Position numbers and translations under genes: made by a program | Source: Microbacterium yannicii PS01 | Lineage (GTDB): Bacteria; Actinomycetota; Actinomycetes; Actinomycetales; Microbacteriaceae | DNA: 64,000 nt | Reading direction: 5' to 3' | Assembly (NCBI RefSeq): GCF_000304335.1 | Contig: NZ_CAJF01000020.1 | Coordinates: 1 to 64,000 of the forward strand | The notes under the pieces: generated by a model | The model's database searches: none | The model's input: the letters and a program-made list of their open reading frames with translations, nothing else | What the model was told of the DNA's origin: nothing | Shown: one piece after another, positions 1 to 64,000 of the stretch | Position numbering within the stretch: position 1 is the stretch's first letter | Layout: the number at the start of each line of letters is the position of its first letter

Positions 1-179
1 TCGTGTCCACGGACGAGTCCGAGTTCCAACCCTGCAGCCGCGTCCTCGTCCTCTACAAGGGGCGGCTCATCGGCGAACTGGCCGCGCCCTGGACCGAGCA
101 CCAGCTCGCCGCCGCCGTGCAGGGCGAACTCGTCCCGCCGTCCGGGGATCCCGCGTCCTCATTCTCACAGGAGTCCTGA
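1..179 (+). CDS. Sugar ABC transporter ATP-binding protein, C-terminal end (partial)
   Basis: Only the last 58 codons are in the window (frame starting at base 3, stop TGA 177-179). The readable tail contains SRVLVLYKGRLIGEL, the standard closing strand of RbsA/MglA-type sugar importer ATPases, where the D-loop/H-loop region is followed by a conserved VL-x-x-G-R-I segment. The stop codon overlaps the start of the RbsC-type permease by one base (TGATG), so both are co-translated. The identification rests on this short tail plus the permease next to it; the nucleotide-binding motifs lie outside the window. Confidence 0.75.
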   Translation, partial: VSTDESEFQPCSRVLVLYKGRLIGELAAPWTEHQLAAAVQGELVPPSGDPASSFSQES

Positions 180-1228
180 TGTCCCGTTCCGCCCTCACCA
201 AGAACGTCGCGGTGACCCGGCCGGCCCCGCCGGTCGGTCGTGTCCGCAGCATCCTGCGCGATCTCGCGCTCATCCCCGTCATCGTGCTCGTCTTCATCTT
301 CGGCGCCATCTTCGTGCCAAACTTCGCGACCGCGAACAACATCATCTCCAACATCCTCAGCGTCTCCGCGGTCCTCGGGGTGGCCGTCGTGGCGCAGAGC
401 ATCGTGCTGATCGGGGGGTACTTCGACCTGTCTGCCCAGTCGACGATCGGTCTGGCGCCGATGTTCATGGTGTGGTTGTACACCACGGACGGCGGCGTGG
501 GGATCGTGACGAACCCGTGGCTCGCCATTCTCAGCGCGCTGATCCTCGGCGCGGTGGTCGGCCTTGTCAACGGCCTCCTCGTGGGCCGCCTCGGGATGAA
601 CGCGTTCATAGTCACTCTGGCGATGCTGATCCTGCTGCAGGGCTTCACGCTCGGAATCTCCGGAGGACAGACATTCACCGATCTGCCGGGCCCGGTGGCC
701 GAGCTCGGGTTCGCGAAGGTCCTCGGGATTCCCGTCGACGTGATCATCCTCGTGCTGGTCGTGGCGCTGGCCGCCGTCTTCATGAAGTTCGCGCCCACCG
801 GCCGTCGCATCTACGCCATGGGCGGCAACAAGGAGGCCGCGCGGGCGGCCGGCATCGACACGCTGCGGCTGACGATCGGGCTGTTCGTGTTCAGCGGCGT
901 GGCGGCGGCCTTCGCGGGCCTCATGCTCTCGGCCCGCATCGCGGCCGTGACGTCCAGCCAGGGCAACAACATCATCTTCACGGTGTTCGCCGCGGCCGTC
1001 ATCGGAGGCATCAGCCTCGACGGCGGCAAGGGGACGATCATCGGCGCTGCGACGGGCGTGTTGCTGCTGGGCATGATCCAGAACATTCTCGTCCTGTCGG
1101 CGGTGCCGTCGTTCTGGATCGACGCGACGTACGGTGCGATCATCCTGGGTGCGCTGTTGATCGGCAGCACGCAGGTGCGCGGACTCTTCGCCGGGCTGCC
1201 CCGCAGATCCCGCTCCCGCACGACCTAG
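179..1228 (+). CDS. Sugar ABC transporter permease, RbsC family
   Basis: 349-residue integral membrane protein of the ribose/xylose/inositol importer permease family (BPD_transp_2). About ten hydrophobic segments are visible, from IPVIVLVFIFGAIFVPNF near residue 40 to ATYGAIILGALLIGS near residue 325. The family signature region around GRRIYAMGGNKEAARAAGI (about residues 206-224) is the cytoplasmic loop that contacts the ATPase. It overlaps the upstream ATPase stop by one base. A strong hairpin follows the stop, so this is the last gene of its operon. The sugar-binding protein is presumably upstream of the window. Substrate cannot be read from sequence; the neighbouring epimerase and dehydrogenase genes suggest a polyol or sugar. 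Confidence 0.9.
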   Translation: MSRSALTKNVAVTRPAPPVGRVRSILRDLALIPVIVLVFIFGAIFVPNFATANNIISNILSVSAVLGVAVVAQSIVLIGGYFDLSAQSTIGLAPMFMVWLYTTDGGVGIVTNPWLAILSALILGAVVGLVNGLLVGRLGMNAFIVTLAMLILLQGFTLGISGGQTFTDLPGPVAELGFAKVLGIPVDVIILVLVVALAAVFMKFAPTGRRIYAMGGNKEAARAAGIDTLRLTIGLFVFSGVAAAFAGLMLSARIAAVTSSQGNNIIFTVFAAAVIGGISLDGGKGTIIGAATGVLLLGMIQNILVLSAVPSFWIDATYGAIILGALLIGSTQVRGLFAGLPRRSRSRTT

Positions 1229-1242
1229 CCCACGACACGAAA

Positions 1243-1284
1243 GAACTGCCGGTGCCGATCCGTCAGGATCGGCACCGGCAGTTC
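1243..1284. terminator. Bidirectional hairpin terminator between convergent operons
   Basis: A perfect 19-bp stem, GAACTGCCGGTGCCGATCC (1243-1261) pairing with 1266-1284, closes on a 4-base loop GTCA. It lies between the converging permease (+) and epimerase (-) genes. There is no long T tract on the plus side; the minus side has a short T-rich stretch (TTTCG). Confidence 0.9.
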
Positions 1285-1299
1285 TGTTGCGGGCAGATG

Positions 1300-2313
1300 T
1301 CAGGCGACGAGCGACTCTTCGAGTGCGGCGTCGGCCGCCTTGAGGACCTCGGCGGCCACCGCGATGCCCTCCAGGCGGCCGAGCTCGACGTCCTCGTGCT
1401 CGATGTTGACCATCATCTCCGGGTCCACCTCGTGGAGCGCGCGCAGGAACTCGGTCCAGTACGCCACGTCGTGGCCCTTGCCGAGCGCGACGAAGTCCCA
1501 CGATGACTGCTTCGGCCACTCGTTGGCCCACTCGTCCCCGCCGAGGTTGGTCCGGGCCTCGTCCGGCGACAGCCGGCGGAAGCTGTTGTCCAGCACGCCG
1601 TTGAGGGCAGCCACCTCCGGGTTGACGCGGACATCCTTCGCCGCCGCGTGGAAGACGAGTGGGCCCAGGTGGCGGATCACGGTCACCGGATCCATCTGCT
1701 GCCAGAACAGGTGCGACGCGTCGAGCTCTACACCCACGTTCGTCGCGCCGGTGAGCTCGATGAGCTTATGCACGTCCGCCGAGTTGAACACGATGTTCTG
1801 AGGGTGCAGCTCGAGGGCGACCTTCACGTCGTGGTCACGAGCCAGGCGGTCGGTCTCGCGCCAGAAGTCTGCCGCGATGCCCCACTGGTAGTCGAGCACG
1901 TCGAGCGCGGCCGAGTTCCATGCGTTGACGACCCAGTTGGTGCGTGTCGCGCCGGGCTCGCCGCCGGGCAATCCGGACATGGTCACGACGCGGTGCTGGC
2001 CGAGGCGCTCAGCCAGGCGGATCGCGCGGCGGACGTCCTCCGCGTGCTTGTCGCCGATGACGGGGTTCGGGTGCAGCGGGTTGCCGTTGCAGTTGAGCCC
2101 TGCGATGCCCACCCCGGTACCCTCGAACAGGCCGAGGAAATCGTCGCGGGCGGTGTCGCTGACGAGGATGTCGTCGAAGGTGGGGACGTGCACAGCCGGC
2201 AGGAACCCGCCGGTGTTGATCTCCAACCCCGTGAGCCCCAGGTCAGCGACGACCTTGATGGCCTCGGGGAGCGGGCGGTCGTGGAGGATCGCGTTGTAGA
2301 GTCCGAGTCGCAT
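1300..2313 (-). CDS. Sugar phosphate isomerase/epimerase (xylose isomerase-like TIM barrel)
   Basis: 337 residues, AP-endonuclease-2/xylose-isomerase-like TIM barrel. Typical blocks are MRLGLYNAILHDRPL at the N-terminus, LNCNGNPLHP (about 75), a metal-ligand Glu in VALELHP (about 165), LDASHLFWQ (about 197) and a closing IEHEDVE (about 310). Such proteins epimerise or dehydrate keto-sugars and keto-inositols using a divalent metal. It is preceded on the same strand by a Gfo/Idh/MocA dehydrogenase 12 bases upstream, the usual dehydrogenase-epimerase pairing. It is clearly paralogous to the protein at 16167-17192, sharing the HDRP, NGNPLHP, SHxFWQ and AAAKD blocks. The exact substrate is unknown. 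Confidence 0.85.
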   Translation of the reverse strand: MRLGLYNAILHDRPLPEAIKVVADLGLTGLEINTGGFLPAVHVPTFDDILVSDTARDDFLGLFEGTGVGIAGLNCNGNPLHPNPVIGDKHAEDVRRAIRLAERLGQHRVVTMSGLPGGEPGATRTNWVVNAWNSAALDVLDYQWGIAADFWRETDRLARDHDVKVALELHPQNIVFNSADVHKLIELTGATNVGVELDASHLFWQQMDPVTVIRHLGPLVFHAAAKDVRVNPEVAALNGVLDNSFRRLSPDEARTNLGGDEWANEWPKQSSWDFVALGKGHDVAYWTEFLRALHEVDPEMMVNIEHEDVELGRLEGIAVAAEVLKAADAALEESLVA

Positions 2314-2325
2314 TTCCTGTGTTCC

Positions 2326-3516
2326 TTACTTGTCGAGGCGGACTGTCGCACCGCTGAGTCGCTCGGACTCGGCGACGGCTGCCAGGAGTTCCATGTTGTG
2401 GACGCCTTCGCCGAAGTCGGCGTTGCGGGGGAGGGAGACGGATTCGTCGAGCCCGGCGACTTCTTCGAGGAAGGCGCGAGCCTGGAAGAGGAAGCCCTCG
2501 TTCTGGCCGAAGCCAACCCCCGAGACATCGATCGGCATCCCGCCGGCGATGTACGGGTGGGGGCTGCCGAGCAGCACGCGCCGGTAGCCGCGCTCCGCGG
2601 CCGAGTCCTCGGCGAGGTACAGCTCGATCTCCGAAGGCCGCGACTGGTCGAACTTCGCTCCGCCCAGCTCGCCGAAGACCTCGATCTGCAGATCGTTGGG
2701 GTGGCCGGCCGCGACGCGCGAGACCTCGATCGTGCCGGCGGCGCCGCCGGCGAACCGCAGCGAGAACGCGGCGTAGTCGTCGTTCTCGACCGTGTCGTAC
2801 TCGTCGGAGACGGCGCTGTGGCCGTGTCCGCTGACCGCGCCCAGCGGCTTGGGCCGCTGCGAGATCGCGGTGCTGAAGCGGCCGCCGCCGACCTCGACGG
2901 CGTCGCCGGCGAGGAACTCCGCGAGATAGCTCGCGTGGCTGCCGACGTCGGCGAGTGCCCCGGAACCCGATGCCCCCTTGAATCGCCAGCTGATGGCGGT
3001 GCCGGGGTCGGCCGCGTAGTCCGTCCAGTAGCGGATGCTGACGTGCAGCACCTTTCCGAGACGGCCGGAGTCGACGAGTTCGCGGATGTAGGCGATCCCG
3101 GGAGCGCGGCGGAAGGTGAGCCCGATACGGGCGATGGTAGACGCGCGCTCGGCGGCCGCCGCCATCGCGCGGGCGTCCTCGAGGGTGTCCGAGAGCGGCT
3201 TCTCGCACAGGACGTGCTTGCCGGCATCCAGGAGGCCTTCCACGATCTCGCGGTGCAGGTGGTTCGCGACGACGACGCTCACAACGTCGATATCGTCTGC
3301 TGCGGCGATCGCCTGCCACGACGTGTCGGAGCGCGTGTAGCCGAACCGTGCCGCGGCAGCTTCGCCGGCCGGCGCATATGCGTCCGCGATGGACACGAGG
3401 CGCACCTCGGGAAGGATGCTTTCGTAAAGGGACGGCGCGTTGCGATAGGCGGCGGCGTGGGCTTTGCCGGCCATGCCGGCGCCGATCACGGCCACGCCGA
3501 TGCTTGACTGGGACAA
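2326..3516 (-). CDS. Gfo/Idh/MocA family NAD(P)-dependent oxidoreductase
   Basis: About 396 residues. The N-terminal Rossmann fold shows VAVIGAGMAGKAHAAAY, and the family hallmark CEKPLSD near residue 110 contains the catalytic-region Lys. The C-terminal alpha/beta domain carries DVGSHASYLAEF (Asp and His of the sugar site). Two consecutive TTG codons (3519 and 3516) can start it; AGGAGG at 3526-3521 spaces better to 3516, giving MSQSSIG, so I chose 3516. It probably oxidises a sugar or polyol hydroxyl before the downstream TIM-barrel enzyme acts. A LacI-type palindrome at 3578-3589 lies in the divergent region shared with the LacI gene, the likely control point. Confidence 0.88.
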   Translation of the reverse strand: MSQSSIGVAVIGAGMAGKAHAAAYRNAPSLYESILPEVRLVSIADAYAPAGEAAAARFGYTRSDTSWQAIAAADDIDVVSVVVANHLHREIVEGLLDAGKHVLCEKPLSDTLEDARAMAAAAERASTIARIGLTFRRAPGIAYIRELVDSGRLGKVLHVSIRYWTDYAADPGTAISWRFKGASGSGALADVGSHASYLAEFLAGDAVEVGGGRFSTAISQRPKPLGAVSGHGHSAVSDEYDTVENDDYAAFSLRFAGGAAGTIEVSRVAAGHPNDLQIEVFGELGGAKFDQSRPSEIELYLAEDSAAERGYRRVLLGSPHPYIAGGMPIDVSGVGFGQNEGFLFQARAFLEEVAGLDESVSLPRNADFGEGVHNMELLAAVAESERLSGATVRLDK

Positions 3517-3577
3517 CAATCCTCCTGGGAAAGGAACGTCCGACGCGTCTCACAGCGTCGGTGCGGTGAGAGCGCGG

Positions 3578-3589
3578 TGGAGCGCTCCA
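3578..3589. promoter_or_regulatory. Palindromic LacI-type operator TGGAGCGCTCCA
   Basis: A perfect 12-bp palindrome with the central CG typical of LacI-family operators, located between the divergent oxidoreductase (-) and LacI regulator (+) genes. It resembles the TGGGAGCGCTCCCA site known for CebR-type regulators. Binding by the adjacent regulator is an inference. Confidence 0.65.
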
Positions 3590-3652
3590 ACGAGAACGAT
3601 AGATCGTGTAAGTATGTCCTGTCAATCGCTTCGCAAGAGGAAGTTGCCTTCG

Positions 3653-4663
3653 ATGAGCAAGCGCCCGACGATCTACGACGTCGCGACTGCGGCCGGCGTG
3701 TCCAAGTCGCTCGTCTCGCTCGTGCTGCAGGGCTCCGACCGAGTGGGGGCGGAGTCGCGCGCCGCGATCGAGCAGGCCATCGCCGACCTCGGCTATCGAC
3801 CGAGCCGCGCAGCAGCCGAGCTCGCCGCAGGCCGCACGCGACTGGTCGGAGTGCTCGTCGACGACTATGCCAACCCCTGGTTCGTCGAGCTGCTGCGTGG
3901 GCTGAACCATGTTCTCGGCCCCGATGGTTTCCGTGTCACGGTCGTCGACAGCGCCTCCGGGTCGATGCTCGAGGATCCGGTCGAGGCGCTTCTGTCGATG
4001 CGTGCCGACGGGATCGTCGTCGCCCGGGACCTCACCCCGGTCCTCGTCGGCGCTGCGGCTCCGCCCATCGTGGTCGCCGGCACCCGTGCGAACATCCCTC
4101 CCGGCGTGGATGCGGTGGCCAACGATGATCGTTCGGGTGCGCGACTGGCGGCCGAGCACGTGCTGTCGCTCGGCCATCGACGCATCGCCGTGCTGTCGGC
4201 CGGTGGCGGGGCAGCGGTCGCCCGCGCGGAGGGCTTCGTCGCCGCGGCGCGTGCGGCCGGCGCTGCGGTGACAGTGACCGACTATGGCGGCCCGGCGACG
4301 GAGGATGCCGGCTTCGACGGAGCGCTGCGCGTGCTCGAATCCGACCGGAAGACCACGGCGCTGTTCGCAGCCAACGACCTGATGGGTATCGGGGCGCTCG
4401 GCGCCGCGCGCCGACTCGCGCTCGACGTGCCCGCACAGCTGTCGATCATCGGATACGACAACACGTACCTCGCGCAGACCCGCCTCATCGATCTCACTAC
4501 GATCGACGGCAACAGCTTCGCGGTGGGTCGCGAAGCCGGCCGCAGGCTCGCCGCCCGAATCGCCGGCACCGCGCTCGTGGGAGCGCGGGTGATGCTGGAG
4601 CCCACCCTCATTCGGCGCGGGACGACCGCTCTCGCACCGAGTGCGGTCGTCCCGCGCGACTAG
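3653..4663 (+). CDS. LacI family transcriptional regulator
   Basis: 336 residues from ATG 3653. The N-terminal helix-turn-helix reads PTIYDVATAAGVSKSLVSLVLQ and is followed by the hinge helix region (SRAAAELAAGRT). The rest is a periplasmic-binding-protein-like effector domain, including VLVDDYANPWF and the dimer/core strand IIGYDNTYLAQTRLIDLTTI. The frame is open upstream to 3464, but ATG 3653 starts right at the HTH and has a purine-rich GAGGAAG in front. It is divergent from the 2326-3516 oxidoreductase with a palindromic operator between them, so autoregulation and control of that operon are likely. Its TAG stop overlaps the convergent gene's stop in the palindrome CTAG (4660-4663). Confidence 0.92.
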   Translation: MSKRPTIYDVATAAGVSKSLVSLVLQGSDRVGAESRAAIEQAIADLGYRPSRAAAELAAGRTRLVGVLVDDYANPWFVELLRGLNHVLGPDGFRVTVVDSASGSMLEDPVEALLSMRADGIVVARDLTPVLVGAAAPPIVVAGTRANIPPGVDAVANDDRSGARLAAEHVLSLGHRRIAVLSAGGGAAVARAEGFVAAARAAGAAVTVTDYGGPATEDAGFDGALRVLESDRKTTALFAANDLMGIGALGAARRLALDVPAQLSIIGYDNTYLAQTRLIDLTTIDGNSFAVGREAGRRLAARIAGTALVGARVMLEPTLIRRGTTALAPSAVVPRD

Positions 4664-5688
4664 ACGGTGACGGCGCGGTGCTCCTGGGCGCTGATGCGCG
4701 CCGCGTCGAGCACGGCGAGCACCGCGACGCCCTGCCGAGCGGGCACCGGTCCCTCGCCGCCGTTCTCGATCGCGTCGGCGAATCCCTCGTAGAGCGCGGT
4801 GTAGTCACCCTGGAGCGACGGGACGCGCCGGATCCCGGCATCCGTCGCCAGTGTCCCCCAGCGGTCCTCTGACTCGTAACCCCACGCGGCGCGGTCAGCG
4901 GCAGGCCTTGCGCCTGACAGGACCGCTTCGAACTGCACGTCGGAGTAGTCCGACACGTAGGACCCGCGCTCGCCGTGGAGGCGGAGTTCGCGGGAGACCA
5001 GACGGTTGATCTTGCTCGAGGAGATGTGGGAATGCGCCCCGCTCTCGTGCTCGACGGTGATCACGTATCCGGTGTCGGTTATGCCTTCAGGCAGCTCACG
5101 CCAGTCCATCTGGGCGGAGACGAGGATGGCGGGGCCGAGCAGGGAGAGCGCCTGATCGACGACGTGACTGCCGAGATCGCGGAGCAGGCCGCCCTCGGGG
5201 CCGGCTTCGAGCGTCGCCACATCGTCCTGATCGCAGCGCAGGTCGAGACGGGTGATGGTGCCGAGCTCGCCCGACGCAATGACGCCGCGAGCCGTGACGA
5301 TGTCGGTGTCGAATCGGCGATTGTGGAACACGTTGAGCACGACGCCCGCTTCGGCGGCCGCGTCCACGAGATCTTGAGCGGCGGCTGCAGACGGCGCGAA
5401 GGGTTTGTCGGCGAGCACATGGACGCCGCGCGCCACCGCCTCAAGGACGAGCTCGCGCCGGGTGTGCGGCGGAGTCGAGATGACCACCGCGTCGACGCCC
5501 GCGTCTATGAGCTCGGTGAGAGAAGCGTGGATCGCGACATCAGGGTGATCGGCGCGCGCTGCTTCGATGCGTTCGGGTGCCCGGGCGACGATTCCCACGA
5601 GTTCGATGCGCTCGGACGCTGCGAGGTAGGGGGAGTGGAAAAGGCGGCCTCCGACGCCATATCCGATGAGACCCAGTCGAACGGTCAT
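4660..5688 (-). CDS. Gfo/Idh/MocA family oxidoreductase
   Basis: 342 residues from ATG 5688, preceded by AGAGGAGG. The Rossmann start is LGLIGYGVGGRLFHSPYL, the NAD-ribose/Lys motif is LADKPFAPS (about 95), and the C-terminal domain shows LLRDLGSHVVDQALSLLG (about 165-182) with its Asp and His. This subgroup resembles YvaA/scyllo-inositol-dehydrogenase-like and related oxidoreductases, but the substrate cannot be assigned. It converges on the LacI gene with stop codons sharing CTAG. Upstream it is divergent from the UPF0303 gene, and the intergenic region carries the motif TGTAAAGACA (5725-5734) that recurs before two inositol-type promoters in this window. Confidence 0.88.
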   Translation of the reverse strand: MTVRLGLIGYGVGGRLFHSPYLAASERIELVGIVARAPERIEAARADHPDVAIHASLTELIDAGVDAVVISTPPHTRRELVLEAVARGVHVLADKPFAPSAAAAQDLVDAAAEAGVVLNVFHNRRFDTDIVTARGVIASGELGTITRLDLRCDQDDVATLEAGPEGGLLRDLGSHVVDQALSLLGPAILVSAQMDWRELPEGITDTGYVITVEHESGAHSHISSSKINRLVSRELRLHGERGSYVSDYSDVQFEAVLSGARPAADRAAWGYESEDRWGTLATDAGIRRVPSLQGDYTALYEGFADAIENGGEGPVPARQGVAVLAVLDAARISAQEHRAVTV

Positions 5689-5724
5689 GGCCCTCCTCTG
5701 GGCGGTCATCCGGTGATGTTCGCA

Positions 5725-5734
5725 TGTAAAGACA
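5725..5734. promoter_or_regulatory. TGT-N4-ACA motif (TGTAAAGACA)
   Basis: Short inverted-repeat element between the divergent oxidoreductase and UPF0303 genes. Closely related sequences occur at 6358-6367 (TGTAAGAACA), 18843-18852 (TGTTAGAACA) and imperfectly at 18914-18923 (TGTAAAGATG), all at promoters. I interpret it as a candidate binding site for a common regulator. Confidence 0.4.
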
Positions 5735-5782
5735 ACAGCCTCACCATATCGGTTGGGTGAGGGCGGTGTGTACCATCCAGGC

Positions 5783-6274
5783 ATGATGAGCATTACATCC
5801 GAACATCCGGACATCAATCGACGTGTCGCGACACTGCTGTCGGAAGAGGCGGAGCTGGACTTCGCCCGCTTCAGCGTGGACGACGCTTGGTCGGTGGGCA
5901 GTCGCCTGCGCCAGACGGCAGTCGACGACGGGCACGCGGTGACGATCTCCATCATCCTCGGCACACAGCGGGTCTTCCATGCCGCGACGTCGGGAGTAGC
6001 CGCCGTCAACGACGCGTGGCTCGAGCGCAAGCTCCGGGTGGTGGAACACTACGCCGCGTCCACGCTCCGGGTGCGCTACGAGTTTCTTGAGCGTGGCGAG
6101 GACTTCGCGCGGGATTCGCTCTTGGACCGGCGTACCCACGTCGCCGCGGGCGGGGCATTTCCGCTGCGCGTGCAAGGCACGTTGGTCGGCGGAATCGGCG
6201 TCAGCGGACTGGAGATGCACAAGGACCACGACCTCGTCGTCGAGGCGCTGCGCGCCCACGCCGCGAACACGTGA
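5783..6274 (+). CDS. UPF0303 / haem-degrading (HbpS-like) domain protein
   Basis: 163 residues from ATG 5783 (tandem ATG at 5786). The protein matches the UPF0303/GlcG-HbpS-like fold, with DFARFSVDDAWSVGSRLRQ, VTISIILGTQRVFHAATSG, WLERKLRVVEHYAAST and a glycine-rich GTLVGGIGVSGLEMHKDHDLVV near the end. Family members bind small ligands and some bind haem; function here is unproven. No signal peptide or membrane segment is seen. It is a single gene, divergent from a sugar-type oxidoreductase, and another haem-associated domain (HtaA) occurs in the region at 13848. An upstream in-frame extension to 5753 looks non-coding. Confidence 0.8.
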   Translation: MMSITSEHPDINRRVATLLSEEAELDFARFSVDDAWSVGSRLRQTAVDDGHAVTISIILGTQRVFHAATSGVAAVNDAWLERKLRVVEHYAASTLRVRYEFLERGEDFARDSLLDRRTHVAAGGAFPLRVQGTLVGGIGVSGLEMHKDHDLVVEALRAHAANT

Positions 6275-6357
6275 TCCTGGCGGGTGGCCCTGCGGTGGGC
6301 GACCGACTGGAGCAGGGGATTGCTCGCATGACTCCGGCGGGTTCGGCGGCGCGTGGT

Positions 6358-6398
6358 TGTAAGAACATATTGACATGAAGGAAACGTCCACCTAAACT
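6358..6398 (+). promoter_or_regulatory. Sigma-70-type promoter with upstream operator for the inositol-type operon
   Basis: TTGACA at 6370-6375 and TAAACT at 6393-6398 are separated by exactly 17 bases, close to the consensus housekeeping promoter. TGTAAGAACA (6358-6367) ends two bases before the -35 box. The stretch GTAAGAACATATTGACATG matches 16 of 19 positions with the one upstream of the transporter gene at 18841. Transcription should start near 6405, leaving a leader of about 230 bases before the 6635 start codon. Confidence 0.7.
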
Positions 6399-6634
6399 CG
6401 AAGCCGTCACGTCGCTCTCGGCGGGCCGGTGCCAGCGACGAAGCTCCACAATGAACTCGAAGAACGAGACGGAGCCCCCGTCTCGCGCTGACCGCCGGTC
6501 TCTACATCGGCACCGATCTCCTGCCCGCCCAGGCGTACGGGTGCCGACCCCGCCGTGAGCTCCGCGACCGACGCACGCCAGCCTTCACAGCGGCACGAAC
6601 GCCGCTTCCACGAACGGAAGATTAAAGGACGAAG
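6399..6634 (+). other. Long 5' leader, no gene
   Basis: The span between the strong promoter and the IolE-like gene has no convincing coding frame. It contains a short hairpin, GAGACGG pairing with CCGTCTC (6467-6485), and ends in a purine-rich GGAAGATTAAAGGACGAAG ribosome-binding region. Bases 6275-6357 before the promoter also hold nothing recognisable. I cannot match the leader to a known riboswitch class. Confidence 0.4.
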
Positions 6635-7585
6635 ATGACCGACAGCATTCCGGTCGACGCTGACATCGTGGTGAACAAGGGCGCAGGTCTGCGCATCGGC
6701 ACCGCACCCGATTCGTGGGGAGTGTGGTTCCCCAACGATCCGAAGCAGGTCCCGTGGCAGCGGTTCCTCGACGAGGCGGCCACCGCCGGTTACTCGTGGA
6801 TCGAACTCGGCCCGTACGGCTACCTGCCCACAGACCCGCATCAGCTGGAGGACGAGCTCGGCTCACGCGGTCTGAAGCTCTCGGCCGGCACGGTCTTCAC
6901 CGGCTTTCACAAAGGTGACGACCAGTGGCAACGCGCGTGGGACCAGGCTCTCGCGGTCGCGGGTCTCGCCTCGAAGCTGGGAGCCGAACACCTTGTCGTG
7001 ATCCCGGATCTGTGGCGCAGCGACGCCACCAGTGAGGTGCTCGAGTCTCGCACACTGACCGACGAGCAGTGGACGAAGCTCGCGGCCGGGCATGATCGCC
7101 TCGGCGAGGCGCTCCTCGAGGAATTCGGCGTCAAACAGCAGTTTCACTCGCACGCGGACAGCCACGTCGGCACCACGCGCGAGGTGCTTCGCTTCCTCGA
7201 CGAGACCGACCCCCGCTACACCAATCTCTGCCTCGATACCGGCCACTTCGCGTACTACGGCGGTGACAACGTGAAGCTCGTGGAGGACCGTCCGGAGCGG
7301 ATCGGCTACCTGCACCTCAAGCAGGTAGACACGTCTCTGCTCTTCGACGTGCTGAAGAACGACGTGCCGTTCGCGGATGCCGTCAGCCAGGGCATCATGA
7401 TCGAGCCGCCCGGCGGCGTGCCCGATCTGGCCCCCATCATCGAGGCGGTCGCTGCTATCGACCACGACATCTTCGCGATCGTGGAGCAGGACATGTACGG
7501 CTGCGCCGTCGACGCACCGTTGCCCATCGCCCAGCGCACGCGTGAGCACATCTTCAGCTGCACGCACTTCGCGCGCATTCACTGA
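6635..7585 (+). CDS. Sugar phosphate isomerase/epimerase, IolE-like (inosose dehydratase family)
   Basis: 316 residues, TIM barrel. The start IGTAPDSWGVWFPNDPKQVPWQRFLDE and then YSWIELGPYGYLPTD are characteristic of 2-keto-myo-inositol dehydratase (IolE) and close relatives. Metal-ligand candidates are the Glu in YSWIELGP, His in QQFHSHADSHVG (about 169-179), Asp in NLCLDTGHFAYYGG (about 200) and Glu in AIVEQDMYGC. It is the first gene of an operon with a Gfo/Idh/MocA dehydrogenase and a second TIM-barrel protein, driven by the promoter at 6370-6398. This fits oxidation of an inositol to an inosose followed by dehydration. Lack of full iolB/C/D genes here means the rest of the pathway is elsewhere or the substrate differs. 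Confidence 0.85.
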   Translation: MTDSIPVDADIVVNKGAGLRIGTAPDSWGVWFPNDPKQVPWQRFLDEAATAGYSWIELGPYGYLPTDPHQLEDELGSRGLKLSAGTVFTGFHKGDDQWQRAWDQALAVAGLASKLGAEHLVVIPDLWRSDATSEVLESRTLTDEQWTKLAAGHDRLGEALLEEFGVKQQFHSHADSHVGTTREVLRFLDETDPRYTNLCLDTGHFAYYGGDNVKLVEDRPERIGYLHLKQVDTSLLFDVLKNDVPFADAVSQGIMIEPPGGVPDLAPIIEAVAAIDHDIFAIVEQDMYGCAVDAPLPIAQRTREHIFSCTHFARIH

Positions 7586-7623
7586 ACCCTCGCCTCACAA
7601 CACGTCCACTGGAGACACAGAAC

Positions 7624-8640
7624 ATGAGCAACGACCTTCGCGTCGGTGTTGTCGGCGCCGGCCTCATGGGCGCCGACCACATCACCCGCATCACGAACCG
7701 CATCGCGGGAGCCGTCGTCTCCGCGATCGTCGAGCCCGACGCGGGCCGTGCCGCGGCGGCGGCCGAAGACGCCCCGGGCGCCCAGACCTTTGGGCGGATC
7801 GAGGCCGCGATCGAGGCGGGCGTCGTGGACGCCGTGCTGATCGCGACCCCCGGCCGGTTCCACGAGCCGGTGCTCGTGCCCGCACTTGAAGCGAAGCTCC
7901 CCATCCTCTGCGAGAAGCCGCTCACGCCGGACTCGGCGTCGTCGTGGGAGATCCTCGAGCTCGAGCAGCAGCTCGACCGCCCCCACATCCAGGTGGGATT
8001 CATGCGCCGCTTCGACGCGGAGTACCAGCAGCTGCGCGAGTTGGTCGCCTCGAAGGACGCCGGCGAGCTGATGCTGCTGCGCTGCGCGCACCGCAACCCT
8101 TCGGTGCCCGACACGTACACGCAGGAGATGCTCATCAACGACTCCGTCGTGCATGAGTTCGACGTCGTGCCGTGGTTGGCGGGTTCGCCGGTCGCTTCGG
8201 TCGAGGTGAAGTTCCCGCGCCGCAACTCGCTGTCGCCGGCGCAGCTGCAGGAGCCGATCCTCGTGCTCATGAAGCTTGAGAACGGCGTGCTCGTCGACGT
8301 CGAGATGAACGTAAGCGTGCAGTTCGGGTACCAGGTCGCCACCGAGGCCGTGTTCGAGAGTGGCCTCGCCCGTATCGGCCAGCCGTCGGGCCTGCAGACC
8401 TGGGGCGACGGTCGGTTCTCGATCGCGGACCACACCAGCTTCGTCACGCGATTCGCCCGCGCCTACGATGAGCAGATCCAGCGCTGGGTGAACGCAGTCC
8501 GCTCGGGCGCCCTCGTCGACGGCCCCAACTCGTGGGACGGCTATCGTGTCGCGCTGGCGTGCGAGGCCGGCGTCAAGGCGCTGAACCAGGGCGGCGTCGT
8601 CCCGGTCGAAGCCCCCGCGCGCCCCGACTTCTACGCCTGA
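7624..8640 (+). CDS. Inositol 2-dehydrogenase-like Gfo/Idh/MocA oxidoreductase
   Basis: 338 residues. Rossmann motif VGVVGAGLMGADHITRI, CEKPLTPD near residue 98 with the catalytic Lys, and the block HRNPSVPDTYTQEMLINDSVVHEFDVVPWL (about 158-187, containing the DxxxH pair) are typical of actinobacterial inositol 2-dehydrogenases (IolG/IdhA). The predicted reaction is NAD-dependent oxidation of myo-inositol or a relative to the 2-keto form, feeding the IolE-like enzyme 38 bases upstream. The next gene follows after 26 bases. Substrate range inside the family is broad (inositols, pinitol, glucose), so the inositol name is by similarity only. Confidence 0.85.
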   Translation: MSNDLRVGVVGAGLMGADHITRITNRIAGAVVSAIVEPDAGRAAAAAEDAPGAQTFGRIEAAIEAGVVDAVLIATPGRFHEPVLVPALEAKLPILCEKPLTPDSASSWEILELEQQLDRPHIQVGFMRRFDAEYQQLRELVASKDAGELMLLRCAHRNPSVPDTYTQEMLINDSVVHEFDVVPWLAGSPVASVEVKFPRRNSLSPAQLQEPILVLMKLENGVLVDVEMNVSVQFGYQVATEAVFESGLARIGQPSGLQTWGDGRFSIADHTSFVTRFARAYDEQIQRWVNAVRSGALVDGPNSWDGYRVALACEAGVKALNQGGVVPVEAPARPDFYA

Positions 8641-8666
8641 CCCTTCGCCACGTCCCAGGAGACACT

Positions 8667-9533
8667 ATGGTCCGCATCGCGCTCGACCCCACCCCGTACC
8701 ACCACGACTTCTCGCTGTTCCAGTTCCCCGAGGTCGCCGCTCGCCTCGGTTACGAGCATCTCCAGCTGACGCCGCACCTCGACTTCTCGCCGTTTTTCCG
8801 GTATCCGAAGGCCGACGATGAGGTCGTTGCGCGCTTCAAGAAAGCCGCCGCCGATGCCGGGGTCGGCATCCCGGCGATCCTGCCGGTGCAGCGGATCTCG
8901 TCGCCCGACGAGCCTCAGCGGGTTGCCGCCGTCCGCAACTTCCGGCGCGTCATCGAGCTCGCGGTAGAGCTCGAGATCCCCATGATCAACACGGAGTTCT
9001 CGGGCCGTCCCGAGCTTTCCGAGGATTCCGAGGACGCGCTCTACCGTTCGATGGCGGAGCTGCTGCCGATCATCGAGGCGGAGGGGCTGCGCATCAACAT
9101 CGACCCGCACCCCGATGACTTCGTCGAGGACGGGCTCGAAGCCTGGCGCGTGCTGCGCGGCCTCAACTCGAAGGCAGTCGGATTCGTCTACGTCGCGTCG
9201 CACACGTTCCACTACGGCGACCGCGCCACAACGCTCATCCCCGAGCTCGGCGACCGACTCGGGGCGGTCTACACCGCCGACACCTTCGACCACCACCGGT
9301 CTCACGGGCTGCGCTACATCTCGAACCCGCCGGGCAACGCGGCACGCGTGCACCAGCACCTCAGGATCGGCGATGGCGACGTGGACTGGGCCGAGCTGTT
9401 CACCACGCTACGCGAGACGGGCTACCTCGACCGTCCCGACGCGCTCATCGTCTCGAACGTCTTCGCCGAGGACGAGGTCGCCGACGAGGTGTCGCGCTTC
9501 CAGCTGCAGAAGCTGCGCGAGCTCATCGGCTGA
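8667..9533 (+). CDS. TIM-barrel sugar phosphate isomerase/epimerase
   Basis: 288 residues from ATG 8667, with CAGGAGAC before it; the frame continues upstream to 8532 but overlaps the previous gene. It begins MVRIALDPTPYHHDFSLFQFPEVAARLGYEHLQL and contains INTEFSGRPE, RINIDPHPDDFVEDG, FVYVASHTFHYG and AVYTADTFDHHRSHG, giving the Glu, Asp and His ligands of this metal-dependent family. It resembles the IolH-type proteins found in inositol clusters. It ends the operon; the next 50 bases lead into a decayed dehydrogenase gene. Exact reaction unknown. Confidence 0.85.
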   Translation: MVRIALDPTPYHHDFSLFQFPEVAARLGYEHLQLTPHLDFSPFFRYPKADDEVVARFKKAAADAGVGIPAILPVQRISSPDEPQRVAAVRNFRRVIELAVELEIPMINTEFSGRPELSEDSEDALYRSMAELLPIIEAEGLRINIDPHPDDFVEDGLEAWRVLRGLNSKAVGFVYVASHTFHYGDRATTLIPELGDRLGAVYTADTFDHHRSHGLRYISNPPGNAARVHQHLRIGDGDVDWAELFTTLRETGYLDRPDALIVSNVFAEDEVADEVSRFQLQKLRELIG

Positions 9534-9587
9534 GCGCCCTGGCGCCGCCACGACCGTGATCGGCGCGGGCAACGAAGAGAAGCACGA

Positions 9588-9915
9588 ATGGTCGCGTGGG
9601 CACGCTATCCATACGAGGGCACCGTCGTCCTGGTGACCGGTCGATGGCGCTCGATCTTGGCCGCGACGGGGTGCGCGTCAACGCGATCGCACCGGCCTTC
9701 ACCGCCACGCGGCAGACGCAGGAGCGCCTCGAGACCCGGCGTTCCGCGCTGCGCTCCTCGACCGCATCGCCCTCGACCGACCGGCCGACCCGAACGACAT
9801 CGCTCGCGCGGCGCTGTTCCTCGCGAGTCCGGATGCCGGCTACATCACCGGTGTCGTGCTGCCCGTCGACGGCGGCACGACAGCGTCCAGCGGCACGCCT
9901 CGCCCACTCTCCTGA
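9588..9915 (+). pseudogene. Short-chain dehydrogenase (SDR) remnant with internal deletion and frameshift
   Basis: The 5' part reads [18 protein letters not shown], the beginning of an SDR Rossmann fold. It then jumps directly to [19 protein letters not shown], which in a whole SDR lies about 150 residues later. After ERLE the frame shifts by one, and the other frame continues as [15 protein letters not shown], then [15 protein letters not shown] and the classical SDR end [13 protein letters not shown], stopping at 9913-9915. The cofactor loop, catalytic Ser and Tyr-Lys are missing, so it cannot be active. It directly follows the inositol-type operon, suggesting that operon once had a fourth enzyme. 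Confidence 0.85.
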
Positions 9916-9943
9916 TCCTCACGGTTCGTCGTGGTGTGCCCCG

Positions 9944-10687
9944 CTAGGAGAGAAGCTCGGACATGTCGATCTGGCCGACCGTGAGGCTGCGCCGGTAGGT
10001 GAAGCGCACGCGGCTGGCCACCCACGCTGTGCGGGCGAGCTCGACGAGCTCGCCCGTCTCGCGGAGGCGGCTCGCCGTCACGATCTCGAGGAGCGGCACG
10101 TCGTGGTACGCGCCGAGCTGCTGCGCCTGCCGTGCGTGCGCGAAGATCACGCTCACGCTGCTGGACGCCGTCACGATGGCGCCGCGCGGCATCTCCGAGG
10201 CCACTGATCCCATGCCCGCCGAAACCCACGACTCCGTGATGGCGATCGCGATGCCGTTCACCTCCTGCAGGTGCAGGCCGAAGCTCATTCCGATGGGACG
10301 GTCGTTCTCGACCAGCCGGCGCAGGTCCTCGGGCACGGTGGTGTGCCGCTCGTACTCCAGCAGTCGCGACCGCGCGACATTGCCGCTCGCGAGCAGCTGC
10401 TCGCGCCACGGACGCAGCAGGTCGACCTCGCAGCGGATGAGGTCCTCGCGGGAGTTCACGAACGTGCCCGAGCCGCGGCGGCTGTGGACGTAGCCGTCGG
10501 ATCCGAGAGCCTCGATGGCGCGGCGCACCGTGACTCGGCTGACTCCGTAACGAGCGACCAGCTCAGCCTCGGAGGGGATGCGGGCGCCGGGCTCGAACTC
10601 GCCGATGTCGATGCGGTGACGAATGTCGCGATGCACCTGTCCCCACGCGGTCAGCGGTGAGTCGTGTTCCACGGCGAACGGCTGCAT
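9944..10687 (-). CDS. GntR family regulator with UTRA effector domain
   Basis: 247 residues. The N-terminal winged helix shows IDIGEFEPGARIPSEAELVARYGVSRVTVRRAIEAL and the wing GYVHSRRGSGTFV (about 66-78). The rest is a UTRA ligand-binding domain of the HutC subfamily. It is divergent from the P450 fusion gene, with inverted repeats in between, so it is the obvious candidate regulator of that operon. It also stands directly after the inositol-type operon and could sense a sugar or polyol phosphate; the ligand cannot be inferred. Confidence 0.9.
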   Translation of the reverse strand: MQPFAVEHDSPLTAWGQVHRDIRHRIDIGEFEPGARIPSEAELVARYGVSRVTVRRAIEALGSDGYVHSRRGSGTFVNSREDLIRCEVDLLRPWREQLLASGNVARSRLLEYERHTTVPEDLRRLVENDRPIGMSFGLHLQEVNGIAIAITESWVSAGMGSVASEMPRGAIVTASSSVSVIFAHARQAQQLGAYHDVPLLEIVTASRLRETGELVELARTAWVASRVRFTYRRSLTVGQIDMSELLS

Positions 10688-10766
10688 GGCTCCATTGTCC
10701 CTTCTTCATGCGCCCACGCCTCCACCGCCTGCCGGTCGATGACGACCCGCACCTGTAGCTCGGACC

Positions 10767-10791
10767 AGACAAGTTGAGAGGTGACCTGTCT
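10767..10791. promoter_or_regulatory. Imperfect inverted repeat in the GntR / P450 divergent region
   Basis: AGACAAGT (10767-10774) and ACCTGTCT (10784-10791) pair at seven of eight positions around a 9-base spacer. The position between the GntR start (10687) and the P450 fusion fits an operator. No binding data. Confidence 0.45.
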
Positions 10792-10833
10792 CGGTTGGAA
10801 GTGAGGTCGAACCCGTTTGCTCGGCACCCCTCA

Positions 10834-10859
10834 CCGATGCATCGGAATGACATTACATT
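10834..10859 (+). promoter_or_regulatory. Palindrome CCGATGCATCGG and -10-like TACATT before the P450 fusion
   Basis: A perfect 12-bp palindrome (10834-10845) is followed by TACATT (10854-10859), a good -10 box, placing the transcription start near 10866. Ten bases of the palindrome, CCGATGCATC, recur at 18902-18911 in the promoter of the tautomerase/transaldolase unit. If this is the promoter, the upstream in-frame TTG (10774) and ATG (10837) cannot be used, which supports a GTG start at 10888 or 10897. Confidence 0.45.
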
Positions 10860-10896
10860 TGCCGTCGACGCATCAGAGCAAGGGAGCGTGGTACGC

Positions 10897-13851
10897 GTGG
10901 ACAACACACGGTCGTCGCAGGCAGCGCAGCCGCGGATCGCCATCGTCGGGAGCGGCCCGTCCGGCTGTTACATGGCGCAGTTCCTGCGCAGGACGTGGGC
11001 CGACTCGGATATCGCGATCTACGACCGGCTCGACACCCCGTTCGGTCTCATCCGCTACGGCGTCGCGCCCGACCACCTCGGCACCAAGGGCATCGCGAAG
11101 CAGTTCGACAGGCTCTTCGAGCAGGACGGCGTCCGCTTCCTGGGAGGCGTCGAGGTCGGGACCGACATCTCGATCGAAGCGCTCCGGGCGGAGTACGACG
11201 CCGTGGTCCTCGCAACGGGGCTCTGGGCCGATCGCACCATCGATGGCTTCCACGACGCGAACGGGGCCGCCACCCGGGGCCGCGTCTACGGCTCAGGCGA
11301 AGTCACCCGCATGATCAACGCGCACCCGGGCCGTCGCTCCGACGTCATCCGGATCGGCCGGCGTACCGTCATCGTCGGCAACGGCAACGTTGCGGCGGAT
11401 CTCGTCCGCCTCTTCCTCAGCAGCCCCGAGCGGCTGCGCGAGGTCGGCGTGCCCGACGACGCGATCAAGGCCGTCGGCACGGTCGAGCGGATCGATGTCG
11501 TCGGCCGTTCCGGGGCGGACCAGGCGAAGTTCGACGTCGCGATGGTCCGCGAGCTGGGTCGCCTCGCCGATGTACGCTTCACCACCGACGCCGATCGCTC
11601 GACCGCCGCCGACTCGCCGCCGGCCGCTGCGGTCCTCGAGATCGTCGACGCCTCACCGGCTGAGGCACGCCGCGAGGTGCACTTCAGCTTCGGCTGGACA
11701 CCCGATCACCTTGAAGGGGACGCCGACGTCGAGCTCGCGGTCTTCCGCGACTCCGCAGGCACGGGGAAGCTCCTCGCGATCGAGGCCGACTCCGTGTGCA
11801 CCGCCGTCGGTTTCCGTGAGATCCCGACCGACGTGCTCCTGCGCAGCACGCTCGAGTCCGACACGACCGACATCGACGCGGGTGTGCTCGGCGAGAACCT
11901 GTACTGCGTCGGATGGGTCCGTCGCGGCCCTGTCGGGACGATCCCCGCCAATCGTGCGGATGCGCGCGCGGTCGCCGCTCGCATCATCGCCGACCTCGAC
12001 CCCGAGGCCGCCGCCGGGGCATCGCCGGTCGAGGAGGAGGATGCCGCCGGCCCGGGCGAGATCGTGGTGCTCTACGGCACCGAGTCGGGAAACGCCGAGA
12101 CCATCGCCGACGTCCTCGTCGAGGAGTTCTCAGACGACCTGAAGATCCGTGCGATCGACATGACCGACGCGACCGCGGCGGACCTCCGGCCCGGGAACCT
12201 GACGTTGGTCATCTGCTCGACGCACGGCGAGGGCGCGATGCCCTCGAGCGCCAAGCCCTTCGCCGCACTCCTCGACGCGGAGCAGCCCGACCTCACTGAC
12301 ATCCGCTACGCGATGTTCGGTCTCGGCGACAGCTCGTACGAGTTCTACAGCCGCGGGAGTGAGCACATCGACGCGCGCCTGGCCGCGCTGGGCGCCACGC
12401 GGGTGGCCGACTACGGGCGCCACGACGCCGTCGACGGCACACTTCCCAACGACCGCGTGCTCGAGTGGGCGCGAGTGGTGGTCGCCGACGAGGTCCTGGC
12501 ATCGGACGTCGTGGGCAGGGCGGCTGCGCAGGCGACGACGGATGCCAGCGCCAACGCCCTGCACGAGCCCTCGGTCACGGCCTCCGATGTCGACACCACG
12601 AGGATCGCGGGGATCACCACCGCGGTCCAGGCCGACAGCAGTCTGGTCCCGAGGGACCTGACCCTGCACTACGACCCATTCTCGTACGCCGACTACGACT
12701 ACCCTTACGACCTCTTCAAGCGTCTGCGCGACGAAGCCCCGGTGTACTACAACGAGGAGCGCGGCGTCTACTTCGTCTCCCGCTACGCGGACGTCCGTGC
12801 GTGCCTCGCCGACACCAAGCGCTTCTCCAGCGCCCGCGGTAACGACATCGACGGTACGCATGATTCCTTCGGCGAGGGCTTCCTCGTCACGATGGACGCG
12901 CCGCGGCACACCGCGCTGCGCGCCGCGATCCGCCGCACGTTCTCCGTGCGCGAGATCCTCGCCAAGGAGGACGGCATGCGCGAGTACATCCGCCACCTCC
13001 TCGCTGCATTCTGGGACAAGGGTGGCGGGGACTTCACCGCTGAGGTCGGCTTCCCGATCGGCGTCGGGATGGCGGTGATGCTGCTCGGCCGCCCGATGAG
13101 CGACGTGCCCGATTTCGTCGATCACATCGAGCGCGAGCTCGTGCGCGTCGTGGGCGCGCCGGGTGTTCCCGACGACGCGGTCGACGCGGTCGTCGAGACG
13201 GAGGCGATGATTGCCGACCGTTTCGCGGCCCGCAAAGCCGAGATCGAGGCGGGCGTCAACACCTCCGCGAGCGATGCGATGACCCAGATCACGCTCGCCG
13301 TGCACGCCGGCAAGGTCAGCTCGACCGAGCAGGTCGGTCTCGCCCACCTCGTGCTGGCCGCCGCCAGCGACGCGCCGGCGTCGTTCATGGGCCAGATCAT
13401 CATGATCCTCGACCGATTCCCGACGCTGCAGCCGTTTCTGCGCGAGAACCCCGCGCTCATCCCGGCATTCATCGAAGAGTGCTTGCGGTATGACACCCCC
13501 GGCCAAAACGTGTCACGCCAGACGACGGAGGATGTCGAGGTCGCCGGCACGGTGATCCCGGCGAACTCCCGCGTTACGTTCCTGCAGGGATCGGCCAACC
13601 GCGACGAACGGGTCTACGACAACCCCGACGTGTTCGACCTCGCGCGGGAGATCACCCCGGCCAACCGGATCATGTCTTTCGGCGAGGGACCGCACGCCTG
13701 CATGGGGGCACCGTTCCTCCGCCTCTGTGCGCGGGTGCTCGTGGAGGAGCTCGTGCAGGGGCAGCCCGTGCGCATCGTTGGGCTGCCCGAGCGGTTCTCG
13801 AAGCAGCTCATCCGCGGTTTCGCGAAGCTCCCGGTGAGGTTCGCCGCATGA
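10897..13851 (+). CDS. FprA-type reductase - flavodoxin - cytochrome P450 fusion
   Basis: About 984 residues from GTG 10897 (AAGGGAG ten bases before); GTG 10888, ATG 10837 and TTG 10774 are alternatives. Domain 1 (about 10-370) is an adrenodoxin-reductase/FprA NADPH:ferredoxin reductase: FAD motif GSGPSG (18-23), PFGLIRYGVAPDHLGTKG, NADP site GNGNVA (161-166), and VGWVRRGPVGTIPANR. Domain 2 (about 387-535) is a flavodoxin with the FMN loop YGTESGNAET. Domain 3 (about 590-984) is a P450: ExxR at E861-R864 and haem motif FGEGPHACMG with ligand Cys935. The I-helix segment SDAPAS keeps an Asp (825) but has Ala where the oxygen-activating Thr normally sits. No signal peptide. One chain thus holds a full NADPH-FAD-FMN-haem route. 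Domain order resembles XplB plus XplA (reductase; flavodoxin-P450) and is the reverse of P450 BM3. Substrate unknown. Confidence 0.93.
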   Translation: MDNTRSSQAAQPRIAIVGSGPSGCYMAQFLRRTWADSDIAIYDRLDTPFGLIRYGVAPDHLGTKGIAKQFDRLFEQDGVRFLGGVEVGTDISIEALRAEYDAVVLATGLWADRTIDGFHDANGAATRGRVYGSGEVTRMINAHPGRRSDVIRIGRRTVIVGNGNVAADLVRLFLSSPERLREVGVPDDAIKAVGTVERIDVVGRSGADQAKFDVAMVRELGRLADVRFTTDADRSTAADSPPAAAVLEIVDASPAEARREVHFSFGWTPDHLEGDADVELAVFRDSAGTGKLLAIEADSVCTAVGFREIPTDVLLRSTLESDTTDIDAGVLGENLYCVGWVRRGPVGTIPANRADARAVAARIIADLDPEAAAGASPVEEEDAAGPGEIVVLYGTESGNAETIADVLVEEFSDDLKIRAIDMTDATAADLRPGNLTLVICSTHGEGAMPSSAKPFAALLDAEQPDLTDIRYAMFGLGDSSYEFYSRGSEHIDARLAALGATRVADYGRHDAVDGTLPNDRVLEWARVVVADEVLASDVVGRAAAQATTDASANALHEPSVTASDVDTTRIAGITTAVQADSSLVPRDLTLHYDPFSYADYDYPYDLFKRLRDEAPVYYNEERGVYFVSRYADVRACLADTKRFSSARGNDIDGTHDSFGEGFLVTMDAPRHTALRAAIRRTFSVREILAKEDGMREYIRHLLAAFWDKGGGDFTAEVGFPIGVGMAVMLLGRPMSDVPDFVDHIERELVRVVGAPGVPDDAVDAVVETEAMIADRFAARKAEIEAGVNTSASDAMTQITLAVHAGKVSSTEQVGLAHLVLAAASDAPASFMGQIIMILDRFPTLQPFLRENPALIPAFIEECLRYDTPGQNVSRQTTEDVEVAGTVIPANSRVTFLQGSANRDERVYDNPDVFDLAREITPANRIMSFGEGPHACMGAPFLRLCARVLVEELVQGQPVRIVGLPERFSKQLIRGFAKLPVRFAA

Positions 13852-14288
13852 GCGCCGAAGTCGCAGCTGAGCTGGAGTGGGGCGTGCGCTCCAGCTTCCT
13901 GAGCTACGTCGAAGGCCTGGCCGACGGGCGGGTCGAGACCCTCGACGGTGCGGTCCGCGACGACCGGGTGTTCCGGTTCTCCGGCGTCCGTGCGGATGAG
14001 GTCGTCTACCGCTTCAGCGGAGCTGTACGTTTCTCCGGATATTCCGGGGTGCTCGATGTCACGCTGCGAGACCTCGAGGTGAGGCGGAACGGCGGGCTCG
14101 GAGTCCTTTCCGCCGACGTCGCGGGCTGGCGCCTCACGCTCGCCGAGCTGTCGGATTTCGAGCCCACCGACGGCGACGCGCTGCGTGCCAGCACGATCGC
14201 CCTGACCGACGACGGCGCCGCCACCCTCGGCGGGGTCTATCCCGCGGGAACCCCTGCGGCGCCCTTGACCATCCGACTTGCGCACTGA
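13848..14288 (+). CDS. Cytosolic stand-alone HtaA-domain protein
   Basis: 146 residues, ATG overlapping the P450 fusion stop (ATGA). LEWGVRSSFLSYVEGLADGRVETLDGA followed by FRFSGV, YRFSGAVRFSGYSGVLDVTLRDLEV matches the HtaA haem-binding domain of corynebacterial haem-uptake proteins (start pattern W-x-V-x-x-S-F-x-x-Y). In those proteins the tyrosine after SF is a haem ligand and it is present here; the FTGH histidine position is Tyr (FSGYSG). Unlike the usual HtaA proteins there is no signal peptide, sortase site or membrane anchor, and only one domain. Tight coupling to a haem enzyme suggests a haem-related or P450 partner role, but that is inference. Confidence 0.75.
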   Translation: MSAEVAAELEWGVRSSFLSYVEGLADGRVETLDGAVRDDRVFRFSGVRADEVVYRFSGAVRFSGYSGVLDVTLRDLEVRRNGGLGVLSADVAGWRLTLAELSDFEPTDGDALRASTIALTDDGAATLGGVYPAGTPAAPLTIRLAH

Positions 14289-14312
14289 GCGCACACCAGA
14301 GAAAGGCACATC

Positions 14313-15287
14313 ATGCAATACCGCGACTTCGGACGCACCGGATGGAAGGTCAGCGAGATCTCGTTCGGCGCCTGGCAGCTGGGCGGCCAATGGGGCGCCG
14401 TCGATGACGAGGCCTCGGTGGATGCCCTGCTCACCGCCTATGAGCACGGCATCAACTTCGTCGACACCGCGGAGTTCTACGGCTTCGGGCACAGCGAAGA
14501 GGTCATCGGCGAGTCGCTGCGCCGCTGGGACGGCGACAAGATCTACGTCGCGACAAAGACCCGCCCGATCCAGTGGCCCGACCCGAACCATGACGAGCCG
14601 CAGATGCGCGGCCGCTACCCCGCGTGGTACCTGCGCGAGAACGTCGAGGCGTCGCTCAAGCGCCTTGGCGTCGAGCGCCTCGACCTGCTCCAGCTGCACT
14701 GCTGGCTGCGCTCGGGCATCAACGAGCTGGACTGGATGGAAACCCTGAACGAGCTGCGCGTCGAGGGCAAGATCGACAAGATCGGCGTCTCGATCCGCGA
14801 TTACCGCCCCGACGAGGGCGTGGAGCTCGCCGAGCTCGGCCTGGTGGACTCGATCCAGGTGATCTTCAACCTGTTCGAGCAGCGCCCGGTCGAGAAGCTC
14901 TTCCCCGCCGTAGCGAAGACCGACACCGCGATCATCGACCGCGTCGCCTTCGACTCGGGGTCGCTCTCGGGCCTGTGGACGAAGGACACCTACGACAGCT
15001 GGGAGGAGGGCTCGCAGCAGAAGGAGATGTTCCGCGACGAGCGCTTCCAGGAGACGCTGGACCGCGTCGAGGCGCTCAAGAAAGTCATCGCGCCGTTCTA
15101 CCCGACGCTGGCCGAGGCCGCGATCAAGTACGTGCTGGCCTCGCGCGAGGTGTCGACGGTGATCGCCGGCATGAGCAGCGATCGCAACATCACTCGCAAC
15201 GTGGGCTACTCCAACGGCGAGCCGTTTCCCGAGGAGCTGCGCGCGCAGCTCGCGGAGCACGGCTGGATCAGGAACTACTACAAGTGA
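14313..15287 (+). CDS. Aldo/keto reductase
   Basis: 324 residues, (beta/alpha)8 NADPH-dependent oxidoreductase. The tetrad is visible: Asp and Tyr in NFVDTAEFYGFGHSEEVIG (about 49-67), Lys in YVATKTRPIQ (about 80) and His in DLLQLHCW (about 128). The pyridine-nucleotide binding C-terminal region includes VIAGMSSDRNITRNVG. It lies 24 bases after the HtaA-domain gene with an AGAAAGGCACA leader and overlaps the creatininase-family gene (GTGA). In this context it may reduce or oxidise the carbonyl product released by the P450 or a sugar derived from it. Confidence 0.9.
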   Translation: MQYRDFGRTGWKVSEISFGAWQLGGQWGAVDDEASVDALLTAYEHGINFVDTAEFYGFGHSEEVIGESLRRWDGDKIYVATKTRPIQWPDPNHDEPQMRGRYPAWYLRENVEASLKRLGVERLDLLQLHCWLRSGINELDWMETLNELRVEGKIDKIGVSIRDYRPDEGVELAELGLVDSIQVIFNLFEQRPVEKLFPAVAKTDTAIIDRVAFDSGSLSGLWTKDTYDSWEEGSQQKEMFRDERFQETLDRVEALKKVIAPFYPTLAEAAIKYVLASREVSTVIAGMSSDRNITRNVGYSNGEPFPEELRAQLAEHGWIRNYYK

Positions 15288-16024
15288 GCGTCGTCGATCA
15301 GGTGCGTGCCGAACTCCTCAGTCCCGAGGAACTTGACGCACGTCTCGCCGAGGCATCCGTTGTCTACATTCCGCTCGGCACGCTGGAGTTCCACGGCCCG
15401 CATCTTCCGGTCGGCCTGGATGCGCTCACCGCCCACACCGTCTGCATCGCGGCCGCCGAGCGTGGCGGAGGCATCGTCCTCCCGCCGGTGTACCAAGGCT
15501 TCGGTGGCGGACACGGGGAATACCCGTGGACGATCATGATGGCCGACGGCGCAGGCATCGCGACGCACCTGCGCGCCAGCCTCGGCAGGCTCCGGGACTT
15601 CGGAGTCGCCACCGCGGTGGTATTCAGCGGGCACTTCGCACCCGAGCAGCTCGACCTGATCGACGCGCTCCAGTCGGACTGGAACCGCTCCGAGGACGGC
15701 ATCCGCGTCGTGGCGACGGCGGTCAACCGATGCCCCACGGCGCCGCTGCCCCCCGACCATGCGGGGGAGTTCGAGACGACGTTGCTTGCGGGCAGCGCTC
15801 CGGAGCTGATCCATCTGGACAGGCTGCCCGACGTGGAAGCGCAACCCGCCAATGATCCGAACGACGACCCGTACGGCCTGCACCGACATGAACGGACCCA
15901 CCCGCTGTGGGGCGTCTTCGGACCCGATCCGCGAGCGGCCGACCTGGGCGCGGGACCGGCCTTGCTTGCGCATTTCGGCGAGTGGTTGGCCGGCGAGGCG
16001 GGAGTGGCGCTCCCCGAGGCGTGA
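15284..16024 (+). CDS. Creatininase family metal-dependent amidohydrolase
   Basis: 246 residues from GTG 15284, overlapping the aldo/keto reductase stop as GTGA. The metal site is clear: GTLEFHGPHLPVGLDALTA gives Glu, His and Asp ligands (about 30-45), with a His in FSGHFAPEQ (about 117) and a Glu in GEFETTLL. Family members hydrolyse creatinine, mycofactocin or riboflavin precursors, and cyclic amides or lactones. It is the last gene of the P450 unit (P450 fusion, HtaA, AKR, this gene), so hydrolysis of a cyclic product is possible. No mycofactocin genes are nearby, arguing against an MftE role. Confidence 0.85.
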   Translation: MSVVDQVRAELLSPEELDARLAEASVVYIPLGTLEFHGPHLPVGLDALTAHTVCIAAAERGGGIVLPPVYQGFGGGHGEYPWTIMMADGAGIATHLRASLGRLRDFGVATAVVFSGHFAPEQLDLIDALQSDWNRSEDGIRVVATAVNRCPTAPLPPDHAGEFETTLLAGSAPELIHLDRLPDVEAQPANDPNDDPYGLHRHERTHPLWGVFGPDPRAADLGAGPALLAHFGEWLAGEAGVALPEA

Positions 16025-16136
16025 GGTGCGGGCGGATCGGGGTCGGCCGCGGGCCGAGGTCTGCGCTCGGCCCGCGGACCGAGTTCTGTGAATTCGTGTG
16101 GCCGCGAAGCCTCGGATTGCCACAGCCGATGATAGA

Positions 16137-16156
16137 TTGACCGGACATTGGGTCAA
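16137..16156. promoter_or_regulatory. Inverted repeat TTGACC-N8-GGTCAA before the epimerase gene
   Basis: Perfect 6-bp arms (16137-16142 and 16151-16156), ending ten bases before the ATG at 16167 and overlapping the AAAGGAG ribosome-binding site. It fits an operator or a structure masking the start; I cannot say which. Confidence 0.4.
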
Positions 16157-16166
16157 AGGAGTCTCT

Positions 16167-17192
16167 ATGGACGTCGGTCTGTACATGGTCGCGTTACACG
16201 ATCGCCCTCTCGAGCGAGCGCTCGATGACATGGTGCGGTGGGGGATCACTCGTGCTGAGGTCGCCGCCGGCGGCTTCGTCCCGACGCCGCATTGCCCGAG
16301 GGGCGAGCTTCTCGCGGATGCCGGCCGCCGAGCGGCATGGCTCGAGGAGTTCGGGGCACGCGGAATCTTCCTGTCGGCCCTGAACGTGAATGGCAACCCG
16401 CTCCATCCTGACCGCGCCGTGGCCGACGCGCACTCGAGAGACATCGAAGAAGCGATCGAGCTGGCGCCGCTGGTGGGCGTCGATCGCATCATCGTCATGC
16501 CCGGCGCACCGGGCTCTGGACCGGGCGCGGTTCGGACCGGGTGGTACGTCGCGCCTTGGGAGACCGGCCTTCTCGATGCCAGGGACTACCAGTGGGACGT
16601 CGCTGTCGCGTTCTGGAGGCGGATGGCCGAGCGTGCCGCGGAGCGAGGTGTCCGCATCTGTGTCGAGGCTCACCCGCATACCGTCGTCTACAACGTCGAC
16701 ACCATGCTCCGGCTGCTCGAGCGCGTCGGCTCGGCCGCCCTCGGCGTGAATCTGGACCCCAGCCACTTCTTCTGGCAGGGAATCGACCCCCTTCGCGCGA
16801 TCGGGCGGCTGCGTGGCCGCATCTGGGCCGCGGCGGCAAAGGACACACTGATCGACCCCGAGGCAGTCGCCCTGCACGGCGTGCTCGACGATCGATTCTC
16901 TCGCGCGGCCGTCGACCCGTATCCACTCGGCGGCGGGTACACCGTCACCCTGCCTCCCGAGGACGCACCCTGGCGCTTCGCGGCCGTGGGGCGCGGACAC
17001 GACGCGAGCTGGTGGCGAAGCTTCCTCGGCGCGCTGGCGGACGCGGGGTACGGCGACGCCATCTCCATCGAGCACGAGGACGTCCAGATGAAGGTCGATG
17101 AGGCCATTCCCTACGCGGTGCGCACGCTGCACGCCGCGGGCGCAGGCGCGGATCGAGTTGACCGTGCGCCATCCGATATCAATATGTACTGA
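16167..17192 (+). CDS. Sugar phosphate isomerase/epimerase (paralogue of 1300-2313)
   Basis: 341 residues from ATG 16167 with AAAGGAG. It begins MDVGLYMVALHDRPLERAL and shares NGNPLHP, DYQWD, VEAHPHTVVYN, LDPSHFFWQ, AAAKDTLIDPE and SIEHEDVQ with the protein at 1300-2313, so the two are clear paralogues at opposite ends of the sugar region. Metal ligands are expected at the Glu in CVEAHP, the Asp and His in LDPSHFFWQ and the Glu in SIEHED. It is monocistronic, ends at a strong hairpin, and has an inverted repeat over its translation start. Substrate unknown. Confidence 0.85.
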   Translation: MDVGLYMVALHDRPLERALDDMVRWGITRAEVAAGGFVPTPHCPRGELLADAGRRAAWLEEFGARGIFLSALNVNGNPLHPDRAVADAHSRDIEEAIELAPLVGVDRIIVMPGAPGSGPGAVRTGWYVAPWETGLLDARDYQWDVAVAFWRRMAERAAERGVRICVEAHPHTVVYNVDTMLRLLERVGSAALGVNLDPSHFFWQGIDPLRAIGRLRGRIWAAAAKDTLIDPEAVALHGVLDDRFSRAAVDPYPLGGGYTVTLPPEDAPWRFAAVGRGHDASWWRSFLGALADAGYGDAISIEHEDVQMKVDEAIPYAVRTLHAAGAGADRVDRAPSDINMY

Positions 17193-17300
17193 CAGGAGAA
17201 TCGCAGCTGCTGGGGATGCGGATCGGCGTGCCCGAGCAGCCGATCCCCGTTCTGTACCGGTAGCCGTTGCTTCAAAGGCCCGGCCGCAGAGCGCAGAATG

Positions 17301-17337
17301 CCCTGCCGACGCCCGCGCGAGGCGGGCGTCGGCAGGG
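17301..17337. terminator. Hairpin terminator between convergent genes
   Basis: CCCTGCCGACGCCCGC (17301-17316) pairs perfectly with 17322-17337 around a 5-base loop. It separates the epimerase (+) from the sugar transporter (-) and probably serves both. Confidence 0.85.
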
Positions 17338-17348
17338 AACGACGGGCT

Positions 17349-18788
17349 TCAGGCGCCGAGCCGCTCGCGACGCGGGACGGTGCGGATGGCCTGGGTGCGG
17401 AAGTCGTCCTCGAGCTTCTCGAGCGAGCGTCCCTTCGTCTCCGGGATGGCGCGCCACACGAAGAAGAGCGACACGGCGTTGATGGCCGCGAAAACCAGGA
17501 AGGTCCAGGTCGACCCGATCCCTTCGACGATCTGAGGGAACACGAACGAGATGAACGCGTTGACAGTCCACAGCACGAAAACGGCGAGGCCCATGGCGAG
17601 GCCGCGGATGGCCAGAGGGAAGATCTCGCTCAGCATGAGCCAGACGCCCGTGCCGATGAAGGCCTGGACGAAGGCGACGAACAGCATCATTCCTGCGAGG
17701 ATGAGGTAGCTCGTGGCGTCGGACTGTGGAAGTGTGAACAGGAACGCCAGCAGCAGCTGAGAGCCGACGACGCCACCGAATCCGATCATCAGCATGACGC
17801 GGCGAGGGACGAACCCGAGCAGCCAGATGCCGACGATCGTCATGACCACGCTCGTCACGCCGACGCCGATGGTGGCGATCAGGGCAGCCTGGTCGCCGAG
17901 GCCCGACTGGGTGAGGATGCTGGGAGCGTAGTAGTTCACCGTGTTGATGCCGGTCGCCTGCTGGATCGAGGCCAGGCCGAAGCCGATGTACAGGAGCCGG
18001 CGCATCCATCGGTTGTCGCGAAGCGCGTGCCAGGCATGCCTGCGACTGTCGCCCTCCGCCTTGGCGGTCGCCACAATGTCGGCGACCTCCACCTCGACCT
18101 GCTCCCGTGAGCGGCTGAGGGTGAGTACCTGGCGTGCGTCTTCGACGCGGCCCCTGGCACCGAACCAACGCGGCGACTCCGGAAGCAGGAACATTCCGAC
18201 GAGCAGCACGACGGCGGGAATCGCGGCGACTCCGAGCATGATGCGCCAGACGTGCGTGTCCTCGATGGTCACCGCCAGGAGTGCGTTGATCGCGAACGCA
18301 AGCATCTGGCCCGTAACGATCATGAGCTCGTTGATCGTCACCATACGACCGCGTTTCTCGGCCGGCGCCATCTCGGCGAGGTACAGCGGGCACGCGACCG
18401 CGGCGGCGCCGACGCCGAAGCCCAGCAGGATGCGGGCAGCCACCATGAGCTCGACGTTGGGGGCCAGGGCGCAGCTGAGAGCACCGACAAGGAAGATCAC
18501 GGCGCATACGAGGAGGCTGTTCTTTCGGCCGAGCCAGTCGGCGATGCGGCCTCCCAGCAACGCGCCGAAAGCGGCGCCTGGGAACAGCAGGGAGCTGACA
18601 ACCCACGCCTCCTGTGTGGTGGTCATCGCGAGGTCATCGCGCATGTAGAGAAGGGCACCGGAGATCACTCCGGTGTCGTAGCCGAAGAGGAGCCCTCCGA
18701 GCGTGGAGATCACGGTCAATCTGACCAAAAAGCCCTTGCGGGCGGTCCCGCCAAGAGAGGCGGTGGAGGAACTGCTGGTATGCGACAC
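17349..18788 (-). CDS. MFS sugar/polyol transporter, IolT-like
   Basis: 479 residues from GTG 18788 with AAAGGAG upstream. Twelve membrane spans of the sugar porter family are visible, with all landmarks: GGLLFGYDTGVISGAL in TM1, GGRIADWLGRKNSLL in loop 2-3, PESPRWF after TM6, QQATGINTVNYYAPSIL in TM7 and a closing PETKGRSLEKLED. This profile matches myo-inositol/proton symporters such as IolT. The promoter region shares a 19-bp element (16 of 19 identical) with the inositol-type operon at 6358, which supports co-regulation and a polyol substrate. It is divergent from the tautomerase/transaldolase unit. Confidence 0.9.
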   Translation of the reverse strand: MSHTSSSSTASLGGTARKGFLVRLTVISTLGGLLFGYDTGVISGALLYMRDDLAMTTTQEAWVVSSLLFPGAAFGALLGGRIADWLGRKNSLLVCAVIFLVGALSCALAPNVELMVAARILLGFGVGAAAVACPLYLAEMAPAEKRGRMVTINELMIVTGQMLAFAINALLAVTIEDTHVWRIMLGVAAIPAVVLLVGMFLLPESPRWFGARGRVEDARQVLTLSRSREQVEVEVADIVATAKAEGDSRRHAWHALRDNRWMRRLLYIGFGLASIQQATGINTVNYYAPSILTQSGLGDQAALIATIGVGVTSVVMTIVGIWLLGFVPRRVMLMIGFGGVVGSQLLLAFLFTLPQSDATSYLILAGMMLFVAFVQAFIGTGVWLMLSEIFPLAIRGLAMGLAVFVLWTVNAFISFVFPQIVEGIGSTWTFLVFAAINAVSLFFVWRAIPETKGRSLEKLEDDFRTQAIRTVPRRERLGA

Positions 18789-18812
18789 AGGGACGCTCCT
18801 TTGCGTGAGTTG

Positions 18813-18852
18813 ATCCTAGGTCGGCGAAAACTGGATGACAATTGTTAGAACA
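18813..18852 (-). promoter_or_regulatory. Promoter and TGTTCTAACA element of the transporter gene
   Basis: On the minus strand TTGTCA (18841-18836) and TAGGAT (18818-18813) are 17 bases apart. The element TGTTCTAACA (18852-18843) ends one base before the -35 box, the same arrangement as at 6358-6375. The matching position relative to both promoters suggests one regulator acting at both. Confidence 0.65.
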
Positions 18853-18893
18853 TACTGTCATGGCCGCCTGACCATTGCAAGTCGAGAAGCCTG

Positions 18894-18923
18894 TTGGTAA
18901 TCCGATGCATCTATGTAAAGATG
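18894..18923 (+). promoter_or_regulatory. Candidate promoter/operator of the tautomerase unit
   Basis: TTGGTA (18894-18899) and TAAAGA (18916-18921) with a 16-base spacer form a plausible promoter. It overlaps an inverted repeat CATCT-N6-AGATG (18908-18923) and the ten bases CCGATGCATC (18902-18911), which are also found before the P450 fusion. Confidence 0.4.
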
Positions 18924-18953
18924 TCCGAACAAAGTAAGCAATTGGGAGACACT

Positions 18954-19370
18954 ATGCCGCTCGTTCGCATCGACCTCAGCGAGGCTCGCACCAACTCGGC
19001 GGAGATCGCCAATGCCATCCACAACGCGATCGTCGCGATCTACGGAATTCCCGATCGGGACCGTTTCCAGGTGATCAACTCCTGTCCTGGGACCGTGATC
19101 GTCGCCGAGGACGCGGGTCTCGGCTTCGACCGCACCGACCCCGTCATCGTCCAGATCTTCACGCAGCGGGGCCGAACCGACGAGACCAAGCAGGCGCTCT
19201 ACGCGGAGATCGCCACCCGCCTGGCCGAGGTCGGCGTGGGGGGAGAGGACGTCTTCATCGGCTACGTCGAGAACGGTCCACAGGACTGGTCGTTCGGCTT
19301 CGGCCGCGCACAGTACATGACGGGCGAGCTCGCCGTCCCGGCCGTCAAGTCGGTCGCGGCGAGCGCGTAA
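18954..19370 (+). CDS. Tautomerase superfamily protein
   Basis: 138 residues from ATG 18954 (GGGAG eight bases before). MPLVRIDL gives the catalytic Pro directly after the initiator Met, the hallmark of 4-oxalocrotonate tautomerase-like enzymes. VFIGYVENGPQDWSFGFGRAQY is typical of the longer, single-chain tautomerase subgroup. It probably shifts a keto-enol equilibrium in a sugar-acid or ring-cleavage intermediate. The frame is open to 18894, but that stretch contains the promoter. It is 11 bases ahead of a transaldolase-like gene, so the two form an operon. Confidence 0.88.
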   Translation: MPLVRIDLSEARTNSAEIANAIHNAIVAIYGIPDRDRFQVINSCPGTVIVAEDAGLGFDRTDPVIVQIFTQRGRTDETKQALYAEIATRLAEVGVGGEDVFIGYVENGPQDWSFGFGRAQYMTGELAVPAVKSVAASA

Positions 19371-19381
19371 GGGGGCACGAC

Positions 19382-20464
19382 ATGATTATCGTGCCGGATG
19401 CCCCGGCCCGCCCGTTCGCGCAGGCCGCAGAGCAATACCCGACCGTGCTGTGGAACGACTCGGCCGACCCCGATGAGCTGCGCCGCTCGATCGCGCTCGG
19501 TGCGGTGGGCGCCACGTGCAACCCGGTGATCGCGCTCACCGCGATCCGCAACCACCCTGACGTATGGACACCGCGCCTGCGCGGCATCGCCGACGAGCAC
19601 CCGACCTGGGGAGAGTCCGAGATCGGATGGCAGGCAGTGAGGGAGCTGTCGATCGAGGCCGCGCGTCTGCTCGAGCCCGCTTTCCTCGCGAGCGGCGGCC
19701 GTGACGGCCGACTCTCCATTCAGACCGACCCCCGCTTGCACCGAAACGTCGACGCGCTCGTCGCTCAGGCCGTTGAGTTCTCGCAGCTCTCGGAGAACAT
19801 GATCGTGAAGATCCCCGCGACCGCCGAAGGCATCGCGGCCATGGAGGAGGCCGCATTCCGCGGTGTGAGCATCAACGCGACACTGAGCTTCACGGTGTCG
19901 CAGGCCGTAGCCGTCGGTGAGGCGCTCGAACGCGCTCTGAACCGCCGCAGGGATGCCGGTCTCCCGGAGAAGGAGTTCGGGCATGTGGTCACGATCATGG
20001 GCGGCCGCCTCGACGACTGGCTCAAGATGTGGACCTCGAAGAATCGCATCCTCACGACCCCCGGCGCATTGGACTGGGCCGGTGTCGCGGCGCTGAAGAA
20101 AGCGCACGCCGTATTCGTAGAGCGGGGCTATCGCAGTCGCATCCTGTCGGCGGCGTTCCGGAATCATCTGCAGTGGTCTGAGCTCGTCGGCGGCGATCTG
20201 GTCGTATCACCGCCGTTCGACTGGCAGCACCGGATCGACGCAAATGACATCCCCGCCGAGGACCGCATCGGTCAGCCCGTCGCCCCCCTGATCCTCGATG
20301 AGCTCGTCTCGCTCAGCGAGTTTCGTCGCGCATACTTCGCTGACGGCATGCGCCCCGACGAGTTCGCCGACTTCGGAGCCGCGAGGAACACGCTGCGCCA
20401 GTTCCTCGACGCTGACGCACAGCTCGACGCCCTGGTCCGCGACATCCTCGTCCCCGCCGCCTGA
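19382..20464 (+). CDS. Transaldolase family protein
   Basis: 360 residues. It begins with a loop around VLWNDSADPDELRRSIALGAVGATCNPVI, the TNP-type substrate motif, and the Schiff-base Lys sits in NMIVKIPATAEG (about residue 142). SINATLSFTVSQAVA and the SxRxxF-like region are in place. Family members transfer or cleave C3 units of keto sugars (transaldolase, F6P aldolase). It is longer than the 220-residue aldolase form. It forms an operon with the tautomerase and faces the polyol transporter, so it may cleave a keto-sugar phosphate at the end of this pathway. Confidence 0.85.
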   Translation: MIIVPDAPARPFAQAAEQYPTVLWNDSADPDELRRSIALGAVGATCNPVIALTAIRNHPDVWTPRLRGIADEHPTWGESEIGWQAVRELSIEAARLLEPAFLASGGRDGRLSIQTDPRLHRNVDALVAQAVEFSQLSENMIVKIPATAEGIAAMEEAAFRGVSINATLSFTVSQAVAVGEALERALNRRRDAGLPEKEFGHVVTIMGGRLDDWLKMWTSKNRILTTPGALDWAGVAALKKAHAVFVERGYRSRILSAAFRNHLQWSELVGGDLVVSPPFDWQHRIDANDIPAEDRIGQPVAPLILDELVSLSEFRRAYFADGMRPDEFADFGAARNTLRQFLDADAQLDALVRDILVPAA

Positions 20465-20480
20465 CAGTTGGTCCGGGGCG

Positions 20481-20498
20481 CCGACATGCGGATGTCGG
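20481..20498 (+). terminator. Hairpin after the transaldolase gene
   Basis: CCGACAT (20481-20487) pairs with ATGTCGG (20492-20498) around GCGG, 17 bases after the stop. A second weaker stem CGCCTC/GAGGCG lies at about 20507-20526. No T tract is present, so this is a modest terminator candidate. Confidence 0.4.
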
Positions 20499-20559
20499 TC
20501 CCTCTCGCCTCGATAGCCTGAGGCGATCCGCCGACCCCGCACTGAGAGGAACCCGAGCC

Positions 20560-21837
20560 ATGGCAGGCTGGCGCATCCGCGATTATCACGCAGACGACGT
20601 GGACGGGATCCTTCGACTGTGGGAGCAGGTAACGGCAGAGGGGTCCGAACCGGTCTACAGTCTGTCCGAGGTGCTCGCTTCCTGCGCGAAGGATCACGCC
20701 GTGGTTGCGGTCCTAGGAGAGCAGATCGTCGGCGCCGCAATCGGCCGGGCGGCGCACGCCCAGGGCTGGGTCGTGTTCCTCGCTACCGCTTCCCACGTTC
20801 GAGGCATCGGCATCGGATCTTCCCTCCTCGCCGCGCTCGAGGCACGAATGGCCCCACAAGGCATTTCGAAGCTGTCCGCGCTCATGCCGGCCGCTGAGAC
20901 CCGGATGGGAGCGTTCCTGCACCAGGGGTTCGAGCTGAAGCAGGATCTCCACTATTTCGAACGGCACATCCCCGTGCAGCGCGAGGAGCTCAAGCGTCTC
21001 GCCCAGCTCGGCGGCCGGGTGATGCCGCGCGGACTGTGGGAGGCGGTCGGCGGGATGAACGCCGAGAAGGAGCTTCTCGAGCGGCGCGTCGTACTGCCTC
21101 TCGCGCAATCAGAGCTCGCAGAGCGGTTCGGCGTCGTTCCGCCGCGAGCCATCGTGCTCTTCGGTCCGCCCGGAACCGGCAAGACCACGTTCGCCAAAGC
21201 GATCGCGTCTCGACTCGAGTGGTCGTTCGTCGAAGTGTTCCCCTCCCGTCTCGCGTCGCATCCAGGCGGTCTCGCGGGCGCGCTCCGGGCGACGTTTGCG
21301 ACGATCGCTGAGCTCGAGCACGCCGTCGTCTTCATCGACGAGGTGGAAGAGATCGCCTCGCACAGGCAGGGAGAGCCGCCGTCGCCGACCCAGGGCGTCA
21401 CGAACGAGCTGCTCAAGATCATCCCGGCCTTCCGAGAGCAGCCGGGTCGGCTGCTGATCTGCGCCACCAATTTCATCAGAGCACTGGATGCCGCGTTCCT
21501 TCGCCACGGCCGCTTCGACTACGTCATCCCGATCGGCCTGCCCGACCAGCAGGCGCGCGACGCGATCTGGCGTCGGTATGTCCCGGAGGCCGCTGTGGGC
21601 GTGGACGTGACGGAGCTGGTCGCGATGACCGAGGGTTTCACGCCGGCCGACATCGAATTCGCCGCGCGCAAGGCCTCGCAGTCCGCCCTCGAGAATGCGG
21701 TCGATTCCGGCGCCGGTGAGCCCGAGGGGCCGTTCATGCACGACTACACGGACGCGATCGCCGCCACGCGTGCCACGGTGTCGGCTCAGGTCGCGGCCGA
21801 CTTCCTCGACGACATCGAGACGGTCGGACGACTCTAG
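20560..21837 (+). CDS. GNAT acetyltransferase - AAA+ ATPase fusion
   Basis: 425 residues. Residues about 1-140 are a GNAT fold: WRIRDYHADDVDGILRLWEQV at the start and the acetyl-CoA loop region VVFLATASHVRGIGIGSSLLAALEARM. Residues about 165-425 are a classical AAA module: Walker A GPPGTGKT (202-209), Walker B VVFIDE (256-261), the arginine-finger region LDAAFLRHGRFD and the GFTPADIEFAARKA sensor-2 helix. It resembles FtsH/Cdc48-type ATPases without a protease domain. It stands alone after the transaldolase operon. A plausible role is ATP-driven remodelling of proteins coupled to acetylation, but the target is unknown. Both domains look intact. Confidence 0.9.
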   Translation: MAGWRIRDYHADDVDGILRLWEQVTAEGSEPVYSLSEVLASCAKDHAVVAVLGEQIVGAAIGRAAHAQGWVVFLATASHVRGIGIGSSLLAALEARMAPQGISKLSALMPAAETRMGAFLHQGFELKQDLHYFERHIPVQREELKRLAQLGGRVMPRGLWEAVGGMNAEKELLERRVVLPLAQSELAERFGVVPPRAIVLFGPPGTGKTTFAKAIASRLEWSFVEVFPSRLASHPGGLAGALRATFATIAELEHAVVFIDEVEEIASHRQGEPPSPTQGVTNELLKIIPAFREQPGRLLICATNFIRALDAAFLRHGRFDYVIPIGLPDQQARDAIWRRYVPEAAVGVDVTELVAMTEGFTPADIEFAARKASQSALENAVDSGAGEPEGPFMHDYTDAIAATRATVSAQVAADFLDDIETVGRL

Positions 21838-22159
21838 GAGCGGCGAGGAGCTTCAGACCATCCCCTCGTACACCGGATCCTCGAAGACCATCCCCTTAGT
21901 ACACCGGGCCGTCGTGCCGCAGGTATCAAGGCGTCAATCGCCGCTCACGAACCGGGAGTGGCAGCGTGACCGACGACTTCACCTTTCCGCTCGATGAGGC
22001 GGCCGGCGAGTCAAGTGAGGACGAGGTACCGAGCACTTTTCGGCCCATCGGACGAGTTCTTCCGCCGCTTCCTCCGAAATCGCTACCGCCGCATCAACGG
22101 TGAAGCCGGCAACGGCGAGGGGGCTGTGGCGCGGGGTGGTGGCGCAAACGAAGAGGCAC
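21838..22159. other. Decayed intergenic region with a short tandem repeat
   Basis: No intact gene is seen. Near-identical 22-23 base units occur at 21855-21876 and 21885-21907, spaced 30 bases apart (each AGACCATCCCCT plus GTACACCGG with a small difference). On the minus strand the first copy encodes PVYEGMV and a stop. A plus-strand frame from GTG 21967 codes for about 45 residues starting MTDDFTFPLDEAAGESS but resembles nothing I know. Confidence 0.4.
21855..21907 (+). repeat. Two-copy direct repeat of 22-23 bases
   Basis: Units at 21855-21876 and 21885-21907 both read AGACCATCCCCT, then two or three variable bases, then GTACACCGG. Period 30. Located directly after the GNAT-AAA+ gene. Confidence 0.6.
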
Positions 22160-22304
22160 CTCGCGACGCCGAAGAATGACAGCCCCGCCTGATCGACGAC
22201 CACGATCTGCTCGATTGTCTGCCGAAGACGCGTGCGCACCTCCGCTGCCTTCCGGTGGAGAGATCGACGGAGGTATCGCCGAAACTGTAGATCCCGAACT
22301 CCAT
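22160..22304 (-). pseudogene. Truncated luciferase-like (LLM) flavin monooxygenase remnant
   Basis: From ATG 22304, with GGAGGAGGGA before it, MEFGIYSFGDTSVDLSTGRQ matches the N-terminus of LLM-class oxidoreductases. The frame then shifts and continues as TRLRQTIEQIVVVDQAGLSFFGV, the next conserved block of the same family. After that the similarity stops; the expected EHH motif and the remaining 250 or more residues are gone. It is therefore a frameshifted and truncated gene start. Two intact but different LLM genes lie at 25615-27956. Confidence 0.7.
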
Positions 22305-22330
22305 GCCCGTCCCTCCTCCGATTCGGTGGA

Positions 22331-23263
22331 TCAGTCGATGGAGATGACGATCTTGCCTAGAGTGCCGCTCGCGAAATCCGCGAAGGCGTCACTGAAATCA
22401 TCGAGCGAATAGACCCGTTGGACGCTCACGACGCTGTCACCGGTCAGCTGGTTCGCCGCAAGTCGCTCCAGCGTGTGGGGTGTGGGGTTCGCCATCACCG
22501 GGAGGACCGTCAGCGTCTCCGTCGGCAGCTGGTCCGGCGACCCGATCAGGGTCGAGAGGAATCGACCTCCATCCGCGGCCGCTGGGAGCAGTGCTCCCGC
22601 ATCGCCGGCGAGGTGGATCACGACATCGACGCCAGTGGGGTGGGCCTCGCGCACCTGCGCGGCGACGTCTTCGGTGTAGTCGACGATCTCGGCCGCGCCC
22701 AGTGCGGTGACGTGCTCATGCTCGTCAGCCGTATGAGCGGTCGCGATCACGCGGGCTCCCGCGTTCGCCGCGAGTTGCACGACATAGCTGCCCACCCCGC
22801 CGGTCGCACCGGCCACCAAGACGAGCTCACCGCTCTTGATGGCGGCGGAGTCGATCGTGTCGACAGCCGCCGTGCCGGCAAGCCCCAGGCCGGCAGCGGC
22901 CGTGAAGTCGAGCCCGTCGGGGATCCTGGCGAGCCCGATGGCAGAAGGTACCGTCACATACTCGCCGAACGAACCGTCGCCGAGGAAGGACTTGGTCACC
23001 ACGCCGAACACTCGATCACCGACGGCGTACCCGCCGACGTCGGCGCCGACGGCTTCGACCGTTCCCGCGAAGTCTTTGCCCAGGACGACCGGGAACCGGT
23101 GCTCCATCATCCCGTTCAAATAACCGTTGGCCACGGCGAGATCGAAGCCGTTGACGGATGCCGCGCGCACGCGGACCAGGACCTCACCGGCGGCAGGGGT
23201 GGGGATCTCGACATCCTGCACCTCGGGTGCGGATCCGAATTCGCTCAGGGCTGCAGCGCGCAT
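22331..23263 (-). CDS. NADP-dependent quinone oxidoreductase-like (MDR superfamily)
   Basis: 310 residues. MRAAALSEFGSAPEVQDVEIPTPAAGEVLVRVRAASVN is the usual start of zeta-crystallin/quinone-oxidoreductase-type medium-chain dehydrogenases. The NADP site is LVLVAGATGGVGSYVVQLAANAGARVIAT (about 155-183). The zinc ligands of alcohol dehydrogenases are absent. It is divergent from a TetR gene, and two RTGGAG-N6-CTCCAY operators sit in the promoter region, so expression is probably induced by an electrophile or drug sensed by that TetR protein. Confidence 0.88.
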   Translation of the reverse strand: MRAAALSEFGSAPEVQDVEIPTPAAGEVLVRVRAASVNGFDLAVANGYLNGMMEHRFPVVLGKDFAGTVEAVGADVGGYAVGDRVFGVVTKSFLGDGSFGEYVTVPSAIGLARIPDGLDFTAAAGLGLAGTAAVDTIDSAAIKSGELVLVAGATGGVGSYVVQLAANAGARVIATAHTADEHEHVTALGAAEIVDYTEDVAAQVREAHPTGVDVVIHLAGDAGALLPAAADGGRFLSTLIGSPDQLPTETLTVLPVMANPTPHTLERLAANQLTGDSVVSVQRVYSLDDFSDAFADFASGTLGKIVISID

Positions 23264-23295
23264 GTTCTTTGCTCCATCTTTCGGAAAGCGACGTT

Positions 23296-23349
23296 GTGGA
23301 GACGTACCTCCACTTACACCCTACTGGCTTAATGGAGGGCAACCTCCAT
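23296..23349. promoter_or_regulatory. Two TetR-type operators
   Basis: GTGGAGACGTACCTCCAC (23296-23313) and ATGGAGGGCAACCTCCAT (23332-23349) each have perfect 6-bp arms around six bases and share the pattern RTGGAG-N6-CTCCAY. They lie between the divergent quinone oxidoreductase (start 23263) and TetR gene (start 23369), the second only 20 bases before the TetR ATG. Confidence 0.8.
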
Positions 23350-23368
23350 ATCGACGCTAGAATGACGC

Positions 23369-23956
23369 ATGGTCTCCTCCCCGTCGAGCACCACGCTGCG
23401 GGCGGATGCCGAGCGCAACCGCCTAGCCGTCATCTGTGCCGCAGCGGCCGTATTCTCCGAACGAGGCTTGGATGCTCCGCTCGAGGAGGTCGCCCGTGAG
23501 GCGCGCGTGGGCATCGCGACCTTGTATCGCCGCTTCCCAACCCGGGCTTCGCTCGTGGAGGCGGTGTTCGACGAGAAGATGGCGGCCTACGCGCACCAGG
23601 CCCGGCTCGCAGCAGACCGCTCGCTGACCGAACCGTGGGATGCCCTCGCGAGCTATGTCACATACATCCTGACCCAGCAGGCCCGGGATCCGGCGTTCGC
23701 TGAGGTCCTGATCGCCCCGGACTCCGGGTCGCCCGTGTTCGCCACCCTGCAACGGCGCGCGTTCGTCTCCACCGTCCTTCTGGCCGAACGCGTCCGAGAG
23801 GCGGGAGTCGTGCGTGCAGACTTCGACCACTCGGACTTGTTCGTCATGACGCTGGCCAACAGGGGCATCGTGCAATCCGCAGGCGCCGGACGCGCGGAGG
23901 CCTCCAGGCGGTTCTGTGCGCTCATCCTCGACGGCTTTCGCGCTTCACGCAGCTGA
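23369..23956 (+). CDS. TetR/AcrR family regulator
   Basis: 195 residues. The N-terminal domain reads LAVICAAAAVFSERGLDAPLEEVAREARVGIATLYRRFPTRASLVEAVF, a full TetR helix-turn-helix with LYRRFPTR recognition helix. The C-terminal region resembles SbtR/TetR_C_33-type ligand domains. It is divergent from the quinone oxidoreductase, and two clear operators lie between them, supporting repression of itself and that gene. Bases 23957-24125 after it contain no recognisable feature. Confidence 0.9.
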   Translation: MVSSPSSTTLRADAERNRLAVICAAAAVFSERGLDAPLEEVAREARVGIATLYRRFPTRASLVEAVFDEKMAAYAHQARLAADRSLTEPWDALASYVTYILTQQARDPAFAEVLIAPDSGSPVFATLQRRAFVSTVLLAERVREAGVVRADFDHSDLFVMTLANRGIVQSAGAGRAEASRRFCALILDGFRASRS

Positions 23957-24125
23957 CAGCGTTCAATAAGCGGATGGCTTCCACCAATTGACGACCTGCC
24001 TCGCACGACCGCGCCGAACTCCACGACGTCGCCAAGTAGTCGACGGATGTGATCGAACCGTTCTGACGACCGACATCCCGAGTCGACATGCGCAGCGGCC
24101 GGATCGCTCGATGACACCCGTCGGA

Positions 24126-25046
24126 TCAGCGCTGGAACACGACCCCCTCGGCCCGCGCCAGCACCGCTCCGGTGGCATCGGGCAGGTTGTCGCGCAGGGC
24201 CTGCCACGCGGCTCCAGCGCTGCCCCAAGGTGCGTCGGAGCCAAACAGCAGACGTTCCACATACCCCGCGTCCTGTGCGGCGAGGGCGAGCACGGGATCG
24301 AGCGACGAGGTGTCGTACCAGATGGAGCGGAGGTCTTCGTCGATGGCATTCGGATCGATGGCCTGGCCGGTCTTTCCGGCCATGCGGAGGCTGTGGAACA
24401 GCTTGCTGTAGGCGAGCAGCAGCGAGCCGCCCATGGCGCCGGCGATCCACCGGATGCGGGGGTAGGAGCGGATGGTGCCCTTCAGTGCCAGTCGTGTGAG
24501 TGCGACGGCCTCTTCGGTGGGGGATCCGAAGACGGGGCCGAGGAGCATCGGGTATTCCGTGACGCCGACAGCGAGGTCGTTGTGGACGCCGGGGTGCAGG
24601 TAGACCACCGCCGATCGCTCGTCGAGCGCTGCCCAGAAGTCACCGAGCGACGGGTCGTCGAGCGCTACACCGTTGGCGGAGCATCCGAGTCCGACCCCGG
24701 CGAATCCGAGATCGTCAAGGCATCGCACCGCCTCCGCTGCGGCGGCCGCAGTGTGGGGCAGCGGAACGGCCCCGAACGCATGGAACCGGGAGACGTCGGC
24801 GCACATCTGCGCGTAGAGGTCGTTGGCGATGGACGCGGCGTCTCGGGATGCCGCTTCGTCGGCCCAGTACGGCTGCACCGCCCCGAGCCCGAGGATCTGT
24901 TCGTCGATGCCGGCGTCGTCGAGGTCCGCAAGACGGCGGGCGTGGTCATCCTTGTGGCGGAGCGGATACGGCCTGCCGGAGAGCCGGGTGAACGCCTCAC
25001 CCAGGGCCTCGGGCAGGTGATGAGCGTGGACGTCGACGATGCTCAT
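24126..25046 (-). CDS. Amidohydrolase family protein (ACMSD-like)
   Basis: 306 residues from ATG 25046, overlapping the flavin reductase stop (ATGA). MSIVDVHAHHLPEAL holds the HxH metal pair at the end of strand 1. VVYLHPGVHNDL (about 158), MGGSLL and FGSDAPWG (about 267) give the further His and Asp ligands of the ACMSD/gamma-resorcylate decarboxylase branch of amidohydrolases. Such enzymes decarboxylate or hydrolyse carboxylated ring or ring-cleavage compounds. It ends the minus-strand operon LLM, LLM, flavin reductase, amidohydrolase, and a related amidohydrolase sits at 30216 under the same putative regulator. Confidence 0.85.
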   Translation of the reverse strand: MSIVDVHAHHLPEALGEAFTRLSGRPYPLRHKDDHARRLADLDDAGIDEQILGLGAVQPYWADEAASRDAASIANDLYAQMCADVSRFHAFGAVPLPHTAAAAAEAVRCLDDLGFAGVGLGCSANGVALDDPSLGDFWAALDERSAVVYLHPGVHNDLAVGVTEYPMLLGPVFGSPTEEAVALTRLALKGTIRSYPRIRWIAGAMGGSLLLAYSKLFHSLRMAGKTGQAIDPNAIDEDLRSIWYDTSSLDPVLALAAQDAGYVERLLFGSDAPWGSAGAAWQALRDNLPDATGAVLARAEGVVFQR

Positions 25047-25618
25047 CGTGCAGCCCCGTCCGATACGGCCGACTCCGCCTGCAGCGTGCGATAGCCGCTG
25101 CGGTAGAAGACGAGCGGCTCGGGATCGCCGGAACCGGTGCGGGTGCCGATGGCGCGCACCGCCCCGACCACGATCCAGTGATCGCCGCCGTGGTGGACCG
25201 CGTCGATCTCGCATTCGATGACCGCGATCGCGTCGTCGAGCACAGGCAGATTCTCGGGACTGACATGCCACGCGACCCCGGCGAACTTGTCACCCCCGCT
25301 GCGCGCGAACGCCCCGCTGATGTCACGGTGGTCAGCGCCGAGGACGTTGATCGCGAACCGGTTGCCGCCCGCGATCCGCGGCCAACTGCGCGACGACTTC
25401 GCGGGAGCGATCAGCACCAGGGGCGGATCGAGCGAGAGGGAGGTGAAGGACTGGCAGGTGAGACCGGCGGGCGTGCCGTGCTCATTGAACCCCGTGATGA
25501 CGACGACGCCGGAAGGGAAGTGCGAGAGGGTCGCCCGGAACGCCGACGCATCGATCGTCGGTCGGGGCTCGGCGACCAGCCACGGGTCGACGATGCCGCT
25601 CATCTCGACCAGGCTCAT
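25043..25618 (-). CDS. Flavin reductase family protein (NAD(P)H:FMN oxidoreductase)
   Basis: 191 residues. FRATLSHFPSGVVVITGFNEHGTPAGLTCQSFTSLSLDPPLVLIAPAKSSRSW is the typical N-terminal flavin reductase (HpaC/DIM6) block, followed by FAINVLGADHRDISGAFARSGGDKFAGV. It supplies reduced FMN to two-component monooxygenases, here the two LLM proteins encoded directly upstream. It is coupled by ATGA overlaps on both sides (25615-25618 and 25043-25046), so stoichiometric expression with its partners is expected. Confidence 0.92.
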   Translation of the reverse strand: MSLVEMSGIVDPWLVAEPRPTIDASAFRATLSHFPSGVVVITGFNEHGTPAGLTCQSFTSLSLDPPLVLIAPAKSSRSWPRIAGGNRFAINVLGADHRDISGAFARSGGDKFAGVAWHVSPENLPVLDDAIAVIECEIDAVHHGGDHWIVVGAVRAIGTRTGSGDPEPLVFYRSGYRTLQAESAVSDGAAR

Positions 25619-26787
25619 CGGAACATCTCCGCGAGGGCATCGGCGTCGGCGGCGGCGAGGTGCTCAGGCCGGATGCGGTCGGCAGACGGGCCGGGAATCG
25701 TCTGGGCGTCAATCAGCGGCATCACCCCGTCGGCGAAGAGCCGGAACCCGCGCCACGCCTCGTCCGCGTCGAAGTCGCCGTACACGAATCGGGCGTTGAT
25801 GTGACTGACGCCCGCTTCGTCGTACTCCCGCAGCTGCCGGGCGACCGATTCGGGGCTGCCGACGATCGCGGACGCCTGGACCCATTCCGGTGCGGTGAAG
25901 CTGTCGTTCGCGATGTCGACCGGACCGTCGACGGTGGCATCCCAGAGTTCGCGCATCGAACGGGTGTCATCGAGCTGCCGACGAGTTGCGACGAAATATG
26001 TGAAGTTCATGAAACCGCGCAGCTGCTTCTCGGCGATCACCCACGCCTCCTCGTCGGTGGCAGCCACAACGATCGCCTTGGTGATGCTCGAGAGCGCGAG
26101 GCACTCGTCGATCAGTTCGCGCGGATGACCTGCGGCCTCCAGCGCCTCGCGGTAGACCTTCATCTTGCGCACCGCTTCGACGAAGTTGTACCGGCCGAGG
26201 GCCACCGGCCAGCCCTGCGTGCCTGCCTTCGCGATGGTGGAGTCGGTATTGGTTGCGAAGCCCACGATCGGGTGCCCCTTGCGGTATCCGATCGGCATGA
26301 TGCGCATGTTCAGGGTGCCCGCTTCGAGGTCCGTCTCCCACTGCAACGGCGGGTCGGACGACTCCTTGGCGATCGCGTCGAGGGCGACGTCCAGTCGCTG
26401 GAATGCGATCTCCTTCGTGTACGTGGAGGGGACGCCGAACTGGGACGACAAGAACGGAATGTGCCCGGTCGAGACGCCGAGGAAGCACTTGCCGCGCGTG
26501 AGCAGATCGAGGAGGTTGAGGTGCTCCGCGAGGTGAATGGGGTTGTGGTAGGCGAGGTTGATCACCGTGGTGCCGAACCAGGCCTGCTTCAGTTCGCGGG
26601 CGAGGATGCCGCCGATGACGAAGGGGTCGCTGTAGGGCTCGTAGTTGGTGAAGTGCTGTTCGCCGACGTTGACGAGCGCGAAGCCGGCCTTGTCGGCCTC
26701 GATGCCCATCTCGATGCAGAAGTCGATCAGCGGCAGGTCGTCGACCGGGCCGCGCCCGGTGGGCCCGAGGAAGCAGGAAACGTACAT
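25615..26787 (-). CDS. LLM class flavin-dependent monooxygenase (second of pair)
   Basis: 390 residues, bacterial luciferase-like TIM barrel. Blocks include MYVSCFLGPTGRGPVDDLPLIDFCIEMGIEADKAGFALVNVGEQHFTNYEPYSDP with the GEQHF motif (LLM proteins usually have GEHH/F), LGVSTGHIPFLSSQFG, and a closing SPESVARQLREYDEAGVSHINARF typical of the family. It presumably uses FMNH2 from the flavin reductase, whose gene overlaps its stop. It shares about the same layout and the same NVGEQHF/YAGEQHF block with the gene 8 bases upstream, so the two may act as a heteromer or in sequential steps. Substrate unknown. Confidence 0.88.
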   Translation of the reverse strand: MYVSCFLGPTGRGPVDDLPLIDFCIEMGIEADKAGFALVNVGEQHFTNYEPYSDPFVIGGILARELKQAWFGTTVINLAYHNPIHLAEHLNLLDLLTRGKCFLGVSTGHIPFLSSQFGVPSTYTKEIAFQRLDVALDAIAKESSDPPLQWETDLEAGTLNMRIMPIGYRKGHPIVGFATNTDSTIAKAGTQGWPVALGRYNFVEAVRKMKVYREALEAAGHPRELIDECLALSSITKAIVVAATDEEAWVIAEKQLRGFMNFTYFVATRRQLDDTRSMRELWDATVDGPVDIANDSFTAPEWVQASAIVGSPESVARQLREYDEAGVSHINARFVYGDFDADEAWRGFRLFADGVMPLIDAQTIPGPSADRIRPEHLAAADADALAEMFR

Positions 26788-26795
26788 GAGGGGTC

Positions 26796-27956
26796 CTATC
26801 GTGTCGCGAGCTCGGTGGGGCGGAATTCCGGCCGGATCTCGTCGGCTGCGGGTCCGTCGATGCGCGTCGAACCGACGCGGGGCATGACCTCGGTCGCGAA
26901 AAGCTCGAGCGAACGCCGGTAGATGTCGGGATCGGCTTCCGAACCGAATGCGAACCTGATGTGCATGTGGGGCAGGCCTGCGTCACCGTAGCGGGCGACC
27001 TCCCGCGCGACGGTCTCGGGAGAGCCGACGATCGCGATGCGCTGCAGGAACGCGGACATCGACTCGGGCATCCCCATCGCCGGGGCGAAGGTGCCTGGGT
27101 CTTGCGCAGCGAGCTCGCGCACCGACATTCCCTCCTCGCCCGGGCGCAGCTGCACCCACGGCGGTGCCTGCAGCGGCCCGGCGAGCGCGTCTTCCATGAG
27201 CCGCCACGCCTCCTCGTCGGTCTCGCCGACGAGCACGAGCTTGGTGTAGATCGCCCACTGCATCGCAGCGTCGATCTGCGCCGGCGTCGCGCCGCCCTCT
27301 GCGAGGCTGTTGCGGTAGACGTCGGCGATCGCAGTGAGCGGCTCGAGGGCGAACGGACCGAAATGCACGAAGCGCCCGTGCCGGCCGGCGTCTGCAACCT
27401 TGGACGGAGTGTTCGTGCCGATGGCGTACAGCGGGTGGCCGGTGCGGTAGGAGCGCGGCATGAGACGGCCGACCATCGCACCGTGTTCGTCGCCCGTGTC
27501 GAACTCGAGCGGCGGATCCCCCGGCTCGTGAGCCCATGCCCGCTCCAGGACGTCGAGTTTGGCGTCGAAGAGGCTTTGGCGCAGGTCGGATGCGATCCCG
27601 GCCTTGTGCCACGCGCCTCCCTCGTGCGGGCGGCCGGCGGACATTCCGAGGATGCTTCGACCTTTAGTGAGCTGGTCGAGCAGGTTCGCCCGCTCAGCGA
27701 TGAAAAGCGGATGGTGGATGATCAGCGGCACGACCGACAAGCCGAGATAGGCGTGCTCCAGCTGGCCCGCGAGGTACGCGGCCATCATGAATCCGTCGGC
27801 GTACGGCTCGTAATTGTTGAAGTGCTGCTCGCCGGCGTACACAGCGCTGAAACCGTGCGCGTCCGCGTAGTGCGCCTGCTCGATGCCGAGATCGATCGCC
27901 TGGGTGTCGTGCTCTGCGCGCGAAACCATCTGGCCGAGGAAAAGTGAAAAATGCAC
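26796..27956 (-). CDS. LLM class flavin-dependent monooxygenase (first of pair)
   Basis: 386 residues from GTG 27956, with AAGGAG upstream. MHFSLFLGQMVSRAEHDTQAIDLGIEQAHYADAHGFSAVYAGEQHFNNYEPYADGF is a close relative of the next gene's N-terminus. SILGMSAGRPHEGGAWHKAG and GSPETVAREVARYGDAGLPHMHIRF complete the luciferase-like fold. It is the first gene of the minus-strand operon and is read from the strong promoter at 28019-27992, which overlaps a TetR-type operator. It is divergent from the TetR gene. Confidence 0.88.
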   Translation of the reverse strand: MHFSLFLGQMVSRAEHDTQAIDLGIEQAHYADAHGFSAVYAGEQHFNNYEPYADGFMMAAYLAGQLEHAYLGLSVVPLIIHHPLFIAERANLLDQLTKGRSILGMSAGRPHEGGAWHKAGIASDLRQSLFDAKLDVLERAWAHEPGDPPLEFDTGDEHGAMVGRLMPRSYRTGHPLYAIGTNTPSKVADAGRHGRFVHFGPFALEPLTAIADVYRNSLAEGGATPAQIDAAMQWAIYTKLVLVGETDEEAWRLMEDALAGPLQAPPWVQLRPGEEGMSVRELAAQDPGTFAPAMGMPESMSAFLQRIAIVGSPETVAREVARYGDAGLPHMHIRFAFGSEADPDIYRRSLELFATEVMPRVGSTRIDGPAADEIRPEFRPTELATR

Positions 27957-27989
27957 CGACAGACTCCTTCGTCGAGTTGAGTACGAAAT

Positions 27990-28019
27990 AGACTGTACAA
28001 GTCCAGTTTATTTTGTCAA
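27990..28019 (-). promoter_or_regulatory. LLM operon promoter overlapping TetR operator site A
   Basis: On the minus strand TTGACA (28019-28014) and TACAGT (27997-27992) are spaced by 16 bases. The operator AGACT-GTACA-AGTCC (27990-28004, plus strand) covers the -10 box. Sites B (28762-28776) and C (31372-31386) share the AGACY-N5-AGTCT core and the flanking GAAAT, so repression by occlusion is likely. Confidence 0.75.
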
Positions 28020-28039
28020 GCGGCGAGTATTGTCGGAAG

Positions 28040-28675
28040 ATGACTTCTGACCAGGTTGTGCGGCAACCACAGCAGGCTCGCAGTCGCCGAAGCATGGAGG
28101 CGATCTACGAAGCAGCCATCGAGTTGCTCACGGAGGGCGGTTGGGAGGCCGTGACGGTCGGCGAGATCGAACGGCGTTCAGGAGTCAGCAGGGGCACCTT
28201 CTACTTGCGCTTTCCCACGCGTGACGCGCTTGTCGACTACGTCGGGGAGCGCATGATGGCCGAACTTCTCGAGCATCAGGCGATGATTTTCACCCCCCTC
28301 ATGGCCGGCGGCGAGATCTCCGTCGAGCACGCCGCGGCGCTGGCAGTGCGCGGCATGGTCGATGTGTTCGAGAAGACCGGCAGGGTGATGGCGCGAACGG
28401 TGCGTGCCGACCCTCCGCCGCGCGACATGGTGGCTGTCGCCGATCTCGATCGTGACGTCGCGACGGTGCTGCGGCGCGGCGTCGGGGATGATCCGCAGAT
28501 GCGCGGAGCCATCGAGTTCTCGATCGAGCTGTGTTTCGCCGCGCTGGTGGCGCGGCATCGCCCTGTGCGCACTTTCCAGGATCATCGCGCACTCACGCGA
28601 GAGGAGTTCGTGGCGCACCTGTCCGACTCCGTCGGTGCATATCTGACGGAGCAGGTTCGTCGACTGCGCGACTGA
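28040..28675 (+). CDS. TetR family regulator, probable repressor of the LLM/Liv regulon
   Basis: 211 residues from ATG 28040; an in-frame start at 28013 would lie in the promoter. The DNA-binding domain reads QQARSRRSMEAIYEAAIELLTEGGWEAVTVGEIERRSGVSRGTFYLRFPTRDALVDYV. The C-terminal ligand domain is not close to a named class. It is divergent from the monooxygenase operon, and operator-like sites recur before that operon, before the MFS gene and before the Liv importer, all within 3.4 kb. This makes it the likely repressor of the whole catabolic set, with the pathway substrate or an intermediate as inducer. Confidence 0.88.
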   Translation: MTSDQVVRQPQQARSRRSMEAIYEAAIELLTEGGWEAVTVGEIERRSGVSRGTFYLRFPTRDALVDYVGERMMAELLEHQAMIFTPLMAGGEISVEHAAALAVRGMVDVFEKTGRVMARTVRADPPPRDMVAVADLDRDVATVLRRGVGDDPQMRGAIEFSIELCFAALVARHRPVRTFQDHRALTREEFVAHLSDSVGAYLTEQVRRLRD

Positions 28676-28746
28676 CCCGCGCCCACCGCCCCGGCGGGCG
28701 GCCGGCCCATCGGCCTGCCGGTTGTCCCGCACTGCGGCACCCGAAC

Positions 28747-28776
28747 TTGACAATTGAAATTGGACGAATACAGTCT
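28747..28776 (+). promoter_or_regulatory. MFS gene promoter overlapping TetR operator site B
   Basis: TTGACA (28747-28752) and TACAGT (28769-28774) are 16 bases apart, exactly as in the LLM promoter. The operator GGACG-AATAC-AGTCT (28762-28776) covers the -10 box. The sequence TTTCAACGG that follows is shared with site C. Confidence 0.75.
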
Positions 28777-28819
28777 ACTTTCAACGGTTCAGCGAAGAGC
28801 CAGTGAGAGGAACCCGACG

Positions 28820-30127
28820 ATGGCGACCGAAGCCCCGACCACGCCCGAGGCCGGGCACCGCCCGGATCCAGATGTCCGGAAGCTGCGTCCCGGGTTCATC
28901 ATCACGTTCTTCCTCGCGAACATGGGCCTGTGGATCGCCACTCTCACGCCGGTGATCGTCACGCTTCCACTGAAGGTCACCGAGGTCGACCCTGATCCGG
29001 CGACGCAGGCGCTCACGCTCTCGCTCGTCCTCATCGTCGGTTCGGTGGTGGGGATCATCTCGAATCCGGTCGCAGGGCGACTCTCCGACCGCACGACGTC
29101 GCGAATGGGGATGCGGCGGCCATGGCTTCTCATCGGCGCCGCGCTGACTCTGATCGGCATGATCTTCGTCGCGTCGGCGACCTCCGTCGGCCCGCTCATC
29201 CTCGGCTGGGTGCTGGCCATGGTCGGCACGAACACCATGATGGCGGTGCTCATCGCCCTGCTTCCCGACCACGTGCCGCATGAACGGCGTGGACTGGTAT
29301 CGGGACTGCTGGGAGTCGGGCAGGCGCTGGCCGCAATGATCGGGGCGGGTCTTGCGTTCGGTCTCAGCCAGCAGTCGATCGCGCTCGCGCTCATCGTCCC
29401 GGCCGTGATCGCCGCCGTCTTCATGATCCTCGCGTGCGTCGTGCTGAAGGATCGTCACCTCGACAAGGCGGACCGCCCGCCCTTCAATCTGGCCGCGTTC
29501 GTCGGCAGCTTCTGGGTGAACCCGCGCAAGCATCCCGACTTCGCTTGGGCATGGTGGAGCAGGTTCGCGATCTTCATGGCGATCTCGATGGTGCTCAACT
29601 ACCAGCTCTACTTCCTCGTGTCGCAGATCGGACTGAGTCAGGAGGAGGCGATCGCCGTCATCCCGGCGGCTACAGCCGCGCAGACTATCACGGTCGTCAT
29701 CGTGAGCCTGATCTTCGGCCCCCTCTCCGACCGGCTGCGACGACGGAAGATGTTCGTCCTCGTCTCTGCGATCGTTGCGGCGGTCGGCCTCGGCCTCGCC
29801 GCGTTCTCCACCTCCATCCCGACCTTTCTCGTGGCCATGGTGCTCGTCGGCCTCGGTCAGGGCGTGTACTTCGCGGTCGACCTCGCGCTGGTCACCGACA
29901 TCTTGCCGAACAGGGCGCAGGATGCGGCGAAGAACATGGGGGTGTTCAATCTCGCCAACGTCATCCCGCAGACCGTCGCTCCTGCCGTCGCGCCTCTGTT
30001 CCTGTTGATTCCAGTGCTGTCGATCACGGGCAAGCCGGGACAGAACTACACGGCTCTGTTCATCGGGGGCGCGATCTTCGCCGTTGTCGCAGGACTCTCC
30101 ATCTGGAAAGTGCGCGGCGTCCGATAG
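28820..30127 (+). CDS. MFS transporter
   Basis: 435 residues from ATG 28820 (GAGAGGAA before it). Twelve hydrophobic segments are visible; the loop 2-3 motif is GRLSDRTTSRMGMRRPWLL and the equivalent loop 8-9 motif is GPLSDRLRRRKMFVL. It resembles the sugar/drug-type MFS proteins of Actinobacteria rather than a named subfamily. The promoter carries operator site B, so it belongs to the TetR regulon with the monooxygenases and likely imports the substrate or exports a toxic intermediate. The next gene starts 88 bases later. Confidence 0.87.
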   Translation: MATEAPTTPEAGHRPDPDVRKLRPGFIITFFLANMGLWIATLTPVIVTLPLKVTEVDPDPATQALTLSLVLIVGSVVGIISNPVAGRLSDRTTSRMGMRRPWLLIGAALTLIGMIFVASATSVGPLILGWVLAMVGTNTMMAVLIALLPDHVPHERRGLVSGLLGVGQALAAMIGAGLAFGLSQQSIALALIVPAVIAAVFMILACVVLKDRHLDKADRPPFNLAAFVGSFWVNPRKHPDFAWAWWSRFAIFMAISMVLNYQLYFLVSQIGLSQEEAIAVIPAATAAQTITVVIVSLIFGPLSDRLRRRKMFVLVSAIVAAVGLGLAAFSTSIPTFLVAMVLVGLGQGVYFAVDLALVTDILPNRAQDAAKNMGVFNLANVIPQTVAPAVAPLFLLIPVLSITGKPGQNYTALFIGGAIFAVVAGLSIWKVRGVR

Positions 30128-30215
30128 ACGACCGCCCACGCCCTCGCGAAGCGTCCGGGGCAGGCATATATCGACAGTTCCCACAGAGTGGGGTCCAGCG
30201 TGGAGGAGCAGACCT

Positions 30216-31223
30216 ATGAGGATCGACGTGCACGCCCACTACTGGGCGCAGAAGTACATCGACGCCCTGATCGCCGCCGGCCGGCGCGACCTCGCCTTCG
30301 CCGGACAGCGTGACGATCTCGCTTCGCGGTTGGCCGAAATGGATCGCGTCGGGGTCGATGTGCAGCTGTTCTCGGCGATCGGCCTGAACACCGAGGTGGA
30401 GGATCCGGATGCCGCGGCCGTCGCGTGCCGGGTGATCAACGACCTCTACGTCGACATCGCCGATGAGTACGAAGGGCGATTCCGCGGGTTCGCGTCGGTG
30501 CCGCTGCCGCACGTCGCAGAGGCCATCGCGGAGACGGACCGCGCCCTCGACGAACTCGACCTGGTCGGCATCGCGCTTCCCTGCGTCATAGGTGGGAAGG
30601 GCCTCGACGAGTATCCGGAGTACTGGGAGTACCTCGGCTCTCGCGGACGTCAAGTCGTCGTGTACGTGCACCCGGTCGGTGCCGACTCGAATTGCCACCC
30701 AGGTCTCGCGCAGTTCGGACTCAACATGCTGCTCGGCTCCACGATGCAGATCGCGATGGCGCCGCTGCGAGTCGCCCTCTCCGGCATCACCCAGCGGTAT
30801 GCGAACATCCAGTTCATCTTCGCCCTGTGTGGTGGGACTCTGCCCTATCTGTGGCAGCGGTACGAGCGCAACCTCCGTCGGGGGATCGAGATGAGCGCGG
30901 TCGCCGCGGTCGGCAAGGGCATGTTCGCGTGGATGGACGACCTGCCTTTCGATGAGGACGAGCCGATGGAGCTGTTCCGGCAGAACGTGCACTTCGACAC
31001 GTCCGTTCAGGACATCCCCGCTGCGTTGAGGCTGGCCAAAGAGACAATCGGGGTGGACCGGTTGATGCTCGGTTCCGACGCGATCTTCGCGAGCCTGACG
31101 GAGGCCGTCCAGACGATCCAGAACGATCCGGATCTAACCACAGACGACAAGCACCGCATTCTCGACGTCAACGCTCAGGCGCTGCTGGGGTTGCCGACTT
31201 CGGGTCGTCGCGCGACGCATTGA
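30216..31223 (+). CDS. Amidohydrolase family protein (ACMSD-like), second copy
   Basis: 335 residues from ATG 30216 with GGAGGAG. MRIDVHAHYWAQKYI has the HxH pair; VVVYVHPVGADSNCHPG (about 148), FALCGGTLPYLW (about 205) and LMLGSDAIFAS (about 283) supply the remaining ligands. It is of the same branch as the 24126-25046 protein but only distantly similar. It is likely co-transcribed with the MFS gene from the site B promoter. Two amidohydrolases of the decarboxylase/hydrolase type plus FMN monooxygenases point to breakdown of a carboxylated ring compound, an inference from families only. Confidence 0.85.
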   Translation: MRIDVHAHYWAQKYIDALIAAGRRDLAFAGQRDDLASRLAEMDRVGVDVQLFSAIGLNTEVEDPDAAAVACRVINDLYVDIADEYEGRFRGFASVPLPHVAEAIAETDRALDELDLVGIALPCVIGGKGLDEYPEYWEYLGSRGRQVVVYVHPVGADSNCHPGLAQFGLNMLLGSTMQIAMAPLRVALSGITQRYANIQFIFALCGGTLPYLWQRYERNLRRGIEMSAVAAVGKGMFAWMDDLPFDEDEPMELFRQNVHFDTSVQDIPAALRLAKETIGVDRLMLGSDAIFASLTEAVQTIQNDPDLTTDDKHRILDVNAQALLGLPTSGRRATH

Positions 31224-31371
31224 CAGGCTGCGAACTTACGGGTTACTGGACCCTTGTGATCCATTCCGCCGTGACTACCTGTCGAACGTTGCGAACTCCA
31301 GTCGTCCTTGACGCACGGTATAACCGGCATTGATACCGCGCTTCAGCATCGCTGACAGCGGCCAGCGAAAT

Positions 31372-31386
31372 AGACCGATACAGTCT
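31372..31386 (+). promoter_or_regulatory. TetR operator site C before the Liv importer
   Basis: AGACC-GATAC-AGTCT with flanking GAAAT and TTGTTTCAACGG, nearly identical to sites A and B. TACAGT inside it can serve as -10, but no good -35 is seen at 16-18 bases. The rest of 31224-31439 has no recognisable gene. Confidence 0.7.
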
Positions 31387-31439
31387 TGTTTCAACGGAGC
31401 TCGGAGTCGAGCGACGCCTGAGACCGAAGGGGCACTTCG

Positions 31440-32723
31440 ATGATGAAGCGCACGCACACAGCACTGGCAACGCTCAGCGTTGCTCTCCTCGCCGTCACCG
31501 GCTGCGCCGGCACGGCCGAGGAGACAGATCCGGCGCCGACCGAGAGCGCACAGGCGATCTCCGATGCCGGCCTCGAAACCCTCATCGCCGCTGGCGGCGG
31601 GACGACAGGTGCCGCAGGCGCCGAGGAAATCAAGATCGGCTGGGTCAATGCGGACACCGGTCCCGGGAGCACGCCCGAGATCACGGCACAGACGGATGCC
31701 GCGATTGAGCTGATCAACACGCAGCTCGGCGGGGCGGGCGGCAGCACCATCGTGCTGGACAAGTGTGAAGTGACCAGCGAGGAGTCGGGCCTGGAGTGCG
31801 GACAGAAGTTCGCGAACGACGATGAGATCATCGCGGTCCTGCAGGGCAACATCGCCACGGGATCCGCATCGTTCCACTCGGTGATGGATGCATCCGGAAT
31901 CCCCATCATCGGAGCGCTCCCCCTCACGGGCGAGGACGGAATGGCCCCGAACGGGTACTACACCGCACCCGGCTCCTTCAGCACTGTCCCGGCGGTCTTG
32001 GAGCTGGTCGGCCGCTACCTGCAGCCGAAGTCCGTCGCGGTGATCACCGTCGAGGGAGAAGTGGTCTCGACCCAGATCGGCACGGCAGTAGCCGCCGCTC
32101 TGCGTGGGATGGGCAGGGACGTGAAGCAGGCGGCCATCGAGCTCTCCGCGACGGACGTGACCGCACCTCTGGTGGCTGCGGGCGTGCAGGACGCCGACCT
32201 GATCATTCCCCTCGTCATCCTCCCGCCCCAGTGCATCGCGGTGGACGCCGCACTCCAGGCGCTCGCCACCGACGCCACCGTCCTGGCGCTCGCGGCGTGC
32301 CAGTCCATCGCGGTGAAGGAAGCGCTCGGCGACTACCCGGCATGGACCTACTTGGCCGCCTACCCGAACCCGGACGTCGAATCGGCGGACGCAGAGGTGC
32401 AGGCCCAGCTGGAGGCATACAAGGAGTGGTATGCGACACTTCCGGCGGCTGAGATGGACGGCGTCATCCCGTTGCAAGGTGCGTTGACACTCCAGCGCCA
32501 CCTCAACGAGGCGACCGAACCCAGCCGAGAGGCCGTCGGCGCCGCCGCGGCGGAGTGGACCGGTCCCGTGTTCCTCGGCTCACCGATCGTGGCCTACGGC
32601 TCGGTCATGACACCCATCCCACTGCCCGCACTGCCGTCGCTCGCGACGCGGGCCTACGCCTACGACGGCGACGGCGGCTGGACGGACGTGACCGACGGCG
32701 CCTGGCTCGGCCTGTCTCAGTGA
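31440..32723 (+). CDS. ABC transporter substrate-binding lipoprotein, LivK/Peripla_BP_6 type
   Basis: 427 residues; tandem start codons MM. The signal sequence HTALATLSVALLAVTGCAG ends in a lipobox with Cys at about 23, so the mature protein is a lipid-anchored binding protein. EEIKIGWVNADTGPGSTPEITAQTDAAIELINTQLGGAGGSTIVLDKC is the start of the branched-chain amino-acid binding protein fold. Such proteins also bind aromatic acids, amides and urea. It opens an operon with a fused permease and two ATPases, under operator site C, so the ligand is probably the substrate of the LLM pathway. Confidence 0.9.
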   Translation: MMKRTHTALATLSVALLAVTGCAGTAEETDPAPTESAQAISDAGLETLIAAGGGTTGAAGAEEIKIGWVNADTGPGSTPEITAQTDAAIELINTQLGGAGGSTIVLDKCEVTSEESGLECGQKFANDDEIIAVLQGNIATGSASFHSVMDASGIPIIGALPLTGEDGMAPNGYYTAPGSFSTVPAVLELVGRYLQPKSVAVITVEGEVVSTQIGTAVAAALRGMGRDVKQAAIELSATDVTAPLVAAGVQDADLIIPLVILPPQCIAVDAALQALATDATVLALAACQSIAVKEALGDYPAWTYLAAYPNPDVESADAEVQAQLEAYKEWYATLPAAEMDGVIPLQGALTLQRHLNEATEPSREAVGAAAAEWTGPVFLGSPIVAYGSVMTPIPLPALPSLATRAYAYDGDGGWTDVTDGAWLGLSQ

Positions 32724-32775
32724 TCGCGCGTGGGGTGGCGGTCACCCCCCGCGCCTCCACCCCACGGGAGCTCCC

Positions 32776-34773
32776 ATGCAATCGATACTCCTTTTCATCG
32801 TCATCGGTCTCGTTCCGGGCGCACTGATCGCCGCGGTCGCCGTCGGACTCGTGCTGACGTATCGCGGTGCGAACATCGTCAACATCGCCACCGGCTCGCT
32901 TGCGATGATGGGCGCCTACGCCTACTACGGGCTCACCGACGGCGGATACCTCTACGGCACGTGGCTCATGCTCGGGCCGGGGCCGTGGCCACCGTGGGCC
33001 GCTCTCGTCGCAGCGCTCGCCGTCAGCGCCGGCCTGGGCGTGGCGTTGGAATTCGTCGTCGTCCGTCCGCTCCGGCAGGCTGCGCCGCTGACGAAGCTGC
33101 TGGCGACGCTTGGTGTGTATCTCACCTTCGGGTCCTTCATCTTCCTCAGCTTCGGCTCCGACGGGCAGTCTCCTGCCTCGGTGCTCGGTCCGGGCCTGAC
33201 CATCCGCGTCTTCGAGATCCCGATCCGCGTCGAAGGGCTGATACTGGCGGCTCTGGTCGTGCTCGTCGCAGTCGCCCTCGCCGCCGTGTACCGCTTCACG
33301 CGATTTGGGCTCGCCACGCGGGCAGCGGCGGAGAACGACACCAACGCGACGCTGGCCGGGCTCAATGTGAACGCGCTGTCCCTGGTGAACGTCACGCTGT
33401 CGGCCACCCTCGCCGGTCTCTTCGGGATCCTGGTGTCACCGATCACCGGGCTCGACCCGGGAACGATCCCCAATGTGATCGTCCCTGCCCTGGGAGCCGC
33501 GCTGCTTGCGTCGTTCACCTCGTTCTCGATCGCGGTGGCCGCGGGACTCGCAATGGGTGTGGCATCCTCCCTCCTCATCCTCGCTCAGGCGCAGTCCTGG
33601 TTTCCCGCCCCCGGCGGAACGGCGCTGACCGGCGTCGACGACCTCCTCTTCTTCGTCGTGATCGTCGTCGCGCTGTTCCTCAGGGGTTCCAGCCTGCCCC
33701 TGCGCGAGAGCCTCCTCGAGAAGCGCCTGCCGCCGGTGCCGGTGCCGGTGCGGCTCCTGCGTCCCGCGATCGCCGTGGCCGTCCTGAGCGTGGCGTATTT
33801 CCTCCTCACCCCCTACGACTTCCGGCAGGCGGGCATCAACACTTTCATCGGCGTCGTCCTCGCGCTGTCGTTCGTCGTGATCATCGGGTACGTCGGGCAG
33901 TCCTCCGTTCTCCAGGTGGCCCTGGCGGGCGTCGCCGGCTTCACGGTGTCGAAGCTCGCAGAGCAATGGGGGATCGGCTTTCCTGTCGGGCCGATCCTCG
34001 GAGTGCTGGTAGCGGTGGCGGTCGGCACGATCGTCGCGTTCTCCGCATTGCGCGTCCGTGGGGTGAATCTGTTCATCGTCACGCTCGCCGCCGCCGTCGC
34101 ATTGGAGCAGTTCGTCTTCCGCAATCCGACGTGGGGCGGGGGTGCTACCGGCGCCAAGGTGTCCCCTCCCGAGATCTTCGGGATCGGGATCGGTCCGGAT
34201 GCCTCGTTCCTGGGCATCGGGGGCATCCCCAGCCCGCTCTTCGGTGTCCTGATCGCCGCCGTCGCCATCGCCGCGTGCCTGCTCGTCTCGAGCGTGCGGC
34301 GGGTCAATCTCGGCCATCGCTTCCTCGCGGTGCGCTCCAACGAGCGCGCCGCGGCAGCCGCCGGCATCAACGTGCGCAACACGAAGCTGACCGCCTTTGC
34401 ACTCTCGTCGGCGATCGCGGGAACCGCCGGCGTCCTGTACGCGTACAACTTCGGCTCGGTGACGGCGGGCAGGTTCAGCGTTCCGATCGCGATGAGCGCC
34501 ATCGCCTTCGCCTACATCGCGGGGATCACCACGGTCCGTGGGGCGGTGCTCTCCGGCACCATGATGGTCGGTGCAGTGGGCGGCTTCCTCGTCCTGGAGC
34601 GCATCGAGCTCCCGTATGAACTGCTGCAGCTGGTCGGCGGGATCGCGCTCGTCCTGACGATCGTGTTCAAGCCGGAGGGCATCGCCGGTGGGCCGCTGAA
34701 GAGCCAGACAGGGCAGCCCACACTGCGCCAGAAGCTGACTTCGCGCCGACCGACCGTGGAGGTGGCGTCGTGA
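32776..34773 (+). CDS. Fused LivH-LivM ABC permease
   Basis: 665 residues combining both permeases of a branched-chain amino-acid type importer. Residues about 1-300 are LivH-like (LVPGALIAAVAVGLVLTYRGANIVNIATGSLAMMGAYAYY; loop FGLATRAAAENDTNATLAGLN). Residues about 340-640 are LivM-like (INTFIGVVLALSFVVIIGYVGQSSVLQVALAGVAGF; RFLAVRSNERAAAAAGINVRNTKL; closing TIVFKPEGIAGG). Two EAA-like coupling loops are therefore in one chain. It lies 52 bases after the binding protein, and its stop overlaps the LivG start (GTGA). The fusion guarantees a 1:1 ratio of the two halves. Confidence 0.9.
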   Translation: MQSILLFIVIGLVPGALIAAVAVGLVLTYRGANIVNIATGSLAMMGAYAYYGLTDGGYLYGTWLMLGPGPWPPWAALVAALAVSAGLGVALEFVVVRPLRQAAPLTKLLATLGVYLTFGSFIFLSFGSDGQSPASVLGPGLTIRVFEIPIRVEGLILAALVVLVAVALAAVYRFTRFGLATRAAAENDTNATLAGLNVNALSLVNVTLSATLAGLFGILVSPITGLDPGTIPNVIVPALGAALLASFTSFSIAVAAGLAMGVASSLLILAQAQSWFPAPGGTALTGVDDLLFFVVIVVALFLRGSSLPLRESLLEKRLPPVPVPVRLLRPAIAVAVLSVAYFLLTPYDFRQAGINTFIGVVLALSFVVIIGYVGQSSVLQVALAGVAGFTVSKLAEQWGIGFPVGPILGVLVAVAVGTIVAFSALRVRGVNLFIVTLAAAVALEQFVFRNPTWGGGATGAKVSPPEIFGIGIGPDASFLGIGGIPSPLFGVLIAAVAIAACLLVSSVRRVNLGHRFLAVRSNERAAAAAGINVRNTKLTAFALSSAIAGTAGVLYAYNFGSVTAGRFSVPIAMSAIAFAYIAGITTVRGAVLSGTMMVGAVGGFLVLERIELPYELLQLVGGIALVLTIVFKPEGIAGGPLKSQTGQPTLRQKLTSRRPTVEVAS

Positions 34774-35528
34774 GCGCAGCGCTCGAACTGCGAGAGCTCA
34801 CCGTCACGTACGGCGGTGTCGTCGCGTTGGATCACGTCTCGTTCGAAGTGCCGCGGGGCTCGCTCGTCGGTCTCATCGGACCCAACGGCGCCGGCAAGAC
34901 GACGCTGATCGACGCCGTCACCGGCTTCACCCGCTCGCGGGGCAACGTGATCATGGCGGATGCATCGCTCGCCGGACTCCCACCCCACAGTCGTGCTCGC
35001 CGGGGGCTCAGACGCACATGGCAGCACGGCGAGCTGTTCGACGACCTCAGCGTACGGGAGAACCTTTCCGTGGCCGCCGATCTGCCGCGTGCCTGGCGGA
35101 CTCTGTCGGACATCGTCCGCGGGCGCTCCGGCCCGGTGGCCTCCGTTGCGGACACGCTCCGCATCCTGGGACTCGAAGAGCTGGCGGACACCCCCGCCAG
35201 CGAGCTCTCGGAAGGCCAGCGCAAGCTCGTCGGGGTTGGCCGCGCACTCGCACCAGCTCCCGAGCTGCTGCTGCTCGACGAGCCCGCGGCGGGTCTGGAC
35301 ACGAGCGAGAGCGCCGAGCTCGGACACGTGCTGCGCGATGTCGTCGACCGTGGCACAACGATGCTCCTGGTCGATCACGACATGGGGCTGGTGATGGGAA
35401 TCTGCGACCACCTCGTCGTCCTCGACTTCGGCCGTGTCATCGCGCAAGGCACCCCCGCCGAAGTCCAGGCGAACCCCGACGTCATCACCGCGTACCTCGG
35501 TGCACCACAGGAAGGGACGATCTCGTGA
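34770..35528 (+). CDS. ABC transporter ATP-binding protein, LivG type
   Basis: 252 residues from GTG 34770 overlapping the permease stop. Walker A GPNGAGKTT (about 35-43), signature LSEGQRKLVGVGRAL (about 147), Walker B LLLLDEPAAGLD (about 168-179) and the H-loop His in LLVDHDMGLVMG are all present. The LivG-specific KTT-LIDAVTGF stretch is clear. It pairs with the LivF protein encoded next (GTGA overlap). Confidence 0.93.
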   Translation: MSAALELRELTVTYGGVVALDHVSFEVPRGSLVGLIGPNGAGKTTLIDAVTGFTRSRGNVIMADASLAGLPPHSRARRGLRRTWQHGELFDDLSVRENLSVAADLPRAWRTLSDIVRGRSGPVASVADTLRILGLEELADTPASELSEGQRKLVGVGRALAPAPELLLLDEPAAGLDTSESAELGHVLRDVVDRGTTMLLVDHDMGLVMGICDHLVVLDFGRVIAQGTPAEVQANPDVITAYLGAPQEGTIS

Positions 35529-36259
35529 CCACGTCCCACGCACTCCTCGAAGTCGACGCACTGGCCGCCGGCTATGGTCGAGCCGGAGTCGTCCGCGACA
35601 TCTCGCTGCACGTCGGCGCCGGTGAAGTCGTGGTCCTGCTCGGACCCAATGGCGCCGGCAAGACCACAACCCTCCGCGCGATCTCGAAGGTCATTCCCGC
35701 ATCAGCCGGGGAGGTGCGCTTCCTCGGCCGCAGCGACAAGCGCGAGCCCGCATTCGCGCTTGCGCGCCGCGGGCTCGGCCATCTTCCCGAGGGCCGTGGC
35801 CTCTTCTTCGGGCTGACCGTCGAGGAGCACTTCGCGCTCTCGCACCCCGGTGAACGGCGGATTTCCTTCGCCGAGGCCTTGACATTCTTCCCGGAGCTGG
35901 AGCGCCTCCGCACCCGGCGGGCGGGGCAGCTCTCCGGCGGCGAGCAGCAGATGCTCGCGCTCGCCCGCGCGATGGCACGCGGACCGCGCCTGCTCATGAT
36001 CGACGAGCTCAGCCTCGGACTCGCGCCCATCATCGTGGAAAGACTGATGCCACGGGTCAGGGAGTACGCGGATGTGACCGGTGCAGGTGTGCTGCTGGTG
36101 GAGCAGCAGGTGAACGCCGCGCTCAGGATCGCCGACCGGGGCTACGTCATGGCGCGCGGGCGCGTGCGCATGACAGCCGACGCGGAGCAGCTGATCGCGG
36201 ACCACGACCTGATCGTGGCGAGCTACATGGGAGATTCGGGGGAGGGAGTCGAAGCGTGA
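35525..36259 (+). CDS. ABC transporter ATP-binding protein, LivF type
   Basis: 244 residues from GTG 35525; the open frame extends upstream but overlaps LivG. LLEVDALAAGYGRAGVVRDISLHVGAGEVVVLLGPNGAGKTTTLRAI is a typical LivF start, with Walker A GPNGAGKTT. Signature LSGGEQQMLALARAM, Walker B LLMIDELSLGLAP and the H-loop replaced by Gln in LLVEQQVNAALRIAD (as usual for LivF). The stop overlaps a small hypothetical gene. Confidence 0.93.
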   Translation: MTTSHALLEVDALAAGYGRAGVVRDISLHVGAGEVVVLLGPNGAGKTTTLRAISKVIPASAGEVRFLGRSDKREPAFALARRGLGHLPEGRGLFFGLTVEEHFALSHPGERRISFAEALTFFPELERLRTRRAGQLSGGEQQMLALARAMARGPRLLMIDELSLGLAPIIVERLMPRVREYADVTGAGVLLVEQQVNAALRIADRGYVMARGRVRMTADAEQLIADHDLIVASYMGDSGEGVEA

Positions 36260-36546
36260 GAGTCAGAGTCGACGACCTCGGCGCGTGGATCGAGAACCAC
36301 CACGACTTCGCGCGGTTCGATCTTGCGACGGACCTCGACAACGACGAGCTCGATCGCATGCTGCGCGGAGCGGATGCGGGGCGATGGGATGGTGATCACG
36401 GATGGATCCGGCGCAGCTGGATCCGCGAATCGGTGGATGACGCCTCCCACCGCTGGAACGAGCAGTTCGAGGAGATGATCGGCTACGCGGCAAGACAAGG
36501 CTGGGTGAGCGCTGACGGGGAGGTGCGGGTTCACCGCAACCGTTAG
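36256..36546 (+). CDS. Small hypothetical protein coupled to the Liv operon
   Basis: 96 residues from GTG 36256, overlapping the LivF stop as GTGA, so it is translated with the transporter. The sequence is hydrophilic and rich in Asp, Arg and Trp (IENHHDFARFDLATDLDND, RWDGDHGWIRRSWIRES, HRWNEQFEEMIGYAARQGWV). There is no signal peptide, membrane segment or metal motif. I do not recognise the family. Codon use matches its neighbours and the overlap argues that it is real. It may be an accessory of the pathway enzymes or importer. Confidence 0.75.
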   Translation: MRVRVDDLGAWIENHHDFARFDLATDLDNDELDRMLRGADAGRWDGDHGWIRRSWIRESVDDASHRWNEQFEEMIGYAARQGWVSADGEVRVHRNR

Positions 36547-36684
36547 TCCGTCGCATGAGCTGATATGGGCCGCGCCGAGTCGATTGCACACCATCCTCCC
36601 GCCGACCGCGAGTGACGCCGGTTCGGGCCGCCGTGGCCGCGTGTCCACCCGCCCGAGGCTTCCTGCTGATGCTGTCAGCCATAC

Positions 36685-36700
36685 TGGATAGCGTTATCAG
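36685..36700. promoter_or_regulatory. LacI operator 1 (TGGATAGCGTTATCAG)
   Basis: Near-palindromic site with central CG, 16 bases before the LacI gene start. It matches the sites at 37802 and 47594 in the pattern TGG-N4-RCGYTRTC. The position suggests autoregulation. The rest of 36547-36684 holds nothing recognisable. Confidence 0.75.
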
Positions 36701-36715
36701 TGACGGAGGACGACG

Positions 36716-37756
36716 ATGACCGAAACCGCCAAGCCGCCCACCCTCACCGACGTCGCTCGTCTGGCGGGAGTCTCGGTTCCCGCGGCGTCGCGGGCGCTCA
36801 ACGGCGGTGTGCGCGGCAAGCAGAGCGGTTCGCCGGAGCTGCGCAGTCGTGTGGAGGAGGCGGCCCGAGCGCTGGGCTATTCCGTCAGCCCTGCGGCCCA
36901 GGCGATCAAAGGCGGCCGCGCCCGTACCGTCGCGTTCATCGTCGCCGATATCGACGACTTCGGCTCGGCCACGATGATCTCGGGCGTCATGCATGCGGCT
37001 GAGGAGCGAGGGGTGTCGGTCGCCGTGCGCACGACGCGGGACGACCCGCAGCGCGAGCTCGACATCCTCACCCAGCTGCGCGGCGAACGGCATCGGGCCA
37101 TCGTCATGGCGACGAGCCGCACGACGGATGCCGCGCGTGAGGCCGCCGTCGGCGAGCAGCTGCGCATCCTGGCCGAGCATGGTGCCCGTGTGGTCGTCAT
37201 CGGCGACAACGACCTCGGGTTCGCGACGGTCACGGTCGACAATCACCAAGCCGCTCGGCTCCTCGCGGACGGCCTCGCGCGCGCCGGACGGCGGCGGTTC
37301 GCCATCCTGTCGGCACCCTCGGCTGAGATCACGGCACGCGACCGCGTCGAGGGCTTCATCGAGGGCCTTGCCGAGCATGGCATCGCAATCGACCAGCGCG
37401 ACATCGTGCATACCGAATTCTCACGCGAAGGGGGTTACGCCGCAGTCGGACGAATCGCGGACCGCATCGGCGACTTCGACGCGATCGCGGCGATGAGCGA
37501 CGCGATGGCGGTCGGGGCGATCGCTCGCCTGCGTGAAATCGGCATCGCGGTTCCGCGCGACCTCGAGGTCACCGGCTTCGACCATGTTCCGATGCTCGGC
37601 GACGTCCTCCAGGACTTCAGCACCGTCGAGGTGCCCCTGGAGCGGTTCGGGCCGGAAGCCCTCGCCCTCGCCCTCGACGACGGCGCCACCGCCGACACGC
37701 GGATCTCCCTGCGAGCGACACCCATCGTGCACGGTGAAGCAGCGAGTCTGGTCTAG
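36716..37756 (+). CDS. LacI family regulator of the glycan locus
   Basis: 346 residues. HTH LTDVARLAGVSVPAASRALNGGVRGKQSGSPELRSRVEEAARALGYSVSPAAQAI is complete, and the effector domain includes VAFIVADIDDFGSATMISGV and LEVTGFDHVPMLGDVLQDFSTVEVPLERFG. It lacks the Trp/Tyr seen in some sugar regulators. It is the first gene of the glycan locus, with an operator before itself, one before the sugar importer operon and one before the secreted lyase 10 kb downstream. It likely represses all of them until an oligosaccharide or galactose-type ligand is present. Confidence 0.92.
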   Translation: MTETAKPPTLTDVARLAGVSVPAASRALNGGVRGKQSGSPELRSRVEEAARALGYSVSPAAQAIKGGRARTVAFIVADIDDFGSATMISGVMHAAEERGVSVAVRTTRDDPQRELDILTQLRGERHRAIVMATSRTTDAAREAAVGEQLRILAEHGARVVVIGDNDLGFATVTVDNHQAARLLADGLARAGRRRFAILSAPSAEITARDRVEGFIEGLAEHGIAIDQRDIVHTEFSREGGYAAVGRIADRIGDFDAIAAMSDAMAVGAIARLREIGIAVPRDLEVTGFDHVPMLGDVLQDFSTVEVPLERFGPEALALALDDGATADTRISLRATPIVHGEAASLV

Positions 37757-37801
37757 CGAAGCCTGGAAGTCGAGTCTCAAGAAATTCTCATCAAGATAGA
37801 G

Positions 37802-37817
37802 TGGCAAACGTTGTCCA
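37802..37817. promoter_or_regulatory. LacI operator 2 (TGGCAAACGTTGTCCA)
   Basis: Near-palindrome with central ACGT located 57 bases before the binding-protein start. It shares 13 of 16 positions with the operator at 47594. It controls the operon from 37874 onward by inference. Confidence 0.78.
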
Positions 37818-37873
37818 CTTTGTTGTACGCTCGCGTGGACGGATGCAATCCGGCACACATCAAGGGAGATCAC

Positions 37874-39241
37874 ATGCACAACGCAATGACGCGCGCGACC
37901 GTCCATCGCCGCACCCGCCGCGCTTCGTTCGTGGCCGCCGGGGTCGTCGGCACCGTCGCTGCGAGCCTCGTGCTCGCCGGCTGCAGCGCCGGTTCCGAAG
38001 AGGGCGGCGGCGGAGCCGCGGAGAAGACCACCATCCGGTTCCTGTACGCGACCGGCGACGAGACCTGGAACTCGGTCGTCGACGCTGTCGTCGAGTCCTT
38101 CAACGAGCAGAGCGAGACCACGACCGTCGAGCTCGACCCGCTTCCGGCAGGCAGCGACTACGCCACGGCCCTCAAGACGATGGATGCCACGGGCAACTGG
38201 CCTGCGGTCGTCGACATGCGCGACACCCTCACGTACATCAACGCCGGCAAGCTGGCGCCGATCCCCGAGTCGGTGACGGAGCTCATCGAGCCCGAGGCGG
38301 TCGGCAGCGCGTCGGACGGCCAGGTCTACACGGTGCCGTACAGCGCCCTGAACGGCGAGATCGGCCTGAACATCGTCTTCAACAAGGACTACTTCGAGGA
38401 GAACGACCTCGACGTGCCCGAGACGTACGACGACTTCATCGACCTGATGGACGAGATCCAGGCGAACGGACAGGTGCCCCTCGCGACAGCGGCGGCCGAG
38501 GTGTGGCCGAGCGATCAGCTCTGGAAGCAGCTCGCGTCTCCGTACTTCGCCGAGTACGGCGACGCCGGCGGTTTCTGGACCGCGGCTGAGAACGGCGAGG
38601 CCACCATCGAGGACCTGCGCGAGCCGCTGCAGAAGCTGGTCGACATCACCGACCAGTACGTGCTCGAGGGCTGGCAGTCGACCGCCGACGCGCAGACCAC
38701 GACGCTGCTCGTCAACGACATGGCCGTGATGGCCACCTCTTCTGCCGGCATCGGACGCCTGAACGACATCAACAAGGTCGACGACGACTTCAACGCGGGC
38801 CTGTTCATCGTCCCGGCAGACGACGGCTCGATCAACGTGCTGAAGAACGCCGTCAACGGCGACACCGCCGGTGGGCTCGCGATCTCGGCCCAGGCGGCCG
38901 AGGACGAGGCCGAGTTCGACTCGGCGGTGGAGTTCCTCGAGTTCTTCTACCAGGTCGACACGGCGAACCTCATGGAGGAGAACGGCTGGCTCGCGCCGAA
39001 CATCGTCGCCGCCGACGAGATCGAGCGCAACACGTCGATCCCCGGCGCCGCGGACTACTTCGCACTGCTCGAGAACCCGAACCTCGCGTGGTACGAGAAC
39101 GTGTCGAACCTGAGCACCTTCAGCGCCTTCAACACCTTCTTCCGTCAGGCACGCATCGAGCTGCAGGACGGTCAGTCGTCGATCGACGACACGATCGCCA
39201 AGGTGCAGGCCGAATTCGACAAGACGGTCGCCGCAGGCTGA
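37874..39241 (+). CDS. Sugar ABC transporter substrate-binding lipoprotein (family 1)
   Basis: 455 residues from ATG 37874 (AAGGGAG upstream). Long actinobacterial signal sequence ending FVAAGVVGTVAASLVLAGCSAG with the lipobox Cys. TIRFLYATGDETWNSVVDAVVESFNEQSETTTVEL starts the MalE/UgpB-type fold. YTVPYSALNGEIGLNIVFNKDYFEENDLDVPETYDDFIDLMDEI is the characteristic hinge block. It captures an oligosaccharide outside the cell for the two permeases that follow. A hairpin directly after the stop probably raises its expression over the membrane proteins. The ATPase (MsmK/MsiK type) is not encoded here. Confidence 0.93.
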   Translation: MHNAMTRATVHRRTRRASFVAAGVVGTVAASLVLAGCSAGSEEGGGGAAEKTTIRFLYATGDETWNSVVDAVVESFNEQSETTTVELDPLPAGSDYATALKTMDATGNWPAVVDMRDTLTYINAGKLAPIPESVTELIEPEAVGSASDGQVYTVPYSALNGEIGLNIVFNKDYFEENDLDVPETYDDFIDLMDEIQANGQVPLATAAAEVWPSDQLWKQLASPYFAEYGDAGGFWTAAENGEATIEDLREPLQKLVDITDQYVLEGWQSTADAQTTTLLVNDMAVMATSSAGIGRLNDINKVDDDFNAGLFIVPADDGSINVLKNAVNGDTAGGLAISAQAAEDEAEFDSAVEFLEFFYQVDTANLMEENGWLAPNIVAADEIERNTSIPGAADYFALLENPNLAWYENVSNLSTFSAFNTFFRQARIELQDGQSSIDDTIAKVQAEFDKTVAAG

Positions 39242-39249
39242 CCGACGCC

Positions 39250-39280
39250 GGTGGTGCCCGGGCGTCGCTCGGGCACCACC
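39250..39280 (+). terminator. Intercistronic hairpin after the binding-protein gene
   Basis: GGTGGTGCCCG (39250-39260) pairs with CGGGCACCACC (39270-39280) around a 9-base loop, 9 bases after the stop. No T tract follows. It probably acts as a partial terminator or mRNA stabiliser, a common device to make more binding protein than permease. Confidence 0.7.
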
Positions 39281-39303
39281 ATCACGGAGCCGAGGAGCTC
39301 TTC

Positions 39304-40338
39304 ATGACGGATCAAAGCGCGTCGCAAGGACAGACGCAGGTGGTCAGCACCGCGGTAGGGCTGACCGGGGAAGGGCCGCTCGAAGGAGCGCCGGAGGGAG
39401 TGCGCGACGACGTCTCGTTCGTTCCCACCGGACCAGAGGCCCAGGTGCGGCGCACCCGCCGGTTCCGCAAGGCCCGCTGGGCGATGCTCGCATTCATCGC
39501 CCCGGCGATGGTGATCTACCTGCTGATGGTGATCATCCCCTCCCTGCAGTCGTTGCAGCTGAGCTTCACCGACTGGGACGGCATCAGCCCCGACTACGAC
39601 TACGTCGGCACCCGCAACTACGAGGAGATCCTCACCAGCGGCCGATTCTGGAACGCCGTCAAGAACACCCTCATCCTCGGTCTGGGGTCGGCGGTGATCA
39701 TCAACGTGATCTCGCTCGCGGTCGCCCTCATGCTCGACAAGCTAGGGCACTGGCAGGGCTTCTTCCGTACGGCGGTCTACCTTCCCGCGCTCGTGAGCGG
39801 GTTCATTCTCGCGACGATCTGGAAGTACCTCCTCAACTTCAACTTCGGCGCCGTGAACGTCTTCCTGCGCGACATCGGCCTGCCCGAGTGGGCGCAGGAC
39901 TGGCTCGGCAACAGCGAGATCGTGGTCTGGGTCATCCTCTTCATCACGTGCTTCACCCTCGGCGGCAACACGACGCTCATCTACTTGGCCAACCTGCAGT
40001 CCGTGCCGCAGGATCTGGTCGAGGCGGCGCGCATCGACGGCGCGAACAGCCGTCAGGTCTTCCGTCACGTCACCTGGCCGATGCTCGCCGGTGCCGTGAC
40101 CGTCAACATGACGCTCGCCATGATCGCGGGCTGGACCATCTTCGACCAGGTCATGGTCCTCACCTCGGGCGGGCCGGGTTTCGTCAGCGAGACCATGGCG
40201 TTCTTCATCTACAAGGTCGGCTTCGGGGAGTACCGCGCTGGCTTCGGCAGCGCCGCCGCCATCGTCCTGTTCCTCGTGGTCATCGTGAGCACCGTCGCGG
40301 CGAACGCGTACATGCGCAAGAGGGAGATCCAGGCATGA
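39304..40338 (+). CDS. Carbohydrate ABC transporter permease, MalF/UgpA type
   Basis: 344 residues from ATG 39304. A hydrophilic N-terminal tail of about 60 residues is followed by six membrane spans (first at AMLAFIAPAMVIYLLMVIIPSL). The EAA loop is EAARIDGANSRQVFRHVTWPML (about 235-256), the ATPase docking site. SFTDWDG and LTSGGPGFVSETMAFFIYK are family landmarks. The stop overlaps the next permease start (ATGA). Confidence 0.93.
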   Translation: MTDQSASQGQTQVVSTAVGLTGEGPLEGAPEGVRDDVSFVPTGPEAQVRRTRRFRKARWAMLAFIAPAMVIYLLMVIIPSLQSLQLSFTDWDGISPDYDYVGTRNYEEILTSGRFWNAVKNTLILGLGSAVIINVISLAVALMLDKLGHWQGFFRTAVYLPALVSGFILATIWKYLLNFNFGAVNVFLRDIGLPEWAQDWLGNSEIVVWVILFITCFTLGGNTTLIYLANLQSVPQDLVEAARIDGANSRQVFRHVTWPMLAGAVTVNMTLAMIAGWTIFDQVMVLTSGGPGFVSETMAFFIYKVGFGEYRAGFGSAAAIVLFLVVIVSTVAANAYMRKREIQA

Positions 40339-41228
40339 GCACCCAGACTGAGCTGCTGACCGCTCCGAAGTGGCGCGCGACGCGTCGCCCCGCACGCGAC
40401 CGGAAGCGGTGGACGCCCGGCGAGATCGTCGTGATGGTCGTGCTCGCCGCGCTCGTGATCATCGTCGCGAGCCCCGTGGTGTACGCGCTCCTGAACTCGT
40501 TCCGGTCGTACGCCGAGATCACCGTCGATCCGATGGGGCTGCCGACGCAGTTCACGCTCGACAACTACATCCAGCTGTTCCAGCAGACCGATTACGGCGA
40601 GGCCCTGGTCAACACCCTCATCATCACCGTCGTCACCGTCGTGCTCCTCGTGGCGATCGTGCCCATGGCGGCGTATGGAATCGAGCGCGTGGGCGGACGC
40701 ACGTCGCGACTCGTCTACATCCTGTTCATCGCGGGTCTGATGATCCCGTTCCAGGTGCGGATGATCCCCCTCGTGAAGGGCTTCGACGACGTTGGGCTCT
40801 ACAGCACCCTCACCAGTGTCATCCTCGTGCATCTGGGCGGGGCCGCGAGCTTCGGCATCCTGCTGTACTGCAGCTTCATCAAGGGCATCCCGATCGAGGT
40901 GGAGGAGGCGGCCTCGATCGACGGCGCCGGCAGACTGCGCACGTTCTGGTCGATCGTGTTCCCCATGCTCCTCCCGGTCACCTCGGCCTTCGTCATCATC
41001 CAGGCGCTCGGGCTGTGGAACGACTTCTTCATTCCGCTCGTGTTCCTCGACTCGTCGTCGGCGGGCACGATCAACGTCGCGATCAACCGCATGGTGGGTC
41101 TGCTCACCTCGCAGTGGCAGCTGATCTACACCGGCGCCATCCTGGCGATCATCCCGTCGGTGGCGATCTTCGCGGCGTTCCAGCGGTACTTCATCAAGGG
41201 CATGTCCATCGGGGCGGTGAAGGGATGA
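40335..41228 (+). CDS. Carbohydrate ABC transporter permease, MalG/UgpE type
   Basis: 297 residues from ATG 40335. Six membrane spans with LNSFRSYAEI after the first, and the EAA loop EEAASIDGAGRLRTFWSIVFPML (about 190-212). It ends FQRYFIKGMSIGAVKG, the usual MalG-type tail. Its stop overlaps the start of the DUF624 gene (ATGA), keeping the whole unit coupled. Confidence 0.93.
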   Translation: MSTQTELLTAPKWRATRRPARDRKRWTPGEIVVMVVLAALVIIVASPVVYALLNSFRSYAEITVDPMGLPTQFTLDNYIQLFQQTDYGEALVNTLIITVVTVVLLVAIVPMAAYGIERVGGRTSRLVYILFIAGLMIPFQVRMIPLVKGFDDVGLYSTLTSVILVHLGGAASFGILLYCSFIKGIPIEVEEAASIDGAGRLRTFWSIVFPMLLPVTSAFVIIQALGLWNDFFIPLVFLDSSSAGTINVAINRMVGLLTSQWQLIYTGAILAIIPSVAIFAAFQRYFIKGMSIGAVKG

Positions 41229-41962
41229 CCGCCGCGCCCGCCCCGGGGCGTCCGACCGGCGTCGGCTCTCGCGTCCGTGCGCTCCTCGCGCTCGACGGCC
41301 GCGTCGCGACCACGACGCTGACTGTCTTCGGGTACTTCATCGTGTCGGTGTCGTTCCTCGTGTGCCTCGTCCCGGCGGTGCTCTTCCAGCTGGTGATCGG
41401 CTGGCAGCCGACCCATCTCGCGCTATGGCTCGGCGCGGCCTCGCTGCTCACGCTCGCACCGGCGATCTTCGCGCTGCTGCGGAGCACTCGCCGCCTCATC
41501 GATGAAGGCGCGGACGCGCAAGCCGGGCGCCTGTTCTGGGTATCGCTGAGGAGTGGATGCCGCACCCTGGCGTGGGCCGCGGTGGGTTCCAGTGCGATCG
41601 TGCTGCTGCTCGGCTACGACCTCGCCCTCTTCGGGGGTTCCGACGCGATGCTCCTGTTCGCCGCGGGCGCCGCGGCCGTTCTGGTCGTGCTGCTCATCTC
41701 GGTGTGCGTGGTGTCGGCGGGGGCGACGACGTCGCTTCGGCCCATCGAGACGCTCACGCTCGCCGCGCGTGCGGTCGCACGACGCCCGCACATCGCCCTG
41801 AGCTGGCTGCTGCTGATCGTCCTCGGGGTGGGTATCGCCACGCTGCCGCTCATCGGTGCACCGGTAGCCCTCTTCCTGCCCGCACTGCTGGGTGCTGCCG
41901 TCCATATCTGCAACGACGCCCTGCGTCTTCCCGTGACCGACGAGACGAGACCGACTTCGTGA
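41225..41962 (+). CDS. DUF624 (YesL-like) membrane protein
   Basis: 245 residues from ATG 41225. At least five strongly hydrophobic segments (TTLTVFGYFIVSVSFLVCLVPAVLF, LALWLGAASLLTLAPAIFALL, AVLVVLLISVCVVSA, IALSWLLLIVLGVGIATLPLIGAPVALFLPAL). It fits the YesL/DUF624 family, which accompanies sugar importers of glycan utilisation loci in Gram-positives; its function is unknown, possibly an importer accessory. ATGA and GTGA overlaps link it to both neighbours. Confidence 0.7.
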   Translation: MTAAPAPGRPTGVGSRVRALLALDGRVATTTLTVFGYFIVSVSFLVCLVPAVLFQLVIGWQPTHLALWLGAASLLTLAPAIFALLRSTRRLIDEGADAQAGRLFWVSLRSGCRTLAWAAVGSSAIVLLLGYDLALFGGSDAMLLFAAGAAAVLVVLLISVCVVSAGATTSLRPIETLTLAARAVARRPHIALSWLLLIVLGVGIATLPLIGAPVALFLPALLGAAVHICNDALRLPVTDETRPTS

Positions 41963-44079
41963 CCGACACCTTCCCTCACACCACGACCACGGCGGCCGAC
42001 CCCGCCGGCACGACCATCCTCGAGGACTCCGCCGTCACGCACCGTGCGCCGGTGGGCGCATTCGAACTGCGCTGGAGCCTCGACGCGCCGCTGTCGCTGG
42101 TGGTGCCGACGTCGACCCTCGCCGGACGCGATGCCATCGGTCTCGTCGAGGTGTTCAGCGCCTCCGAACAGCGCGCCCGGACGAGCCAGGCCTACTGGCG
42201 GTCGGCGGTCGGGGAGCGGCTGCGGGTGCAGGGATCCCACGTGGTGACGGAAGCCGGCGCCAGCAAAGCGATCGTGGTACAGCAGGACTCCGTCAGCGGG
42301 CTGGAGGTGCGCACGACGGTCACCGCGCCGACCGCTGCCCGCGCGGTCCGGATCGAGCATGAGGTCCGCAACGCCGGACGCGAGCCGGTCGTCGTCACGG
42401 CCATCGCGTCGGCCACGATCGGCTTCGGCGCGGACTCCCGGGACCTCGACGAGATCCAGTGGGGGACCGCGGCCGGCGAGTGGCTGGCCGAGAACCGGTG
42501 GCGGGAGATCCCGGTGCGCGACGTGCTGCCCGAGCTCTCGCTCGACCTGCACGGGCAGGACGGCCGTGGTCACGCGAGCCTGACGAGTCATGGCGCGTGG
42601 TCGAGCGGTGAGCACGTGCCGTGCGGTTACCTCGCACGCAGCGACGGCGAGGCGCTGATGTGGCAGATCGAGGCGAGCGCCGGCTGGCATGTCGACCTGT
42701 GCCAAACCCTCGGCGGCGGCGTGCTGTCGCTGCTGGGTCCCACGGATCTCGAGCATCAGTTCGCGCACGAGCTGCTGCCGGGGGAGATCTTTGCGGCGGT
42801 CCCCGTGGCGGTCGCGGTATCTGCCGACGCGGTCGAGGGCGCTGTGGCGGAGTTGACCCACTACCGACGCTGGCTGCGAGGGGAGGCTCAGCAGCAGGAG
42901 TTGCCGGTCGTCTACAACGACTTCATGAACACCCTCATGGGCCAGCCGAGCACCGAGAAGCTGATGCCGCTCGTGCGCCGAGCCGCCGAGGCGGGCGCAG
43001 AGGTGTTCTGCATCGACGCCGGGTGGTTCGCCGACCCGGCCGTCGGCGACTGGTGGTCGACGGTCGGGGAATGGCGCGAGGCGGCATCCCGGTTCCCAGG
43101 CGGCGGGATGAAGCGAGTGATCGACGAGATCCACCGGCTGGGCATGGCGCCGGGGCTGTGGCTCGAGCCCGAGGTCGTCGGCGTCGACAGTCCGGCCGCG
43201 GCGACGCTTCCCGACGAGGCGTTCTTCCAGCGCCACGGCCGGCGCGTGCAGGAGCACAGCCGGTATCACCTCGACTTCCGGCATCCTGCCGCCCGTGCTC
43301 ATCTGGACGCGACCGTCGACCACCTCGTCGAGGAGTTCGGCATCAGCTACCTGAAGCTGGACTACAACATCAACCCCGGCGCCGGCACCGAGCACAACGC
43401 GGCCGGCGCAGGCGACGGGCTGCTCGCGCACACCCGCGCGTTCCGCGACTGGCTCGTGCGCGTGCAGCAGCGGCATCCGTCCCTGCGCATCGAGAACTGC
43501 AGCTCGGGCGCGATGCGGGCCGACTACTCGCTCCTGGCGGTGACGCACCTGCAGTCGACGAGCGATCAGCAGGACTTCCGGCTGTATCCGCCCATCGCGG
43601 CCTCGGCGCCGGCGTCCATCCTTCCCGAGCAGTGCGGCAACTGGGCATATCCTGCCCGTGAGATGGACGACGAAGAGACGGTGTTCTCGCTGGTGACGGG
43701 CCTGAGTGGCCGACTGTACCTGTCGGGGTTCCTCGACGACCTGCGTGCCGACCAGCGCGCGCGGATCGCCGAGGCCGTCTCGCTGCACAAGTCCCTGCGC
43801 GATGATCTGACGGAGACCGTGCCGTTCTGGCCGCGGGGTCTTCCGGAGTGGAGCGCGGAGACCGTGAGCCTGGGCCTGCGGTCGGCCACCGAGGACCTCG
43901 TGTTCGTGTGGGATCGGACGGATGCGCCCGCGTCGTTCCTGCTGCCGGGCGTCGGTGAAGCGGAGGTGCTCTTCCCCGCCGACGGGGCGCCGTGGGGTCT
44001 CCTCCCGACGACGGGCGGACTGTCGGTGACGACGCCGGCAGGCATCGGCGCGCGTGTGCTGCGGGTGAACCGTGGCTGA
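41959..44079 (+). CDS. GH36 alpha-galactosidase
   Basis: 706 residues from GTG 41959. The N-terminal beta-sandwich precedes a (beta/alpha)8 barrel with VVYNDFMNTLMGQPS, VFCIDAGWFAD, GLWLEPEVVG and DFRHPAARAH. The nucleophile Asp sits in YLKLDYNINPG and the acid/base Asp in STSDQQDFRLYPP; ENCSSGAMRADYSLL lies between them. No signal peptide, so it acts in the cytoplasm on imported oligosaccharides. GH36 members hydrolyse alpha-galactosides and some hydrolyse beta-L-arabinopyranosides, so the exact sugar is open. Its stop overlaps the next gene by 8 bases. Confidence 0.92.
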   Translation: MTDTFPHTTTTAADPAGTTILEDSAVTHRAPVGAFELRWSLDAPLSLVVPTSTLAGRDAIGLVEVFSASEQRARTSQAYWRSAVGERLRVQGSHVVTEAGASKAIVVQQDSVSGLEVRTTVTAPTAARAVRIEHEVRNAGREPVVVTAIASATIGFGADSRDLDEIQWGTAAGEWLAENRWREIPVRDVLPELSLDLHGQDGRGHASLTSHGAWSSGEHVPCGYLARSDGEALMWQIEASAGWHVDLCQTLGGGVLSLLGPTDLEHQFAHELLPGEIFAAVPVAVAVSADAVEGAVAELTHYRRWLRGEAQQQELPVVYNDFMNTLMGQPSTEKLMPLVRRAAEAGAEVFCIDAGWFADPAVGDWWSTVGEWREAASRFPGGGMKRVIDEIHRLGMAPGLWLEPEVVGVDSPAAATLPDEAFFQRHGRRVQEHSRYHLDFRHPAARAHLDATVDHLVEEFGISYLKLDYNINPGAGTEHNAAGAGDGLLAHTRAFRDWLVRVQQRHPSLRIENCSSGAMRADYSLLAVTHLQSTSDQQDFRLYPPIAASAPASILPEQCGNWAYPAREMDDEETVFSLVTGLSGRLYLSGFLDDLRADQRARIAEAVSLHKSLRDDLTETVPFWPRGLPEWSAETVSLGLRSATEDLVFVWDRTDAPASFLLPGVGEAEVLFPADGAPWGLLPTTGGLSVTTPAGIGARVLRVNRG

Positions 44080-44968
44080 CCGGACGATCACGCCCGGCCG
44101 CGTCTTCACCGACGACCGCGGCCTCACCGCGCAGTTGCACGGCATCGGCCTGCAGCGAGTGGGGGACCGCTGGCTGGCCTGGGGCGAGGACAAGACCGCC
44201 GGCGACCGTTTCACCGCCGTTGCCTGCTACTCGTCCGCCGACCTCGCGAACTGGCGCTACGAGGGCGACGCGCTGACCGCGGCGGACGGCGACATCGGCC
44301 CAGACCGCATCGTCGAGCGACCGAAGGTGCTGCAGCGTGCCGATGGACGCTGGGTGATGTTCCTCCATATCGATTCCGGCGACTACGGGTTCGCGCGCGT
44401 CGGCTATGCGGTCTCGGATCGCCCCGAGGGGCCCTTCGAGTACGTGGCCAGCGAGCGGCCGCTCGGCAATCTCAGCCGCGACATCGGAGTCTTCCAGGAG
44501 GGCGGCGTCGGCTACCTCCTCTCGGAAGACCGCGACAACGGACTGCACATCTACCGGCTGCGCGACGACTACCTCGCTGTCGAGGCGGTGGTGGCGACCC
44601 TTCGTCAGCAGGCGCACCCCGAGATCGGCTACGAGTCGCCCACCCTCGTCGCGCACGATGGCCGCTATTACCTCTTCGGCTCGGACCTGACCGGCTGGAA
44701 CATGAACGACAACATGTGGACGAGCGCGCCCGCACTCGAGGGGACCTGGGAGGATTGGCAGCCCATCGCGCCCCCGGGCGCGAACACCTTCGAGTCGCAG
44801 GTGAGCGTGGTCGCCCCCGTCGGCGACGGTTACGTCTACATCGGCGACCGGTGGAACCCTGCCCTCCTCGCCGAGTCGCCCGCGGTGTGGCTGCCCCTGC
44901 GCATCGAGGACGGACGCGTGCACCTGGAATGGCGCGACGCGTGGACCATCGAGGAGCACGGCGCATGA
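44072..44968 (+). CDS. GH43-like glycoside hydrolase, subfamily 24 type
   Basis: 298 residues from GTG 44072. Five-bladed propeller features: LQRVGDRWLAWGEDK, YSSADLANWRYEGDAL, DRIVERPKVLQRADGRWVMFLH, PLGNLSRDIGVFQEGGVGYLLSEDRDNGLHIYRL. The ERPKV Glu and SRD motif resemble exo-beta-1,3-galactanases (GH43 subfamily 24), where the usual N-terminal base Asp is also missing. No signal peptide. Together with GH36 and the second GH43 it points to arabinogalactan-type oligosaccharides. Subfamily assignment is from memory of these motifs. Confidence 0.78.
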   Translation: MADRTITPGRVFTDDRGLTAQLHGIGLQRVGDRWLAWGEDKTAGDRFTAVACYSSADLANWRYEGDALTAADGDIGPDRIVERPKVLQRADGRWVMFLHIDSGDYGFARVGYAVSDRPEGPFEYVASERPLGNLSRDIGVFQEGGVGYLLSEDRDNGLHIYRLRDDYLAVEAVVATLRQQAHPEIGYESPTLVAHDGRYYLFGSDLTGWNMNDNMWTSAPALEGTWEDWQPIAPPGANTFESQVSVVAPVGDGYVYIGDRWNPALLAESPAVWLPLRIEDGRVHLEWRDAWTIEEHGA

Positions 44969-45933
44969 GAGCCGCGCTGCTGATGGACCCTGCGCTCGTC
45001 CCGTTCGTCTTCGGCGCGGACGAGCGGGCTCGGCTGGAAGAGCTGCTCGAGATCGATATGACGGATGCCGCGACCGCGCTCTCAGCGATCTCCAGGGCGT
45101 CCGAGATCGAACTCCTCGTCACCGGATGGGGCGTCCCCTTCGTTCGCACCGACGAGTTGGACGCGTTCCCGGCGCTGCGGGCGATCGTGCATTGGGGCGG
45201 CGGCATCGGTTTCCTGGATCGCGACGCGACGGCACGCGGCATCCTCGTCTCTTCGGCGCGGGCGGCGAACGCGGTTCCGGTCGCGGAGTTCACGCTCGCG
45301 ATGATCACGCTTGCGGCCAAGGACGCCTTCTGGGCATCGCGGCTGTACTCCGCGGAGCAGCGCTTCGTCGACCGGGAGCAGGAGCTTCCCCGCACCGGCC
45401 TCTACGGCACGACCGTGGGCATCGTGGGCGCCTCGGCGATCGGCACGCTCGTGATGGAGAACCTCGCCGGCGGGGACGTGCACGTGCTGCTCTACGATCC
45501 GTACGCCACCGCCGAGACCGCTTCGCGGCTCGGCGTCGAGCTCGTTCCCGATCTCACCGAGCTCGCCGCGCGCAGCGACATCCTCTCGATCCACGCGCCC
45601 GAGATGCCGTCGACGATCGGCATGATCTCGCGTGACGTGCTGGCCGCACTGCCGGACGGCGCGACGCTCGTCAACACCGCGCGCGGCGCCCTCGTGGACC
45701 AGGACGCGCTTGTCGCCGAACTCCAGAGCGGCCGACTGCGCGCGGTCCTCGACGTCACGGACCCCGATGTGCTCGAGCCGGGGCATCCGCTGTACACACT
45801 GCCCAACGTGTTCCTGACGCCCCATCTCGCCGGCTCCATGGGCAACGAGCTTCGCCGCCTCGGCCACGCCGCGCTCGCCGAGGTGGAGCTGCTGGTCGCC
45901 GGGCAGCCGTTCGCGCACCCGATGAACCCCTGA
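44965..45933 (+). CDS. D-isomer specific 2-hydroxyacid dehydrogenase
   Basis: 322 residues from ATG 44965, overlapping the previous stop (ATGA). NAD site TVGIVGASAIGTLVMENL (about 147-164) and Asp in LLYDPYA. Catalytic Arg in LVNTARGALVDQDALV (about 235-241), Glu in LDVTDPDVLEPGHPLY and His in LTPHLAGSMG (about 288). It likely interconverts a 2-hydroxy and 2-keto acid; why it sits among glycosidases is not clear, perhaps for a sugar-acid released from the glycan such as glucuronate derivatives. Confidence 0.87.
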   Translation: MRAALLMDPALVPFVFGADERARLEELLEIDMTDAATALSAISRASEIELLVTGWGVPFVRTDELDAFPALRAIVHWGGGIGFLDRDATARGILVSSARAANAVPVAEFTLAMITLAAKDAFWASRLYSAEQRFVDREQELPRTGLYGTTVGIVGASAIGTLVMENLAGGDVHVLLYDPYATAETASRLGVELVPDLTELAARSDILSIHAPEMPSTIGMISRDVLAALPDGATLVNTARGALVDQDALVAELQSGRLRAVLDVTDPDVLEPGHPLYTLPNVFLTPHLAGSMGNELRRLGHAALAEVELLVAGQPFAHPMNP

Positions 45934-45958
45934 CCGTATCCGCGACGAGGAAGCAGCC

Positions 45959-47551
45959 GTGCCGACGATCCGAAACCCCATCCTGCGCGGATTCAATCCC
46001 GACCCGTCGATCCTCCGGGTCGGTGCCGACTACTACATCGCGACGAGCACGTTCGAGTACCACCCCGCGGTGCGGCTGCATCACTCGACGGACCTCGTGA
46101 CCTGGACGACCATTGGGCACGCCCTCGACGAGGGGTTCGACCTGCGCGGCATCCCCGACTCCGGTGGGGTGTGGGCGCCGAGCCTTTCGCACTCCGATGG
46201 CCTCTTCTGGCTCGCGTACTCGATCGTGCGCACGATGGATGGCGACGACAAGGACATCGACAACTTCCTCGTCACGGCCGAGTCGATCGCGGGCCCGTGG
46301 AGCGAGCCGGTGTACCTCGGTTCGCGCGGGTTCGACTTCTCGTTCTTCCACGACACCGACGACACCCACTGGATCGTGGGCGTGCAGTGGGACCAGAGGC
46401 CCGAGCACCCGTCCTTCTCGGGGCTGGTCGTCGAGCAGTATCTTCCTGACGAGCGGCGGACCACCGGCGAGGCCACCGTGATCTACCGCGAGGACTCGCT
46501 GGTCGAAGGCCCGAACCTCTATCGCATCGGCGACGGGTACCACCTCCTCATCGCCGCCGGCGGCACCGGCTGGAACCACGGCATCACCGTCGCGCGGTCC
46601 CGCACTCTGCTCGGCCCGTACGAGCGCGATGCGCGCGAGGCCGTGCTGACCACGCGCGACGCGCCGGGGCATCCGCTGCAGAAGGCGGGTCATGGCGAAC
46701 TCGTCCAGACGTCTGACGGGGACTGGCTGCTCGTTCATCTGGCCAGCAGACCGACGCTGCACCTCGGCGAGCGGTACTCCACACTGGGGCGCGAGACCTG
46801 CCTCCAGCGTGTCGTGTTCGACGAGGAGGGATGGCTGCGTCTCGCCCAGCCGGGGCACCACGCGAGCGTCGACGTCTCCGTCGGCCGCGAGCCGGAGACG
46901 ACGATGGATGCCGAGCCCGGCGCCCGCGAATGGGTGGACGACTTCGACGGCCCGACGCTGGACTCGCGGCGCTGGTCGGCGCTGCGCGCGGCCCTGTCAC
47001 CCGCGGTCGCGGATCTCGGCGCGCGGCCGGGATGGCTGAGGCTGCGAGGAGGTCACTCCGCCGCATCCGTCTTCGATCAGTCGATGATCGTGACACGTGT
47101 CGAAGAACATCGCGCCGAGTTCGAGATCCTGCTCGACGCTGAGCCGCGCACCAGTCGTGAGGCCGCGGGACCGATCGCGTGGTACGACAGGTCGGGCTGG
47201 ATCTGGCTGCAGGTGACGTTCGACGCTGCGAACCGTCGCCATCTGCGCGTCGTTCGCAGGGATGGGGCGACGACGACGCGCTCGGAGGCCCTCACGGCGC
47301 CCGATGGCCCCCTTCGGCTGCGGATGTCGCTCGACGGACCGGAGCTTCGGTGCGCGTTCGCCGCGGCGAACGGGGAGTGGCACGACGTGCCGGATGCCTT
47401 CCCTGCGTGGACGCTCTCCGATGACCACGGGCCGCGCCTGCGGTTCACCGGGATGTTTTTCGGCGTCCGCGCGGACGACCTCGATGGCCGCGGCTGGGTG
47501 GTCGATGTCGACAGCGCGCGCGTCCGCCTCACGCCGCAGTCCATGCGCTGA
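45959..47551 (+). CDS. GH43 beta-xylosidase/alpha-arabinofuranosidase family protein
   Basis: 530 residues from GTG 45959. The N-terminal propeller has the base Asp in RGFNPDPSILRVGADYYIATSTFEYHPAV, SFFHDTDDTHWIVG with the modulating Asp, and the acid Glu in DSLVEGPNLYRIGDGYHLL (about 178-182). Residues about 325-530 form a C-terminal beta-sandwich (WVDDFDGPTLDSRRWSALR...DLDGRGWVVDVDSARV) as in beta-xylosidase-type GH43. No signal peptide, so cytoplasmic. It removes terminal xylose or arabinose, fitting a branched glycan. Last gene of the importer operon; the next gene has its own operator. Confidence 0.92.
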   Translation: MPTIRNPILRGFNPDPSILRVGADYYIATSTFEYHPAVRLHHSTDLVTWTTIGHALDEGFDLRGIPDSGGVWAPSLSHSDGLFWLAYSIVRTMDGDDKDIDNFLVTAESIAGPWSEPVYLGSRGFDFSFFHDTDDTHWIVGVQWDQRPEHPSFSGLVVEQYLPDERRTTGEATVIYREDSLVEGPNLYRIGDGYHLLIAAGGTGWNHGITVARSRTLLGPYERDAREAVLTTRDAPGHPLQKAGHGELVQTSDGDWLLVHLASRPTLHLGERYSTLGRETCLQRVVFDEEGWLRLAQPGHHASVDVSVGREPETTMDAEPGAREWVDDFDGPTLDSRRWSALRAALSPAVADLGARPGWLRLRGGHSAASVFDQSMIVTRVEEHRAEFEILLDAEPRTSREAAGPIAWYDRSGWIWLQVTFDAANRRHLRVVRRDGATTTRSEALTAPDGPLRLRMSLDGPELRCAFAAANGEWHDVPDAFPAWTLSDDHGPRLRFTGMFFGVRADDLDGRGWVVDVDSARVRLTPQSMR

Positions 47552-47593
47552 AATAAGGCCTTGACGTCAGGCGACGATGACGCCATCGTTAAC

Positions 47594-47609
47594 TGGCAAA
47601 CGCTATCCA
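47594..47609. promoter_or_regulatory. LacI operator 3 (TGGCAAACGCTATCCA)
   Basis: Near-palindromic site, 51 bases before the lyase start, differing from operator 2 at only three positions. It links the secreted lyase to the LacI regulon. Confidence 0.78.
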
Positions 47610-47659
47610 AGTCAGGAAGACCGCCGCCCACGAGGGCTGCGGAGACGAGAGAGAGATCG

Positions 47660-50600
47660 ATGAAGATCGAACAACGACGTTGGATGCACCGGATGATCGG
47701 CGTGGTGACGGCAGGAGCCCTGGCGGCCGCCGGCGCCCTGATCGCCGCTCAGCCCGCCGCGGCGGAGGAAGCGCCGTCACCCCCGGAGATCGTCCGCAGT
47801 GTCAGCGATGCGGGCTTCGCGCACCCGGGAGTGGGGTTCACGGCCGATCACCTCGAGAACATGCGGGCACAGGTGCTCAGCGGAGTTGACCCGTGGGCGA
47901 GCTACTACGACGCGATGACGCAGACCCGCTACGCGGCACGCGACTTCCGTGCCGAGAACGCCCAGCCGGGCACCGACACCCCGAAGAACGACGCCTACTC
48001 CGACGCGGGGATGCGGTCCAGCGCGCTGCGCGACAGCCTCGGCGCGATGGCGCAGACCCTCGAGTACGTCGTCACCGGTGACGAGCAGTACCGCGCGAAC
48101 GCGCTCCACGTTCTCCGCACGTGGAGCAGCCTCGACCCGGCGAAGTACGCATACTTCGCGGACGCCCACATCCACACCGGCGTGCCGCTCTACTACATGC
48201 TGATCGCCGCCGAAGTGCTGCGCGCCACCACACCGGCGAACGAGACGCTCGACGGGTACGACCTGCGGTGGACCGACACCGACCAGCAGCGCATCGAAGA
48301 CAATCTCGCCCGTCCGGTGCTCGAGACCTTCCTGTACTCCAACAACCGGCTGTGGAACCAGCACCTGTACGGCGTCATCGGCATGGTGGCCGCCGCGATC
48401 TTCCTGGACGACGCCGACCTCTACGCCGAGCGCGTCGAGTGGTTCACCGTGAACGCCGGCTACGAGAGCGAGCACGACCTCTTCGGTGGCGACGTGAACG
48501 GAGCGCTCGCCGCGATCTTCCGCGAGATCCCGGCGGACGACCCCCGGAACACCACCGGCGAGCCGTTCGTGCAGCACATGGAGATGCTGCGAGACCAGGC
48601 TCACGGTCAAGGTGACGTCGACATCCTGGTGGCGCTCGCGCGCATCGTCGAGAACCAGGGCACGAGGATCGATCCGGTTGACGGCACGGTGTCGACCGAC
48701 GCGAACGCCGTCTCGCCGTACCACTTCCTCGACAACCGCATACTCGCCGGCGCGGAGATGTTCTCGTCCTTCATGATGGGCGAGGAGATCCCCTTCGTCC
48801 CGGCGACCGAGGGCGGCACGATCTCGCAGGCGTACCGGGGTCGCCTGCAGGATCCGATGTCGGAGACGTACCTGCAGTACCGCTTCGTCGCCGACGTCGA
48901 CGTTGAAGCCGAGGCTCCGCACGTCGCCGAGCTCTACGAGCACCGCGACGGACCGCTCTACTACTACGGATCGGGTGTCTCGAACTTCTGGAACGACCGC
49001 GGCTCGGACTACACCGCCGCGGAATACTGGGTGGCGTTCCCGGAGGAGCTGGCCGAGGTCGAGACCTCGGTCCCGCCGGTGGCCGACAGTGCCGAGCTCT
49101 CTGTCGAGACCTTCGGAACGACGCTCGGCGACGGGGCGCAGCGACTGCAGACCGACGACGGGACGGAGTTCATCCGACTCGACGCGGCTGCCGATGACGC
49201 CGAGCTCGCGGTCCGGCGCGCGGTGTGGTCGGACCGGACCAAGACCTCTCTCGTCGGCATCAAGGTGCGCAGCGACGGCGTCGCCCGGCTGCATGCGTCG
49301 CGCACGTCGATCGAGGACCCGTTCGCCGAGATCGTGCTGCCCGACACCGCGGGCGAGTGGCGCCATGTCTGGCTCGATCTGCACCAGGACAAGACCACCG
49401 GCGCGATCGGCGAGAACATCCTGTTCCTGCAGGCGACCGGATCGGACGCGCACGTCGACGTCGCAGGAGTCCTTGCCCAGGCCAACGGCGTGCTCACGCC
49501 GCCCGCGTTCGCCGATGCCCCCGCGTTCGACGCCGTCACGGTGGCCGGCGAACCCTGGACGCGATCGTTCGAGGTGACGGACGACGGCGACGTCAGCCTG
49601 TCGCTTCAGAACGCGCCGGCGGGTGCCGAGCTCAGCGGGGGACGGCTGAGCTGGACGCCGGAGGAGGCCCAAACGGCCGAGATGCTCATCGCAGCGTCCG
49701 ACGGCACAACCGTCACGGCGCTCCCGGTCACGGTCACCGTCGCGGACACGCGGCAGGCGGCGATCGACGAGGCTGTCGACGGCCTCGAAGAGGAGGCGAT
49801 GTACACCTCCGCGAGCTGGGGGGCCGTGGCGGAGTCGCGCACGCGAGCAGAGGACGCCCTCGCCACTGCAGACGCTTCCGAGTTCGCGACACTGCTCGAG
49901 GAGCTCAGCGACGCGGTCGCGGCACTGGAGCTGCTCAACCCGCAACTCGCGGACGGCACGCTCGACTTCCCGAAGCTCGTGACTGCTCCGTCGCTCACCG
50001 GCCCGCAGCTGCGCGCCCTGACCGACGGCGACAACCAGAGCACGTGGGGAGACCAGCGCGTCGCCTCTGTGGTCTTCGACTTCGGGTCGGCGTTCCGACT
50101 GCGCGCCGACAGGTTCGGCATCCAGGCGCGCGACTCCTTCACCAACCGTGCGGAGGGAACGAACGTCTACGGCTCCAACGACGGCGCCACATGGACGCTG
50201 CTGACCGAGCATCCCAATGCCGGGCAGGACGCCTCTGTGGAGTGGATCGACGTGCGGGAGAGCGTTCGCACCGAGCGCTTCCGCTTCGTGAAGCTCCAGG
50301 TCGACGAACCGGGCGTTCCCTCGGATCCCGCCTATCCGGGCATCTGGAGCATCGCCGACATCAGGATCGACGGCGTACGCAGCGAAGCGGTGGGGGCGAT
50401 GGACACCGTCACACTCTCGTCGCCCGATGCTGTGGCCGGCCGTGTGGTCCCCGGTGACCTCATCCAGCTGAGCCTGACCGGCGACGCCGGAAACACCGAC
50501 GTCGCGGTGGAACTGCTCGGGCAGCCGGCATCGGTGACGTCTCCCAACCCGGGGGAGTGGCTCGCCACGGTCTCGGTGCCTCCGGCGGCCCCCGCGGGCG

Positions 50601-51718
50601 GTGTGTCCTTCGAGGTGGGCTTCACCACACCCGAGGGTGAAAAGGCGGATGCGATCTCCGCGACATCCGACGGCTCGAAGCTCTACGTCTCCACGGACGA
50701 GGGCGTGGTCGACGACGCGTTCCGGGCGGCGCAGGTGCTTCGTCCGGACGGGGTGGCCGACGCTGCGTGGACCGCGAACACCGCGAAGATGTTCGACGGG
50801 GATGCCGCCACCGCGTCGGATACCCGCCTCAACGGCGGCCTGTACGGCAACGTCTGGGACTTCGGCGCCGGCACCGAGGTGTCGCTGTCGGGTGCCGAGC
50901 TGCTCGTGCGCCAGGACGGGTACGGCATCTCGCGCATCGCCGACATGCGGCTGGAGGGATCCGACGACGGCCAGACATGGACTCGCCTCACGCCTCGCGT
51001 GCCGGCGAAGACGCTGGACTGGCAGCAGTGGGTGGTAGCCGATGACGGCGCGTACCGCTACGTGCGGCTGGCCAACGGCCAGATCCTGAACGTCGCCGAG
51101 CTGCGCCTGTTCGGCACCGTTTCGGCGGTCGACACCACGGCGCCGACCGTCACGGTCAAAGCAGGTGACGAGTTCACCATCGGCACCGACGGCACGTACG
51201 AGAAGGTGTCGTTCAAGCTGCATGACGAGGGACTGATCGATCGCGTCGAGGTGAACGGTGTCGTGAAGGACCTGGTCGACGACGCGTGGTCGGATGTGAA
51301 CGGCCTGGCGCCCGGTGTCTTCGGTGCCGTCATGGGGGCGAACGAGCTCAAGGTCTACGACGTGGCGGGCAACGTCACGACCGTGACGTTCACGCTCGTA
51401 GAGCCCCAGCCGCCCGCATGGGAGGCGAACACCGTGTACGACACCGGCGACGAGGTCACGCACAACGGCGCGATCTACGTCGCCCAGTGGTGGACGCGAA
51501 ACCAGGAGCCTGGCTCGACACCGAACGGCAGTTGGATGGAGCAGGGTGCTCCCGTGCCGGCGGCCGGAACAGACGTGCGAGCCTGGACGTTCTCCTGGGT
51601 CTACGCCGGGGACGAGACCATTGCCCACGACGGTCGCACCTGGAAAGCGAAGTGGTGGACCCGCAACCAGGAGCCCGGTGACCCGTCAGGACCTTGGCAG
51701 GACCTCGGAGAGTACTGA
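47660..51718 (+). CDS. Secreted alginate-lyase-family multimodular protein
   Basis: 1352 residues from ATG 47660. Sec signal ending ALIAAQPAAAEEA. Residues about 45-440 are an alginate-lyase-like (alpha/alpha) toroid: PWASYYDAMTQTRYAARDF, FADAHIHTGVPLYYMLIAAEVLRAT, NNRLWNQHLYGVIGMVAAAIFLDD, ENQGTRIDP. Then a CBM-like domain, an Ig/He_PIG-type domain (PAGAELSGGRLSWTPEEAQ), a FIVAR-like helical repeat (about 735-775), two discoidin-like F5/8 C domains (about 800-925 and 1025-1155), a further beta domain and two chitin-binding type 3 modules at the end (both with WWTRNQEPG). The exact lyase or hydrolase activity is unknown; the context suggests action on a uronic-acid or arabinogalactan-like polymer outside the cell. 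Confidence 0.88.
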   Translation: MKIEQRRWMHRMIGVVTAGALAAAGALIAAQPAAAEEAPSPPEIVRSVSDAGFAHPGVGFTADHLENMRAQVLSGVDPWASYYDAMTQTRYAARDFRAENAQPGTDTPKNDAYSDAGMRSSALRDSLGAMAQTLEYVVTGDEQYRANALHVLRTWSSLDPAKYAYFADAHIHTGVPLYYMLIAAEVLRATTPANETLDGYDLRWTDTDQQRIEDNLARPVLETFLYSNNRLWNQHLYGVIGMVAAAIFLDDADLYAERVEWFTVNAGYESEHDLFGGDVNGALAAIFREIPADDPRNTTGEPFVQHMEMLRDQAHGQGDVDILVALARIVENQGTRIDPVDGTVSTDANAVSPYHFLDNRILAGAEMFSSFMMGEEIPFVPATEGGTISQAYRGRLQDPMSETYLQYRFVADVDVEAEAPHVAELYEHRDGPLYYYGSGVSNFWNDRGSDYTAAEYWVAFPEELAEVETSVPPVADSAELSVETFGTTLGDGAQRLQTDDGTEFIRLDAAADDAELAVRRAVWSDRTKTSLVGIKVRSDGVARLHASRTSIEDPFAEIVLPDTAGEWRHVWLDLHQDKTTGAIGENILFLQATGSDAHVDVAGVLAQANGVLTPPAFADAPAFDAVTVAGEPWTRSFEVTDDGDVSLSLQNAPAGAELSGGRLSWTPEEAQTAEMLIAASDGTTVTALPVTVTVADTRQAAIDEAVDGLEEEAMYTSASWGAVAESRTRAEDALATADASEFATLLEELSDAVAALELLNPQLADGTLDFPKLVTAPSLTGPQLRALTDGDNQSTWGDQRVASVVFDFGSAFRLRADRFGIQARDSFTNRAEGTNVYGSNDGATWTLLTEHPNAGQDASVEWIDVRESVRTERFRFVKLQVDEPGVPSDPAYPGIWSIADIRIDGVRSEAVGAMDTVTLSSPDAVAGRVVPGDLIQLSLTGDAGNTDVAVELLGQPASVTSPNPGEWLATVSVPPAAPAGGVSFEVGFTTPEGEKADAISATSDGSKLYVSTDEGVVDDAFRAAQVLRPDGVADAAWTANTAKMFDGDAATASDTRLNGGLYGNVWDFGAGTEVSLSGAELLVRQDGYGISRIADMRLEGSDDGQTWTRLTPRVPAKTLDWQQWVVADDGAYRYVRLANGQILNVAELRLFGTVSAVDTTAPTVTVKAGDEFTIGTDGTYEKVSFKLHDEGLIDRVEVNGVVKDLVDDAWSDVNGLAPGVFGAVMGANELKVYDVAGNVTTVTFTLVEPQPPAWEANTVYDTGDEVTHNGAIYVAQWWTRNQEPGSTPNGSWMEQGAPVPAAGTDVRAWTFSWVYAGDETIAHDGRTWKAKWWTRNQEPGDPSGPWQDLGEY

Positions 51719-51723
51719 GCAGC

Positions 51724-51752
51724 AGGGGCCGGTACGACAAGGGCCGGCCCCT
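51724..51752 (+). terminator. Terminator after the lyase gene
   Basis: AGGGGCCGG (51724-51732) pairs with CCGGCCCCT (51744-51752) around an 11-base loop, six bases after the stop, followed by TGTATG. Confidence 0.75.
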
Positions 51753-52141
51753 TGTATGACCGCTGACTACCGGAGCACACGATGGTTGTTCGGTGACTCG
51801 CAGGCGATCACGGTCGTCACAACTGCCGCGGCTCCATCGTCATCGCGCCAGGTGCGCTGTCGGTGGCCCTTCAGAAGGGACGCGTGCCCGCTGTTGCCCA
51901 GGCTCTCGGGCTTGCCCGCCGTGTCGAACGCGATGCGGCGTGAAAGCTGCTCCGGGCTGACCGCGCGCCTGTGAGTCGGCTTCCTCGGTATCCACCTTGG
52001 CGGAGACGAGCGCCGGGTGGACGCCGGGGTGAGAGCTTCCGGCGCACTCACCCCAGGCGATGTTCACGCCCCCTAGGCCCTGATGGGGTGGGGTCTCTCC
52101 GCCGCAGGGGACATGGAACGTGAAGGCTTGCTCAAGGGCGT
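51753..52141. other. Intergenic region without a clear gene
   Basis: A minus-strand frame over about 51767-51970 contains IAFDTAGKPESLGNSGHASLLKGH and VVTTVIACESPNNHRVLR, which looks protein-like, but it has no convincing start and I do not recognise it. It may be the end of a decayed gene. Nothing else is seen. Confidence 0.4.
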
Positions 52142-53881
52142 TCAGGGTCGCCGGCCACCACCGCCACCGCCTCCGGGCCCGCCCATCGCGGAGGTCACGT
52201 TCGTGCCTTCCGTGACGGTGGCCGCCGCCGAGCCGTTCAGGGTGACGGTGTAGCTGCCGCCGTCCGTGATGCCGGGGCCGCTGTAGAAGACGGCGGCGAA
52301 GGACTGGTCGGCTTGGAACGAGGCGATGGTGGTGCCTGAAGCATCCGCCACCTCGACCGTGTCGCCCGCCGACCCGCTGGCCGCTGCGGCGACCCATTGC
52401 TGCGCGCCGGTCGGTGCGACCAGCACGCTGCCGGCGATGAAGACTTCACCGCCGTCGAGGACGATGTCGCCGTTGGCGTCGACTGCGCCCTCGCCGCCGG
52501 CTGAGCTCGGCCCGGCCACGGTGGTGGTAGCGCCGGTGAACGAGATCGAGCCATTGGAGTCAAGGCCGTCGCCACCGGCGACCACCCGCAGGGTCCCACC
52601 CGAGACGGTGAGAGTCTCGCCGGTGTCGGCCTCGCCGCCACCGCCCATGCCGCCCTGACTGGTCGTCGTGGTGCCGCTCGCGGCGTTTACACCGTCGTCG
52701 CTCGCCGTGACATCCACGGTGCCACCCGAGACGGCGACGGCTGCGGCTTCGAGTCCCTCGACGGAGTCGGTGACGGTGACGTCGCCGTCGCGGAGCTCGA
52801 GCGACTGCTCGGCGTGGATGCCGTCGTCGCCGGCGCTGACCGTCACGGTGCCGCCGCCGATTCCGATCGAGCCATCGGAGTGCACGCCGTCGTCGGCCGA
52901 GTCGATCGTGACGTCGCCGCCCTCGATCACCGCGACCACGCCCGCCGACACGCCCTTCGGAGCGGCATCGGCCGCGGAGGCGTCCGACCCCGCCACCAGA
53001 TCGACGGTGCCGCCCGTGATGACGACATCCGTCGTCGCGGCCAGGCCGTCGTCGCCGCTGGTCGAGGTCAGGTCGCCGCCCGAGACGACGATGAAGCCCT
53101 GCGTGGCGTCCTCGTCCTGGTCGCTCTTGAGGGCGTCGCCGCCGGCATCGAGTGCGAGCGTCCCGCCGGCGACGGTGAGCGAGTCCGTGCCACGCAGCGC
53201 GTCATCGACCGCGTCGACGGTGATCTGGCCGGACAGGATGACGAGGTCGTCGGTGCTTGCGATGCCGTCGTTGCCGTTGCCCGATACCTCGAGCGTGCCC
53301 CAGCCGGTGATGGTGAGGTCGGCGTCGCTGTAGATCGCCGCGTTCGCCCCGGCGTCGTCGGCGTACGACGACGTGTCGGAGACGGTGTTCGTCGTCCCGT
53401 CGGCGAGGGCGATCACGACGTCGTCAGCCGTGGTGACGGTGATGGCGGGGGAGTCGGATGCGGAGATGTCGGCGTCGTCGAGGATCAGCACGACCTGCGC
53501 GTCCTCGGGTGCGGCGACGACGACCTGGCCGTCAAGCGAGCCGGAGAGGCGGAACACGCCGGCTTGGGTGATCGTGACGGTGGTGCCGTCGACGGTCACG
53601 GCGTCGGAGTCGGACGATGCGGACGAGCCGCTGAGGGTGATGTCGATGGCGTCGGATTCGGACCATTCGTCGTCACTCACCACGGTGACGTCGGCGTTTG
53701 CGGCGAGCACGGCGTCGGCGGTCAGATCGGAGTCTACGACGGCCGTCGTTTCGACGGTGGTGGTGTCCTCGGTCGTGGTTGAGGTGGACGACGACGCGGC
53801 GGTCTGCGTGGCGCAGCCGGCCAGCACGAGTGCGGCGACGGAGAGGGGAATGGCGGTTAGTGTCAGGCGGCGTCGGAGCAT
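52142..53881 (-). CDS. Cthe_2159-like carbohydrate-binding lipoprotein (DUF4353)
   Basis: 579 residues from ATG 53881 (GAGGA upstream). Lipoprotein signal LTAIPLSVAALVLAGCATQ, then a Ser/Thr-rich linker. The body is a run of beta-helix-like turns with repeated SGG-x-V and DDGI/DDGV motifs (NGNDGIASTDDLVILSG, DDALRGTDSLTVAGG, DDGVHSDGSIGIGGG, DDGIHAEQSLEL). These are characteristic of the Cthe_2159 family of calcium- and polysaccharide-binding beta-helices. The C-terminus ends in a glycine tail GGPGGGGGGGRRP. It is the last gene of a surface operon and overlaps the VTC gene by 19 bases. Confidence 0.87.
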   Translation of the reverse strand: MLRRRLTLTAIPLSVAALVLAGCATQTAASSSTSTTTEDTTTVETTAVVDSDLTADAVLAANADVTVVSDDEWSESDAIDITLSGSSASSDSDAVTVDGTTVTITQAGVFRLSGSLDGQVVVAAPEDAQVVLILDDADISASDSPAITVTTADDVVIALADGTTNTVSDTSSYADDAGANAAIYSDADLTITGWGTLEVSGNGNDGIASTDDLVILSGQITVDAVDDALRGTDSLTVAGGTLALDAGGDALKSDQDEDATQGFIVVSGGDLTSTSGDDGLAATTDVVITGGTVDLVAGSDASAADAAPKGVSAGVVAVIEGGDVTIDSADDGVHSDGSIGIGGGTVTVSAGDDGIHAEQSLELRDGDVTVTDSVEGLEAAAVAVSGGTVDVTASDDGVNAASGTTTTSQGGMGGGGEADTGETLTVSGGTLRVVAGGDGLDSNGSISFTGATTTVAGPSSAGGEGAVDANGDIVLDGGEVFIAGSVLVAPTGAQQWVAAAASGSAGDTVEVADASGTTIASFQADQSFAAVFYSGPGITDGGSYTVTLNGSAAATVTEGTNVTSAMGGPGGGGGGGRRP

Positions 53882-54744
53882 GATGCGTCCTCGATTCGGG
53901 TCGGGATCGGAATGGTTCGTGCGGCGGCCATTGGGCCGGTCGGTGCAGTGAGCGTGGTCAGTCGGGCGTGGACGGGGCGATGTGAGTCTTGGAAGTCGGC
54001 GAACGGCCCGCGCAGTAGGCGCGCCCAGCGGTTGCGGGGCAGTTCGGGGTGCATTGCGGCGAGTCCGGTCGCGTACTTGCTGACCGTGGCGGGGCGGTGC
54101 CCAGATCGCCACAGCAGCCGATCAACGGCGGACGCGCTCGACCCGGACTTGGTCTCGACGATCGCGAGTCGCGGGAGCGTGAAGCCGTGGCCGTCCGCCT
54201 CGATCCACTCCAGCGCGGTGTCGATGGTCGCACGCCCCGCACCGTAGGGGGCGAGGAGCGTTGCGCGGCGGTAGCGGGTCATAAGCGTCGCGTCGAGCTC
54301 CTGGGCCCTTTGTGATGCCACTCCGATCGTGGCGAGTGCATCGGCGACATCGTCGCGGGCGTCGGGAGTGAGTTCGCCGCGTCGCCGCGGATCATATTCG
54401 TCGCGCTCCTTCACGGTGGTGCCTCGGGCCCCGCGTGTCTTGATCTCGAGGTAGGACGATCCGGTGTCGAGGTAGCTGCGCGTGCGGAGCTTGAAGCGGC
54501 GTCGCCGGGGCTGCGCGGCCATCCGGAAGCTCAGCAAGTCGGGAGTGTCGAAGTACACCGACTCGTATGCGAAGTCCCGCGCACCGTCCATCTCGAGCAC
54601 GCGGGTGCCCTCATCGAGTCCGGCGAGCACGGCCGAGAGATCCTCGCGGGGGACAACGTACTTGCGGTCCACCCGCGTGAGAAGGGACGCCTCCGCCACG
54701 ATCTCCGTGAGCGACACCGGGTCGAAACGGTCGAGCGCGATCAT
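53863..54744 (-). CDS. VTC domain (polyphosphate polymerase-like) protein
   Basis: 293 residues from ATG 54744. Basic tunnel motifs of the VTC catalytic core are present: LTRVDRKYVVP (about 23-33), YESVYFDTPDLLSF, RRRRFKLRTRSYLDTGSSYLEIKTRG, TTVKERDEYDP, TRYRRATLL and the late Glu in LAIVETKSGSS. Bacterial VTC-domain proteins are often encoded with DUF4956 proteins, as here (overlap 54741-54744), and are thought to make polyphosphate or a related polymer. No membrane segment; it probably works with the membrane DUF4956 partner. Confidence 0.87.
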   Translation of the reverse strand: MIALDRFDPVSLTEIVAEASLLTRVDRKYVVPREDLSAVLAGLDEGTRVLEMDGARDFAYESVYFDTPDLLSFRMAAQPRRRRFKLRTRSYLDTGSSYLEIKTRGARGTTVKERDEYDPRRRGELTPDARDDVADALATIGVASQRAQELDATLMTRYRRATLLAPYGAGRATIDTALEWIEADGHGFTLPRLAIVETKSGSSASAVDRLLWRSGHRPATVSKYATGLAAMHPELPRNRWARLLRGPFADFQDSHRPVHARLTTLTAPTGPMAAARTIPIPTRIEDASCSDAA

Positions 54745-55430
54745 CGCCGTGCCTCCGCGAGGTTCGAGTCTGAGACCACGGCCGCGCCGGACGCGGCGGT
54801 GGCAGGTGGGACGGCACGTGTGCGCGTGGCGGCCGCGTCCGTCGTCGTGGTCACGGTGCGCGACATCCGGCGCGTCCGGGCCCGGTCGATTCGGTAGCGG
54901 ACGTCTACGAGGGTGGTGTCGTTGACCAGATCGAGTTCTTGCACGGTGACGGACGTGACGGTGCCGCCGAGACGCTGCCCGAGTTCCGCGCGCAGGACAG
55001 TTTCGTCGCTGACCGCACGGTCCAGCCGCACGATCTGGTGTCGGCTCCGGGCCAGCAGCGCGGGGTGGTCCGCGGCCCACAGCACGGCGAGCATGAGCGC
55101 GATGAGTCCGACCACGGGCCAGGGATCGGTCTGCGGTAGGCCGGACAGGAGTCCGATCGCGAGCGCTGCGAAGTAGTACGAGACCTCGCGCTGCGAGATC
55201 TCGGACGAGCGCAGTCGGATGATCGACAGCACCCCGAAGAGCCCTAGTCCGAGTCCCATCGCCACCTCCGCGGTGCCGAGCACGGCGGCGACGGCCATGA
55301 CGCCGACGTTCACGCCCATGAATGCGACGACGAGGTCGCGGCGGCGGTGCCGGCGGTAGTAGAGCCCGAGGCTCAGGATGGTTGCGGCGGCGAGGTCGAC
55401 ACCGAACAGGATCAGCGCGCTGGTGGTCAT
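54741..55430 (-). CDS. DUF4956 membrane protein
   Basis: 229 residues from ATG 55430 with AGGAGGAA. Four hydrophobic segments: ALILFGVDLAAATILSLGLYY, LVVAFMGVNVGVMAVAAVLG, VAMGLGLGLFGVLSIIRLRSSEIS and VVGLIALMLAVLWAA. LFGVLSIIRLRSSEISQREVSYYFAALAIGLL is the family hallmark. The soluble tail has a ferredoxin-like region. Its role is unknown, but it consistently accompanies VTC proteins. Coupled at both ends by four-base overlaps. Confidence 0.87.
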   Translation of the reverse strand: MTTSALILFGVDLAAATILSLGLYYRRHRRRDLVVAFMGVNVGVMAVAAVLGTAEVAMGLGLGLFGVLSIIRLRSSEISQREVSYYFAALAIGLLSGLPQTDPWPVVGLIALMLAVLWAADHPALLARSRHQIVRLDRAVSDETVLRAELGQRLGGTVTSVTVQELDLVNDTTLVDVRYRIDRARTRRMSRTVTTTTDAAATRTRAVPPATAASGAAVVSDSNLAEARR

Positions 55431-56587
55431 GGGTTCCTCCTGATGGCGAAGTGTTCGGATTCCATCCCAGTTGCGGCACCTTGGTGGTTGCTTGGACGGG
55501 TATCTGGGGCGGGTCTGAACTGACGGCGGTCCTCCGCGCCACGGAACACGAAGCTGCGTTGCACGCCGTAGCTGGTGACGAACAGCACGGCTTCGGTTGC
55601 GATTTTCGCGGCGATCAGGGGGATGCCGAATCCGGTCAGCGCCTCCAGCCACACGACGTTGGACGCCAGCAGTGCGACTGCCAACAACGCGTACCGCAGT
55701 GCCTGACCTGGCATCCCGCCCCGTCCGGCTGGTGAGGCCATCGAGCCGCGGAAGACCATGCGACGGTTGACGACGAAATTGACCGATGCGCTCAACATGC
55801 GGGCCGCGACGATCGACGGGATGAGGAGGCCGGTGAGCGCGTTGAGGATGAGCAGGGCCACCGTGTCGACCGCGAACGCCAGCAGCGACGAGCCGGCGAA
55901 CAGCACGAGCGGCAGAGCGACGCGCGCCGAATCGACGACGGGGCGGAAGTGACTGGACGCGTTGCCTTCGAGATACACCGTCTCGATCGGGATCTCACGG
56001 GTCGTCACGCCGTCGCGGCGGCAGCGCAGCAGCACGTTCTGCTCGAACTCGAACCGTTCGCCCGGCTGATCACGCACCCACCCGAGAAGATCGGACGGGA
56101 TGCCGCGCAACCCGGTCTGCGTGTCAGTCAGGCTCCACCCGGCCGCAAGCCGGAACACGGCGCGCGCGAGCGCGTTCCCCGCTCGACTGCGCACCGGGAC
56201 GCGGCCAGTGAACGAGCGACAACCCAGCACCAGCGTCGGAGTGCCGACGGCGGCGTCCTCGCGGAGCGCGTCGGCGACGCGCAGGATGTCGTGCACGGTG
56301 TGCTGACCATCGGCGTCCGCCGTCACGACGTCGTCCCCGGCATGCATCGCCGTCACGTAGTCCAGGCCGGTCTTCAACGCGGCCCCCTTGCCCCGGTTTC
56401 TGTTGTGGCGCAGCACCCTCGCTCCGAGTGCCTCGACTCGGGTGAACGTCTCTGCGAAACCGGGTCCGCTGCCGTCATCGACCACGACGACTTCGAGATC
56501 TGAATCCGCGTCGAGAAGTCCCGCGACGACCGGCTCGAGTCGCGCGCTGGGCTCGTAGGCGGGGATCAGCACAATCATGGTCATCAC
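55427..56587 (-). CDS. GT2 glycosyltransferase fused to a GtrA-like membrane domain
   Basis: 386 residues; possible starts at 56587, 56584 and 56578. GT2 domain: VLIPAYEPSARLEPVV, VVVDDGSGPGF, NRGKGAALKTGLDYV, VTADADGQHTVHD (DxD-type DAD, about 90), GCRSFTGRVPVRSRAGNAL and DTQTGLRGIP. From about residue 225 four hydrophobic segments follow with NFVVNRRMVFRG and a late RSFVFRG, the GtrA/DPMS fold. Such fusions move a lipid-linked sugar (e.g. polyprenyl-P-hexose) across the membrane. In this operon it probably makes or decorates the surface polymer bound by the Cthe_2159-like lipoprotein. Confidence 0.9.
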   Translation of the reverse strand: MMTMIVLIPAYEPSARLEPVVAGLLDADSDLEVVVVDDGSGPGFAETFTRVEALGARVLRHNRNRGKGAALKTGLDYVTAMHAGDDVVTADADGQHTVHDILRVADALREDAAVGTPTLVLGCRSFTGRVPVRSRAGNALARAVFRLAAGWSLTDTQTGLRGIPSDLLGWVRDQPGERFEFEQNVLLRCRRDGVTTREIPIETVYLEGNASSHFRPVVDSARVALPLVLFAGSSLLAFAVDTVALLILNALTGLLIPSIVAARMLSASVNFVVNRRMVFRGSMASPAGRGGMPGQALRYALLAVALLASNVVWLEALTGFGIPLIAAKIATEAVLFVTSYGVQRSFVFRGAEDRRQFRPAPDTRPSNHQGAATGMESEHFAIRRNP

Positions 56588-57549
56588 CCCGCGACGTAGA
56601 GGATGTCGCTGGTGCCGCGTTCGCCACCGTTGGAAGGCTGGTTCACGACCTTGCCGTTGAAGTACATGGTCGAGGAGCCGCCGCCGTCGAGGTTGTAGGC
56701 GGTGGTCGCGCCGAGGCCGGTCATGATGTCCGCGAGCTCAGTCAGGGTGACCCCGGCGCTGTACCCCTCTTGACGGCCATCGACGACAACGAACACGAGG
56801 TGGTTCTCGTCAATCACGCCGACCGCGGTGCGCGGCTGGTCGCCCTGGATCGAGTGGTTCCCGAAGTTGGTGTCGATCTCCTGCGTCTCGATGCCGTCCA
56901 CGACGGCGCCGTCCTCGACGATGGCCGGTCCGAAGCTCAGAGTGTTCCACGCACCGGCGGCGAGCAGCTCCTCGGCGCTCGTCGCGGTCTCGTCGTACAC
57001 CTCGACCGTGCCGTCCGTGTAGAACACGAGCCCCGCGCGCGCCGGTTCGTCGCGGTACACGACGCCGTTGCGGATAACGATCCCGGTGTCCCGGAACCCG
57101 TAGTAGTCGCCGTTGACCGCGAAGATCGCCCCGTTGTCGTGAGCGATCTGACTGGTGAGCTCGGTGATGTTCTCACCGAACTGGTCCTTCGCGAAGGCGC
57201 TCCGCAGCGTCGTGGCATCCGACAGCACCACGTCGGCGACGTAGTAGGTGACGGTGTCATCCCCGGAACCCTCGGTGACCGTGCTGACCGTGACCGACGT
57301 CTCGCCGTCTGTATAGGAGGTGTCGGTGACGGTGGCCTCCGTCGTTTCCGTCGTCTCGGTCGCCTCGGTGGTGGCGCTCGACGTCTCATCCGTCGTGGAG
57401 TTCTGCGCTTCGTACTCCGACACATCGGCGATCTCGACGTGCTCGACGAGGAAGCGGTCGGCAGCCCACGCGGCCGCGCCACCGCCCGTCAGGGCGACGA
57501 CGAGACCGGACGTAATCAAGGTGTTCCGGGTTCGTGTCTTCATGTCCAT
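56584..57549 (-). CDS. NAGPA-domain phosphodiester glycosidase family protein
   Basis: 321 residues (start 57549, or 57543). One N-terminal membrane anchor or signal (TLITSGLVVALTGGGAAAWAA), a Thr/Glu-rich linker, then a NAGPA domain: VTYYVADVVLSDATTLRSAFA, AIFAVNGDYYGFRDTGIVIRNGVVYR, SFGPAIVEDG, RTAVGVIDENHLVFVVVDG, and the hallmark GATTAYNLDGGGSSTMYFNGKVVNQPSNGGER. The family removes sugars from phosphodiesters; here it is extracellular. It is the first gene of the operon, with -10-like sequences very close to the ATG, suggesting a leaderless mRNA. Confidence 0.9.
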   Translation of the reverse strand: MDMKTRTRNTLITSGLVVALTGGGAAAWAADRFLVEHVEIADVSEYEAQNSTTDETSSATTEATETTETTEATVTDTSYTDGETSVTVSTVTEGSGDDTVTYYVADVVLSDATTLRSAFAKDQFGENITELTSQIAHDNGAIFAVNGDYYGFRDTGIVIRNGVVYRDEPARAGLVFYTDGTVEVYDETATSAEELLAAGAWNTLSFGPAIVEDGAVVDGIETQEIDTNFGNHSIQGDQPRTAVGVIDENHLVFVVVDGRQEGYSAGVTLTELADIMTGLGATTAYNLDGGGSSTMYFNGKVVNQPSNGGERGTSDILYVAG

Positions 57550-57570
57550 GCGTTATGGATACGGGTCGGA

Positions 57571-57730
57571 CCTAAAGCGGCCATTGCCCAGACCTATGAA
57601 CCGGCATTGAGCCCGGGAACACCGGCATTTGCACGAATGCAGAGTCGGATGGTCGGGTTGGGCGCGCTGACGAGGACAAGCCCACTGGAAGCCTTCGAAC
57701 TTCGAACGTTCGCTTTAGGCGGTTCATAGG
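57571..57730. promoter_or_regulatory. Divergent control region with paired GGTTCATAGG / CGCTTTAGG motifs
   Basis: CGCTTTAGG (57711-57719) and GGTTCATAGG (57721-57730) are adjacent on the plus strand, ten bases apart. The same two sequences occur on the minus strand at 57579-57571 and 57602-57593, about two helical turns apart. Each pair faces one of the divergent operons. This fits direct-repeat binding by the adjacent OmpR-type regulator. No small gene is seen in 57550-57860. Confidence 0.65.
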
Positions 57731-57860
57731 AAGCGTGAAGGTTATGCCCGCACGGTAGCGAGAGATCCGTTCGGCGCCGCCCGCCACCACCCTCGACGGA
57801 CGTGGCGCGTGACCCGACCGGACATTGGACCAACAGATACGAAACCGGGAAGCTAGAACC

Positions 57861-58595
57861 ATGACAGTCCCAGCCCCCAGACCGGCGCCGCTTACCAGGC
57901 CGGATGGGTCGCCGATTCGCGCGCTGGTCGTGGATGACGAGGCGAACCTCAGCGAGCTGCTGCGCATGGCGCTGCGCAATGAGGGCTGGGATGCGCGCAC
58001 CGCCGGGAACGGGCAGGAGGCGCTCAACGTCATCCGCGAGTTCTCGCCGGATCTGCTGGTCCTCGACGTGATGATGCCCGGGCTCGACGGGTTGGAGTTG
58101 CTTCGCCGCGTGCGTGCGACCGGCAACGACATCCCTGTTCTCCTCCTGACTGCGAAGGATGCCGTGGAGGACCGCATCGCGGGAATCTCGGCGGGCGGAG
58201 ACGATTACGTGACCAAGCCGTTCAACCTCGAGGAGGTCGTTCTCAGGCTCCGTGGCATGGCGCGCAGGTACGTTGCCGCGGTCGCCGACGAGGATCCCCG
58301 ACTTCATGTAGGGGACCTCACGCTTGACGAGGACACGTACGAGGTGGAGCGAGGAGGGACCCCGGTCAAGCTGACGGCGAAGGAGTTCGAGCTCTTGAGG
58401 TACCTGATGCAGAACCCTCGCCGGGTGCTCAGCAAGGCGCAGATCCTGGATCAGGTGTGGAGCTACGACTTTGGCGGCAATTCGAGCGTCGTCGAGATCT
58501 ACATCTCCTACCTGCGGAAGAAGGTCGACACGCTCGGCGAGCCTCTGATCCACACGGTGCGAGGGGTCGGTTACACCATCAAGTCCAGCTCATGA
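57861..58595 (+). CDS. OmpR/PhoB-type response regulator
   Basis: 244 residues from ATG 57861. Receiver: ALVVDDEANL (Asp pair), phosphoacceptor Asp in LLVLDVMMPGLDG (about 67), Thr and Lys in LLLTAKDA and YVTKPF. Winged-helix effector: LTAKEFELLRYLMQNPRRVLSKAQILDQVWSYDFGGNSSVVEIYISYLRKKVD. Its stop overlaps the histidine kinase start (ATGA). It probably controls both its own operon and the divergent surface operon through the paired motifs between them. Confidence 0.94.
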   Translation: MTVPAPRPAPLTRPDGSPIRALVVDDEANLSELLRMALRNEGWDARTAGNGQEALNVIREFSPDLLVLDVMMPGLDGLELLRRVRATGNDIPVLLLTAKDAVEDRIAGISAGGDDYVTKPFNLEEVVLRLRGMARRYVAAVADEDPRLHVGDLTLDEDTYEVERGGTPVKLTAKEFELLRYLMQNPRRVLSKAQILDQVWSYDFGGNSSVVEIYISYLRKKVDTLGEPLIHTVRGVGYTIKSSS

Positions 58596-60100
58596 GCAGG
58601 CGGCGGTGGACGCTGCGGCGCACACTGGTCGTCGGCACCGGTGCTCTGGTCGCGCTCGGTCTGCTCGTGGCGGGCATTCTCACCACGGTGGCCCTGCAGA
58701 CGTTCGTCTATGAGCGCCTGGATGCGCAGGTGGTCGAGGAGCTCGGGCGGGCGATGGGACCCGGAGGCCCCGCGGGCGATGGGGGACCGGAGCAACCCGA
58801 CGGTTTCTCCAACGACGATGGCCCAGCCGGGCGGGTCGGCTCGCTGCAGGTGTTCCTGGACGAAGACGGTTCCGTTCGTGAGTCGGCCTACGTCACCGAC
58901 ACCGGCGAGGAGGCCACCCTCACCGACGCGCAGGCGGACATCCTGCAGTCGGCCTCTCTCACCGACGGTGTGCCCGCCACCGTCGACCTCGGCCCGGAAC
59001 TAGGTGTGTTCCGAGTCGTGTCGGAGTCCCAGGCGGGCAACACGGTCATCGCCGGGGCCTCGGTCGAGGATGTCACTGCCACCACCACCGCGCTGGCCCT
59101 CATCCTCCTTACGGTGTCGGGTCTGACGCTCCTTCTCATCCTCATCGGTCTTGCTGTGGTGGTCACCCGGAGCCTTCGTCCGCTGAGCCGGGTGGCGGCC
59201 GTCGCCGACCGCGTGGCCACCCGCGAACTAGCGGACGGCGAAGTCGACATCCCGGACCGAGTGGAGGTGGCGGACACGGATTCTGACACGGAGGTGGGAC
59301 GTGTCGGGAGATCACTGAATACCCTCCTCGGTCACGTCGAGGACGCCCTCACGTCGCGACAGCACAGCGAAGAGCAACTTCGTCGCTTCATCGCCGACGC
59401 CAGCCATGAACTACGCACCCCTCTCGCGTCCATCCGCGGCTACGCGCAGCTCTCCCAGGCCGAAGCTGCACCGATGACGCCCACCCAAGAGCGCTCCTTC
59501 GACCGGATCTCCGCAGAATCCGCCCGCATGGCGGATCTCGTCGATGACCTACTCCTACTCGCAAGACTTGATGCCGGCCAGTCCCTGCGTCAGGACAGCG
59601 TCGACCTCCCACTGCTCGTCATCGACGGAGTCAGCGACGCGCACGCCGCCGATCCCACCCGCCAGTGGCGACTGGACGAGGTCGCAGACGAGGTCATCGT
59701 CCCAGGCGATGAGAACCGCCTCCGGCAAGTGCTGTCCAACCTCTTGCGCAACGCCCGTACGCACACACCATCGGAAACCGTCGTCACCACCTCGCTCTCG
59801 GTCGACGACACTCACGCGATCATCCGCGTGAACGACACCGGGCCAGGCATCGACCCCGACGTTCGCGACCGGCTGTTCGAGCGCTTTGCCCGAGGAGATC
59901 ACTCCCGTAACCGTGACTCTGGCAGCACCGGACTGGGCCTGTCCATCGCACACGCCATCGTCGCCGCCCACAACGGCACCATCACGGTCGACAGCGAACC
60001 GGGCAACACCACCTTCACAGTGCGGTTGCCGCTCCGCCGGCGTGGCCACAACTGCGCCGCCTTGAGCGCGCGCGTTATCGGGATCACACAGATTCCGTGA
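58592..60100 (+). CDS. Sensor histidine kinase
   Basis: 502 residues from ATG 58592. Two membrane spans (LVVGTGALVALGLLVAGILTTVAL and ALALILLTVSGLTLLLILIGLAVVV) enclose an extracytoplasmic domain of about 120 residues. A HAMP region follows (TRSLRPLSRVAAVADRVATREL). The H box is RFIADASHELRTPLASIRGYAQL with the phosphoacceptor His near residue 272. N box LRQVLSNLLRNARTHTP, G1 VNDTGPGID, F box LFERFARG and G2 STGLGLSIAHAIV are intact. Partner of the preceding response regulator; signal unknown, plausibly envelope or surface polymer related. Confidence 0.93.
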   Translation: MSRRRWTLRRTLVVGTGALVALGLLVAGILTTVALQTFVYERLDAQVVEELGRAMGPGGPAGDGGPEQPDGFSNDDGPAGRVGSLQVFLDEDGSVRESAYVTDTGEEATLTDAQADILQSASLTDGVPATVDLGPELGVFRVVSESQAGNTVIAGASVEDVTATTTALALILLTVSGLTLLLILIGLAVVVTRSLRPLSRVAAVADRVATRELADGEVDIPDRVEVADTDSDTEVGRVGRSLNTLLGHVEDALTSRQHSEEQLRRFIADASHELRTPLASIRGYAQLSQAEAAPMTPTQERSFDRISAESARMADLVDDLLLLARLDAGQSLRQDSVDLPLLVIDGVSDAHAADPTRQWRLDEVADEVIVPGDENRLRQVLSNLLRNARTHTPSETVVTTSLSVDDTHAIIRVNDTGPGIDPDVRDRLFERFARGDHSRNRDSGSTGLGLSIAHAIVAAHNGTITVDSEPGNTTFTVRLPLRRRGHNCAALSARVIGITQIP

Positions 60101-60435
60101 ACCGCACCGAGCGATGAAATCTGCCCTGTTACGTGCCTCAGCAAAGTTTGATCCTACCCGGTGAGCACGTTGAGCATTCCGAGCGACACTCGGGTGCCGC
60201 GCCAGTGATGACGCACGAAACATCAGCCCCGTCGGCACCTACCAGCGATCTCGTTCTCCAGCTTGCGGGCTTCGAGCGATAGCGCCGAGGTTGCCCGCTA
60301 CGATCATTCGGCCATCATGCGTGAGCGGCCACGCATCGTTCAGGAGCATCCACCTCGTTACGGGGCAGTTGCCGGTCGGTCCTTGACTTGCCCGGGCCTC
60401 AGCGCTCGAGGTATCCACCCCCTTACGCTGGCATC
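60101..60435. other. Intergenic region with a perfect inverted repeat
   Basis: ATGCGTG (60317-60323) and CACGCAT (60330-60336) form a perfect inverted repeat with six bases between, about 100 bases before the decayed TetR gene; it may be its old operator. Otherwise no gene or known element is seen. Confidence 0.45.
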
Positions 60436-60890
60436 ATGGGCAAAGTCGCTCAGCGCGGACGTCCTCCCGCCTCCTCGCGGTGAGCAGTCGCGGAGGCTCC
60501 CGTCGAGCTTTTCTTCGAACACGGCTGCGCGGGCGCGACGATCGCGATAACCGCCGAAAAGGCGGGTATCAGCAAGACGAGTTTTTTCGCTACTTCACGT
60601 CCGAAGCGGAGATTGTCCGGTCTGACTTCGATGCTCACATCGAGCGGCTTCGCGCCCGGCTGGCCGCCGAAGACACTAGGGGGCTGGCTGGCGTTCGGCG
60701 TGTGATCGTCGAAACGCTGCGCAGCGACTTGGACTCCGGCGGGGTTTTGCTACGACGCTTCGAATTGCTCGACACATCGCCCGACCTCCGCTCGGAGGAA
60801 TCGGTCCGTTGGCTCACCTGGGCTAAGACTGTCACCGAGCACCTGAGAGACGCTGCCGGCCACCGCCACCCCCAGTCCCACAGGCGGTAG
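60436..60890 (+). pseudogene. TetR/AcrR regulator, disrupted by a stop and a frameshift
   Basis: From ATG 60436 the frame reads MGKVAQRGRPPASSR and stops (TGA 60481-60483). The same frame then continues with AVAEAPVELFFEHGCAGATI and AEKAGISKTSFF, a TetR helix-turn-helix. Near 60590, at a run of six T, one base is missing relative to the expected SFFRYFTSEAE; the continuation RYFTSEAEIVRSDFDAHIERLRARLAAEDTR is in another frame and ends at 60890. Two independent lesions make a functional product unlikely, although sequencing error at the T run cannot be excluded. Confidence 0.75.
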
Positions 60891-60996
60891 CGGGTGCTGT
60901 TATGCAAGCAACCATGCTCGCCGTCCTTCGAACTGGCGTGAGAGATCATGCAAGTCCTGAGCAGATTCCCGCGCGGCTAGACCTCGGCGGGCAGCG

Positions 60997-61032
60997 AAGC
61001 GGGGCGGGAGTACAGTGTCTCTCGCCCCGCTT
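60997..61032. terminator. Hairpin downstream of ssb
   Basis: AAGCGGGGCGGGAG (60997-61010) pairs with CTCTCGCCCCGCTT (61019-61032) with one mismatch, 15 bases after the minus-strand ssb stop. Likely the end of the mobile-element transcript. Confidence 0.6.
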
Positions 61033-61047
61033 GCTTGTTGGTTCAGG

Positions 61048-61494
61048 TCAGCGTGACACTTCGGTGCTGGCGTACGAGGCCGGTACCGCTAACGGCCCCG
61101 AAGCGTGTGCTGCGGGGCCGTTAGCTTTTGGGGAACGCTCGACGCTGACGTCCGCGAACTTCAGCGACGCACCGACGTTGTCCGCGACGATGTCCCGCGA
61201 CTCCCGGGTTTGTCCGCTCTCTTTGTCGATGTAGGTCCCGAACCGGAGGTCGCCGGCGACGATCACCGAGTCGCCTTTGCGGAGCGAGTCGGCGACGTGC
61301 CGGGATTGCTGGTTGAATACGACGACGCGGTGAAACACGGTGCCGACGTCTTCCCACCGGTTGGTGGTTTCGTTGAGGCGCCGGTCGTTGACGGCGACGG
61401 TGAACCGGGCATATTCGTTGCCTGATTCGGCGGCGCCGTGTTCGGGGTCACCGGTGAGGTTGCCCTCGATGGTGACGGGGATTCTGGTGGTCAT
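61048..61494 (-). CDS. ssb: Single-stranded DNA-binding protein
   Basis: 148 residues from ATG 61494, overlapping the upstream stop (ATGA), with a GGAAGGAAG leader. OB-fold blocks: IPVTIEGNLTGDPEHG, EYARFTVAVNDRRLNETTNRWEDVGTVFHRVVVFNQQSRHVADSLRKGDSVIVAGDLRFGTYID, DIVADNVGASLKFADVSV. The usual acidic DDDIPF-type tip is missing; the tail is SPKANGPAAHASGPLAVPAS. This matches the short ssb copies carried by conjugative elements rather than the chromosomal gene. A plus-strand terminator hairpin is embedded in its last 30 codons. Confidence 0.9.
   Translation of the reverse strand: MTTRIPVTIEGNLTGDPEHGAAESGNEYARFTVAVNDRRLNETTNRWEDVGTVFHRVVVFNQQSRHVADSLRKGDSVIVAGDLRFGTYIDKESGQTRESRDIVADNVGASLKFADVSVERSPKANGPAAHASGPLAVPASYASTEVSR
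61087..61128 (+). terminator. Plus-strand terminator hairpin inside the ssb 3' end
   Basis: GCTAACGGCCCC (61087-61098) pairs perfectly with GGGGCCGTTAGC (61113-61124), followed by TTTT (61125-61128). On the plus strand this is a textbook intrinsic terminator; it lies within the antisense of the ssb coding end and would stop transcription coming from the chromosome into the element. Confidence 0.7.
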
Positions 61495-62018
61495 TCTTCT
61501 TCCTTCCTGTGGGAGACACCGGGGGTGGTGTCTCGGTGGGCGTGGGCCTGTCTGGTCCACGCGTCCCATTCCTGCTCATCCACGGTTCCTTCCCACGAGC
61601 GCGGGCTGCGGGCGTCGTGTCCGCGGGCGCAGCCGCCGGAGTACGCCTTGTTCAGGCGGGGGAGGGCGAGGCTGAGCCGTTCGTGCCATCCAATGGGCCC
61701 GTAGCCGCTGTCGGTGGTGTCGAACGCGACAACGTGCGCGGTGTGGAGGGCGGAGAGTTCTTCGACGAGTTGTCCGTGCTTGTACCAGCAGGGTGGCACG
61801 ACGGATTCGGAGATGCGGTAGCGGACGGTGAACCATTCCACCCATGCCCGGAGCGCGTTCCACGCGGCTCGGGCTTTGTGGTCGGGCAGGCTGCGCCAGT
61901 TGATGATGTGCGCACCGAGCGGGTCCGACGGCCCGTAGCGGTTGGTCGGGTCGTGACCGGTCATGTCGTTCGCGATGTCGTCGTCCGGGTCCGGCGGGGG
62001 CGGTGGCAGGTCCGTCAC
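61491..62018 (-). CDS. DUF4913 domain protein
   Basis: 175 residues from GTG 62018. A proline/aspartate-rich start (VTDLPPPPPDPDDDIAND) leads into INWRSLPDHKARAAWNALRAWVEWFTVRYRISESVVPPCWYKHGQLVEELSALHTAHVVAFD, which is characteristic of the DUF4913 proteins found on actinobacterial plasmids and integrative elements. Function unknown. Coupled by short overlaps to the HNH-like gene upstream (62015-62018) and to ssb downstream (61491-61494). Confidence 0.85.
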   Translation of the reverse strand: MTDLPPPPPDPDDDIANDMTGHDPTNRYGPSDPLGAHIINWRSLPDHKARAAWNALRAWVEWFTVRYRISESVVPPCWYKHGQLVEELSALHTAHVVAFDTTDSGYGPIGWHERLSLALPRLNKAYSGGCARGHDARSPRSWEGTVDEQEWDAWTRQAHAHRDTTPGVSHRKEEE

Positions 62019-62410
62019 GGCGTGCTCCCGTCGGTCGGCTGGAGTGCGAGGCGTAGCCGTTGGAGGGCTAGGTGGTTGGCGGTGCGGCGGGTGCGGCCAC
62101 GTGCCAGGAGGGCGTCGCGGTCGATGAGTCGGTGCAGAAGGTCGTGACAGTACGGGTGCATCGCCACCAGGTCCTCGTCCGCCTCCCCAGCCCGCCACCG
62201 GCCGTCGTCGAGCCTTACGCCTCGGTAGTCGAGGTGGTGCAGCTCGAGCTCGGCACGGGTCGCGGTGCGGCCGCAGCCGGCACAGGTGAGTCGCTCGCTA
62301 AGGGTGGCGTGGTGGGTGAACCATCGGTCGCGGCGGGCGAACCAGGCCGGGGAGCGGAGGAACTCGTTGCGGTAGACGTTGAACAGGGCGGGGCGGCGAC
62401 GGTTGCTCAT
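62015..62410 (-). CDS. Small HNH-like zinc-binding protein of a mobile element
   Basis: 131 residues from ATG 62410, overlapping the coupling-protein stop (ATGA). LTCAGCGRTATRAELELHHLDYRGV and EDLVAMHPYCHDLLHRLID give a CxxC pair and His-rich motifs in HNH order (C-x2-C, HH, H-x2-C-H-x3-H). This suggests an HNH-type fold; whether it is a nuclease is uncertain because the catalytic asparagine is not evident. It lies between the coupling protein and DUF4913 gene in a fixed mobile-element order. Confidence 0.7.
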   Translation of the reverse strand: MSNRRRPALFNVYRNEFLRSPAWFARRDRWFTHHATLSERLTCAGCGRTATRAELELHHLDYRGVRLDDGRWRAGEADEDLVAMHPYCHDLLHRLIDRDALLARGRTRRTANHLALQRLRLALQPTDGSTP

Positions 62411-64000
62411 TCCTCGGTCACCGCCTCGGCCGGCTCCGCAGGTTCGGACTCCGGAACTGTGGAGGTCCGGGGGTTGGTGTCGAAGACGCGTTGTTGTTCT
62501 TGTTCGGTTTCGCGTTTGCCGGTTTTGATGGCGTGGGCGTCGGCGCGTTCGTCCCAGCCGGCCAAATCGAGCAGGACGCTGCGGCGGTTGCGGTAGGCGA
62601 GGAGTCCGGTGGTGGGTGGGAGGCGGCGGATCTCGTCGACGGACATCAGGGGGCGGCGTTCGTGGTGCTCGCTGGTGGAGTGCCCGGTCTCGCGGGTTGA
62701 CCAGGAGCGTTGGTGCCGGTGGGTGTCGCGGCTGCCGAGGAGAGATTCGATGTCGCGAAGGTGGTCGACGTGGCTGGCGCCACCGAGGAGCACTTTCGCT
62801 GTTGCGGCGGCCCAGATGGTGTCCGCTTCGGCGCGGGACCAGGAGGTTTCCGCTTGGGAGAGGGCTTGCAGGACGATGAAGGTGCAGATGCCCCGGCCGC
62901 CGCCGTCGGCCATGATGCGGGGCAGGTTTCCCCACCGGAACATGTTCGCGATCTCATCCAGGATCAACCCCAGCGGGTGGGTGAGGCGGGATCCGGGGGA
63001 GGCGAGTGCTGTCGTGCGGGCCACTTCCACGATGTCATCCAGCACCGCCCCGAGCCAACCGCCCATCGCGGAGGCGCCGGACGAGGACCCGATCAGGTAG
63101 AGGGTATTGGCGGATTCCAGGAACTGCCGCGGGTGGAACACCGGGTCGCTGGGGCGGGGCATGAGGGCGTCGCGGATCTGGGGGACGGCGAGGGGTGCGA
63201 CGGCGCCTTGTACCCCGAACCAGATGGAGGAGACGAGTTTCTCGTCGCCGCTGATGGTGGCGTCGAGGCTGTCGCCCCACCCGGGGGTGCCGTCGGCTTT
63301 GAGGATGTCGACGGCGTCGCGGGTTTGGGCGGGGCTGGTGCCCCAGTCATACACCTCGGCGATCGACTTGTGGCCGACGGCGGCGGCGTGTAGTAGTCGG
63401 CCGAGCACGACGCCGGAGGCTTGCGCCCATTCCTCGTTGCTACGGGAGGTGCCCAGGGCGGTGCCAGTGATGATCGCCGCGCCGCGTTGCATCGAGACGA
63501 GGGGATCTTCGCAGCCCGCGATCGGGGACACCCGGAGCGGATGACGAGTTCCCGTGAGGCCTTGCGGGTCGAACACGTGCACGGTGCCGCGGGTCTGCCG
63601 CATCCGCATCGTCGCGGTGAGGTTGTCGTTCGTGGTGGAGGTAGTAATGAGAGGGCCGGACCAGTCCAGGATCGCCGAGATCAGCACCCGGTACCCTTTG
63701 CCTGAGCGAGGTGGGCCCTCGAGGGCAACGGAATCCTCGATGGAGACGTACACGTCCTGGCCGCGCGAGCGACCGACCCGCCAGCCGACGTCGGTGGCGG
63801 TCGGCTTGCGGATATCGGGCCGCAATTGGGTGGCGCGGCGAAGCACAGCCTTGGCGGAGAGGTGGTCGCGGATCTCCGAGCTGGTGGCGAATCCCGGGCG
63901 GGTGCGCAAGTCGGTGATGAACGCTCGGTCCGACTCCCGATACCGACGCACCGCGACCAGCACCCACACCACCAACCCGGCGGCCAGCAGCACGGCGAGG
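62407..64000 (-). CDS. Type IV coupling protein, VirD4/TraG family (partial, runs off the right edge)
   Basis: At least 529 residues; the open frame continues to the window end, so the N-terminus is missing. A membrane segment (LAAGLVVWVLVAVR) is at the left of the visible part. Walker A is SVALEGPPRSGKGYR and Walker B GLILDEIANMFRWG, followed by RGICTFIVLQALSQAETSW, the TraM-recognition/TraG ATPase core. The C-terminal tail is Glu/Pro/Thr-rich (EPAEPAEAVTEE). It links the relaxosome to the secretion channel during conjugation, which identifies 61-64 kb as the edge of a conjugative or mobilisable element. Confidence 0.9.
   Translation of the reverse strand, partial: LAVLLAAGLVVWVLVAVRRYRESDRAFITDLRTRPGFATSSEIRDHLSAKAVLRRATQLRPDIRKPTATDVGWRVGRSRGQDVYVSIEDSVALEGPPRSGKGYRVLISAILDWSGPLITTSTTNDNLTATMRMRQTRGTVHVFDPQGLTGTRHPLRVSPIAGCEDPLVSMQRGAAIITGTALGTSRSNEEWAQASGVVLGRLLHAAAVGHKSIAEVYDWGTSPAQTRDAVDILKADGTPGWGDSLDATISGDEKLVSSIWFGVQGAVAPLAVPQIRDALMPRPSDPVFHPRQFLESANTLYLIGSSSGASAMGGWLGAVLDDIVEVARTTALASPGSRLTHPLGLILDEIANMFRWGNLPRIMADGGGRGICTFIVLQALSQAETSWSRAEADTIWAAATAKVLLGGASHVDHLRDIESLLGSRDTHRHQRSWSTRETGHSTSEHHERRPLMSVDEIRRLPPTTGLLAYRNRRSVLLDLAGWDERADAHAIKTGKRETEQEQQRVFDTNPRTSTVPESEPAEPAEAVTEE

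Follow-up and report, generated by a model that had tools for sequence, protein, structure and literature searches.

The fusion gene and its partners

The window, i.e., the whole stretch of 64,000 nucleotides from Microbacterium yannicii PS01 that was analysed, contains at 10897-13851 on the + strand a single intact open reading frame with no internal stops, which starts with GTG (AAGGGAG lies 10 nt 5' of the start) and encodes a fusion protein of 984 aa. The domains of this protein and the genes that form a module with it are listed below.

9944..10687, - strand: divergent GntR regulator (Pfam GntR), with a homologue in 10 of 12 loci
10897..12027, + strand: domain 1 (residues 1-377), FprA/adrenodoxin-reductase-type FAD-NADPH reductase (Pfam, phmmer, orthologues)
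12061..12486, + strand: domain 2 (residues 389-530), FMN flavodoxin (Pfam Flavodoxin_1, separate-gene orthologues)
12487..12621, + strand: linker with a likely fusion scar at the P450 start (ITTAVQADSS; low pLDDT)
12622..13851, + strand: domain 3 (residues 576-984), cytochrome P450 (Cys935, ExxR at 860, Asp825-Ala826-Pro827 in the I-helix)
13848..14288, + strand: HtaA-domain protein, 146 aa (Pfam HtaA 86.9 bits, cut-off 24)
14313..15287, + strand: aldo/keto reductase, AKR (Pfam; 64-90% identity across module loci)
15290..16024, + strand: creatininase-family hydrolase (Pfam Creatininase 103.7 bits, cut-off 31.3; start uncertain, 15290-15299)

The domain architecture of the fusion is certain. 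Pfam assigned Pyr_redox_2 (residues 13-170, 35.9 bits, cut-off 26.1), Flavodoxin_1 (residues 391-524, 90.2 bits, cut-off 25) and p450 (residues 854-954, 71.2 bits, cut-off 22.8), and phmmer matched residues 14-369 to FprA (1lqt, 1.2e-40), the FAD domain to adrenodoxin reductase (1cjc, 6.7e-35) and residues 582-983 to solved P450s (best 3.2e-44). The cofactor motifs GSGPSG, GNGNVAADL and YGTESGNAET are found at residues 18, 161 and 393, respectively, and EECLR (ExxR) at 860 is followed by FGEGPHACMG at 928, which makes Cys935 the haem ligand. The Cys haem-ligand loop, ExxR and the Pfam match place domain 3 in the cytochrome P450 superfamily, and C360, E286 and R289 are invariant in the P450 alignment. 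The presence of three intact modules in one chain, as described in an earlier note on this DNA, was thus borne out by the domain searches and the single reading frame. An assembly artefact is unlikely, because a fused orthologue with 91% identity is present in Gryllotalpicola ginsengisoli. The structure model of the fusion, built from a 34-row alignment, had a mean pLDDT of 71.9 and a pTM of 0.44, with pLDDT <50 across residues 538-610; parts of the P450 were modelled too poorly to analyse the pocket, and nothing but the disordered linker was used from it. Scans of the gap between the GntR gene and the fusion for promoters, terminators and inverted repeats found none.

The HtaA, AKR and creatininase-family genes downstream had escaped the earlier note. 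The HtaA gene, whose start overlaps the P450 stop (ATGA), is present in 8 of 11 testable loci. Its product, modelled at a mean pLDDT of 91.9, has no signal peptide visible by eye and matches solved HtaA domains (best profile match 1.3e-16). Its Pfam score and conserved Tyr, which is the haem ligand of this domain, assign it to the HtaA domain family: Tyr20 is found in 8/8 aligned proteins, and 7/8 have the FxGH His, which is Tyr in the window. The nearest solved structures of the AKR are 3n2t, GSP69 and IolS. By its Pfam match the hydrolase is a member of the creatininase family, and E34, H36, D45, H116 and E163 are invariant among 10 aligned sequences (L023, with a split hydrolase, and L026, at a contig end, were left out); it falls under the NCBIfam cut-offs for creatininase (68.6 bits, cut-off 235), MftE (51.3, cut-off 172) and the diketo-inositol hydrolase IolN (30.8, cut-off 245).

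Unfused relatives and the P450 lineage

Orthologous FAD, flavodoxin and P450 genes are grouped in 12 distinct loci, counted after the duplicates L028 (=L019), L021 (=L030) and L034 (=L026) were dropped, with the near-identical Subtercola loci L022 and L031 counted separately; loci of the same genus are not independent. The three genes are fused only in the window and in Gryllotalpicola ginsengisoli, and in the other 10 loci the FAD-domain orthologues (48-69% identity) and flavodoxin orthologues (49-70%) are separate genes. In L033 (R. jostii) the FAD and flavodoxin genes are related, but its P450 shares 24% identity, and this locus was kept outside the 12. Genes in some relatives' loci were called by a simple composition script, which gave some wrong starts or frames; iolA in L039, misread by the script, was detected by tblastn. 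The gene order in the unfused operons is FAD-flavodoxin-P450, the same as the domain order of the fusion, which by this comparison is a one-chain version of a conserved operon. The domain order copies that of the operons and is no special design, which corrects the earlier description of a reversed domain order. Free P450s have an N-terminus of the MSITTAVHAPD type, to which the linker residues ITTAVQADSS are similar; these residues are likely a fusion scar.

The AKR and the hydrolase occur in 11 of the 12 loci and are linked about as tightly as the P450. Among 398 family genomes, 8 carry orthologues of both the P450 and the AKR, and each is present alone in one further genome (G355, with an AKR of 41% identity, was excluded from the AKR count). 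The window's own fusion was the sole match at E 1e-120 among 198 sampled genomes of the genus, its own P450 the sole match at E 1e-90 among 394 sampled genomes of the class, and plasmid P450 kin reached at most 33% identity among the matches listed (30 of 1226 records).

Membership in a P450 family generally corresponds to more than about 40% identity. The P450 of the window is 28% (alignment) or 29.1% (BLASTP) identical to XplA, and its lineage is 24-33% identical to each of 13 other P450s compared. In the tree, the 12 cluster P450s form one clade with 100/100 support, and a separate 100/100 clade holds XplA together with an R138 relative and a P450 from Klebsiella. In the phmmer alignments, Asp825-Ala826 stands opposite E-T of chain 8vxi (CYP125 type) and opposite I-T of CYP113A1 (2jjn), so the I-helix register given in the earlier note was correct. 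That note had described Asp-Ala in place of the acid-Thr pair; judged from the aligned residues, the acid (Asp825) is retained and Thr alone is lost (Ala826), unlike the Met-Ala of XplA, and Asp-Ala is found in 12/12 P450 orthologues. XplA is also described as being without the acid-Thr motif in the available part of PMC8081977.

Membership in CYP177A, the family of XplA, was rejected on the identity, the separate clade and the Asp-Ala versus Met-Ala difference, in agreement with the earlier view of a distinct P450; the outcome that the earlier note had named as refuting it, a P450 tightly inside CYP177A, did not occur. A related proposal, that the fusion is kin of CYP177 and acts reductively on nitramines or other xenobiotics as XplA does, would account for the same three modules (FAD domain 42% and flavodoxin 37% identical to XplB and XplA of Gordonia KTR9, respectively) and for the loss of the I-helix Thr in both P450s, but it is contradicted by the tree and the low P450 identity, by Asp825 where XplA has Met, and by the inositol genes near the module, and we regard it as highly improbable.

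Inositol genes and the predicted reaction

Genes of inositol and carbohydrate type lie on both sides of the module in the window.

6635..7585, + strand: IolE-like inosose dehydratase (132.9 bits, below the cut-off of 290)
7624..8640, + strand: IolG-like inositol/D-chiro-inositol dehydrogenase (NF052679 283.5 bits, below the cut-off of 540)
8661..9533, + strand: AP_endonuc_2 TIM-barrel protein (Pfam; 84-86% identical to the gene that follows iolG in Subtercola)
16122..17192, + strand: second TIM-barrel protein, AP_endonuc_2 (Pfam, where the start is taken earlier, at 16098; IolE matched weakly, at 25.4 bits)
17349..18788, - strand: sugar-porter MFS transporter (69% to its counterpart in the Subtercola iol region)
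19382..20464, + strand: transaldolase-like gene (71-73% to the gene between the P450 module and iolC in Subtercola)

The IolE-like gene, 3.3 kb upstream of the fusion, is the only IolE match of the genome at E 1e-20, and the IolG-like gene ends 2.3 kb upstream of the fusion and encodes a protein 81-82% identical to that of a gene in two Subtercola iol operons. Neither reaches its equivalog cut-off, and the IolE cut-off was passed in 0/9 related genomes; the assignments are made because the close Subtercola genes sit in an operon with iolC, iolA, iolB and iolD over cut-off. In the two Subtercola genomes, the module is followed by iolC, an aldolase gene, iolA, iolB, iolD, iolE and iolG; in both genomes iolC, iolB and iolD pass their cut-offs, and iolA does so in one. 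A binding protein of Subtercola is nearest to the rhizopine family (164 bits, below the cut-off of 420).

Eleven loci had flanks long enough for inositol genes to be looked for; the sequence read around 7 of them contains such genes, and that around L019, L020, L023 and L029 showed no iolC, iolE or close iolG. A single-copy iolC above cut-off is present in 9/9 module genomes. Its distance from the P450 could be tested in six genomes and is 7.5-9.9 kb in four of them, and 30 kb (G204) and 1.39 Mb (G478) in the remaining two; in the genomes of the window and of Gryllotalpicola iolC is on another contig. None of five other P450s on iolC contigs lies within 35 kb of iolC. The linkage is seen in four genera (Subtercola, Paeniglutamicibacter and those coded g46 and g14), so that the connection with inositol catabolism first read from one neighbourhood now stands on several genera. 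This repetition, together with annotated neighbours that are mostly carbohydrate-type enzymes, transporters and regulators, speaks against a biosynthetic (secondary-metabolite) P450 adjoining inositol genes by chance. Such a P450 would fit the nearest solved structures, which include CYP125-type, CYP113A1 and CYP130 chains, and the rarity of the fusion in the genus (1/198, the window itself), and is considered quite improbable.

Plants contain pinitol and other methyl-inositols as abundant cyclitols. As in the earlier proposal, O-demethylation is the likeliest predicted function, and we think it somewhat probable that the fusion is a self-sufficient O-demethylase of methyl-inositols. The sequences themselves show the domains and cofactor motifs, the history of the fusion, its partner genes and the inositol linkage; the order of electron flow, the O-demethylation and the substrate are inferred. 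The fusion would be a soluble monooxygenase in which the FprA-like domain takes up electrons from NADPH on its FAD and hands them singly to the FMN of the flexibly tethered flavodoxin, from which they would reach the haem, and the haem activates O2. The likeliest substrate would be an inositol bearing an O-methyl group (pinitol, ononitol, bornesitol, quebrachitol or a close analogue). Oxidation of its methyl ether by the haem would yield inositol plus formaldehyde as the C1 fragment, and the freed inositol would enter the IolG/IolE pathway encoded alongside. In P450eryF, a substrate hydroxyl takes part in proton delivery, and one of the hydroxyls of the polyol may similarly replace the lost Thr (Ala826).

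Simple demethylation requires neither an AKR nor a hydrolase, which counts against the O-demethylase reading, as do the loci showing no inositol genes in the sequence read, the iolC genes that are distant or on another contig, and the IolE, IolG and hydrolase scores below their equivalog cut-offs. The AKR and hydrolase genes are about as tightly linked to the module as the P450. The substrate could instead be another inositol-linked compound or sugar (an O-methyl sugar, inosamine, or inositol glycoside or ether), with the AKR and the hydrolase acting on the oxidised product, e.g., by opening a lactone, amide or diketone. The matches of the hydrolase to creatininase, MftE and, weakly, IolN are consistent with this, and P450 O-demethylation of 6-O-methyl-galactose has been reported (PMC10033563, in its available part). 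The adjoining pathway genes, however, are those of inositol, with iolC in four genera and iolA, iolB and iolD of Subtercola over cut-offs, and a different substrate of this kind is judged rather unlikely.

A locus of Fuscovulum has the AKR (64%) and the hydrolase (47-50%) beside a fatty-acid-hydroxylase-type oxygenase, together with a MocE-family ferredoxin (over cut-off), an IolG-like dehydrogenase and a rhizopine-like binding protein; in the stretch searched, neither HtaA nor any of the three fusion domains (P450, FAD, flavodoxin) had a match. In this one locus, the P450 has apparently been exchanged for another oxygenase beside the same AKR-hydrolase pair. Relatives of the Fuscovulum oxygenase lie ≤5 kb from a formaldehyde dehydrogenase homologue in 3/8 rhizobial loci (the one homologue scored was over its cut-off), and no such match was present in the other 5/8. 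A mycothiol-dependent formaldehyde dehydrogenase over cut-off was found in one of nine module genomes, far from the module, and beside the module in none of the nine. The Fuscovulum locus and the 3/8 rhizobial loci speak for an O-demethylase; that the exchange is seen in one locus, the other 5/8 and the scarcity of the mycothiol-dependent enzyme speak against it. A formaldehyde-free demethylation would explain both the absence of this enzyme near the module and the AKR and hydrolase staying paired while the oxygenase changes: the P450 (the other oxygenase in Fuscovulum) would hydroxylate the methyl ether of an inositol, the hemiacetal so formed would be oxidised by the AKR, and from the formyl ester that results the hydrolase would free formate. 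We hold this route to be improbable.

If the O-demethylase reading is right, the fusion would be a P450 entry step for methyl-inositol catabolism, by which plant inositols become food; a search of titles and abstract openings, among the papers listed, found no bacterial P450 that opens methyl-inositols to catabolism. It would also represent a P450 lineage distant from the 13 other P450s compared (24-33% identity), and a natural reductase-flavodoxin-P450 chain. Since unfused sister systems survive, the gain from fusion is directly testable, and the P450 and the other oxygenase beside the same AKR-hydrolase pair offer a testable case of one chemistry carried out by unrelated oxygenases.

Comparison with known systems

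A fused XplB-XplA has reportedly been found in a Microbacterium, in which case the domain order by itself has a precedent. XplA/XplB (CYP177A, class VI) shares the three modules with the fusion and differs in the P450, as set out above, and in having a separate reductase, which in the window is part of the same chain and stands in an inositol setting. P450 BM3 (P450-CPR), with the P450 at the N-terminus, and class VII enzymes (P450 with FMN, NADH and [2Fe-2S] domains) are likewise self-sufficient in one chain; they use other reductases, whereas the window has an FprA/adrenodoxin-reductase-type domain at the N-terminus. The fusion falls outside class VIII (BM3 type, with a CPR-type diflavin reductase), as both the order and the reductase family differ.

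Chain 5ofq, which we take to be the structure of the 6-O-methyl-D-galactose O-demethylase P450, scored 2.5e-31 in phmmer, compared with 3.2e-44 for the best solved P450. That enzyme of marine bacteria also demethylates a carbohydrate methyl ether for catabolism, according to the accessible text of PMC10033563, but it works with a separate ferredoxin and reductase. The P450 class definitions, including those of classes III and VI, are taken from the part of PMC11173547 that was available, which also places the P450 of class VII at the N-terminus. The flavodoxin fused to the P450 agrees with class VI, and the extra reductase domain exceeds that definition. The unfused relatives in 10 of the 12 loci belong to the class III type (separate reductase, flavodoxin and P450), and the one-chain arrangement of the window and Gryllotalpicola is not among the ten P450 classes in the same part of PMC11173547.

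The rhizopine (3-O-methyl-scyllo-inosamine) system comprises mocDEF, which is reported to demethylate rhizopine, with mocB/A/C. The published account of mocDEF, in its available part, goes no further than involvement in rhizopine catabolism and a promoter induced by rhizopine. The module loci resemble this system in the rhizopine-nearest binding protein and the Gfo/MocA dehydrogenases, and Fuscovulum does so in having the AKR-hydrolase pair with a MocE-family ferredoxin and a fatty-acid-hydroxylase-type oxygenase, the latter being likened to the moc system by its type. The module differs from the rhizopine system in that its oxygenase is a P450 and its binding protein falls below the family cut-off.

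Domain structure and origin of the fused chain

The reductase, flavodoxin and P450 are encoded by one gene:

10897-13851, + strand: three-domain fusion ORF, 984 codons and a stop, uninterrupted

The claim of the earlier note that three cofactor modules lie in one frame was borne out by this reading frame, by Pfam and phmmer matches and by the motifs. A pyridine-nucleotide reductase, a flavodoxin and a P450 follow one another along the chain, each over its Pfam cut-off. In phmmer searches, residues 14-369 matched FprA (1lqt, 1.2e-40), residues 7-230 matched adrenodoxin reductase (1cjc, 6.7e-35), and residues 582-983 matched many solved P450s (best 3.2e-44). The motifs are unbroken, namely GSGPSG at residue 18 and GNGNVAADL at 161 in the FAD domain, YGTESGNAET at 393 in the flavodoxin, and EECLR at 860 and FGEGPHACMG at 928 in the P450, the last containing Cys935. 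The start codon is GTG, with a consistent AAGGGAG 10 bases upstream.

The whole chain (E 1e-120) was matched in 9 of 398 genomes of the family sample and in 1 of 198 of the genus sample, this being the window itself (genome of 3.95 Mb), with no second copy of the fusion in the genus. The P450 domain (E 1e-90) was found in 1 of 394 genomes of the class sample, again only the window's own. With named relatives from a scan of genome contigs, 12 distinct loci, window included and duplicates removed, were compared. FAD, flavodoxin and P450 are separate genes in ten; the other two, the window and Gryllotalpicola ginsengisoli DSM 22003, carry the single chain, 91% identical between them over its full length. 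Both fused P450s are sisters in the tree (100/100 support), which fits a single origin of the fusion. The free genes keep the order of the fused domains in the Subtercola, Arthrobacter and Paeniglutamicibacter loci, and the P450 is on the opposite strand in four loci (L023, L024, L025 and L026). In 6/6 loci checked, the stop of the flavodoxin gene and the ATG of the P450 gene overlap; the FAD-flavodoxin gap ranges from -4 to 80 bases, and one locus (L030) has 4-base overlaps at both junctions. At its start the fused P450 has ITTAVQADSS, versus MSITTAVHAPD or similar at the free N-terminus. Because free genes occur in this order and this segment resembles the free N-terminus, the domain order can be read as the old gene order, most simply retained from the ancestral genes once the stops were lost.

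Rhodococcus jostii NBRC 16295 (locus L033, 11805-13511) also carries a FAD-flavodoxin pair related to this one (49% and 55%). The P450 near it is only 24% identical, and another reductase-like gene lies between them. Judged from this locus, such redox partners may also work with other oxygenases.

Genes accompanying the P450

The fusion is surrounded by a divergent GntR gene, an HtaA-domain gene, an aldo/keto reductase (AKR) and a creatininase-family hydrolase. A GntR homologue is present in 10/12 loci, and the AKR and the hydrolase each in 11/12, the sole exception being L026, where the contig runs out after the P450. In L023 (genome G478), the hydrolase was matched at 10313-11022 as two pieces in different frames. 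Among the 398 family genomes, a P450 orthologue was detected in 9, an AKR orthologue (>=65%) in 9 and both in 8; the hydrolase (E 1e-40) was detected in 11, 8 of them with the P450. Co-occurrence with the P450 gave Fisher values of 6e-15 for the AKR and 1e-13 for the hydrolase, which are only indicative because the genomes are not independent. The P450 of genome G586 lies on a 4.8 kb contig; G365 lacks the P450 and has its AKR-hydrolase pair 768 bases from the start of a contig, and G298 and G517 carry the hydrolase without AKR or P450. Five candidate metal residues of the hydrolase, presumably with the role known from creatininase, are kept in 10/10 aligned sequences, and the protein scores far under the creatininase, MftE and IolN cut-offs.

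13848-14288: HtaA-domain protein, ATGA overlap with the P450 stop

HtaA domains are cell-surface haem-transport domains. The gene was found in 8 of 11 testable loci, each time directly after the P450, and not in the other three (L023, L024 and L025). The protein has a single domain copy with no signal peptide visible by eye; Tyr20 is kept in 8/8 and the second His in 7/8. Our guess is that it might supply haem to the P450. Elsewhere in the window there are an HbpS-like gene of the haem-degrading family (5753-6274, upstream of the inositol genes), a GNAT acetyltransferase domain joined to an AAA ATPase in one ORF (20560-21837), and a tandem pair of luciferase-like flavin monooxygenases (25615-27956).

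Inositol genes and the proposed reaction

6635-7585: IolE-like gene; at E 1e-20 the genome has no other IolE match

This gene is followed by an IolG-like gene and a TIM-barrel gene. The window's IolE and IolG score under the equivalog cut-offs, and for IolE 0/9 related genomes pass. The same genes occur in two Subtercola genomes, G538, identified as S. lobariae through its contig, and G585, placed in Subtercola through its genus code (IolE 76-82%, IolG 81-82%, TIM barrel 84-86%), where the operon behind the P450 module reads iolC, aldolase, iolA, iolB, iolD, iolE, iolG. Their iolC (374-380 bits, cut-off 300), iolB (239-240, cut-off 205) and iolD (834-837, cut-off 715) pass; iolA of the first passes as MMSDH (667, cut-off 448.5) and that of the second is 95% identical to it by tblastn, while the aldolase had no NCBIfam match. 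At window 9588-9909, pieces of an SDR gene in three frames are 56-83% identical to the intact gene after the TIM barrel in the Subtercola iol-region locus (L039), residues 19-153 being without match; this is apparently a decayed gene, judging from the alignment.

The inositol-catabolism setting proposed earlier is supported by loci of several genera. iolC, iolE or iolG lies within the stretch read in 7/12 loci (the window, L022, L024, L025, L030, L031 and L032); none was found in the stretch read of L019, L020, L023 and L029, L019 having only a 24% Gfo relative, and L026 was too short for this count. iolC is single-copy and over its cut-off in 9/9 module genomes. In the six with P450 and iolC on one contig, the distance is 7.5, 7.8, 8.7, 9.9 and 29.5 kb, and 1.39 Mb in G478; the two are on different contigs in the window's genome, Gryllotalpicola and G586. 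The module genomes have 13 other P450s, 5 of them on the iolC contig and 0/5 within 35 kb. A binding protein in the S. lobariae module comes closest to the rhizopine family (164 bits, under the cut-off of 420), and the two genes next to it read as ABC permease and ATPase.

The mocDEF genes remove the O-methyl group of rhizopine. The AKR was found at >60% in only one plasmid record, Fuscovulum ytuae (64%), with the hydrolase directly after it (47-50%). In this 22 kb stretch, tblastn (E 1e-3) detected no FAD, flavodoxin, P450, HtaA or GntR gene. What it does encode is a protein of fatty-acid-hydroxylase type (PF04116, 62.4 bits), a ferredoxin of the MocE family that passes its cut-off at 152.1 bits, and an IolG-like dehydrogenase under its cut-off (268.7 against 540). 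A TIM barrel is present too, as is an ABC transporter whose rhizopine-like binding protein (147, under the cut-off of 420) shares 41-43% identity with its counterparts in three P450 loci and 28% with that of a fourth. In eight rhizobial relatives of this oxygenase (58-61%), picked from the best 20 of 117 records, a MocE-like ferredoxin gene adjoins it in 8/8, and a glutathione-formaldehyde-dehydrogenase homologue lies within 5 kb in 3/8 (partial in one), that of Ensifer canadensis passing its cut-off (583.8, cut-off 543.95). This arrangement, based on one AKR-hydrolase locus outside actinobacteria, suggests that the P450 and the Fuscovulum oxygenase share one job, the oxidative O-demethylation of an inositol ether, and they seem interchangeable. 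PMC10107442 reports that rhizopine catabolism involves mocDEF and that rhizopine induces the mocD promoter.

Sequence comparison establishes the domains, motifs, partners and linkage to inositol genes. In the mechanism that we propose, electrons would pass from NADPH through FAD and FMN to haem, all within one chain, with residues 538-610 (pLDDT <50 in the structure model) as the putative tether. The methyl ether would be hydroxylated and then collapse to inositol and formaldehyde, and the freed inositol would enter catabolism via IolG and IolE.

Comparison with XplA and other P450 systems

A fused XplB-XplA has reportedly been described in a Microbacterium; the literature searched did not show it. 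Judged by title and opening of the abstract, no paper among the matches listed describes this system, whether as P450-based bacterial catabolism of pinitol or methyl-inositols or as HtaA or creatininase combined with a P450 and inositol; subscription journals were mostly outside coverage. A class list in PMC11173547 gives fusions of flavodoxin and P450 as class VI, and systems with reductase, flavodoxin and P450 as separate proteins as class III; the three-part chain is not in that list.

Against XplA of Gordonia KTR9, the P450 domain reaches 28-29% identity. A tree built from 25 P450s places the 12 orthologues in a clade of their own (100/100); a second clade (100/100) unites XplA with a Rhodococcus R138 relative and a P450 from a Klebsiella plasmid. 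Some outgroup branches are long, and nothing here depends on how they are ordered among themselves. Identity and phylogeny rule out XplA itself and agree with the earlier view of an enzyme distinct from CYP177A.

Two loci on the XplA side have arrangements of their own. On the conjugative IncF plasmid NZ_CP063864.1 of Klebsiella pneumoniae (L037, 7986-10955), FAD reductase, flavodoxin and P450 are adjacent separate genes, the P450 grouping with XplA (100/100, long branches); similar stretches occur on at least 4 more Klebsiella or Enterobacter records among the matches listed. The Rhodococcus erythropolis R138 plasmid (L086, 2959-5952) has an XplB/XplA-like pair, a reductase and then a 1659-base gene matching flavodoxin and P450, beside APC permease, Gfo/Idh and cyclase genes.

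P450eryF has an acid-Ala pair and uses a substrate hydroxyl. Asp-Ala at 825-826 had been read as replacing the acid-Thr pair; phmmer alignments with solved P450s confirm the position, so that the acid is kept and only the Thr is lost. By analogy, a polyol substrate could play a P450eryF-like hydroxyl role. XplA has lost the acid-Thr motif, as stated in PMC8081977, and it differs from the window's P450 at this pair: Asp825-Ala826-Pro827 is kept in 12/12 orthologues, whereas XplA has Met-Ala at 825-826.
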